Of a stretch of DNA of 27,189 nucleotides, positions 1 to 27,189 are shown one piece after another (positions within the stretch are counted from its first letter, which is position 1; every line of letters begins with the position of its first letter). The notes under the pieces were generated by a model. The model did not search any database. It was not told where the DNA came from and worked only from the letters and a program-made list of their open reading frames with translations. The stretch is from a virus. The stretch lies in the IMG/VR virus record IMGVR_UViG_3300032273_000073, positions 1 through 27,189 of that record, one strand, 5' to 3'. Made by a program: the position numbers and the translations under genes.

Positions 1-420
1 AGTCATTATCAACTGAGATAATGCCCAGATCTTAGTTCTATGAGCTATTGTTTTTAATGTCTTTAGATCTTCCGCTACCTGTTTTTTTAAGATCTTATTC
101 AGATCTTTTTTACCAGTAACATAGATTCCTTCACCAAATTGCTGTTGATATGCTGATTCAGCAGTTGCCGGTATCTTTAAAGAGATAAAAGGAGGTTTGT
201 ATCTTTCTACTGCAAACCCATCTCTTTCAATCAATATTCCATTAGATAAAGGTCCTACAAACGCTGCTCTAACTCTTCCATTGTCCTTAGAATGGATCTC
301 AATCTCCTGGACTACTTCTTCTATCTCTTTACCAATCAAAATATTCCATAGGAAATTAACTGGTCTTTTTACTCTCTCTATTGCAGCGGTTATTTTTCTT
401 GCCTCATATGGTCCTGCCAT
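1..420 (-). CDS. Major capsid protein, lambda gpE-like (3' end outside window)
   Basis: An open frame of 140 codons runs from an ATG at 420, preceded by an AAGGAG-type site, off the left edge of the window. The product begins MAGPYEARKITAAIERV and contains RVRAAFVGPLSNGILIERDG and a YKPPFISLKIPAT stretch, which resembles the N-terminal part of the phage major capsid protein E family. It lies directly after the decoration protein gene, the position of gene E after gene D in lambda. The C-terminal part, needed for a firm family match, is not in the window. Role: forms the icosahedral head shell. Sequence resemblance and gene order agree, so the call is fairly secure. Confidence 0.8.
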   Translation of the reverse strand, partial: MAGPYEARKITAAIERVKRPVNFLWNILIGKEIEEVVQEIEIHSKDNGRVRAAFVGPLSNGILIERDGFAVERYKPPFISLKIPATAESAYQQQFGEGIYVTGKKDLNKILKKQVAEDLKTLKTIAHRTKIWALSQLIMT

Positions 421-449
421 TCTTAATCACTCCTTCTTATTTTTTAGAT

Positions 450-773
450 TTATCTCATATAGATATTTTTAGAAATACCGTGGATTCTTATCTTTTCTAT
501 GTCTATAGCGTCTTCTTTGATAACTCCAGTTTTATAAAACATTCCACTAACATAAACCATTGCTGTTTCTGTTGTTTTGACTATTACATCCTCACTTAGT
601 ACTCCAAAGAATTTAGTTTCGTCGGTACATTTTGATAGTTTTAAAGTAGTAGGGTCTAGCTCTAAGAGCATACCTCTAGTATAAGTTCCCGCGACAAATC
701 CCATAGGTTCAACTAGATATGGAACTACTCCTCCAGCTTTTAGATTTTCAGGTTTTATTGTTTCTTTAGACAT
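450..773 (-). CDS. Head decoration protein, lambda gpD-like
   Basis: This 107-residue protein has the size and character of the head decoration protein D family: a short N-terminal arm followed by a beta-rich body with LKAGGVVPYLVEP, GTYTRGMLLELDP, KFFGVLSEDV and TAMVYVSGMFYKTGV. Proteins of this family bind as trimers on the expanded head surface and stabilise the DNA-filled capsid. It sits between the head maturation protease and the major capsid gene, as in lambda (C-Nu3-D-E). A minus-strand AGGAGAG-type site precedes the ATG. Nothing unusual is seen. Confidence 0.88.
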   Translation of the reverse strand: MSKETIKPENLKAGGVVPYLVEPMGFVAGTYTRGMLLELDPTTLKLSKCTDETKFFGVLSEDVIVKTTETAMVYVSGMFYKTGVIKEDAIDIEKIRIHGISKNIYMR

Positions 774-788
774 TTAAAATCACTCTCC

Positions 789-1196
789 TTATTCCATTTC
801 ATTTGCTAACGCTACTATGTCATCTATCTCTTCTGCCACTTGCTTTTCTTCCAACTCTTGTTTAGTCATTCCATCTAAGATTTGTTCCTGGACTCCTCCA
901 CCTTTAGCATCATCAATCTTATTTAATAAAACTTGCATCTTATCTACGACTTTAGGTTGATTTTCAGCCTTTGGAGTTATAGTTGCCATCTCTTGTAGAA
1001 CATCTCCCATTAAATCCTCATTGGTAGCTTCTCTTGGAGCTTCAAATTTTGCCTTTTGGACACATTCTAAAGTTCTTCCTGCTCTTTGTTCTATTGTTTC
1101 TAAATTTTGTATTCTTGATCTTTCCTCTGTAACTCCTACTTGAACTGCTTGCTTGAATAAATCTGGATATTTTTGTTTAAATTGCTCAAAATTCAT
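789..1196 (-). CDS. Probable nested in-frame scaffold protein (lambda Nu3-like)
   Basis: Inside the protease gene and in the same frame, an ATG at 1196 follows AAAGGAGATGAAAAG, a near-perfect ribosome binding site at normal spacing. It would yield a separate 135-residue protein beginning MNFEQFKQKYPDLFKQ, rich in Glu, Lys and Gln and predicted helical, identical to the protease C-terminus. This is the arrangement of lambda C/Nu3, where the scaffold is translated from an internal start in the protease gene. Seen directly: the strong internal site and the domain boundary just before it. Inferred: that it is used and that the product is the scaffold. Confidence 0.68.
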   Translation of the reverse strand: MNFEQFKQKYPDLFKQAVQVGVTEERSRIQNLETIEQRAGRTLECVQKAKFEAPREATNEDLMGDVLQEMATITPKAENQPKVVDKMQVLLNKIDDAKGGGVQEQILDGMTKQELEEKQVAEEIDDIVALANEME

Positions 1197-1910
1197 CTTT
1201 TCATCTCCTTTGTTATTTAAGTTATCTATTTTTGTGTTTTGTTGAATTGGTTTAGTCTTTGGTATATGCTTCTTTTCTAAAAAACTATTTAGATTTTTAA
1301 ATTTAGAAACATCTACAGATATATCTTTTCCACACATCAAGATATTTTTATCAAAGTACATTTGAGTATCATTATCATTTTCTATGTGACTGATAAATCC
1401 AAATTCTTTAGCTTCATCAGCAGTCATCCAAGTTTCGTAATCCATTTTTTCTATTAGTTCTTCTCGTGTGAGGTTTACTTTTGTCATATATGCGCCAATA
1501 GATAATTCTTTTAATTTATCAAGATCATCTGCTTTCTTTCTAAGTTCCTTTGCTCCTCCACAAATTGAAGGTGAATAAGGGTTATGTATCATCATCATGG
1601 AAGTTCTACCCATGTTGATAGTGTCTCCTGCCATGGCTACTACAGTAGCAATAGAGGCACAAATCCCATCGACATATATATTCTTTTTAGCTTTATGTCT
1701 TCTTAAACTATTGTATATAGCTGATCCTGCAAATACTCCTCCTCCAGGAGAGCTGATCATAATATCTATTTCATCTATATCTTCCAAGGCATCTAATTCA
1801 CGATTAACATCTTCTGGAGTTACATCCGCCATCCAACCTTCACCTATGACACCATAGAGCCTCATTTCTGCTTTCTTATTTCCTAGCATTAGGATGTTAA
1901 GTAAGCTCAT
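789..1910 (-). CDS. Head maturation protease, ClpP/S49-like (lambda gpC-type), with scaffold-like C-terminal region
   Basis: The first ~185 residues form a ClpP-like fold: ISSPGGGVFAGSAIYN (substrate-binding loop), then Ser86 in GICASIATV as the likely nucleophile, His109 in MMIHNPYSP, and the ETWMTADEAKEFGFI motif typical of phage Clp proteases. The remaining ~190 residues are charged and helical and resemble a scaffold domain. The enzyme trims portal, scaffold and itself during procapsid maturation. I chose the ATG at 1910 because GGTGGG lies just upstream; a GTG at 1919 in the same frame would add three residues. The start overlaps the end of the portal gene by 14 bases. An internal start for the C-terminal region is listed separately. 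Confidence 0.88.
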   Translation of the reverse strand: MSLLNILMLGNKKAEMRLYGVIGEGWMADVTPEDVNRELDALEDIDEIDIMISSPGGGVFAGSAIYNSLRRHKAKKNIYVDGICASIATVVAMAGDTINMGRTSMMMIHNPYSPSICGGAKELRKKADDLDKLKELSIGAYMTKVNLTREELIEKMDYETWMTADEAKEFGFISHIENDNDTQMYFDKNILMCGKDISVDVSKFKNLNSFLEKKHIPKTKPIQQNTKIDNLNNKGDEKMNFEQFKQKYPDLFKQAVQVGVTEERSRIQNLETIEQRAGRTLECVQKAKFEAPREATNEDLMGDVLQEMATITPKAENQPKVVDKMQVLLNKIDDAKGGGVQEQILDGMTKQELEEKQVAEEIDDIVALANEME

Positions 1911-3399
1911 TTTTCCCACCGCCTTTACTTTCTTTTATTAATCCATGTTTTTTCATTTTCTTTAGTTCTCTTCCACGTAACTCAATATTATCATCGATAT
2001 CACTACCGTTAATCTCCATACTTTCTCTAGCACTTGTACTTAGGTTATTTTGAATCTTAAGTACTGCAGCTTTAGCTTCTTTCAATGGATCTAATGATCC
2101 AGGAGCCTGTCCAAACCATTGCGTTTTCTGATATGCTTTTCTTTTAAATGGATCTTCATATCCAGGTAGATCTATATAGTCCATGGCTACACAATAATCT
2201 AAAAATTCCTCATAAATGGGTTGCATAAAATCATCTGTAAACCATTGTCTCCTAGTTTTTAACATCTTCCATGATTCTAATAAGGCTCCCTTTGAAGCAG
2301 AATAGTTATTACTAAATTTTAGTAATAGCTGTTCTGGGGCTAACTCTAAAGCTGCACCTAAATGAACACACATAGTATCCATAAACTTAGTGAATCCAGA
2401 ATTAGGTCTATTGGAATCAGGGAAAACTATCTTTTGTCCAGGAGCCATATGATTAACCGCTCCACTTTTAAGTTTAAAATCTTTTCCATTTTTAGGTTTA
2501 AATGGACTTTGAGATTTAGTTTCTTGATTTTCATTTTCTACAAAGGCTGTAAAATATGAATTTATAGTAGCTGCCATAAGTTCCGCATGGGTAAACTTTC
2601 TCATTTGATGTAAGATCTCAAGAACTGGAGCTATGAGGGGAATTCCCCTTCTTTGTCCTATTCTTTCTTTATCCATGAGTACTAATAGATTTTTTCTACC
2701 TGTTTTTCCTCCATGAACTTGAATCTTAGTAGTTTCAGATCCTGTTTTATTTTTTTTAAAATGATAAGCAGTTATTATCCCGTTTTTATCCTTTTCTACA
2801 CCGTTTTTTATGTCTTTATCTCCAATATCTGAAGGATTCATACAACTAGCAGGATCTAATAGTCTTACTTTTAATCCAAACAGCTCTCCTGGATGAAGTT
2901 TAAATGATAGTGCTGCGAAACATTCCCCATCGATTAAAGAAGTTAGGATGGCTAGTGATTGAATATGACTTAATTTAGATTGCCTGCCCCAATCACATTC
3001 AGTAGATCCCGCCCACATTCTCCATAGATTCTCTATATTTTTTTCTATCTCTTCTTTTTTTTCTTGTTCTAGCCCTAAAAAATTATTGTCTATAGAAGAT
3101 TTAAGTTTTATTCCAACTCCTACAACATTGGACCGTATTCTTTTTATGGCACCATTAGCTATGGCATTTCCCATAAATTCATCTCTAGATCTAGCCACTA
3201 AGATATCTTTAGATTCCCCTATATCTACATCAGCACTATTTATCTCATCATCATAATCCATAGCATTTTGATTTCCTGCCCCATGGTTATGATACTGAAG
3301 TACATTTTCATAGGTTTTCTCAGCATCATAAAGGCGCGCTTTTGCCATTTCTCTCTTAGCTGCTAATCCAGGGAAGATATTTTTTAATGATATGTCCAT
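1897..3399 (-). CDS. Portal protein, lambda gpB family
   Basis: This 500-residue protein matches the lambda-type portal family: an N-terminal region with ARSRDEFMGNAIANGAIKRI and NVVGVGIKLKSS, the WRMWAGSTECDWGRQ stretch, LTSLIDGECFAAL, RLLDPASCMNP, and downstream HAELMAATINSYFTAFVE, APEQLLLKFSNNYSASKGALLESWK and the C-terminal EFLDYCVAM region. Portals form the dodecameric ring through which DNA enters and leaves the head. The start follows AGGAGGAG. It lies 9 bases after the gpW-like gene and overlaps the protease start, consistent with a single late transcript. The length is in the usual range for the family. Confidence 0.92.
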   Translation of the reverse strand: MDISLKNIFPGLAAKREMAKARLYDAEKTYENVLQYHNHGAGNQNAMDYDDEINSADVDIGESKDILVARSRDEFMGNAIANGAIKRIRSNVVGVGIKLKSSIDNNFLGLEQEKKEEIEKNIENLWRMWAGSTECDWGRQSKLSHIQSLAILTSLIDGECFAALSFKLHPGELFGLKVRLLDPASCMNPSDIGDKDIKNGVEKDKNGIITAYHFKKNKTGSETTKIQVHGGKTGRKNLLVLMDKERIGQRRGIPLIAPVLEILHQMRKFTHAELMAATINSYFTAFVENENQETKSQSPFKPKNGKDFKLKSGAVNHMAPGQKIVFPDSNRPNSGFTKFMDTMCVHLGAALELAPEQLLLKFSNNYSASKGALLESWKMLKTRRQWFTDDFMQPIYEEFLDYCVAMDYIDLPGYEDPFKRKAYQKTQWFGQAPGSLDPLKEAKAAVLKIQNNLSTSARESMEINGSDIDDNIELRGRELKKMKKHGLIKESKGGGKNELT

Positions 3400-3408
3400 C
3401 TGCTCCTC

Positions 3409-3648
3409 CTAATGTCTTCCTGGTCTTACATTTTCTATTGTCATTCCCACATCTTCAGGATTCCCATATTTTCTACATCTATTACTCCATATTTCTATTC
3501 CTTTTTGAATCATTCCTAGATCTGCTCTAGTAACTTCTTTTCCATCGATGTTATATGCTTGACCTAGTAAGACCTTTTCTTCAGCATCTAAATACATCTT
3601 TAATTTAGCCTGGCACATCTCCAAGGTTATTCCTGTAACATTACTCAT
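3409..3648 (-). CDS. Small head-tail joining protein, gpW/DUF6148-like
   Basis: A 79-residue protein with TLEMCQAKLKMYLDAEEKVLLGQAYNIDGKEVTRADLGMIQKGIEIW. The helix-hairpin-helix pattern (short helix, 'G' turn, 'R/TRADL' helix) is characteristic of gpW and related DUF6148 proteins, which sit between terminase and portal genes and act at the head-tail connector or completion step. Its ATG overlaps the terminase stop as TAATG, and its ribosome binding site GAGGAGG lies inside the terminase end, implying translational coupling. Position and length both support the call. Confidence 0.72.
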   Translation of the reverse strand: MSNVTGITLEMCQAKLKMYLDAEEKVLLGQAYNIDGKEVTRADLGMIQKGIEIWSNRCRKYGNPEDVGMTIENVRPGRH

Positions 3649-5435
3649 TAATCCTCCTCTTCTAAATATCCCACTCTAGATAACACACTTAATTGCTCAC
3701 GAGTTAATGCAGCTAGTATATTCATGTCATATTTATATATCTCAAGTGCTGCTTCATTATAGTTTCTTAGATCTAATCCTTCATTTCTATCTCTTATCTT
3801 TGTCCATTTGTTCGTTTTAGGATCTCGTACCTCAGCGGTTAGAGTTTTAAAATATTCTTCAGTATAATTTCTAGTTACATTTTTAGGAAAATGACAATAC
3901 CCTTTACCTTTTTTATTAACTCTTAATTTACCCATAGTTGAATCTTTTAGTGCATTGACTCCTACAGAATAAAGATCGATTTCATTATTTTTAGTTCTTC
4001 TAAATCCGTTATCTATTGGTACTATTCCACCTTGACCTTTTATTCCAAAGATCCTATCTTCTTCCCTAGGTGATACAAAGTTATATACATCTTGGGTATT
4101 ATGTCCACCTGTATCTATACAAGTTGCATAGATCTTAAGAGCAGTTCCATCTTTAAATGTAAATTCCCTCTGTAAAAAATCATCTAGTTCATCCCAAATC
4201 TCTTGTTTGGATGGGTTTCCATGAATAACTTGGTATACTATCCCCCAGTTTTCATGTCCTAACCCCCAACCTACGACTTCTATTTCTATTCTGTCGCCTT
4301 GGATATCTACTCCTGCCGTTACAATCAATACTCCATCTGGAAGATCTGCTTTATAGTGCTCTCTTCTTGCATATAGATCTTTATAGTCAATTGTTTTAAT
4401 ATTTTGTTCTTCCCATGTTTCTGCTAATACTGTATTTTTAAATGATTTTATTTTTTCTATATCACCTTGGATCTCTAGCCATTCTTTTACTATTGATTCC
4501 CAAGTTCTCCATGGACTAGCTAGTGCATTTAGGTGGTAGCTTAATTTTTCTTTTCTTGATTTATATTTGTGTTTCCACTTTCCTTTGGATTGATTTCCTT
4601 TTTTCCATTCCTTTTCTGTAGCTAGGACTCCACATTCTTCACACATCATAGTTACTGTTTCAGGATCTGAATCTACCCACTTGATATTTGAAAATTCTAA
4701 CTTTTGATATTCTCCACAATGGGGACAGGGTAACTGCCAAGTCCCTTGTGAACCATTTTTAAATTCTGTCTCAATCAAACTCTTCCCTTTTATGGTGGGA
4801 GTTCCAGTTATTATGCATTTACTAATATCACTATAGGTAGTTAATCTTTTTCTCCCTAAGGTAATTACATCTCCTTCTCTTCCTGAAGACTCCGGGTACC
4901 TATCTACTTCATCAAAGAAAATTATCCTTACTGGTCTAGCTGCTAACTTACTTGGTGAATTAGATCCAATAAAAGCTATATATCCTCCTGGAAACATCTT
5001 ATGAGCTACTGTATTTCCTGAGTTCTTTTTATTTGCATCTCTAATAATTGCTTTTAATACTGCTGTATCTCTTATCATTGGGGCTATACGCTCTTTTGAG
5101 TATGCAACTGCCATTGTATCTGTCGGTTGTACTAATAGCATCGGACAAGGATCTAAGTCCGCATATTTACCAAAGATATTATTTATGAATTCTGATTTTG
5201 CCAATTGCGAAGCCATCATAAGAATTGCTTCTCTCACTTCACCTGATTCAATTTTTTCATATATCTCTACCATGTATGGTGTCCTCCTTGTTTCCCAGGC
5301 CCCAACCTCTTTTGAAGATTCAGAAGATAAAACTCTATTTTGATCTGCCCATTCACCAATAGTTAATTGTCTAGGAGGCTTTAGGAATCTAAAACAATTT
5401 TTCATAAGTTTTAATACTTTTTCTTTTTCAGACAT
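3648..5435 (-). CDS. Terminase large subunit, lambda GpA family
   Basis: This 595-residue DNA-packaging motor and nuclease has the GpA architecture. A Walker A-like loop lies at about 76-82 (MASQLAKSE, with the unusual Lys80) and Walker B at 171-178 (IIFFDEVD). GTPTIKGKSL at about 211-220 would be the coupling motif. A zinc-ribbon-like C237PHC...C265EEC insert follows. The C-terminal nuclease half has GVDIQGDRIEIEVVGWG, IDTGGHNTQDVYNF and RDRNEGLDLRNYNEAALEIY. GpA enzymes cut concatemers at cos and pump DNA into the procapsid. The ATG overlaps the stop of the small subunit gene (TAATG), so the two subunits are translationally coupled. A GpA-type enzyme favours cos packaging but does not prove it. 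Confidence 0.93.
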   Translation of the reverse strand: MSEKEKVLKLMKNCFRFLKPPRQLTIGEWADQNRVLSSESSKEVGAWETRRTPYMVEIYEKIESGEVREAILMMASQLAKSEFINNIFGKYADLDPCPMLLVQPTDTMAVAYSKERIAPMIRDTAVLKAIIRDANKKNSGNTVAHKMFPGGYIAFIGSNSPSKLAARPVRIIFFDEVDRYPESSGREGDVITLGRKRLTTYSDISKCIITGTPTIKGKSLIETEFKNGSQGTWQLPCPHCGEYQKLEFSNIKWVDSDPETVTMMCEECGVLATEKEWKKGNQSKGKWKHKYKSRKEKLSYHLNALASPWRTWESIVKEWLEIQGDIEKIKSFKNTVLAETWEEQNIKTIDYKDLYARREHYKADLPDGVLIVTAGVDIQGDRIEIEVVGWGLGHENWGIVYQVIHGNPSKQEIWDELDDFLQREFTFKDGTALKIYATCIDTGGHNTQDVYNFVSPREEDRIFGIKGQGGIVPIDNGFRRTKNNEIDLYSVGVNALKDSTMGKLRVNKKGKGYCHFPKNVTRNYTEEYFKTLTAEVRDPKTNKWTKIRDRNEGLDLRNYNEAALEIYKYDMNILAALTREQLSVLSRVGYLEEED

Positions 5436-5887
5436 TACCTATCTCCTTTGTTACTTGGTGGATTATATCTACTCAATTCATCTAAAGCTTTTAATATGTG
5501 TTTTTCTACTGTATCTTTGATATTTTCATTTTCGTTCTGTTCTATCTCTACTGCTATTTTTCTAGAACTAGATAATAGTTGAGATCTAAATTTGATATAT
5601 ATATCTGCTAGTAAATCTTTTATGATCTCCTCTGAATGATATTCATCTTTTAAAATTTTTAATTTGAATTCTTGTGTTTCTCTTTTTATTTTTTTTAATT
5701 TCTCAGCCTCTTCACTTTCATCAGGTTTTCTTTTCTTCAAACCTGAAATATATTTTTTAACACATTTTGTATATAGATATTCTCCAGGAGCATATTTATA
5801 TTCTTTGAATAAAGATCTCACCTGTCTCTCTGTTATTAAAAATTGTTTGGCTAATCGAGCCTCAGTTATTAAAATTAATTGCCCCAT
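5435..5887 (-). CDS. Terminase small subunit, Nu1-like
   Basis: A 150-residue protein with an N-terminal winged-helix DNA-binding domain (ITEARLAKQFLITERQVRSLFKE, then KYAPGEYLYTKCVKKYIS) followed by a long charged helix (EEAEKLKKIKRETQEFKLK) and a C-terminal helical region. This is the layout of Nu1/GpNu1 proteins, which recognise cos and recruit the large subunit. AGGAGGGG precedes the ATG at 5887. It immediately precedes GpA with overlapping stop and start. A GC-rich stretch just upstream is the expected place for cos. Confidence 0.8.
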   Translation of the reverse strand: MGQLILITEARLAKQFLITERQVRSLFKEYKYAPGEYLYTKCVKKYISGLKKRKPDESEEAEKLKKIKRETQEFKLKILKDEYHSEEIIKDLLADIYIKFRSQLLSSSRKIAVEIEQNENENIKDTVEKHILKALDELSRYNPPSNKGDR

Positions 5888-5924
5888 ATCCCCTCCTAAA
5901 ATTTTGGAACTCCCAGATGAAAAA

Positions 5925-5995
5925 ATTTGTCACGAAAAAACGCTCGGGCTCCTCCCCACCGCAAAGCTAAATGAAGCCCCCACAGTACCTTTTTT
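5925..5995. other. Candidate cos region (packaging initiation site)
   Basis: In a strongly AT-rich genome, positions about 5940-5988 are conspicuously GC-rich (CGCTCGGGCTCCTCCCCACCG, then AAGCCCCCACAG). The stretch lies 40-100 bases upstream of the Nu1-like gene, the place of cos in lambda, and has GGGCT/AGCCC arms. No ATG-started gene covers it on the minus strand, although a frame without an ATG is open through it. The location and composition are seen; the cleavage site is inference. Confidence 0.45.
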
Positions 5996-5998
5996 AAG

Positions 5999-6026
5999 TT
6001 GACTTTCTTTATATATATGTTAATAT
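5999..6026 (+). promoter_or_regulatory. Sigma70-type promoter of the small Cys-rich gene
   Basis: TTGACT (5999-6004), a 16-base spacer and TAATAT (6021-6026) form a plausible promoter reading right, about 45 bases ahead of the ATG at 6072. Confidence 0.5.
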
Positions 6027-6033
6027 TAATTAT

Positions 6034-6052
6034 GATAATGGTAATCATTTTT
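6034..6052 (+). promoter_or_regulatory. Fur-box-like operator
   Basis: GATAATGGTAATCATTTTT matches the 19-base Fur consensus (GATAATGATAATCATTATC) at 16 of 19 positions and falls at the expected transcription start of the promoter just upstream. Binding there by a Fur-family repressor would block transcription when metal is plentiful. Which Fur-family metalloregulator the host has is not visible from this window. Confidence 0.6.
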
Positions 6053-6071
6053 CCTTGGGGAGGGAGTTTTT

Positions 6072-6263
6072 ATGACTTATTTTATTAACGATGCAACTCA
6101 TACTATTCACAAATCAGTTTGTCCACATATCTATTTAGTAGATATGAAGATCCTAGATGTTTTTTTAGATGATAAGGAAGCATTAGCAGACGCAAAATCA
6201 AAAGGATATGGTAATGCTGAGGGTTGTTGGTATTGTTGTTCAAGTATTAAGGTTCAAAAATAA
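6072..6263 (+). CDS. Small Cys-rich protein, probable metal-binding, Fur-box controlled
   Basis: A 63-residue protein on the opposite strand to its neighbours. His13 and Cys17 (IHKSVCPHI) and Cys52, Cys55, Cys56 (GCWYCCSS) frame a DVFLDDKEALADAKSKGY segment. The spacing resembles small Ada-like zinc-binding modules (hydrophobic-His-x3-Cys ... 'EA..GY..C..C'), so zinc or iron binding is likely. There is no signal peptide or membrane segment. A GGGAGGGAG site precedes the ATG; it has its own promoter, a Fur-box-like operator and a terminator, so it is an independent cargo gene ('moron') beside the packaging site, as bor and lom are in lambda. Its actual function is unknown. Confidence 0.8.
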   Translation: MTYFINDATHTIHKSVCPHIYLVDMKILDVFLDDKEALADAKSKGYGNAEGCWYCCSSIKVQK

Positions 6264-6265
6264 TT

Positions 6266-6290
6266 AGGGCTCTTTAGCCCTTTTTATTTT
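6266..6290 (+). terminator. Rho-independent terminator between converging genes
   Basis: AGGGCT-CTTT-AGCCCT hairpin followed by TTTTTATTTT, three bases after the stop of the small Cys-rich gene. It may also work weakly leftward for the gene ending at 6300. Confidence 0.85.
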
Positions 6291-6299
6291 GTTTGATTT

Positions 6300-6983
6300 T
6301 TAATCTTCTTCACCTATTCTAACTACTTCTTTTCCTGTTGCTGTTGTACCACTGTGTTTCTTCTCTGTTGCATAACTATATCCAAGGATGTTGTTGATCT
6401 CCCTTATAGCACTGATCTCTGTGTCTAGAGATTTCTTATTCTTTACAACCTTCTTTGTCTTCCTTCCATCTGGTGTACTCTCCTCCACATACTCTGTCTC
6501 AGTTACACCTTCCTTGGCTCTTCTCTTTATATCTCTCAAATCATTAATCTGTGCGTATGCTCCTAATTTTGTATCAGTAATAAGTTCTTTTCTTAATTCA
6601 TCTATTGTTTGAGTTAGGTTTCTAGATCGTTCTACATCATAGGTCTTAGTTTTATCTGAATAGCCGGCTATCTTCTTAGCTTCTTCTGTTCCATTTCCTT
6701 CCAACCTAGCTTTGACATATTTTGTTTGCTTTTCTGTCAACCCATCAAAGGTGCATTTAATTGCATTTTTTTCTTCTACTATCTCAGCTATGTATTCTCT
6801 ATAATGAACTTCATGTCTATATATCCATGCAGTGATTGTATTTACTGGTAACTTTATTCTTCTTGCAATCTCTTCATATCTAGATTTCTTAGTTTTTCCA
6901 AACTTATTAGCGGTAAGTTGAACATATAGCTCTAGTGCTACTAATTGATTTTTAGTTAGTTTATCTATCTTCTTCTTGGCCAT
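6300..6983 (-). CDS. Second terminase small subunit-like protein
   Basis: A 227-residue protein. The N-terminal ~75 residues hold a helix-turn-helix (YEEIARRIKLPVNTITAWIYRH), followed by LTEKQTKYVKARLEGNGTEEAKKIAGYSDKT, the signature of small terminase proteins of the Terminase_2 type ('LT.KQ..FV..YL.G.N.T.AA..AGYS'). A charged tail ends the protein. It starts three bases after the ParB/methyltransferase gene and is probably co-transcribed with it. It is separated from the true terminase operon by the plus-strand moron and the candidate cos, and a Nu1-like small subunit is already present. It may be a second packaging-recognition factor, a relic of another packaging system, or a DNA-binding regulator. 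Confidence 0.6.
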   Translation of the reverse strand: MAKKKIDKLTKNQLVALELYVQLTANKFGKTKKSRYEEIARRIKLPVNTITAWIYRHEVHYREYIAEIVEEKNAIKCTFDGLTEKQTKYVKARLEGNGTEEAKKIAGYSDKTKTYDVERSRNLTQTIDELRKELITDTKLGAYAQINDLRDIKRRAKEGVTETEYVEESTPDGRKTKKVVKNKKSLDTEISAIREINNILGYSYATEKKHSGTTATGKEVVRIGEED

Positions 6984-6986
6984 AGA

Positions 6987-8303
6987 TTACTCCTGGAAGT
7001 TTTCTTTAACTTCATCCCAAGAATACTCTTGACCATCTCTAATTAGTGTTATATCCTCTTTACCTATTGCATATCTCTTTACTTCTACATCTACATACTT
7101 TGGATCAAATTCCATTAGGTATGCTGTTCTATCTATCTGATCGCAACTCATAAGAGTACTTCCACTTCCTCCAAACCAATCTACAACTAGATCTCCTGGC
7201 TTAGTATTATTTAAAATTAATCTAGCTAATAGCTTAAGAGGTTTCATTGTAGGATGCACATCATTTCTTATTGGTTTATCCTCTCTAATAACTGTTGAGT
7301 GTTGCTCTAATAGCTTTGTCATTTCTACAATGTGTTCTCTTAGTTCTTTTTTACCCATGCTATTAAGAGTTCCAGGTAGTTCTAGTACTGTATCTTGTGT
7401 GTAATCTTTAATAAAATAATGTGCTGCTCCTTCTTTCCATCCATAGAGTATTGGCTCATGTCTCCAATTGTAATCTTGTCTTGATAGATTGAAACCATTC
7501 TTAACCCATATGAGACATTGAGATATCTTTAGGTTAGCTTCTTTTAATGCTCCTCTAAATGCTTCTGTCTCTATGTCAGCATGGAATATATAATATGCTC
7601 CTCCTGGTTCCAGGTACTTATGCATATTCTTATAAAATCCCAATAGGAAGCTATAGAAATCTGTTGAACTCATATTGTCATTGATTATCTTCTTTCCATC
7701 ATCTGATTCATAATTTATGTTATATGGGGGATCAGTTATACATAGCCTAGCTTTATGACCATCCATTAATCTCTTAGCATCTTCCTTTGATGTAGAATCT
7801 CCACAAAGAACTTTATGTCTTCCTAATAGCCATAGATCACCTTGCTTTGAAAAAGGTTCTTTCTGTTCTTCTACTTCTGGTGCATCTATCTCTTCTATGT
7901 TTTCACTACTTTCTAGTTCCTCTTCAATCAACTTTTGTACTTCTTCAGTATCAAATCCAGTTAAATATGATTTATGTCCTAACGACTCTAGTTCTTCATA
8001 TAGTTTTTCAAAATCCCATTCACCTAGTTCAGCTGCTCTAGATTCTCCTATTCTAATTACCTGTATATCTTCTTCAGATAAATTTTCTATCTGGTAACAT
8101 TTAACTTCTTGAATCCCTAATTCTTTTAGTGCTATATATCTAGCAGGCTCTCCTACAATGGTATTATTGATATCAATAACCAGTGGAATATACTGACTAT
8201 AGTTCTTGATGAGGTTCTTATATAGTTCTACCTGTGCATCTGTATATACTCTTGAGCTATTAGCTAGTTTTAATTCTGATATATTTATAATGATTTGGTT
8301 CAT
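6987..8303 (-). CDS. ParB-like domain fused to beta-class DNA methyltransferase
   Basis: From the ATG at 8303, preceded by GGAGGAGGG, the product is 438 residues; an upstream in-frame ATG at 8345 lacks such a site. Residues 1-115 form a ParB/Srx-like domain (VYTDAQVELYKNLI, IVGEPARYIALKELG at 51-63). A methyltransferase domain follows with catalytic DPPY at 191-194 and the AdoMet-binding WFGGSGSTL at about 376-384; the order IV-TRD-I defines the beta class, modifying N6-adenine or N4-cytosine. Such fusions are common in phages and thought to protect phage DNA from host restriction or mark it for packaging. No cognate endonuclease is adjacent. The RLE/R motif of true ParB CTPases is replaced (GEPARY), so the domain is probably not a partition protein. 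Confidence 0.9.
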   Translation of the reverse strand: MNQIIINISELKLANSSRVYTDAQVELYKNLIKNYSQYIPLVIDINNTIVGEPARYIALKELGIQEVKCYQIENLSEEDIQVIRIGESRAAELGEWDFEKLYEELESLGHKSYLTGFDTEEVQKLIEEELESSENIEEIDAPEVEEQKEPFSKQGDLWLLGRHKVLCGDSTSKEDAKRLMDGHKARLCITDPPYNINYESDDGKKIINDNMSSTDFYSFLLGFYKNMHKYLEPGGAYYIFHADIETEAFRGALKEANLKISQCLIWVKNGFNLSRQDYNWRHEPILYGWKEGAAHYFIKDYTQDTVLELPGTLNSMGKKELREHIVEMTKLLEQHSTVIREDKPIRNDVHPTMKPLKLLARLILNNTKPGDLVVDWFGGSGSTLMSCDQIDRTAYLMEFDPKYVDVEVKRYAIGKEDITLIRDGQEYSWDEVKENFQE

Positions 8304-8433
8304 ATTCCCTCCTCCATTTTCGTAAAATGTCGTTACTGATCTCATCTAAATCTTTTGAATATTAAATCCTCTTTAAGGACTTAGATACTTTCTACTTATT
8401 ACTACGCGAGGCAAACGTCTGTAGATACTATTT

Positions 8434-9570
8434 TTATTGACATGTTACTTTTTTTTCTTCCAAAAACCCGACATGTTTATGGCGTTTTTTAATAAAATCA
8501 AAGGTTAAATGCTTTTTGTAGTCACATTTAACTTCACACTCAATTAAGAGTAATTTATTTATAAATAATGATAATCTTTCAATGTTTCCAAAGCTTTCAC
8601 GGTATGGTGAACTTCTTATTTGGCTTTCTAATAATGCTATTTTCACTGTGCTCCTATATCTTTCTATCTGTCTTGTTGATTTATCACTATTTCTAGTTAT
8701 TATTGAATTTATAATTTTCTCATCGTAGATCCATTCTTCAAAGTCTCTCACCAGGTTAGATAGTTCTCTTGATTCAAAATTAGAAAATTTCTTTTTTAAA
8801 ATCTCATCGTTCCTGGATAACTCATTTACTATTAATTTAAATAATTTCTCTCCAATATGTTTTTTTACTGAATTTGAGATATCCCTTATAGTGAGATCAT
8901 TGACACTATTTGTCTGACACACTCTTTTAATTATAGATTGGGTTATCTTATGCTCTAATTTGATCAATGCACCTTTTTGCTTCTCTATGTTCTTCTTATT
9001 ATGTTCATGTGCTTTTGAGTATAGCTTCAGCTGCCATCCAGTCATGATCTTGAATATAAAACCTGTAGAATAGAATCTATCCATAGTTGTTCTGTAATTT
9101 AAATAGACCAGGCTATCTTTACTATCGTATTCCCTAGCTAAGGCCCTATAAAAGATCATAATTAAATTATTAAACTTATAGAATGAGCCTATATACTCCT
9201 GGATAGCTAGTTCAAAATAATCATAAAATAAATCATGAATAGTGATCTTATTGTCTAGGGATATTTCCTTTACTAAATTTAAGATCTTATCATCAACAAT
9301 TTTCTTTTCTATTTCTGATGTTAATGGGTATAGGTTAGTGGTAGCGTTACTTCTAGGATAGGAAAAATCTATTTTTATGGTAGATGTTTTATTTAAATGA
9401 CCTATAACCTTAATTTCGTTTATGTTTTCTTTTCCTATGGAGTAGTTTTGTGTATCTCCTAATATTTTTCTACCTAGGATATGACGGTACTTTTTTCGTA
9501 TTCCTATGTCTATTAACTCAATATGAGCATCGACTAATACCCATATAGAAGCTCTGTCTAGCCCTATCAT
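8434..9570 (-). CDS. Putative replication initiator resembling CRI/gpII-type rolling-circle proteins
   Basis: A 378-residue protein starting at an ATG preceded by AAGGAGGGG. The central segment (MTGWQLKLYSKAHEHNKK, then GALIKLEHKI) looks like the 'LKLYNKxxE...LRxE' core of filamentous-phage and plasmid rolling-circle initiators (Phage_CRI / Rep families). I do not see a clear HUH metal-binding motif in the N-terminal region, so catalytic competence is uncertain. An inverted repeat lies 33 bases upstream, as an origin or operator might. A phage with an O-like replication protein elsewhere would not need a second initiator, so this could be an acquired satellite or plasmid gene. A DNA-binding protein with another role is also possible. 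Confidence 0.42.
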   Translation of the reverse strand: MIGLDRASIWVLVDAHIELIDIGIRKKYRHILGRKILGDTQNYSIGKENINEIKVIGHLNKTSTIKIDFSYPRSNATTNLYPLTSEIEKKIVDDKILNLVKEISLDNKITIHDLFYDYFELAIQEYIGSFYKFNNLIMIFYRALAREYDSKDSLVYLNYRTTMDRFYSTGFIFKIMTGWQLKLYSKAHEHNKKNIEKQKGALIKLEHKITQSIIKRVCQTNSVNDLTIRDISNSVKKHIGEKLFKLIVNELSRNDEILKKKFSNFESRELSNLVRDFEEWIYDEKIINSIITRNSDKSTRQIERYRSTVKIALLESQIRSSPYRESFGNIERLSLFINKLLLIECEVKCDYKKHLTFDFIKKRHKHVGFLEEKKVTCQ

Positions 9571-9602
9571 ATCCCCTCCTTTTTAACTTTATGTATTCAT
9601 AG

Positions 9603-9653
9603 AGATATTGCAATAGTGATTTGTTTTAGGAGGTCCACCTCATTGCAATATCT
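9603..9653. repeat. 12-bp perfect inverted repeat upstream of Rep-like gene
   Basis: AGATATTGCAAT (9603-9614) and ATTGCAATATCT (9642-9653) are perfect inverted copies around a 27-base spacer that itself holds GAGGT/ACCTC arms, so the whole element could form a cruciform. It is not followed by a T-run on either strand, so it is not a typical terminator. Confidence 0.7.
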
Positions 9654-9668
9654 TTAAAAATACATAAC

Positions 9669-9920
9669 TTAATTTTTCTTTGCTTTTTCGGCAAATTTTA
9701 CAGATAGTTCCTGAGTTTCAAATCTAATATAATCATCTTTAGTTATTTTAGCTTTAGCATAGGTCGGCATTTTATCCCAATTAAAATTTATGAGTTTTCT
9801 TAGTTGTTCTCTTTCTGTTTTATTCATAGCTAACCATCCAATTTTGGCAAGATCCTTTCTTTTATCTTCCAAGGTTTTCATTTGATTTTGTCTTAATTCT
9901 CTTTGCTTTTTCCAATTCAT
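9669..9920 (-). CDS. Small charged phage protein, unknown function
   Basis: 83 residues, Lys/Arg/Glu-rich and predicted mostly helical (MNWKKQRELRQNQMKTLEDK ... FAEKAKKN), without signal peptide or membrane segment. A GGGAGGAAAG site precedes the ATG, so translation is likely. A small ATTGAG/CTCAAT hairpin (9940-9961) lies in its leader. It may share a transcript with the Rep-like gene below it, with the 12-bp inverted repeat between them. I do not recognise the family. Confidence 0.65.
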   Translation of the reverse strand: MNWKKQRELRQNQMKTLEDKRKDLAKIGWLAMNKTEREQLRKLINFNWDKMPTYAKAKITKDDYIRFETQELSVKFAEKAKKN

Positions 9921-9996
9921 CTTTCCTCCCTATCGGGTAATTGAGTTCCCACCATCTCAATATTTAAATAGTTTCCCTTTGATTGACTATTCCCCT

Positions 9997-10037
9997 AAAA
10001 AAAATAAAAGCCCTGAACAGCATTTCTACTGTCCAGG
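9997..10037 (-). terminator. Rho-independent terminator after the Com-like gene
   Basis: On the minus strand CCTGGACAG-loop-CTGTTCAGG (one G-U pair) is followed by TTTTATTTTTTTT, 14 bases beyond the stop at 10051. Confidence 0.9.
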
Positions 10038-10050
10038 ACTTCATGAGTCT

Positions 10051-10242
10051 CTAAATTACATTCTTTTTTATATAACCGCTTCTTATTTCTCCACAAGAAA
10101 CACATTTAAAAGTATATTTTGTTGATGTTATTGTAGCTTCTACATCACCATCAATTGATAATTCACCATTTTTTATAATTCCCATCATACGATTACATTT
10201 TTTACACCTTATTTTTTTTCCTTCATTCTTTAATTTAGACAT
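10051..10242 (-). CDS. Com-like zinc-finger protein
   Basis: A 63-residue protein from the ATG at 10242, which follows AGGAGGTAG; a frame-extending ATG at 10260 lacks such a site. IRCKKCNRMMGII and FKCVSCGEIRSGY are two CxxC knuckles separated by ~28 residues, the layout of Com-family zinc-binding proteins. In phage Mu, Com binds mom mRNA and switches on translation of a DNA-modification gene. Here the nearest modification gene is the ParB-methyltransferase, two genes downstream, so a link is possible but unproven. It ends at a strong terminator. Confidence 0.62.
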   Translation of the reverse strand: MSKLKNEGKKIRCKKCNRMMGIIKNGELSIDGDVEATITSTKYTFKCVSCGEIRSGYIKKNVI

Positions 10243-10277
10243 TCTACCTCCTAAATTCAATATTAAATGCTTATTAA

Positions 10278-10448
10278 CTACATACCGTTTAATATTTCTT
10301 TAATTTCAGATAGTGTTTTTAAACTTCCTCTATTAATAGCTTTTCTTAATCCCCAGGCTGATTTAAATTTCGAAAGGGTAACAAGTGTAGTAAAAGTGAC
10401 ATCTTTATCAATTAATTGTTTTTTAATTTTCTTCATATGTTCGCTCAT
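10278..10448 (-). CDS. Small protein, unknown function (56 aa)
   Basis: A short gene with a start at 10448 (GAGGTGAAATT ahead of the ATG) encoding MSEHMKKIKKQLIDKDVTFT ... LSEIKEILNGM. The N-terminal half is basic; SKFKSAWGLRKAINRGSLKTLSEIKEIL looks like a helix-turn-helix or helical DNA-binding segment. A matching promoter lies just upstream, and the Com-like gene follows 35 bases downstream, so these two probably form an operon. A plus-strand frame over the same stretch has no convincing start site. Confidence 0.62.
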   Translation of the reverse strand: MSEHMKKIKKQLIDKDVTFTTLVTLSKFKSAWGLRKAINRGSLKTLSEIKEILNGM

Positions 10449-10466
10449 AATTTCACCTCATAAATT

Positions 10467-10495
10467 ATATTACACTAAAAAAAGCTAATTAGCAA
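10467..10495 (-). promoter_or_regulatory. Promoter for the small-gene/Com operon, with palindromic operator
   Basis: TTGCTA (10495-10490), 17 bases, TAATAT (10472-10467) on the minus strand. The -35 box overlaps the perfect palindrome GCTAATTAGC (10484-10493), whose half-site recurs around the CI gene. Confidence 0.5.
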
Positions 10496-10521
10496 TAATT
10501 AATTTTAAATTATTTTAAAAT

Positions 10522-10555
10522 AAAAAAAACTTGGATATCTCACCAAGTTTTTTTT
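10522..10555. terminator. Strong bidirectional terminator ending the lysogenic/defence operon
   Basis: AAAAAAAACTTGG and CCAAGTTTTTTTT form a 13-base-pair stem with an 8-base loop, 12 bases after the stop at 10567. The symmetrical A and T runs let it work in both directions, insulating the defence operon from the promoter at 10495. Confidence 0.9.
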
Positions 10556-10566
10556 AATTACTTTTA

Positions 10567-10833
10567 TTATTTGTTTTGAGCATAAAATCCAATAGCTTTA
10601 TTTTTCATATCTTCAAGATTTTTAAACTTAGTATAGGCTTTAATTAAATTTTCTAAATGCTTTTCTTGCGTCATTCCTTTGCCAAGTTTAACATTAGCTT
10701 TTTCTTCAAACTCCTCCATTGATCTAAGAGTTGAATATTCTTTAAAAAATTTTTCTGAAAGTAGTTCCTCTGTTGAAATTTCACCATTGTCTAAAGCCTT
10801 CATAACAGTTTTTATAGCTAGTTTATCTACCAT
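10567..10833 (-). CDS. Small helical protein at the end of the defence operon, unknown
   Basis: 88 residues, predicted helical and charged (AIKTVMKALDNGEISTEELLSEKFF ... KNLEDMKNKAIGFYAQNK). GGAGGGG precedes the ATG. It lies 27 bases after the DUF5655 nuclease gene and before the operon terminator. It has no membrane segment. It could be an accessory or immunity partner of the upstream nuclease, but nothing in the sequence proves it. Confidence 0.65.
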   Translation of the reverse strand: MVDKLAIKTVMKALDNGEISTEELLSEKFFKEYSTLRSMEEFEEKANVKLGKGMTQEKHLENLIKAYTKFKNLEDMKNKAIGFYAQNK

Positions 10834-10860
10834 TGATACCCCTCCATATTTTGTAAATAA

Positions 10861-11766
10861 TTATCCTCCTACATTTTCAAAAGAAATTTTGATTAATTCC
10901 TTTGCTATCTCTAAATCTTTTTCTTTGGTTATATAAAATTGAAAATTTCCAGTCCCAAAATGACCTATATTTGTTACATCTCTTCCAACATCTTTCCATT
11001 TTTTTAACTCACTAGAAGTTAATTTTAAATTTATTATTATTCTTTCTTTTTGACATTCTAGACTTGTAAAATTTTTAGCTATTTTATATGCAACATAACG
11101 CTTCCTTGGAACTTCTTCCACTTCATCACTTAGATTAATAGTATAGTCCCTAATATCATAAAAAGCTTCTTTTAAACTATCACTTTTTAATATATTAGCG
11201 ATTCTTTCATATGTTCTAACAGGAGCTTCATTTTCTTTTTCATCTACATGAATTGTCTTATCTTTACATTTATTATTTTCTTTATTAATAAATATCTCCT
11301 CAAGATTAAACATTCCGTTTTCAAAGTTTTTATATTTCCAGAGTTCTATTGATTTATTCATAACTTTTACAGCATGAAGATCATATTTTTTATATCCTGG
11401 GGCAATACAAATAACTCTTATATTACTCCAATCAATATCAATGTATCCAAGCTGTTTGTTAACAGCCATTTGAAAATCTCCTTTATGGTCTTCTAACCAA
11501 GAAAGATAATATAGTGATTGATTAAGAAGGCTTGAAGATTCTTCTTTTTTATACTCAATTATCACAGGATTATTATCTTCAGATATAGCTATAGTATCTA
11601 TCCTTCCAGAATGAATGCTACCAGTATAAAACTCTGAAGCTACAAATTTACAATTAAATATTTCTTCTAAATTATTTTCAACTAATTGTTGAAGTTCTCT
11701 TTCTAGTGGAAAATTCTTTTGTTTTACTACATTAAGAACTCCATTTTCTTTATTGAATAATGGCAT
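10861..11766 (-). CDS. PD-(D/E)XK nuclease-like protein with C-terminal DUF5655 domain
   Basis: A 301-residue protein. The N-terminal half has a restriction-endonuclease-like core: GRIDTIAI (Asp57) followed by VIIEYK (Glu71, Lys73), after a helix with ERELQQLVENNLEEIF. The C-terminal ~100 residues (RKRYVAYKIAKNFTSLE, RDVTNIGHFGTGNFQFYI) match DUF5655. Such proteins are found across bacteria and usually lie near mobile or defence genes; DNA cleavage is inferred from the motif. AAAGGAGG precedes the ATG. The gene follows dinD by 26 bases and precedes the small helical gene, in the same run as the type III restriction genes. Whether it acts on phage DNA or in repair is unknown. Confidence 0.8.
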   Translation of the reverse strand: MPLFNKENGVLNVVKQKNFPLERELQQLVENNLEEIFNCKFVASEFYTGSIHSGRIDTIAISEDNNPVIIEYKKEESSSLLNQSLYYLSWLEDHKGDFQMAVNKQLGYIDIDWSNIRVICIAPGYKKYDLHAVKVMNKSIELWKYKNFENGMFNLEEIFINKENNKCKDKTIHVDEKENEAPVRTYERIANILKSDSLKEAFYDIRDYTINLSDEVEEVPRKRYVAYKIAKNFTSLECQKERIIINLKLTSSELKKWKDVGRDVTNIGHFGTGNFQFYITKEKDLEIAKELIKISFENVGG

Positions 11767-11792
11767 AAAACCTCCTTTTCAATATATATCAC

Positions 11793-12614
11793 TTAATTAA
11801 TTTTTTCTTCTTTTTCTAGTTTTTTTATACTCTTTTCTGGTGTTTCTAGTTCTTCTGGCATTGTTCCACCTAATTCTTCTATTGTCTCCCTCACTTTTTT
11901 ACCGACTTCAAAGTGAGCGTTATTTGCATTTTTTTTACCTTTGATTTCATCCCTTTTTAATTTTTCTTCTGTCTGTGTTGCTCTAAATAGATTAGCGGCT
12001 AATTCAGTACTTCCCATATGGTCTAATATTTGTTCACTTTTTTTTAAATTCTTTTTTTCTTTTATATCTTTTGCAGTTAATCCACCATATAGACCTCTAT
12101 ATCCGTGATTTTGAAAAATTGCATATTCTTTTGATGTTTCAACACCTGCATTTTTAGCTGCTTCTACCAAGGTTTTATTATGTTCTTTAAGCTCTGTTCT
12201 TATCCCTAGTCTTTTTTTATCTTCATCTAATTGCTCAAATTGTTCTGTTAATTCTTGTTTTCTAGTTTGAGTAGCAAAATATGTTTGACCTAATGCAATA
12301 ACTTCTTTTTTAGGATTTCCATTTTGTACAATTAAATAGCAAGCGTACCTAGATAGGACATAATCTTTAACTTCTCGTCTAGACACCCCAGTTTCTACTA
12401 TTTTGTTGACTTCAACAAAATGGTCTAAAATAGGATTCCCACTATTTATACATGCCTCTTTTGCTTTTTCTATAATTTTTGTAAAATTTCTCCATTCTGA
12501 ATATTCCAAAAGTGTTTGTAACTCTCTAGCATTCCAAAATTCTTCTTCATACTCATTTATACGTTTTATTTCCTCGAAAATATTCGATCTATATCTTTGA
12601 ATGTCATTCATCAT
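11793..12614 (-). CDS. dinD: DNA-damage-inducible protein D (DinD)
   Basis: A 273-residue protein matching DinD from end to end: an N-terminal Bro-N-like segment (FWNARELQTLLEYSEWRNFTKIIEKA), YVLSRYACYLIVQNGNPKK, then the helical LGQTYFATQTRKQELTEQ, EYAIFQNHGYRGLYGG and a C-terminal region ending in THMGST-like and HFEVGKKVRETIEELGG segments. In Escherichia coli DinD is an SOS gene product that disassembles RecA filaments. Its presence beside restriction and nuclease genes suggests protection from, or response to, DNA breakage caused by defence. A second ATG one codon later is equally possible. It lies 113 bases after the TIR gene. Confidence 0.88.
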   Translation of the reverse strand: MMNDIQRYRSNIFEEIKRINEYEEEFWNARELQTLLEYSEWRNFTKIIEKAKEACINSGNPILDHFVEVNKIVETGVSRREVKDYVLSRYACYLIVQNGNPKKEVIALGQTYFATQTRKQELTEQFEQLDEDKKRLGIRTELKEHNKTLVEAAKNAGVETSKEYAIFQNHGYRGLYGGLTAKDIKEKKNLKKSEQILDHMGSTELAANLFRATQTEEKLKRDEIKGKKNANNAHFEVGKKVRETIEELGGTMPEELETPEKSIKKLEKEEKIN

Positions 12615-12634
12615 CTTTTACCTCACTTTATTTT

Positions 12635-12709
12635 TTATATTTTTATCCACCTTTCATCATCTAAAATTACTTTTACATTCCAAAATTTATTAAATTCATC
12701 ACTTGCTCC
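12635..12709 (-). pseudogene. Possible short gene remnant between TIR and dinD
   Basis: An open stretch of about 24 codons reads GASDEFNKFWNVKVILDDERW and ends in a stop at 12635. It has no ATG and is preceded by an in-frame stop. Its protein-like composition hints at the tail of a deleted gene, but chance is a fair alternative. Confidence 0.2.
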
Positions 12710-12727
12710 TATTTTTATTCATCAAAT

Positions 12728-13528
12728 TTAAAGGTTATTCATCTCTATCTCATATCCACAAGCTTTTAGTTCTTTACAAACTGCTTGTTGCCAATATCCA
12801 TTATTTAACGATGAATAGACCAATCCACTTATATCATTTGGTGTTTCAATCTCTCCTTTTACTAAGGCATGGACATTTTCACGTCCTAACTTTGCCATTA
12901 AATATCCATGTTCAAAAACAACGTTTTGACGTGCTCTATCTTTAGCTCTTGTGCTGTTCTTTTCATGATGCCCTCTTCCTTGATCACATGGAGTATATAA
13001 AACTATGCCATAATGGGCTTCTTTAGCATAATGTTCAATTTTTTCTATAATTGTCATCCCGGCACTAGCCTGCTCATGCAATATAATAGCCTCTAATCCA
13101 ATTTTTTCTAAAAATCTTGCTACTTCTAATTTAGTTTCATTATCTCTACCGTGGACAATAAAAACTTTAGTTTTCATCTCTTTATTTGAAGTGATTTTCT
13201 CCTTTTGTTTTTCAATTTTTTTTATAGGTATACTTTCTCCAAATTCAAGTAAATCTTGTATTTCAGTAAACTCATTTCTTAAAAATGTTCTTCTTTCAGC
13301 ATAAGTTGAAAACTCATTTTTAATAAAATCCCAAAATGTTTCTAAATTCCTATTTACTCTTACCCAACTTGGAATACTTTCTTTAAGATTTGAACTTCTC
13401 AAAAAATAATTTCTTAAATCCATGTATTCATCATTTGAAGCGGTTCCTCCTGTTGAAAAAGAAATTAATAATTTTATAAAATATTCAATTTTTTCATAAT
13501 CATTTTTTAAGTAATTTATAGTTTTCAC
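12728..13528 (-). CDS. TIR-like nucleotide-binding protein (CAP12/PycTIR-like domain)
   Basis: A 266-residue protein with an N-terminal ~110-residue helical region of unknown type and a C-terminal TIR-like domain (120-255): KVFIVHGRDNETKLEVARFLEKIGLEAIILHE, ASAGMTIIEKIE (Glu162 in the catalytic position), YGIVLYTPCDQG, RARQNVVFEHGYLMAKLGR and NDISGLVY. Domains of this type hydrolyse NAD+ or bind nucleotides in bacterial defence. It begins with GTG, overlapping the Res stop as TAGTG, with AGGAGGAG upstream, so it is translationally coupled to the restriction subunit. No cyclase or other second-messenger enzyme is in the window, so a sensing role through the N-terminal region is inferred. Confidence 0.85.
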   Translation of the reverse strand: MKTINYLKNDYEKIEYFIKLLISFSTGGTASNDEYMDLRNYFLRSSNLKESIPSWVRVNRNLETFWDFIKNEFSTYAERRTFLRNEFTEIQDLLEFGESIPIKKIEKQKEKITSNKEMKTKVFIVHGRDNETKLEVARFLEKIGLEAIILHEQASAGMTIIEKIEHYAKEAHYGIVLYTPCDQGRGHHEKNSTRAKDRARQNVVFEHGYLMAKLGRENVHALVKGEIETPNDISGLVYSSLNNGYWQQAVCKELKACGYEIEMNNL

Positions 13529-16464
13529 TACTTCACTCCTCCTACTATTCTACTTATCTCTTCATTTTTAAATTGTGCCTTAAATCTAATATTTAAATGT
13601 CCTTCAAAAAGTTTTTCTACACATTTTATTTTCATTTTTTCTTCCGAAGATAGGCCGATTTTTTCTTTCCCCTTTGATTCTATTACAAGATTAAGAGCTT
13701 CTTTTCCATCTTTATATTTAACTACATAGGCAAAGTCTGGAGAATAACTTCCTCCACCAATAACAGGTATTTTTATACTATTTTTAGGTATTTTAGAGAA
13801 TACTACTATTTCATTTATATGTTCTATAATATTTCCTCTTTCTATTTCGGAATCATAATACAACTCATTAAAAAGATAACTGCTATCTACTTGAACTGCT
13901 TTATCAAATAATACTCCTACTTCTGAGGTTCCTATATCTTTCAAAGGATTCCCTTTAGGATCTGTAAGTGCTGTAGGATGGATAGTAGTATTGACACTAT
14001 CATAAGATATAAACATATTATGTAATGATTTCTCTATTAGATAATCTCTATAATACTTTTGGATCTCTCTAATAGTTTTTCTACTCAAATAATTATTTAA
14101 ATCAAAATCATTTTTGAATACTCCTGGTTTAACTTCCACTTTACTATTATTTTTTAAATCAATAAACATACTGTGTAGCATATTAAATGGAACTTTCATT
14201 AGTTTTTCTAACTCCAAAAGAAATTCTTGATAAGTTAAATTAGAAATACTTACTGCATTATATACACTTTCTGTACTTTTTATTTCTTGAAAATCAATGT
14301 TATCTTCATCCTTTTTCATTTTAAATGATTTTAGTTCAAAACCACTTTTTTCAAAGTGTCCCTCTTCCCAAAATTTAATAATCATTTGATTTAATAATTC
14401 TTGCTGAACTTCATTATTTTTAAAGTCATAAGTAATCAAGACTTTCTTGTTTAATTCTTCCCATAACCTTTTAAATTCTTGATATTTTTCTTGCCTTAAA
14501 GTAACCTTGCCTTTTTTATCCTTGCTATTCATTACTTTCCCAGCTTTTAATTTACCGTCAAAAACTAATGGATATAGGTTTTGAATTTTTTCAAATCCAT
14601 TTTCCATAAATTTTTGCTTTCTATCTATAATTTCTAGTTTTCTTAATTCGTCAAAAAGATCATCTTTGTTTTTATTATAAGTTTTTGCTATCTCTTCTAA
14701 TAGCTCTTCATTTAATTCTTTTAATGCCTCTCCTAGAATAGATCCACTATTAATATCGTTTTGTAATTTACTCACAAAATCTTTTTCCTCAAAATCTACA
14801 AAATAATGTAAAAAATGTTCCCTATCTGTTACTCTGTTCATAAATTCATTTACAGGTATTCTTAGTCCTCTTCCGACTTCTTGTAATTTATTGGTCTCAC
14901 TACCACTACCTCTTAACTTACAAATAACAAAGACATTGGGATTATCCCACCCTTCTCTTAGTGTCCATTTAGAGAAAATAAATCTTCTAGGGTTATCAAG
15001 GTCTAATAATTTTTCTTTATCATGTAGTATCTCATTAACTTCTTTTTCTATTTTGTCGTCTTTCCCAGTATTATCTTTTGAAAAATAACCACCATGACAC
15101 TTTTTAATATCTTTTAAACTATTTTCTAAATAATTTTTATATTCTTGATTTTGAGTACTTTTAACACGTCTTTCCATAGCATTTTTTAATTCTTTTTCAA
15201 AATATATTCTTATGTGTTCTTGAGTTTTATCGTCATTTCTATATGATTCGATGGAATCTATAAAGAATAATGACATAGTTTTTATTCTTGGATAAGTCGT
15301 CATGTTTTTTTCTTCTATCTCAAAATGTTTTTCTATCGATTCTTTTATCATCTTTTCTTGTAAAATTTCACTATACGAATATGGATTTATCTTGTCTTTT
15401 TTCTTTAACTCCATTCCATTTGAAAGTAATACTCTAGTTTTATTCATTTCCGCTATTTTAAGCCCAGCCATTTCAGGATGGATTAATGAGAAATCATCCT
15501 TTTTATTTAATACGTGAGGTGTTGACTTCCCTACTTCATTTTTATAGCTGAATGTTGCTTCTTTTGTATCGGATTCTTTCAACATTATTATTTCATTTTT
15601 TCCATCTTTATTCTCTTCTATACTAACTTCAATACCCTTTACAAGATCATTGTTAAAAGCTTTTACGGCATTTAATGAATACATTAGATCATAATATTTT
15701 TTATCGAATGTAGCACCATATCTAACCATAAATTGAGGATTAAACTTCATCATATTTTTCCAAGTTTTATTATCACTTTTAAATTTATGAGGCTCATCTA
15801 TTATAATTACTGGCTTAGTTGCTGATATTCCATCTGTACAATTTGTAAATCTATCAAGCAATGTTCTATCATATTGTTCTTCTTGTATAGTTGGACTATT
15901 TATCATACCTTGGTTAATTACCAGCGCATAGATTGTATTTTTATCCATCTTAGAGCCTTCAATAAACTCTCTTACCTTTGATGGGAATGGTCTTTTCCCT
16001 GTAGGTTTTGCCATACTTTCTACAACTAAACAATTAATTTGCTTTTTATAAATATTTTTAAAATGAAGTCTAGATGACTCTCCTTTTAAGAAATTAACTG
16101 TTCCAGCTTTAATTGAAAGAGTAGGAACTACAATTATAAATTTATTTAGCCCATATTCTCTATTTAATTCAAACATAGTTTTTGTATAAGTATATGTTTT
16201 ACCTGTTCCTGTTTCCATATGGATATCTAAAATTAAAGGATCCTTCTCTTTATAATCTTTTTTTAGTGAATTTAAATCATGATCTTTTCTGATTGTATTT
16301 ATATTATCATCTATAATTTTTCTATTTTCTAAGTCTTCTGCAAGATTATAATTACTGTGATAATTTACTTCAGACCTTCCTGTTCCTCTAAAGACTTCTA
16401 CAATACTCTGTATGGCTTCGTTTTGATGTTCTAAATTGCCTTCAAAATTAAGATGTTTTCCCAT
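13528..16464 (-). CDS. Type III restriction enzyme, Res subunit
   Basis: A 978-residue ATP-dependent translocase and nuclease. Walker A METGTGKT at 83-90, the DEAD-box variant IIIDEPHK at 221-227, later SF2 motifs (FIFSKWTLREGWDNPNVFVIC, KLQEVGRGLRIPVN), and a C-terminal PD-(D/E)XK nuclease (PDF at 909-911, VIESKGK with Glu929 and Lys931). Full-length for the family. With Mod it forms a complex that cuts DNA bearing two oppositely oriented unmodified sites. The ATG overlaps the mod stop (TAATG). No frameshift or missing catalytic motif is visible, so the enzyme should be active. It is followed directly by the TIR-like gene. Confidence 0.93.
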   Translation of the reverse strand: MGKHLNFEGNLEHQNEAIQSIVEVFRGTGRSEVNYHSNYNLAEDLENRKIIDDNINTIRKDHDLNSLKKDYKEKDPLILDIHMETGTGKTYTYTKTMFELNREYGLNKFIIVVPTLSIKAGTVNFLKGESSRLHFKNIYKKQINCLVVESMAKPTGKRPFPSKVREFIEGSKMDKNTIYALVINQGMINSPTIQEEQYDRTLLDRFTNCTDGISATKPVIIIDEPHKFKSDNKTWKNMMKFNPQFMVRYGATFDKKYYDLMYSLNAVKAFNNDLVKGIEVSIEENKDGKNEIIMLKESDTKEATFSYKNEVGKSTPHVLNKKDDFSLIHPEMAGLKIAEMNKTRVLLSNGMELKKKDKINPYSYSEILQEKMIKESIEKHFEIEEKNMTTYPRIKTMSLFFIDSIESYRNDDKTQEHIRIYFEKELKNAMERRVKSTQNQEYKNYLENSLKDIKKCHGGYFSKDNTGKDDKIEKEVNEILHDKEKLLDLDNPRRFIFSKWTLREGWDNPNVFVICKLRGSGSETNKLQEVGRGLRIPVNEFMNRVTDREHFLHYFVDFEEKDFVSKLQNDINSGSILGEALKELNEELLEEIAKTYNKNKDDLFDELRKLEIIDRKQKFMENGFEKIQNLYPLVFDGKLKAGKVMNSKDKKGKVTLRQEKYQEFKRLWEELNKKVLITYDFKNNEVQQELLNQMIIKFWEEGHFEKSGFELKSFKMKKDEDNIDFQEIKSTESVYNAVSISNLTYQEFLLELEKLMKVPFNMLHSMFIDLKNNSKVEVKPGVFKNDFDLNNYLSRKTIREIQKYYRDYLIEKSLHNMFISYDSVNTTIHPTALTDPKGNPLKDIGTSEVGVLFDKAVQVDSSYLFNELYYDSEIERGNIIEHINEIVVFSKIPKNSIKIPVIGGGSYSPDFAYVVKYKDGKEALNLVIESKGKEKIGLSSEEKMKIKCVEKLFEGHLNIRFKAQFKNEEISRIVGGVK

Positions 16465-18467
16465 TAGTATCTCACCTCAACTTCTATATCTGCTCCCTTT
16501 TTATTATTGTAATTCTGAATGTTTTCTAGTAAATCAGCACGATACTTACCGTTGGTATTAGTAAATCCATAAACAACTAATTTATTAATTTTAAATTCAG
16601 GATCATTATCTATTTTTTCTATAATTCCTTTCAATATTTCATTTGAATTAATAGAATCTATGAGGTATAAAATTTCTCCAACTTTATAAGCAACATAGAT
16701 ATATGATCCAGTTCCATCTCCACCAACTACTTTTTTCTCCCATGAAAATTTGATCTTTTCTATTTTTGTATTTAAGAAATTTCCATCTTGTAATTTATAT
16801 GTATGGACTAGGTCTAGTTTATCATTATGAATAAATGAGATAGGTTCATGCAGTTTTATCTCTCTTGTAAACTCTTTCATTTCTTCTAGCTCTTTGATTT
16901 TATTATCTATTTTAAATATTTTAAACCCTAATTTATTCTCTAATTCTTTTCTATTAAATCCTTCCTCTTTTTTGTTTTCTAATTTATTTAACATATAAGT
17001 ATTAGCTCTTTTAACTCTTTCTATTCCAATAGAAGTAATGTTAGTAGGCAGATCGTTGTCAATACAAAAATTATAGGCTTCTTTGGAATTTTTAGGATTT
17101 ACTTCTTCTTCTAATTGAATCATTATCCATTTCCTATGCCCTCCATCTTCAGTGTTTAATCTATTAACAGCATGAGCTGTAGTTGCTGACCCTGAGAAAA
17201 AATCTAAAACAATACCATCTTTGTCTCCTCCAACCTTTGTTAATTTTTCTATTAAATATGGAGATTTTGGAAATGACATCACATTTTTTTCAAATAAATT
17301 TTTTATTGATTTTTTACCATAATCATTATTTATTTCTTTATCAATCCAAACAGATTTTATTAGAGTTGTCGCTATCTCTCCATTTTCTCCACAGAGGTAG
17401 TCTTTCCGATAGATTCTCCATTCTTCACCTAGTTTTTCTGCTACCAATAAATCAGATTCTTTAGTCACTTTATCTTTTCCCCAAGTCCAACAAGTTTTAA
17501 CATCTTCGCTTGTTATAGGATAAGTTATTTCTGTAAATTCTTCATTATTTTCACTTGATACAGTATAATTTTTTGGATTTATATATAAAGGATAATACAA
17601 ATTAGGACGAGTTTGTGGATTAAAAGCTTGGTTTCTATTTCTAAGCCCCGTTAAACGGTATTTTCCATATTGATCTTTTTTATTATATTCTTTTATCATA
17701 TCACCAGATTTCTCAATTCCAGACATAGTTTTATTAGTACCTTCGTCTTTCGCATAAATTAGTATGTATTCATTGGTTTTAGCAACATATTTATCTAAAT
17801 TTCTTCCTCTAGGATTTAGCTGAACCGCTAATTTAGCTATAAAATTTTCTTCTCCAAAAATTTCATCACACATTAATTTTAATTGTGCGACTTCATTATC
17901 ATCTATTGAAATGAATATTACTCCATCTTCTGTTAATAACTTCCTAGCCAGATATAATCTTGGGAACATAAATGTTAACCACGCTGAATGAGAAGATGAA
18001 CTTCCCTCCCATTTTAAGATTCTTTCTTTTTCATCTTCCTCTATTACCTTTGCTTCTACTAGTTTTTCTAATTCTTTTTTACTAAAATCTCTATTGTCAT
18101 TGTATACAAACTCTCCACTTTTTGTGTTATATGGGGGATCTATATAGATCATCTTTATTTTTTCTCTATACCCATTGTTTAGATGCCTCAAGACCTCTAA
18201 ATTATCTCCTTTGATATATATATTTTCACTATCCTTATTTTTTTCTTTTTTATTATGTTCTACATCTTCTCTAATCATAGTTCTAGCGTCTACTTGAGCC
18301 AAAGCTCTAGCATATGATTTCCCAAGCCAATTTAAACCGTATGAATCCTTAAATAATTTTGCTTCTGGGCTAATTATTTCTTGAAACTTTTCTATATTAA
18401 AATTTCCATCTCTATCAAAGCATTCTGAAAATTCTCTTTTTATAATTTCTAATTTACCATTATCCAT
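16464..18467 (-). CDS. Type III DNA methyltransferase, Mod subunit
   Basis: 667 residues from the ATG at 18467, which has GGAGAAAATAAT upstream; a longer frame start at 18503 lacks a comparable site. Catalytic DPPY at 110-113 (IYIDPPYNTKSGEFVYND) and AdoMet-binding DFFSGSATT at about 422-430 give the beta-class order, with the target recognition region between them (about 200-400). It recognises a non-palindromic site and methylates N6-adenine on one strand. The central region is the part that sets specificity, and I cannot predict the site. The ATG of res overlaps its stop. It lies 16 bases after the AbiH-like gene. Confidence 0.93.
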   Translation of the reverse strand: MDNGKLEIIKREFSECFDRDGNFNIEKFQEIISPEAKLFKDSYGLNWLGKSYARALAQVDARTMIREDVEHNKKEKNKDSENIYIKGDNLEVLRHLNNGYREKIKMIYIDPPYNTKSGEFVYNDNRDFSKKELEKLVEAKVIEEDEKERILKWEGSSSSHSAWLTFMFPRLYLARKLLTEDGVIFISIDDNEVAQLKLMCDEIFGEENFIAKLAVQLNPRGRNLDKYVAKTNEYILIYAKDEGTNKTMSGIEKSGDMIKEYNKKDQYGKYRLTGLRNRNQAFNPQTRPNLYYPLYINPKNYTVSSENNEEFTEITYPITSEDVKTCWTWGKDKVTKESDLLVAEKLGEEWRIYRKDYLCGENGEIATTLIKSVWIDKEINNDYGKKSIKNLFEKNVMSFPKSPYLIEKLTKVGGDKDGIVLDFFSGSATTAHAVNRLNTEDGGHRKWIMIQLEEEVNPKNSKEAYNFCIDNDLPTNITSIGIERVKRANTYMLNKLENKKEEGFNRKELENKLGFKIFKIDNKIKELEEMKEFTREIKLHEPISFIHNDKLDLVHTYKLQDGNFLNTKIEKIKFSWEKKVVGGDGTGSYIYVAYKVGEILYLIDSINSNEILKGIIEKIDNDPEFKINKLVVYGFTNTNGKYRADLLENIQNYNNKKGADIEVEVRY

Positions 18468-18483
18468 ATTATTTTCTCCTTTT

Positions 18484-19533
18484 CTATTTATATTGTTTTT
18501 CAATAAATTCTACATTAGGGATTTTTCTTCCACGAATACTGTCTCCATAAATAGTTACAGTCTTATATCGTTCTCCTAATAAACTTTTTATTTTTTGCTT
18601 TCCACTCTCAAAAGAATTAGTATAGTTATAAATTTTTACTTTTAAAACCTCTAATGGAATAGTTGTACCTATTGGAAGAAATCCATTTTCATCATGCATT
18701 TTACAATTATTTAGAATTAACTGATTTACAAAATCATCACTATTTCCTATTGAATAACCTATTATAACAATCTCTGATATTTTCTTTTCTAACGGTTTAA
18801 AAAAATCTTGAACTATAGGAACTAATTCTTTATTGTGCATTCTCTCAAAAATAGTATCTTTTGAAAACACTTTATCTTCATATTTTACATGAACATCTGA
18901 TGAATCTATATGAATTGGATATTTCACGTCATGATAATAACCAATAACAGGAAAAAGACCGTCTTTTATATTTCCGTGTATACATAAAGTGTTTAATTTA
19001 TCACTATAAAATTTATGAGTGTTTGTATAATTAAAGTTAAGAATATGCGCACCATCATTAAATTCTTTTTTTAATTCATAATTGGTAGAGGTTACCTCAT
19101 GAATTATCTTAGTTTTTAAATATTTATTAAAATAATCTGTAAAATCTAAAGATAAACTAAAAAAAGTATCTAGTGTATATTTAGTTTGTATTTCCTCTAT
19201 TTTTATTTTTAGATTTTCTCTTACATAATCTCGCTCTTTTTTAGCAGAAATGATTTCCGCCGCACTCTTAATTCTTTTAACATTGTCATAGGTATCTAAT
19301 TCTTTTTTTAGATTATTTTTTTCTTCAATTTCCAAATATTCTTCATGGAATATTTCTTCAATATTAGCCCAACTTAAATAAGCAGTTTTATCCGAGTCAT
19401 TCATATGCTTTTTTATAATTTTATCTACCTTTGTCACAAATTCTTTATCTTGACAATAATTTTTAAAATTATCGAAAGATGTCTTTAGTCCATGATGTAA
19501 ATCAAAACCATTCCCTAGTACTATTAATTTCAT
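18484..19533 (-). CDS. AbiH-like abortive infection protein
   Basis: A 349-residue protein that opens MKLIVLGNGFDLHHGLKTSF, the classical AbiH family N-terminus, and carries HILNFNYTNTHKFY, LCIHGNIKDG and IVIIGYSIGNSDDFV in order. AbiH proteins block phage growth after infection by an unknown mechanism. GGGAGAG precedes the ATG. It starts 39 bases after the CI repressor stop and is followed by the mod gene at 16 bases, so it is the first defence gene of the run. There is no signal peptide or membrane segment; cytoplasmic action is expected. Confidence 0.87.
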   Translation of the reverse strand: MKLIVLGNGFDLHHGLKTSFDNFKNYCQDKEFVTKVDKIIKKHMNDSDKTAYLSWANIEEIFHEEYLEIEEKNNLKKELDTYDNVKRIKSAAEIISAKKERDYVRENLKIKIEEIQTKYTLDTFFSLSLDFTDYFNKYLKTKIIHEVTSTNYELKKEFNDGAHILNFNYTNTHKFYSDKLNTLCIHGNIKDGLFPVIGYYHDVKYPIHIDSSDVHVKYEDKVFSKDTIFERMHNKELVPIVQDFFKPLEKKISEIVIIGYSIGNSDDFVNQLILNNCKMHDENGFLPIGTTIPLEVLKVKIYNYTNSFESGKQKIKSLLGERYKTVTIYGDSIRGRKIPNVEFIEKQYK

Positions 19534-19572
19534 TCTCTCCCTCTAATTATATTAAATATTTATTTGTCCTAC

Positions 19573-20283
19573 CTACTTACACCATGTCTCTTCATGATAT
19601 GTTTTTATTACTCTTCCTTCACATGTCAGATTTTCACTCTGCAATATTATTATTGCTGGAACATCTGGATTAAAAGATATTAGTTGAATAATATTCTGAC
19701 TATCTATTAATAATTGTTTTATAAAGGTCTCCTCATTATATGTAAATACACAAACTTTTTTATTCAATTCTTTTGGATCCTCACATAAAGAAGGGTCTAC
19801 CAATGCAACTGAACCATCAAAGATAGATTTTCCTCCTATTCTAGTCATAGAGTCCCCTTCTACCTTTACCACAAATCTACCTTCTGCATAGTCTTCTAAA
19901 GGTATAACATATTCTTCATCAATCATATTTGATAAATTTATATATCCTGGACCAGCACTTGCAGACCCATACATCGGAACAGTAGCACTTTCAGTAGCTA
20001 CTTTAGAATTAATTCTTTTTACATTTGATGGAATACTTAAATATCCTATATCATTGAACATTTTAATTACATCAAGGTCATATATTTTACATAGACTTTT
20101 TAATAATATTGCATTTGGAACCTTTCTCTCTGCATTTTCTAATCTCTGAACATCACTTTTGCTAATCTTTAGATTTAAATAATCTAATTTTATTTTTACC
20201 TGCTCTAATGTTAAATTTTTATTTGAACGACCGCTTTTTAATAATTCTCCTAATTTAATCATTTGGTCATTATTTAATTTCAT
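19573..20283 (-). CDS. CI/LexA-like repressor with S24 autocleavage domain
   Basis: A 236-residue protein. An N-terminal XRE-type helix-turn-helix (about 8-75, TLEQVKIKLDYLNLKISKSDVQRLENAERKVP) binds operators. The C-terminal S24 peptidase domain has the Ala110-Gly111 cleavage pair in GSASAGPGYI, catalytic Ser145 in VEGDSMTRIG and Lys189 in TFIKQLL. Contact with activated RecA would trigger self-cleavage and prophage induction. AGAGGTGG precedes the ATG. It is transcribed leftwards into the AbiH gene with only 39 bases between, so downstream defence genes probably share its promoter. Confidence 0.9.
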   Translation of the reverse strand: MKLNNDQMIKLGELLKSGRSNKNLTLEQVKIKLDYLNLKISKSDVQRLENAERKVPNAILLKSLCKIYDLDVIKMFNDIGYLSIPSNVKRINSKVATESATVPMYGSASAGPGYINLSNMIDEEYVIPLEDYAEGRFVVKVEGDSMTRIGGKSIFDGSVALVDPSLCEDPKELNKKVCVFTYNEETFIKQLLIDSQNIIQLISFNPDVPAIIILQSENLTCEGRVIKTYHEETWCK

Positions 20284-20306
20284 AAAACCACCTCTTGTAC
20301 ATTCTA

Positions 20307-20416
20307 TAGCTTTTTAGCTACTTTTAAAAGATAAATAAAAATAATTGTTGCTTTAAAGCTAAAAAGATAATATACTAAATAATAAATAGTCTATTAGCAA
20401 CAGCATGAAAGCTAAT
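20307..20416. promoter_or_regulatory. Candidate operator cluster upstream of CI
   Basis: Symmetrical elements sharing GCTAA/TTAGC-like halves: TAGCTTTTTAGCTA (20307-20320), GCTTTAAAGC (20350-20359, continuing GCTAA) and ATTAGC...GCTAAT (20393-20416). Autoregulation of CI is a reasonable inference; the individual pentamers are common in AT-rich DNA. Confidence 0.42.
20372..20400 (-). promoter_or_regulatory. Candidate CI promoter
   Basis: Minus strand TTGCTA (20400-20395), 17 bases, TAGTAT (20377-20372). The -35 sequence is TTGCTAAT, the same as in the promoter at 10495. It would give a leader of about 80 bases. Confidence 0.42.
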
Positions 20417-20448
20417 TAAATATTTATTATAAAATAAAATTATTTAAT

Positions 20449-20476
20449 TAAAAAAAGAGCAGAAAATTCTACTCTT
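20449..20476 (-). terminator. Terminator after the small XRE gene
   Basis: Minus strand AAGAGTAG-AATTTT-CTGCTCTT followed by TTTTTTAATT. It separates the small regulator from the CI transcription unit. Confidence 0.85.
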
Positions 20477-20505
20477 AAAATATTTTTTAAACTCTAAATA
20501 GTATG

Positions 20506-20538
20506 GTTCAATACGTGCCTTGGAAACTCTTATTGAAC
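20506..20538. repeat. 8-bp inverted repeat in the XRE 3' region
   Basis: GTTCAATA (20506-20513) and TATTGAAC (20531-20538) around a 17-base spacer. There is no T-run next to it. Role unknown. Confidence 0.45.
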
Positions 20539-20581
20539 TGTACCATTGAGACTTTAATTTGTTATTTCATAAATTTTGAAA

Positions 20582-20797
20582 TTACTCTGAGTCTTTCTCT
20601 GGAATATACTCAATTAAATCTTGGACATTACAATTAAATGCTTTACATAATTTTTCTAGGGTATCTAAATCTAGCCTTTTTATTTTTTCGTGATACAGCG
20701 ATGATAAAGTTGGTCTACTTAAACCTGTCACTTCTGATAATTTAGAAATATTATATTTATATTTCCCCATAAGATCACTTAATTTGATTTTCATCAT
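20582..20797 (-). CDS. Small XRE-family regulator (Cro/YozG-like)
   Basis: A 71-residue protein made almost entirely of one helix-turn-helix domain: SKLSEVTGLSRPTLSSLYHEKIKRLDLDTLEKLCKAFNCNVQDLIEY, the compact XRE type of YozG and phage Cro-like proteins. Two ATGs are adjacent; GGGAGG lies 11 bases from the first, a long spacing. A promoter with a 17-base spacer lies upstream. Position between the CI gene and the divergent early promoter suggests it is the second half of the lysis-lysogeny switch, binding the phased repeats across the intergenic region. Confidence 0.82.
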   Translation of the reverse strand: MMKIKLSDLMGKYKYNISKLSEVTGLSRPTLSSLYHEKIKRLDLDTLEKLCKAFNCNVQDLIEYIPEKDSE

Positions 20798-20829
20798 AAT
20801 TTATTATACCTCCCATTTATTTATACTTA

Positions 20830-20858
20830 ATAATACTACATTATTAGCTCCTAAACAA
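20830..20858 (-). promoter_or_regulatory. Candidate promoter of the small XRE gene
   Basis: Minus strand TTGTTT (20858-20853), 17 bases, TATTAT (20835-20830). A TTAGC pentamer (20844-20848 on the plus strand) lies in the spacer. Confidence 0.45.
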
Positions 20859-20890
20859 CTATTTAGTAAAGGTAGTTTATCATTTTGTTG

Positions 20891-20975
20891 TATTAGTTTC
20901 GTTTTTTAACTTGACAAATTGTAAAACTAATATTACACTAGTAAAAACTAATAGTTCTTTATGTGAAACTAGTTT
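20891..20975 (+). promoter_or_regulatory. Phased operator-like repeats over the early promoter
   Basis: AAACTAATA at 20924-20932 and 20945-20953, and palindromic AAACTAGTTT at 20966-20975, start exactly 21 bases apart (two helical turns). An inverted copy TATTAGTTT is at 20891-20899. The first copy lies in the -35/-10 spacer. Confidence 0.6.
20911..20939 (+). promoter_or_regulatory. Early rightward promoter
   Basis: TTGACA (20911-20916), 17 bases, TACACT (20934-20939); a consensus -35 box at ideal spacing, about 70 bases ahead of the gene at 21007. Confidence 0.65.
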
Positions 20976-21006
20976 AGTATAAATTATTTTACTTCGGGGG
21001 TATAAA

Positions 21007-21300
21007 ATGTATAAAAAAGATATAGAAAAATTTCTAGGCTTCCTTGGTGAGCTAGAAGCTAATGGAAAATTAAAAGATGATACTTTAGAAAAAGAGTTTT
21101 CACGGTTATTTAATAAGATTTTCAATTTGATAAAGGAAACAGGTGATAAAAATCTTGAAAACCTCCTTATAGAATTTGAAGGTTTAAATGTTTCATTTAT
21201 CGAGAAAGTAAAAAAAGATTACTTTCTTTATGGCTCTATTGGAAAAAATGTTTGTGAATGTTGCGTCTTGGAAGATATAAAAGCTGGTGATTTATCATGA
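21007..21300 (+). CDS. First early gene, unknown helical protein
   Basis: 97 residues, charged and helical (KDIEKFLGFLGELEANGKLKD ... NLENLLIEFEGLNVSFIEKV) with a short Cys-rich segment NVCECCVLEDIKAG near the C-terminus that could bind a metal. GGGGGT precedes the ATG. It is the first gene after the phased early promoter. Its stop overlaps the next start (ATGA). A minus-strand frame over the same stretch lacks a start site. No family is recognised. Confidence 0.68.
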   Translation: MYKKDIEKFLGFLGELEANGKLKDDTLEKEFSRLFNKIFNLIKETGDKNLENLLIEFEGLNVSFIEKVKKDYFLYGSIGKNVCECCVLEDIKAGDLS

Positions 21301-21410
21301 GTTTTAAAGATTTTAGAAAATTAGATATAAAAAAATATTTAGAAAAATATGGAAATATTAGCCTTTCAGAATTAATTGAAATTTTAGAAGGTGAGAGCCA
21401 TGTTGAGTAA
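21297..21410 (+). CDS. Very small early protein, unknown (37 aa)
   Basis: Coupled by ATGA to the preceding gene and overlapping the next start. The product, MSFKDFRKLDIKKYLEKYG ... LEGESHVE, is charged with two helices. Translation relies on coupling, since there is no strong site of its own. Confidence 0.5.
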   Translation: MSFKDFRKLDIKKYLEKYGNISLSELIEILEGESHVE

Positions 21411-21564
21411 AACTATCTATGTCATTGTATGTAATGGTGTTCCTGTGGTGGCATTTGAAGATTATTTGGTAGCTGAGGTGGCTTTGCGTGAAAGGAATGC
21501 TTCACAGGGCATCACGTTTTCTTTGGAGCCTTGTGATTTAGAGTTGATGGTGGATAAAGTATAA
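21400..21564 (+). CDS. Very small early protein, unknown (54 aa)
   Basis: GGTGAG lies seven bases before the ATG at 21400. The product MLSKTIYVIVCNGVPVVAFE ... DLELMVDKV has a beta-rich start and a mixed end. Its codons (GTG, TTG, GAG, CGT) are noticeably GC-richer than those of its neighbours, hinting at separate origin. Confidence 0.6.
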   Translation: MLSKTIYVIVCNGVPVVAFEDYLVAEVALRERNASQGITFSLEPCDLELMVDKV

Positions 21565-21712
21565 AAACTGATAAATAAAAAGAAGGAGAAGTTCTCCGTT
21601 TAAAGACAACTTCTTCCCTCTTATTTATTACAAACTTCTCTCTCCGTGCTGATTATATGATATAAGTAACAAAAAGTAAAGATTTTTTTTATTTTTAATT
21701 TGTTATTTGAAT

Positions 21713-21775
21713 GTTGGGCACTCAGGGGTCCTTGGATCCCGACATTGAAATAATAAAAAACTAGGAGTGTCCAAC
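21713..21775 (+). promoter_or_regulatory. Structured leader element before the replication gene
   Basis: GTTGGGCACTC (21713-21723) pairs with GAGTGTCCAAC (21765-21775, one G-U) and encloses a second hairpin GGGGTC-CTTG-GATCCC (21725-21740). It sits 26 bases before the ATG at 21801. There is no T-run after it. It could be an antisense or protein-controlled leader, an operator or part of an origin. The approximately 150 bases to its left (21565-21712) hold only a loose ATAAATAA...TTATTTAT dyad (21573-21633). Confidence 0.5.
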
Positions 21776-21800
21776 AACCTTCTGGAAAGGAGTGTGAATT

Positions 21801-22769
21801 ATGAAAGATACAATATTTCAAATAAGGCAAGATATAGCTTTAGAAATGAAAGAAAAATATAAGCTAAATATTGAAGATTTTATTTTAATTCGAAAAATAG
21901 GAGATTTTAGTTTATCTGCCGATACCATTGAGATTATAAAAGATGAAAAAGTTTACCACTGGATAAGTTATGACGCGATCCAAAAAGATTTTCCTCTGTT
22001 ATATCCAACAGTAGAAGCTATAAAAAAAAGGATTCATAGGATGACTAAAAAAGGTCTTCTAGAGAGTAAAGCTCATATAGTAAAAAAAGAAGATTTAGAA
22101 AAAAGTGAATTTAATACACCAGGAACATTTTCAATTTTGAGGTTAGAAAAAGAAACTAGAAAATTATTTAATTCAAAAGTCATTTTACCCCCAGGACAAA
22201 ATGACGCACCCTCTAGGACAGAATGTCCTAGGGGTGGGGACAAAATGGGGCGACCCCTGGGACAGAATGGCGTTAACAAAGAACCCCGAGAAAAGAACCC
22301 CAAGAAAAGAACTCCTAAAAAAGAAGTAGTAGCAGAAAAGAAAGATCCTGCCACTGCTCCTGAAGATATATTTTTTAAAGAACTAAAAACCATTCTTTCA
22401 GAAGCCAGTATTAAAAATCATAATTCTAATACTTTAAAAAATATTAAAAATTATTCTAATGGTGATATCAATGAAGTTAAAAAAGTAATTGAGTTTATAA
22501 AATTAAAAAGTAAAAATATGAACTCTAAAGTCTTAGTGGCCATATTAAAAGATAAAGATCATCAGATAGTTGAGCCAGTAGATATAAAAAAAGCTACTAG
22601 AACAGAAAAAATAGATTTTATGATTGAAAAATTAGGAGAATTTAAAATCAGATCTATGAGAAATACTATTTTAAAAGAGATCGGTTGTGAATGCCAAGGT
22701 GTAGATGATGATCTGGGTAATCAATTATGTAAAAAATATAATAAATTAAATACTCAAGGGGGAATGTAA
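21801..22769 (+). CDS. Replication initiation protein, O-like, with internal iterons
   Basis: A 322-residue protein. Residues 1-120 resemble the winged-helix DNA-binding domain of phage and plasmid initiators (VYHWISYDAIQKDFPLLYPTVEAIKKRIHRMTKKGLLESK). A short linker at 128-157, rich in Gly, Pro and Arg, is encoded by four 22-base repeats. A Lys-rich stretch and a helical C-terminal half (185-322) follow, where helicase-loader contacts would be expected. Iterons inside the initiator gene are the arrangement of lambda O and several theta replicons. GGAGTG precedes the ATG. The protein resembles these initiators in layout only; no family name can be assigned with confidence. Confidence 0.7.
   Translation: MKDTIFQIRQDIALEMKEKYKLNIEDFILIRKIGDFSLSADTIEIIKDEKVYHWISYDAIQKDFPLLYPTVEAIKKRIHRMTKKGLLESKAHIVKKEDLEKSEFNTPGTFSILRLEKETRKLFNSKVILPPGQNDAPSRTECPRGGDKMGRPLGQNGVNKEPREKNPKKRTPKKEVVAEKKDPATAPEDIFFKELKTILSEASIKNHNSNTLKNIKNYSNGDINEVKKVIEFIKLKSKNMNSKVLVAILKDKDHQIVEPVDIKKATRTEKIDFMIEKLGEFKIRSMRNTILKEIGCECQGVDDDLGNQLCKKYNKLNTQGGM
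22194..22273 (+). repeat. Four 22-bp iterons (candidate origin)
   Basis: GGACAAAATG at 22194 and 22238 and GGACAGAATG at 22216 and 22260 start exactly 22 bases apart. The period is not a multiple of three, so the repetition is not made by repeated amino acids and points to DNA-level selection. The stretch is markedly GC-rich for this genome. Confidence 0.82.
22281..22322 (+). repeat. Three 14-bp direct repeats beside the iterons
   Basis: GAACCCCGAGAAAA (22281), GAACCCCAAGAAAA (22295) and GAACTCCTAAAAAA (22309) are tandem 14-base units, again not a multiple of three. Confidence 0.65.
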
Positions 22770-22942
22770 TGAAACGAATATTAATTAAAAATTGGAATTA
22801 TTTTAGAATTAAGACTTTGCCTAATATTAAAAAATTAGTGCTACATGGTGTGGAATATACCGATCAAGTTGATATCCAGGGAATGTGTTTCGAGGCATAC
22901 CTACAAAAAGAAACTATTGAATTTGAAGTGGAGGAGAGTTGA
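22769..22942 (+). CDS. Small phage protein, unknown (57 aa)
   Basis: The ATG overlaps the stop of the replication gene (TAATG), with GGGGGAATG just upstream. The product begins MKRILIKNWNYFRIKTLPNI and ends QKETIEFEVEES: mixed beta and charged. It probably belongs to the same operon. Confidence 0.62.
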   Translation: MKRILIKNWNYFRIKTLPNIKKLVLHGVEYTDQVDIQGMCFEAYLQKETIEFEVEES

Positions 22943-22946
22943 TCTT

Positions 22947-23297
22947 ATGGAACGAGGAGTTTTGACTGATGATATATTAGTGGAGCTAGAACAAATTATT
23001 CCTGAGTATCTCCCATTTCAACATTTAAAATTATTAAACTTTTTACCTTTTATCGATCATACAGTAAAAAATAAAGGGATATTCAAAGGAGATCAATTAA
23101 CTAATGAAGAATTTGAAATATTAACTTATCTAGTTGAAAAAAAACATCTAGACTTAAGCCTTCTAACAGGTCAAACAGTTAATTCTATGATGGATCCTAA
23201 ATATGAAATAAAAATTAGAGAGTATAAATTCTATAACTTAATGCAAAGAGCTCTTTGGTTCTCATATGTTGAAAAAAGGTTACCATGGGAAAAGTAA
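22947..23297 (+). CDS. Phage protein, unknown (116 aa)
   Basis: The start at 22947 follows GGAGGAGAG; a longer reading from 22845 has no such site. The product MERGVLTDDILVELEQIIPE ... YVEKRLPWEK is 116 residues, helical, with LTNEEFEILTYLVEKKHLDLS resembling an alpha-helical repeat and a compact C-terminus. It overlaps nothing; it begins four bases after the preceding stop. Family not recognised. Confidence 0.7.
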   Translation: MERGVLTDDILVELEQIIPEYLPFQHLKLLNFLPFIDHTVKNKGIFKGDQLTNEEFEILTYLVEKKHLDLSLLTGQTVNSMMDPKYEIKIREYKFYNLMQRALWFSYVEKRLPWEK

Positions 23298-23323
23298 AAA
23301 AAAATCTAAAAAAGGAGGTTTCA

Positions 23324-23464
23324 ATGAAAGAATTATTTCAATTTGTTATCTTTTTATTCAAGGTTATCGTGTTTATGCTAATCCTTATAGATATAAGTTT
23401 AGAAGGCGCAATAAAATTTGTTATCTTTTATCTTGGATTTAAAGAAATATTAAAAACGATTTAA
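23324..23464 (+). CDS. Small hydrophobic membrane protein (46 aa)
   Basis: AAAGGAGG precedes the ATG. The product has two hydrophobic stretches, FVIFLFKVIVFMLILIDI and GAIKFVIFYLGF, enough for one or two membrane passes. Its position between early genes and its size recall small phage membrane peptides, but function is not visible. Confidence 0.6.
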   Translation: MKELFQFVIFLFKVIVFMLILIDISLEGAIKFVIFYLGFKEILKTI

Positions 23465-23497
23465 GAATGATAAAACAAATAAAACTGAGGTGTAATA

Positions 23498-23698
23498 ATG
23501 GAAAATCTAAAATTAAGAAATATTGAATATAAAATTATAAGTAATCACGATGACTATGATCTAGAGCTAACTGAGGAAAATATTTTGCATTTTAAAAGAG
23601 GAGGAGAATTATATATTTCTATCCATCTAGATAAAGTTTGTCTAGGTAGTAAATTAGTTCTTTTAGAGCATTTAGGTTTGAAAATAGAAAAAAAGTAG
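23498..23698 (+). CDS. Small phage protein, unknown (66 aa)
   Basis: GAGGTG lies ahead of the ATG. Acidic and mixed: MENLKLRNIEYKIISNHDDY ... LLEHLGLKIEKK, with no membrane segment. It is the last gene before a terminator, so it closes the rightward early operon. Confidence 0.65.
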   Translation: MENLKLRNIEYKIISNHDDYDLELTEENILHFKRGGELYISIHLDKVCLGSKLVLLEHLGLKIEKK

Positions 23699-23714
23699 AA
23701 ATAAATCTACTTTT
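23691..23714 (+). terminator. Terminator after the early operon
   Basis: AAAAGTAGA-AATAAA-TCTACTTTT hairpin with A and T flanks; its left arm overlaps the stop at 23698. Confidence 0.6.
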
Positions 23715-23735
23715 AATTCCCATCATTTGAGATCT

Positions 23736-23975
23736 TTAGCGTCTGACTTTGCAATAGAACAATGTTATTTTTTCAATTTTGTCACCCAATGATTGAAAAG
23801 ATCCAATCTCTCCATTTTTTTCCATTAATGTTAATTGAAAATTTAAATTGGAAAGACTAAGGTTAGCAAAAAAATATTTTTCCCTTAAAATATGATGTAG
23901 TTCTTTTAAATCAAAATCATCAAAAGAAAGAATTTTATCAATTAAACTAAAAAGTATTTCTTGTTCATTATACAT
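23736..23975 (-). CDS. Small leftward protein, unknown (79 aa)
   Basis: AGGAGGATGTCTTT precedes the ATG. The product MYNEQEILFSLIDKILSFDD ... ITLFYCKVRR is helical, with LKELHHILREKYFFANLSLSNLNFQLTLMEKNGEI reminiscent of a winged-helix regulator. It diverges from the partition operon and might regulate it. Family not recognised. Confidence 0.62.
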   Translation of the reverse strand: MYNEQEILFSLIDKILSFDDFDLKELHHILREKYFFANLSLSNLNFQLTLMEKNGEIGSFQSLGDKIEKITLFYCKVRR

Positions 23976-24021
23976 AAAGACATCCTCCTATAAGCCGCTT
24001 TTAAACCCTAAATAATGCATG

Positions 24022-24041
24022 AGTATACTTAACTATACCTT
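24022..24041. promoter_or_regulatory. Short repeats in the region between the leftward gene and the ParA operon
   Basis: The 140 bases between 23976 and 24115 hold the palindrome AGTATACT (24022-24029) and a second TATAC motif (ACTATAC) next to it. Centromere-like or operator sites would be expected here, but the repeats are short. Confidence 0.3.
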
Positions 24042-24115
24042 AAAAATAATGAGATTTCAAAATTCTTAGAAAAATAATATAGTATTTTATAAAAATATAA
24101 ATTTTAGGAGGCAAG

Positions 24116-24286
24116 ATGAAAAAACAAAAATTAAGACCAAATCATCAAGAAATTATAGCTATGAGTTTAGAGGATCTAAACTTTATATTAAAAAGTGGAT
24201 ATGTATTAACTAATAGACAAACTAAGCAAATTAAATCAGAGATCAAAAGAAAAAGAAGAAACACAGGGCAAAAGGTGATTGTCTAA
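24116..24286 (+). CDS. Small basic protein ahead of ParA (56 aa)
   Basis: TAGGAGGCAAG precedes the ATG. The product is strongly basic (KQIKSEIKRKRRNTGQKVIV at the C-terminus) and its stop overlaps the parA start (TAATG). A small DNA-binding partner or regulator of the partition operon is plausible. Confidence 0.62.
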   Translation: MKKQKLRPNHQEIIAMSLEDLNFILKSGYVLTNRQTKQIKSEIKRKRRNTGQKVIV

Positions 24287-25002
24287 TGGCTAAGATAATT
24301 TTATTTAAAAATAATAAAGGAGGAGTAGGGAAATCCTTACTATGTTTCTGGACTGCTCATATCCTCTCTACATTATCAAAAACAAGTGATGATAAGAAAA
24401 ATAAAGTATTAATCCTTACATCTGATTCCCAAAACAATATCATGCAGATGGCAGGAGCCAAATTAGGCTATGGGGATGGGCTCCAGGGTTATATAGATGG
24501 TAGAGGCTCAGATCTGATTAGATTAAGAAAGAACCTGTTTTATATCCCTCTTACTTCTACTGGAATAAAGAGAACTTTTGAAACTAGATTTCTAGATGTA
24601 ATAGAAGTTTTTAAAAAACAGTATGATTATATCTTGATCGATGGATCACCAGTATTAAAGTTAGATAATATTTTTTTAGAAGTCAGTGACAAGGTAATAA
24701 TTCCAACCTTTCTTGATAAAGTCACTACTCATGGAATGGTTAATCTAATCAATGAGATTGGAGTTAATAGAGTGGCTCTAATCGTCCCTAATAGGGTTGG
24801 TAAAAGTAAAATGGAACGAGAACACCTAAATAAAATAAAAGAGAAACTAGACGGTGTAGGAGTGATTATCACTGATCCTATTTACCAAACTACAAAGATT
24901 ATGAAACTTACAGAAAAATTCAAAACAATCATGGAAACCAAAAGTAAACAATATGATGATATAAAGCAGATCTTTGCAAAGATTGTAAAGGCGGTGATGT
25001 AG
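24286..25002 (+). CDS. parA: ParA-family partition ATPase
   Basis: A 238-residue ATPase with the deviant Walker A motif KGGVGKS at 11-17 (KNNKGGVGKSLLCFW), the switch region YDYILIDGSPVLKL in place of the usual DxPP, and KVIIPTFLDKVTTHGM. ParA proteins drive segregation of plasmids and low-copy phage genomes on the nucleoid. The usual N-terminal regulatory helix-turn-helix is absent, so it resembles the short type Ib form. It is translationally coupled to the preceding small basic gene and followed by its putative partner. Other members of the family position different cargo, so the substrate is inferred from context. Confidence 0.85.
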   Translation: MAKIILFKNNKGGVGKSLLCFWTAHILSTLSKTSDDKKNKVLILTSDSQNNIMQMAGAKLGYGDGLQGYIDGRGSDLIRLRKNLFYIPLTSTGIKRTFETRFLDVIEVFKKQYDYILIDGSPVLKLDNIFLEVSDKVIIPTFLDKVTTHGMVNLINEIGVNRVALIVPNRVGKSKMEREHLNKIKEKLDGVGVIITDPIYQTTKIMKLTEKFKTIMETKSKQYDDIKQIFAKIVKAVM

Positions 25003-25677
25003 ATGGATGTCTTTGGAGAATTACAAAAAGCAGTAAAAAAAGAAATATATGTTTCAAATTTTGATTTCGGGAGTCGCGAAATTGAAAAAGAAGATATTGA
25101 GTTCATAAAAAGTAGTGAGCAGAAATTAAGAAAAAGGTTTATGGTAATATCAGAATCTCTCTATGATATATGTATAACTCTTAATCAAGTCTCTTTAAAA
25201 TTTAAAAAGTCTGGTGATTTTATGGATTGGTACGAAGCCAACGGACTTACAAAAGATAATATTTCTGAGTTCAATAAAAGATTTATCTTGTTCCAGGAGT
25301 TTGGTGATAAAAAAGATTTTATTGCATCCCTTTCTACCCAATCAGTTAAATTTTTGACTCATAAAGATGTTACAGCAGATGCCAGGGAAAAGATCATTCA
25401 TGGGGGAATTAAAAAAGCTGAAACTATAAAAGAATTATTAGCTCCTGTAAAGGATCAGATAGCAATCGAGTTTAAAAAACCAGTTCAATATGTTAATTAT
25501 AAAAAACTAGATATTTTAAAGAAAAGTATTGAAAAAGTAGAAGATGGAGGGACTTTAGAAGAATATAAAGCTGAAGCTATGGCTATTGAGGAACACCTCA
25601 AAATGATAAAAGCTTCTATTAAAAATAAAGAAAAGGAATTTGAAAACAAAAATAATTTGAAAATGTTTAAGAAATAA
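25003..25677 (+). CDS. Putative ParA partner / centromere-binding protein
   Basis: A 224-residue helical protein starting directly after the parA stop, with GGCGGTG upstream. KFKKSGDFMDWYEANGLTKDNISEFNKRF resembles DUF3102-type segments ('gsF.eWve...fs...a..y') that occur in partition-related proteins of Gram-positive plasmids and phages. The C-terminal third is coiled-coil-like (EEYKAEAMAIEEHLKMIKAS). Position and the F-W-E pattern support the role; no classical ParB domain is seen. Confidence 0.5.
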   Translation: MDVFGELQKAVKKEIYVSNFDFGSREIEKEDIEFIKSSEQKLRKRFMVISESLYDICITLNQVSLKFKKSGDFMDWYEANGLTKDNISEFNKRFILFQEFGDKKDFIASLSTQSVKFLTHKDVTADAREKIIHGGIKKAETIKELLAPVKDQIAIEFKKPVQYVNYKKLDILKKSIEKVEDGGTLEEYKAEAMAIEEHLKMIKASIKNKEKEFENKNNLKMFKK

Positions 25678-25688
25678 GGGAGGCTCAA

Positions 25689-25799
25689 ATGAAAATAAAA
25701 ATTTCAATTAAAAGTTCTGGAAAAAGTAAAGAAATGAAAGCAAATATCATAAAAAGGGTTTTGAAGAGTATTGAAGAAAAAAACAGTAATTTACAATAG
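25689..25799 (+). CDS. Very small basic protein overlapping recombinase start (36 aa)
   Basis: GGGAGG precedes the ATG. The product MKIKISIKSSGKSKEMKANI ... IEEKNSNLQ is highly basic. Its last 29 bases overlap the recombinase start in another frame, so it may serve mainly to couple translation. Confidence 0.5.
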   Translation: MKIKISIKSSGKSKEMKANIIKRVLKSIEEKNSNLQ

Positions 25800-27189
25800 A
25801 GTCTCTACCACCATGCAAGAAAAGTCAAACTCCTTGGAAGCACAGATAAAACAGTGTGAGGAGTTTGCAAATTTAAAGAACTTTGAAATAGTTGAAATCT
25901 TAACAGATATAGAAAGCGGTACTAAAGATGATAGATCAGGTTATTTAAGGTTAAAGGAACTAATTAAAAATAGAGAGTTTGATACTTTGATAGTATATGA
26001 AACTTCTCGAATATCTAGGAAATTGATAGAATTATTACTCTTTATAGAACTATTACAAACAAATGAGATAGATTTTATTTCTGCTACAGAAACTGGTTAT
26101 GATACCACTACTCCTGAAGGTAAGTTTGCCATGAGTATTAGACTCTCCATGATTCAATTTGAAAGAGATAATATTGCTAAAAGAGTAACTGAAAGACTTT
26201 ATTTTAAGGCTTCAAAAGGACAATGGTTGAATGGAAAGCCTCCACGAGGTTATATCCTTCAAGACAAAAAGCTTATTATTGATGAACCTGAAGCTGAAAT
26301 AGTAAGAGATATTTTTAAAAGATTTCTTGATGGAGAAAGTATGTATCGAATTTGTGAGATACACGATTTAAAATGGGGATCTAAACAGGTAAAAAGAATC
26401 CTAACAAACCCTACCTATACAGGTCATATTCGTTATGGGAATAGAAAACATACTGGAAATGATAAAAAAGATATATTAGTTAAAGGTCTTCATAAACCTA
26501 TTATATCTGAAGAGGATTTTAAACAAGTTCAAGAATTACTTAAGCAAATAAAAAGAACTCCTTTAAAATCTAATCGATATTTATTAAATGGTATTTTAAA
26601 ATGTAAAAATTGTGGAAACAGCGTCCTTGGCATTCCAGGAAAACAATATCAAAACTACCCACATTATGGCTGTAATTTAAAAAGACTGAAATTTTCAGAT
26701 AAATTAATCTATAAAGATCAAAACTGTGATAGTGCAAATATAAAATCTTCTCTCCTGGAAAAAGCAATTATAGATGAACTAAAAAAGGAAATAAAAAAAC
26801 TAGAAGGTCTAGAAAATGTTCAATACAATGAAGGTTTTATTGATTTATCTATAATCAGAAAAAATATTAATAAATTAAAATCTAAAAGAGAAAGAATATT
26901 AGATGCCTATATTGACGGTAACCTCCATAAAGACATTTACCTCAAAAGAATAAAAATATTAGAGGAAGAGATAATCCTCATGGAAAAGAAACTCCTCAAT
27001 AAACCTAAAAAAATTGATTTTCAAAGTAACAAAGAAAAAATCATAAAATATTTTAATAGTATAGATTTCGAAGATATAGAAAAAGCTAATTCTGTTTTAA
27101 GATTAATGATTGATAAAATCATTGTCCTCAGAAAAAAAGAAGATGCTAAAGATGAATTTGAAATAGAAATATATTTAAACATCATTTAA
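25771..27189 (+). CDS. Large serine recombinase (phage integrase)
   Basis: A 472-residue protein with a TTG start. The resolvase catalytic domain (1-150) has Ser12 in YNRVSTTMQ, the conserved ESGTKDDRSGYLRLKEL, YETSRISRKL and RLSMIQFERDNIAKRV. The recombinase DNA-binding domain (about 155-260) includes GYILQDKKLIIDEPEAEIVRDIFKRF and TNPTYTGHIRYG. A zinc ribbon (LKCKNCGNSVLG, YGCNLKR, QNCDS) and a C-terminal coiled coil (INKLKSKRERILDAY) complete the layout. It inserts phage DNA between attP and attB without a host factor; excision would require a directionality factor. The stop lies at the last base of the window, so attP would lie just outside or in front of the gene. Confidence 0.93.
   Translation: MKKKTVIYNRVSTTMQEKSNSLEAQIKQCEEFANLKNFEIVEILTDIESGTKDDRSGYLRLKELIKNREFDTLIVYETSRISRKLIELLLFIELLQTNEIDFISATETGYDTTTPEGKFAMSIRLSMIQFERDNIAKRVTERLYFKASKGQWLNGKPPRGYILQDKKLIIDEPEAEIVRDIFKRFLDGESMYRICEIHDLKWGSKQVKRILTNPTYTGHIRYGNRKHTGNDKKDILVKGLHKPIISEEDFKQVQELLKQIKRTPLKSNRYLLNGILKCKNCGNSVLGIPGKQYQNYPHYGCNLKRLKFSDKLIYKDQNCDSANIKSSLLEKAIIDELKKEIKKLEGLENVQYNEGFIDLSIIRKNINKLKSKRERILDAYIDGNLHKDIYLKRIKILEEEIILMEKKLLNKPKKIDFQSNKEKIIKYFNSIDFEDIEKANSVLRLMIDKIIVLRKKEDAKDEFEIEIYLNII

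Follow-up and report, generated by a model that had tools for sequence, protein, structure and literature searches.

Gene order and terminators at the locus

In the analysed window, a 27,189-base virus record from IMG/VR, eight genes follow one another on the minus strand. A CI-type repressor with an HTH and an S24 domain (PF00717; 19573..20283; family search and alignment) comes first, and behind it lie the genes for an AbiH protein, the type III restriction-modification (R-M) proteins Mod and Res, a TIR protein, DinD, a DUF5655 protein and a protein of 88 aa. The coordinates and families of all eight, as named in the original prediction, were confirmed by their positions and by family searches. 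In transcription order from CI the intergenic gaps are 39, -20 (16 if mod starts at ATG 18467), -1, -1, 113, 26 and 27 bases, which agrees with the earlier statement that only the gap before dinD, with 113 bases, exceeds 39 bases. A plausible ribosome site is present at most of the eight genes. According to the ORF list, the plus strand of the cluster carries only short ORFs, all overlapping a gene or a junction between genes.

A shared strand by itself says little for an operon, since the late genes below the cluster have that orientation too. In the cluster part of the window, a search for terminators (stem of 8 pairs or more, with 6 or more T in 8) gave three minus-strand sites and no others, at 20455-20476, 10524-10553 and 10007-10042; the expectation was 0.13 per dinucleotide-shuffled 13 kb. 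The first of these (9 pairs and a T run) lies on the minus strand ahead of CI, and the second, which is readable on both strands, closes the cluster after its last gene; the unit from CI to the 88-aa gene is thus exactly flanked. Within this stretch no minus-strand terminator with a stem of at least 8 pairs was found. The first terminator behind CI lies where the original prediction had placed it (10522-10555), and no such terminator was found between CI and AbiH or mod, where it would have spoken against the proposed operon. The defence genes stand directly downstream of CI with no terminator in between, which is the arrangement of rexAB and Tha. Promoter-like matches occurred at chance level (80 in the scan versus 77 in shuffles), so that the scan is uninformative on internal promoters.

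Cargo genes

The AbiH-family abortive-infection protein is encoded at 18484..19533 (PF14253, 85 bits; PADLOC AbiH, 34 bits). The methyltransferase Mod (16464..18503, likely start ATG 18467; PADLOC MTase_III, 509 bits) has intact catalytic motifs (DPPY, FFSGSAT), as has the endonuclease Res (13528..16464; PADLOC REase_III, 967 bits; Walker A GTGKT, DEPH, PDF...ESK); with these motifs, the two form a type III R-M pair. The TIR protein (12728..13528; PF10137, 134 bits) is of the CAP12/Pyc type, has an intact FEHG motif and finds its best match in the models of the PADLOC candidate family PDC-S35. No cyclase family match was found in the cluster, whereas CBASS and Pycsar have a cyclase beside the TIR effector. 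The idea that the TIR protein works together with the type III R-M system was rejected, since TIR relatives in other phages stand without mod and res.

DinD (Bro-N; 11793..12614; NF008573, 414 bits) belongs to the PADLOC candidate family PDC-S13 and is 66% identical to DinD of E. coli, for which inhibition of RecA filaments has been reported (Uranga 2011, as cited in PMC4457935). The nuclease-like DUF5655 protein (10861..11766; PADLOC candidate PDC-S18, 339 bits; PF18899) has an intact D...EYK motif. The last gene (10567..10833) codes for the 88-aa protein, which has a homologue with 59% identity in the hotspot of the related prophage G006; its AlphaFold model is helical at a pLDDT of 50. PDB sequence searches with AbiH, TIR and DUF5655 gave no match.

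Repressors and predicted CI operators

By alignment, CI has the residues for self-cleavage, i.e. the GDSM serine, the lysine and an Ala-Gly cleavage bond; in its homologues from two related prophages, G007 and G009, the S24 residues are partly missing. Upstream of CI a second regulator, a 71-aa protein of the HTH_26 Cro/C1 type (20582..20797, minus strand; PF13443, 78.6 bits), lies opposite the early genes, with the divergent promoter region between them. It is 56% identical to the regulator at 8961-9182 of the Fusobacterium phage Funu1 and is its orthologue. Between the HTH_26 gene and CI stands the terminator at 20455-20476, so that CI has a transcription unit of its own. The CI homologues of G007 and G009 are likewise placed behind an HTH_26 gene; in the relatives G002, G004, G005 and G006 a CI-type protein sits at the switch itself, together with a small divergent Cro-like partner.

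Two further observations were made here. Directly behind the HTH_26 gene, at 20486-20557 (minus strand), the window contains a possible hairpin (GGTACAGTTCAATA..TATTGAACCATAC) and possibly a small RNA; the region is 73% identical to L075 18786-18863, and similar sequence is found in L070 at about 7760-7830. In G002, a second S24 peptidase-like protein without HTH is encoded directly behind CI (L021 3970-4419, minus strand), and similar pairs are found in L052 (2126-2560) and L038 (347-769).

A promoter-like site for CI (TTTAAA-16-TAGAAT; 20301..20328, minus strand) was identified by consensus match only. The dyad TWGCTNNNNAGCWA is found twice in this promoter, at 20307 and 20348, and the promoter region of the next operon contains a copy with one mismatch (10482-10495). 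The first copy is predicted operator 1 (TAGCTTTTTAGCTA, 20307..20320), which overlaps the promoter spacer and the -10; the second, found by dyad and matrix search, is predicted operator 2 (TTGCTTTAAAGCTA, 20348..20361). An operator matrix trained only on the few CI-promoter sites of G007 and G009 gave its three highest scores anywhere in the window at 20307, 20348 and 10482. Cross-trained matrices found their best place at 3284, just behind the cargo, in G007, and at 11152, in the post-cargo promoter, in G009. The post-cargo sites were reached in 3, 0 and 6 of 500 regional shuffles for the window, G007 and G009, respectively. Beside the predicted operator at 10482..10495 of the window, the first gene behind the cluster is a 56-aa HTH-like ORF (10278..10448, minus strand); by eye, similar ORFs exist in G007 and G009 (L070 3295-3510, L072 11169-11387).

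The promoters ahead of the HTH_26 genes were not enriched for CI sites (93, 435 and 120 of 500 shuffles); in the early promoter of the window the best CI-site score was 7.7, the value reached by 93 of the 500 shuffles. The weak CI-promoter sites of G009 were not significant with the cross-trained matrix. No operators common to the CI/Cro and post-cargo regions were found in G002 and G004-G006, and a CI search of viral contigs and scans of genome contigs gave no match.

Neither CI nor a predicted CI operator is thus located at the divergent early promoter, where the HTH_26 gene occupies the place. The view that CI is the prophage repressor of the early switch is not supported; it looks like a second, autoregulated repressor. 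Because of where the predicted operators fall, CI probably regulates its own gene and the operon behind the cargo, and not the early promoter.

The overlap of operator 1 with the predicted -10 region favours CI autorepression, without proving it. Autorepression would predict that CI cleavage in SOS raises defence; the earlier proposal that it lowers defence is therefore unsupported. An SOS effect on defence could thus go either way; the literature on LexA and SOS in Fusobacteria contained nothing decisive.

Tentatively, the whole cluster could be damage-inducible: CI would repress itself, and its RecA-stimulated cleavage would briefly raise CI, DinD and the defences and open the next operon. 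Besides the position of operator 1 on the predicted -10 region, the intact S24 residues and Ala-Gly bond of CI point in this direction, as does the presence in the operon of dinD, a damage-inducible gene in E. coli. However, CI could also be an activator of its own promoter, like lambda CI at PRM, and the S24 residues are incomplete in the G007 and G009 homologues. Moreover, in the closest experimental precedent, Tha, the cI operon falls on induction (PMC11087260). On balance we consider damage induction of the cluster less likely than not. An extended form of it has little probability, namely that the S24 repressor runs a self-contained damage-inducible regulon. It would repress its own defence operon and the next operon, damage from infection or restriction would raise the defences and release the late side, and DinD would damp RecA and reset CI in a Hex-like manner.

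The same site in related prophages

Relatives were found via the phrog_36664 protein (8434-9570 in the window) and the large terminase; they share ancestry and are not independent of each other. We compared the interval from the regulators to the late block, which consists of a g9669-like gene, phrog_36664 or a 340-aa protein, mostly a ParB-methylase, and the terminases. Synteny of the site is kept in G001, G002, G004-G009, G011, G013 and Funu1. A megablast search against phages gave no match.

The comparison of gene order in related prophages, which the original prediction had proposed as a check, showed that the same slot behind the repressor holds another defence set in almost every relative. 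G002 carries CI, the second S24 protein, HsdM, HsdS, a PD-Lambda-3A-like protein, DUF4238, HsdR and FRG, i.e. type I R-M plus FRG. PARIS-like AriA/AriB are present in G001, where the contig end leaves only the AriAB end of the unit covered. The cargo of G005 consists of PD-Lambda-5 A and B, DUF4062 and an AAA protein, that of G006 of two ThsB-type (Thoeris-type) TIRs, a TIR-TM protein, KAP, DUF4062 and the homologue of the 88-aa protein. A SocA/Panacea protein was found in G007, AbiD and a helicase in G008, Fic in G009 and, by sequence only, a HigBA-like pair in G011; the intervals of G013 and Funu1 contain no recognised defence genes, that of Funu1 being nearly empty. The cargo thus differs among the relatives and includes known defence families, as is characteristic of a prophage defence hotspot.

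In G004 the cargo (L075 8761-14312, minus strand) is untyped: it comprises an 842-aa ATPase bearing two HATPase domains, a 566-aa protein of unknown type and a 419-aa methylase. The 842-aa and 566-aa proteins have no PADLOC match, and the cargo is a candidate new defence module.

Every relative that was scanned has a strong terminator after its cargo, either directly behind the last cargo gene or just before a conserved leader. In G002, G005 and G007 no terminator was found between CI and the cargo end; terminator-like sites lie inside the cargo of G004 and G006 and within the CI coding sequence of G009.

The edges of the variable region are sharp. Nucleotide identity of the window to five relatives ends at 9996-10010 each time, where the terminator 10007-10042 has its T run. 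On the right side it resumes at 22306, within an early-region gene, for G002, G005 and G006, and later for G004. Between these edges only one 80-base patch and the 88-aa gene are kept; all the rest of the block is exchanged. The alignments indicate that regulators and cargo form one exchangeable block, about 10,010-22,305.

The left edge (9921..10042, minus strand; terminator search and alignment) comprises this terminator and the leader before the late genes. In six phages the leader is about 90 bases long and always stands behind a strong terminator and before the g9669-like gene. In the window it contains two possible hairpins, AAATAGTT..AACTATTT and TTGAG..CTCAA, and has no Rfam match; it could be a control element of the late operon or a recombination edge. 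The phrog_36664 protein (8434-9570, minus strand) is conserved at the hotspot edge in one branch; in another branch a 340-aa protein that looks different takes its place. It has no Pfam match and is possibly a replication protein. Within the late genes, on the opposite strand, a Cys-rich 63-aa ORF (6072-6263, plus strand) resembles, by eye, small Ada-like metal-binding domains; similar ORFs occur in the same place in relatives (L009 11346, 11748 and 12739; L075 2157; L077 18527; L022 609).

Interpretation of the cluster

With fair assurance we interpret the cluster as a defence hotspot in an exchangeable regulator-plus-cargo block of Funu1-related fusobacterial prophages, in which CI and the cargo would form one unit whose level is set by CI. 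This interpretation builds on gene content, synteny, the swapping of content, the terminators and the operator pattern, all of which can be read from the sequences; co-transcription, operator binding and activity in defence would be expected from them. In a lysogen, CI and the cargo would be transcribed from the CI promoter, with CI itself setting the level, and the resident virus would probably arm its host through the transcription unit of its repressor. CI would also bind the promoter just behind the cargo, from which the late-side genes start; a separate repressor, the HTH_26 protein, would handle the early promoter. The cargo modules would act independently, as a stack in the hotspot. Type III R-M would restrict unmodified DNA, mod being transcribed before res; AbiH, the TIR protein and the DUF5655 protein would provide second-line responses, probably of abortive or nuclease type, and DinD may act on RecA. 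The core of the original prediction, a CI-headed defence unit, is retained: the unit is bounded by terminators, it is repeated with other defence sets in relatives, and Tha is a precedent for defence driven by the cI promoter.

Alternatively, the modules could be mere neighbours with promoters of their own and expression unrelated to that of CI. In other phages, TIR relatives are found apart from the cluster partners, the plasmid relatives of the DUF5655 protein and DinD that were inspected stand without the others, and the 113-base gap before dinD would be the likeliest place for an internal promoter. Yet the other gaps do not exceed 39 bases, no internal terminator is present and terminators stand at both ends, which makes this alternative unlikely. 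That the eight genes constitute one new defence system of cooperating parts, the composition pointed out in the original prediction, is highly improbable and was rejected: contiguity speaks for it, but the set is repeated in no related prophage, only the 88-aa gene recurs, with other neighbours, and TIR, DUF5655 and DinD relatives are found elsewhere without their partners. The comparison of relatives argues instead for a stack of independent modules in a hotspot.

Comparison with known systems

The genes rexAB of lambda and hex of 434 are co-transcribed with the repressor from PRM, and the window resembles them in that lysogenic genes would be part of the repressor transcript. It differs from them in extent, as these are one or two small genes without a restriction system. 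Hex blocks the RecA-stimulated cleavage of the 434 repressor (PMC3564112). In the S. aureus phage 80alpha, the defence gene tha lies downstream of cI, is driven by the cI promoter in the lysogen and is lowered on induction (PMC11087260). The location downstream of cI is the same in the window, where expression from the CI promoter is predicted. However, Tha is an HEPN RNase whose gene is accompanied by an antisense inhibitor gene, ith, whereas the window has about five modules over 9 kb and no recognised antisense inhibitor.

In the P2/P4 hotspots, as in the prophages compared here, a fixed position of the prophage holds varying defence genes, among them R-M and PARIS; in K139-like (P2-like) Vibrio phages such a hotspot adjoins cI (PMC9122126). 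This Vibrio hotspot lies between cI and the integrase, whereas the hotspot of the window lies between the repressor and the late genes; it also belongs to another phage family and host phylum, and in the window repressor and cargo are inside the same variable block. Funu1 (KR131710) shares with the window the order of HTH_26 regulator, variable interval, phrog_36664, DNA methylase and terminase, but its interval has no recognised defence genes. In open-access papers we found no description of the fusobacterial hotspot.

Such genes behind or next to cI are thus already known from rexAB, Tha and the Vibrio hotspot; what is new is a fusobacterial example in a new virus family. Fusobacterial prophages thereby gain a defined, sharp-edged hotspot for collecting defence systems. 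Because repressor and cargo lie in one exchangeable block, the choice of the defence set is tied to the choice of the repressor, and a heteroimmune swap would change the defences simultaneously. Compared with the known systems, two features are more unusual: repressor and cargo are exchanged together as one block, and predicted operators flank the cargo on either side. These operators open the coupling of lysogeny and defence to a direct test.

Follow-up and report, generated by a model that had tools for sequence, protein, structure and literature searches.

A viral DNA of 27,189 nucleotides (the window; IMG/VR record IMGVR_UViG_3300032273_000073) carries a gene for a TIR-like effector that starts within the stop codon of a type III restriction gene. 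Does this junction mark a two-tier unit in which failed restriction triggers NAD+ loss, as a sequence-only reading had proposed, or have the two genes become neighbours by cargo shuffling? We favour the following answer, with a probability of about two in three: the TIR gene, part of the cargo operon of a prophage, would encode a self-contained NADase for abortive infection that acts as a fall-back behind restriction, and Res would not be its sensor.

The restriction genes, their overlaps and the operon

The features of the locus, numbered along the window, are the following.

10521..10556, strand not assigned: terminator-like stem flanked by T runs at either end, where the operon likely stops; listed on the plus strand, but palindromic and so terminator-like on the minus strand too
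10861..11766, minus: PDC-S18 / DUF5655 protein, same operon
11793..12614, minus: DinD-like gene, PDC-S13, same operon, after a 113-nt gap following the TIR gene
12728..13528, minus: TIR-effector gene, GTG start, 266 aa (open reading frame; PF10137, E=3.4e-39; PADLOC PDC-S35, E=3.8e-77)
12761..13168, minus: TIR domain, aa 121-256 (profile match, structure model, fold match)
12911..12913, minus: codon of predicted catalytic Glu206 in the NVVFE motif, equivalent to SfSTING E84 (alignment, conservation, model)
13241..13528, minus: five-helix domain at the N-terminus, aa 1-96, resembling AbiJ-NTD and probably acting as sensor or autoinhibitor (common to AbiJ/Abi_C proteins; helical model)
13526..13530, minus: TAGTG, Res stop overlapping the TIR start (sequence)
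13538..13543, minus: AGGAGG, ribosome-binding site for the TIR gene, located within the final codons of res (sequence)
13528..16464, minus: res, type III restriction endonuclease, 978 aa (profile matches; 43% identity with EcoP1I Res, 72% with an Ilyobacter prophage Res)
16464..18467, minus: mod, type III methyltransferase, likely ATG start at 18467 (profile matches; TAATG overlap with res)
18484..19533, minus: AbiH gene, 16 nt upstream of mod (PF14253, E=1e-23)
19573..20283, minus: CI/S24-type phage repressor, first gene of the putative operon

Res matched PRK15483 (975 bits) and REase_III (E=3e-291) over its full length, and Mod matched MTase_III (E=7e-153) and has an EcoP15I-type C-terminal domain. 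The domain content is that of a type III system of the EcoP1I/EcoP15I kind, with PF01555 and PF18273 in Mod and PF04851 and PF19778 in Res (helicase and endonuclease domains). The locus resembles EcoP1I Mod-Res of phage P1 in being a type III restriction-modification (R-M) system borne by a temperate phage, the two Res proteins being 43% identical over 100% of the length; P1, however, has no TIR gene after res. Mod is 66% identical overall to Mod of the Ilyobacter prophage, with strong divergence in a central stretch (about aa 210-415), which suggests that the target sequences of the two enzymes differ.

Both gene overlaps described from the sequence were observed. The mod-res overlap is TAATG, at 16466-16462, and the GTG of the TIR gene lies in the Res stop as TAGTG, at 13530-13526 on the minus strand, a single base being shared between stop and start. 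The AGGAGG motif is placed 9 nt 5' of this GTG, which is the correct start because TIR homologues begin at most 1 residue from it. The TAGTG overlap and the AGGAGG site together support the proposal that the TIR protein is produced with Res, in the form of co-translation. One-base gene overlaps are common in bacterial operons, and they were present at two of the seven operon junctions here; therefore, TAGTG alone indicates co-translation, not co-function.

The repressor, AbiH, mod, res, TIR, DinD and DUF5655-protein genes and an 88-aa gene form a unidirectional run with gaps of -1 to 113 nt, with a terminator-like stem at either end (20476-20455 and 10556-10521). The minus strand from 20283 to 10556 showed only a single weak stem, located in res, and no convincing terminator of this type within the run; a promoter scan gave 76 matches versus 75 expected. 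On one side the viral record contains portal, terminase and ClpP genes; the other side holds genes for ParA and a serine recombinase. As the record is that of a phage with portal, terminase and ClpP genes, the TIR locus is prophage cargo. GC content is 0.25-0.30 in the cargo genes versus 0.33-0.34 in the phage structural genes. The run repressor-AbiH-Mod-Res-TIR-DinD-nuclease is a lysogenic-conversion defence operon, presumably expressed with the repressor; a temperate phage here carries restriction together with, in the same co-translated operon, a suicide gene whose product probably destroys NAD+. The phage host is probably a member of the Fusobacteriota, as judged only from the Ilyobacter match and base composition. 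Elsewhere in the window (6987-8345), a single phage protein combines a ParB-like domain with a DNA methyltransferase.

The TIR protein: active site and N-terminal domain

The assignment of the protein to the CAP12-type TIR effectors held. PF10137 (CAP12/Pycsar-type TIR) matched aa 121-242 of the 266-aa protein (E=3e-39, 134 bits, above the curated cut-off of 24.7 bits), and TIR-STING was the top fold match when the predicted structure was compared with a fold library (E=1.5e-7). Five PADLOC models of PDC-S35, a single-gene candidate family with a PF10137 TIR, matched the protein, the best (E=3.8e-77) covering aa 69-265. The protein shares domain, length and C-terminal TIR with PDC-S35 members, but these are usually standalone, whereas the window gene overlaps a type III res. 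TIR relatives are present in over a thousand plasmid records. A literature search found no paper on PDC-S35 or under the Pfam name of PF10137; the single paper retrieved on PF10137 and defence concerned eukaryotic TIRs. In two Pseudomonas loci (L052:8001 and L054:7998), a second PF10137 TIR match precedes the N-domain-TIR gene by about 0.5 kb, forming tandem TIR genes.

The published active-site residues of SfSTING are R78, N80, E84 and D110 (PMC9402430), and R200, N202, E206 and D232 of the window protein align to them; the numbering offset of 8 in the SfSTING PDB chain was read off the alignment and is consistent with all four residues. In TIR enzymes the catalytic glutamate sits in helix alphaC (PMC9402430). 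In the structure model, E206 occupies helix 201-214 (alphaC), and E162 occupies the preceding helix, 160-167 (alphaB); both glutamates are invariant in 38 sequences. The claim that a catalytic glutamate is retained therefore stood, with its E84 equivalent in E206, but the residue had been numbered Glu162, a candidate that was rejected on the SfSTING alignment and the helix position in the model. By alignment, E206 is the predicted catalytic residue, and by its fold and conserved pocket the protein is a putative NADase.

PF10137 includes the Cap12 and PycTIR effectors, and the window protein shares the TIR fold and the active-site residues with SfSTING/Cap12 of CBASS (7UN8). It could on that account be a cyclic-nucleotide-triggered CBASS or Pycsar effector served by a cyclase elsewhere in the host, but it has no STING domain, and it scored 29 bits with the Cap12 equivalog model, whose cut-off is 450. 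Among the ORFs scanned there was no partner of the cyclase, STING or SAVED type, in agreement with the earlier remark that a cyclase or STING-like sensor is absent here, and none lies beside the TIR gene. The N-domain folds differently, into five helices for which the PDB gave no match. The assignment to CBASS or Pycsar was rejected on the missing partner and on an N-domain unlike STING or SAVED, and we regard it as extremely improbable.

Some TIRs produce a signal rather than depleting NAD+ themselves, and the operon includes several defence genes of unknown action, so a Thoeris-like cyclic ADPR signal made for an operon effector (e.g. AbiH or DinD) was also considered. The PF10137 TIRs studied so far, however, deplete NAD+ (SfSTING, PMC9402430; TirC, PMC13142454), a ThsA-like partner was not found among the scanned ORFs and the family is standalone elsewhere; such signalling is very unlikely.

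The helical region of about 110 residues noted before the TIR appears in the model as a five-helix domain of about 100 aa (helices 10-25, 32-44, 54-58, 62-72 and 76-96), predicted with confidence (pLDDT about 92-98 across aa 11-90) and conserved throughout the TIR family. In the window protein this N-domain gave no Pfam match even at E=10, and neither the PDB nor a viral fold library gave a fold match. An N-domain profile, by contrast, retrieved two architectures, N-domain-TIR and N-domain with Abi_C/AbiJ HEPN. The Abi_C-bearing proteins were matched at E=1e-24 to 1e-39, three of them having been in the profile, and the N-domain-AbiJ protein of locus L183 matches PADLOC AbiJ. Five AbiJ N-terminal domains have been described, of which AbiJ-NTD2, 3 and 5 are also fused to TIR, and their proposed role is to recognise components of a virus or to hold the C-terminal toxin in check (Anantharaman et al., 2013; PMC3710099). 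On these profile matches, the N-domain of the TIR protein is of the AbiJ-NTD kind: it is common to proteins ending in AbiJ/Abi_C HEPN, although the window protein ends in a TIR instead. Its role is probably that of a sensor or autoinhibitor. The analysis singles out a conserved N-domain behind which TIR and AbiJ effectors interchange; should this domain prove to be the trigger, it gives a direct route to what standalone PF10137 TIR proteins sense.

Neighbours of res and of TIR genes in other genomes

The Res-TIR pair is not conserved. Homologues of the window Mod or Res were found in the flanks of none of 79 loci retrieved with the TIR protein, and TIR relatives that align in full length (aa 3-262, 50-60% identity) stand alone: the 120 genes next to them match 160 Pfam families, and no family is common to more than four. 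From the side of restriction, the closest Res relative (72%) is encoded by a prophage on an Ilyobacter polytropus megaplasmid, and TIR is absent from that phage record. There, PDC-M59A and a Doc-like PDC-M59B directly follow res (L082:17957-19406), so that the third slot holds another toxin-like pair. AbiH is missing at the corresponding place of this prophage. The Res relatives of P1 and of other plasmids and genomes are followed by unrelated genes, including OLD-like nucleases and ABC-3C parts.

Searches with a fused Res-TIR query gave the same result. No plasmid record had both parts and none reached 80% of the query. An adjacent Res-TIR pair was found in 0 of 1259 genomes (298 Campylobacterota, 274 gammaproteobacterial, 399 Bacillota and 288 Bacteroidota, the group names inferred from the centre genome), with 2-3 candidates scored per genome; the sample covers these four groups, and a conserved Mod-Res-TIR lineage local to the Fusobacteriota could fall outside it. 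A conserved Mod-Res-TIR triplet was rejected on these four lines (79 TIR loci, the closest Res, plasmids and 1259 genomes), and they leave unsupported the idea of a two-tier unit triggered by failed restriction.

Homology to the Ilyobacter Res stops in the final ~8 codons, where the TIR ribosome site sits, and such a break is the trace expected from an exchanged third-gene cassette. With the suicide gene alone in nearly all relatives, TIR and Res look like neighbours by cargo shuffling.

We propose the following sequence of events for the self-contained NADase gene. A lysogen would express the operon S24-AbiH-mod-res-TIR-DinD-nuclease together with the repressor, and EcoP1I-type restriction would be the first barrier to a superinfecting phage. 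A phage that escapes would meet the own trigger of the TIR protein, in which an AbiJ-NTD-like helical N-domain, the presumed sensor or autoinhibitor, is joined to a putative CAP12-type TIR NADase; as its trigger, the N-domain probably binds a protein or structure of the phage. The TIR domains would then oligomerise and NAD+ would be destroyed. TAGTG and the ribosome site would set co-translation with Res, which would not thereby become the sensor, and the third gene would be a cassette open to exchange at its junction with the Res stop. The close packing of immunity genes and suicide genes is a known arrangement (PMC3506569), of which the window locus is a tidy instance.

Restriction genes beside the same N-domain

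The absence of TIR beside Res in relatives, named beforehand as refuting the coupling, was found within the sample; it is softened by a Mod-Res-[N-domain + AbiJ HEPN] locus and by overlaps of TIR and type IIG genes. In a Bacillota genome (locus L181), a type III Mod-Res is followed, after 35 nt, by the window N-domain together with an AbiJ HEPN. In two further loci an N-domain-AbiJ gene overlaps hsdR of a type I locus (L183) or lies near an MmeI-type gene (L182). In Sulfurimonas (L062:855-5862 and L063:2543-5417), a type IIG R-M gene and a PF10137 TIR gene share 1 or 4 nt in an overlap, and the N-domain of these TIRs differs from that of the window TIR. These are few cases among 172 effector loci, duplicates counted, as detected with eight R-M reference proteins, and they fit defence-island enrichment as well as a real guard function.

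Such a guard would work as follows: the N-domain binds Mod-Res and the TIR is silent, until Res is disturbed by a phage anti-restriction protein or by restriction that has stalled, upon which the TIR is freed and NAD+ is destroyed. The TAGTG overlap and all of the loci above are points in its favour, as is the precedent of PrrC, held by EcoPrrI, with the hypothesis of immunity-suicide coupling (PMC3506569, PMC3710099). PrrC is a type I-linked anticodon nuclease, the linkage being conserved in diverse bacteria (PMC3506569). The window TIR resembles PrrC-EcoPrrI as a suicide enzyme encoded with a restriction system and forming a second defence line, but the PrrC linkage is to type I and conserved, whereas no conserved linkage of that kind to an R-M system was found for the TIR in TIR loci, plasmids, 1259 genomes or N-domain loci. 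The window is the only one of about 56 distinct N-domain-TIR loci that adjoins type III genes, the TIR relatives work, if at all, without Mod-Res and the closest Res has no such partner. We consider a guard on Res unlikely. The wider version, in which the N-domain would dock on restriction enzymes throughout the family (those of type III in the window and L181, of type I in L183), with interchangeable TIR NADase and AbiJ RNase killers fired when restriction is blocked, is quite unlikely. The perfect stop-start overlap and the L181 Mod-Res-[N-domain-AbiJ] locus nevertheless leave room for a link with restriction beside the preferred reading of a self-contained NADase gene.

Three minor observations concern these loci. 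The N-domain-AbiJ gene of L181 (L181:8659-9463) consists of two overlapping ORFs (170 and 105 aa), reflecting a frameshift or a possible programmed shift. In Sulfurimonas, the type IIG gene of L063 is in pieces, and the TIR gene of L062 is followed by an overlapping YhcG nuclease gene.
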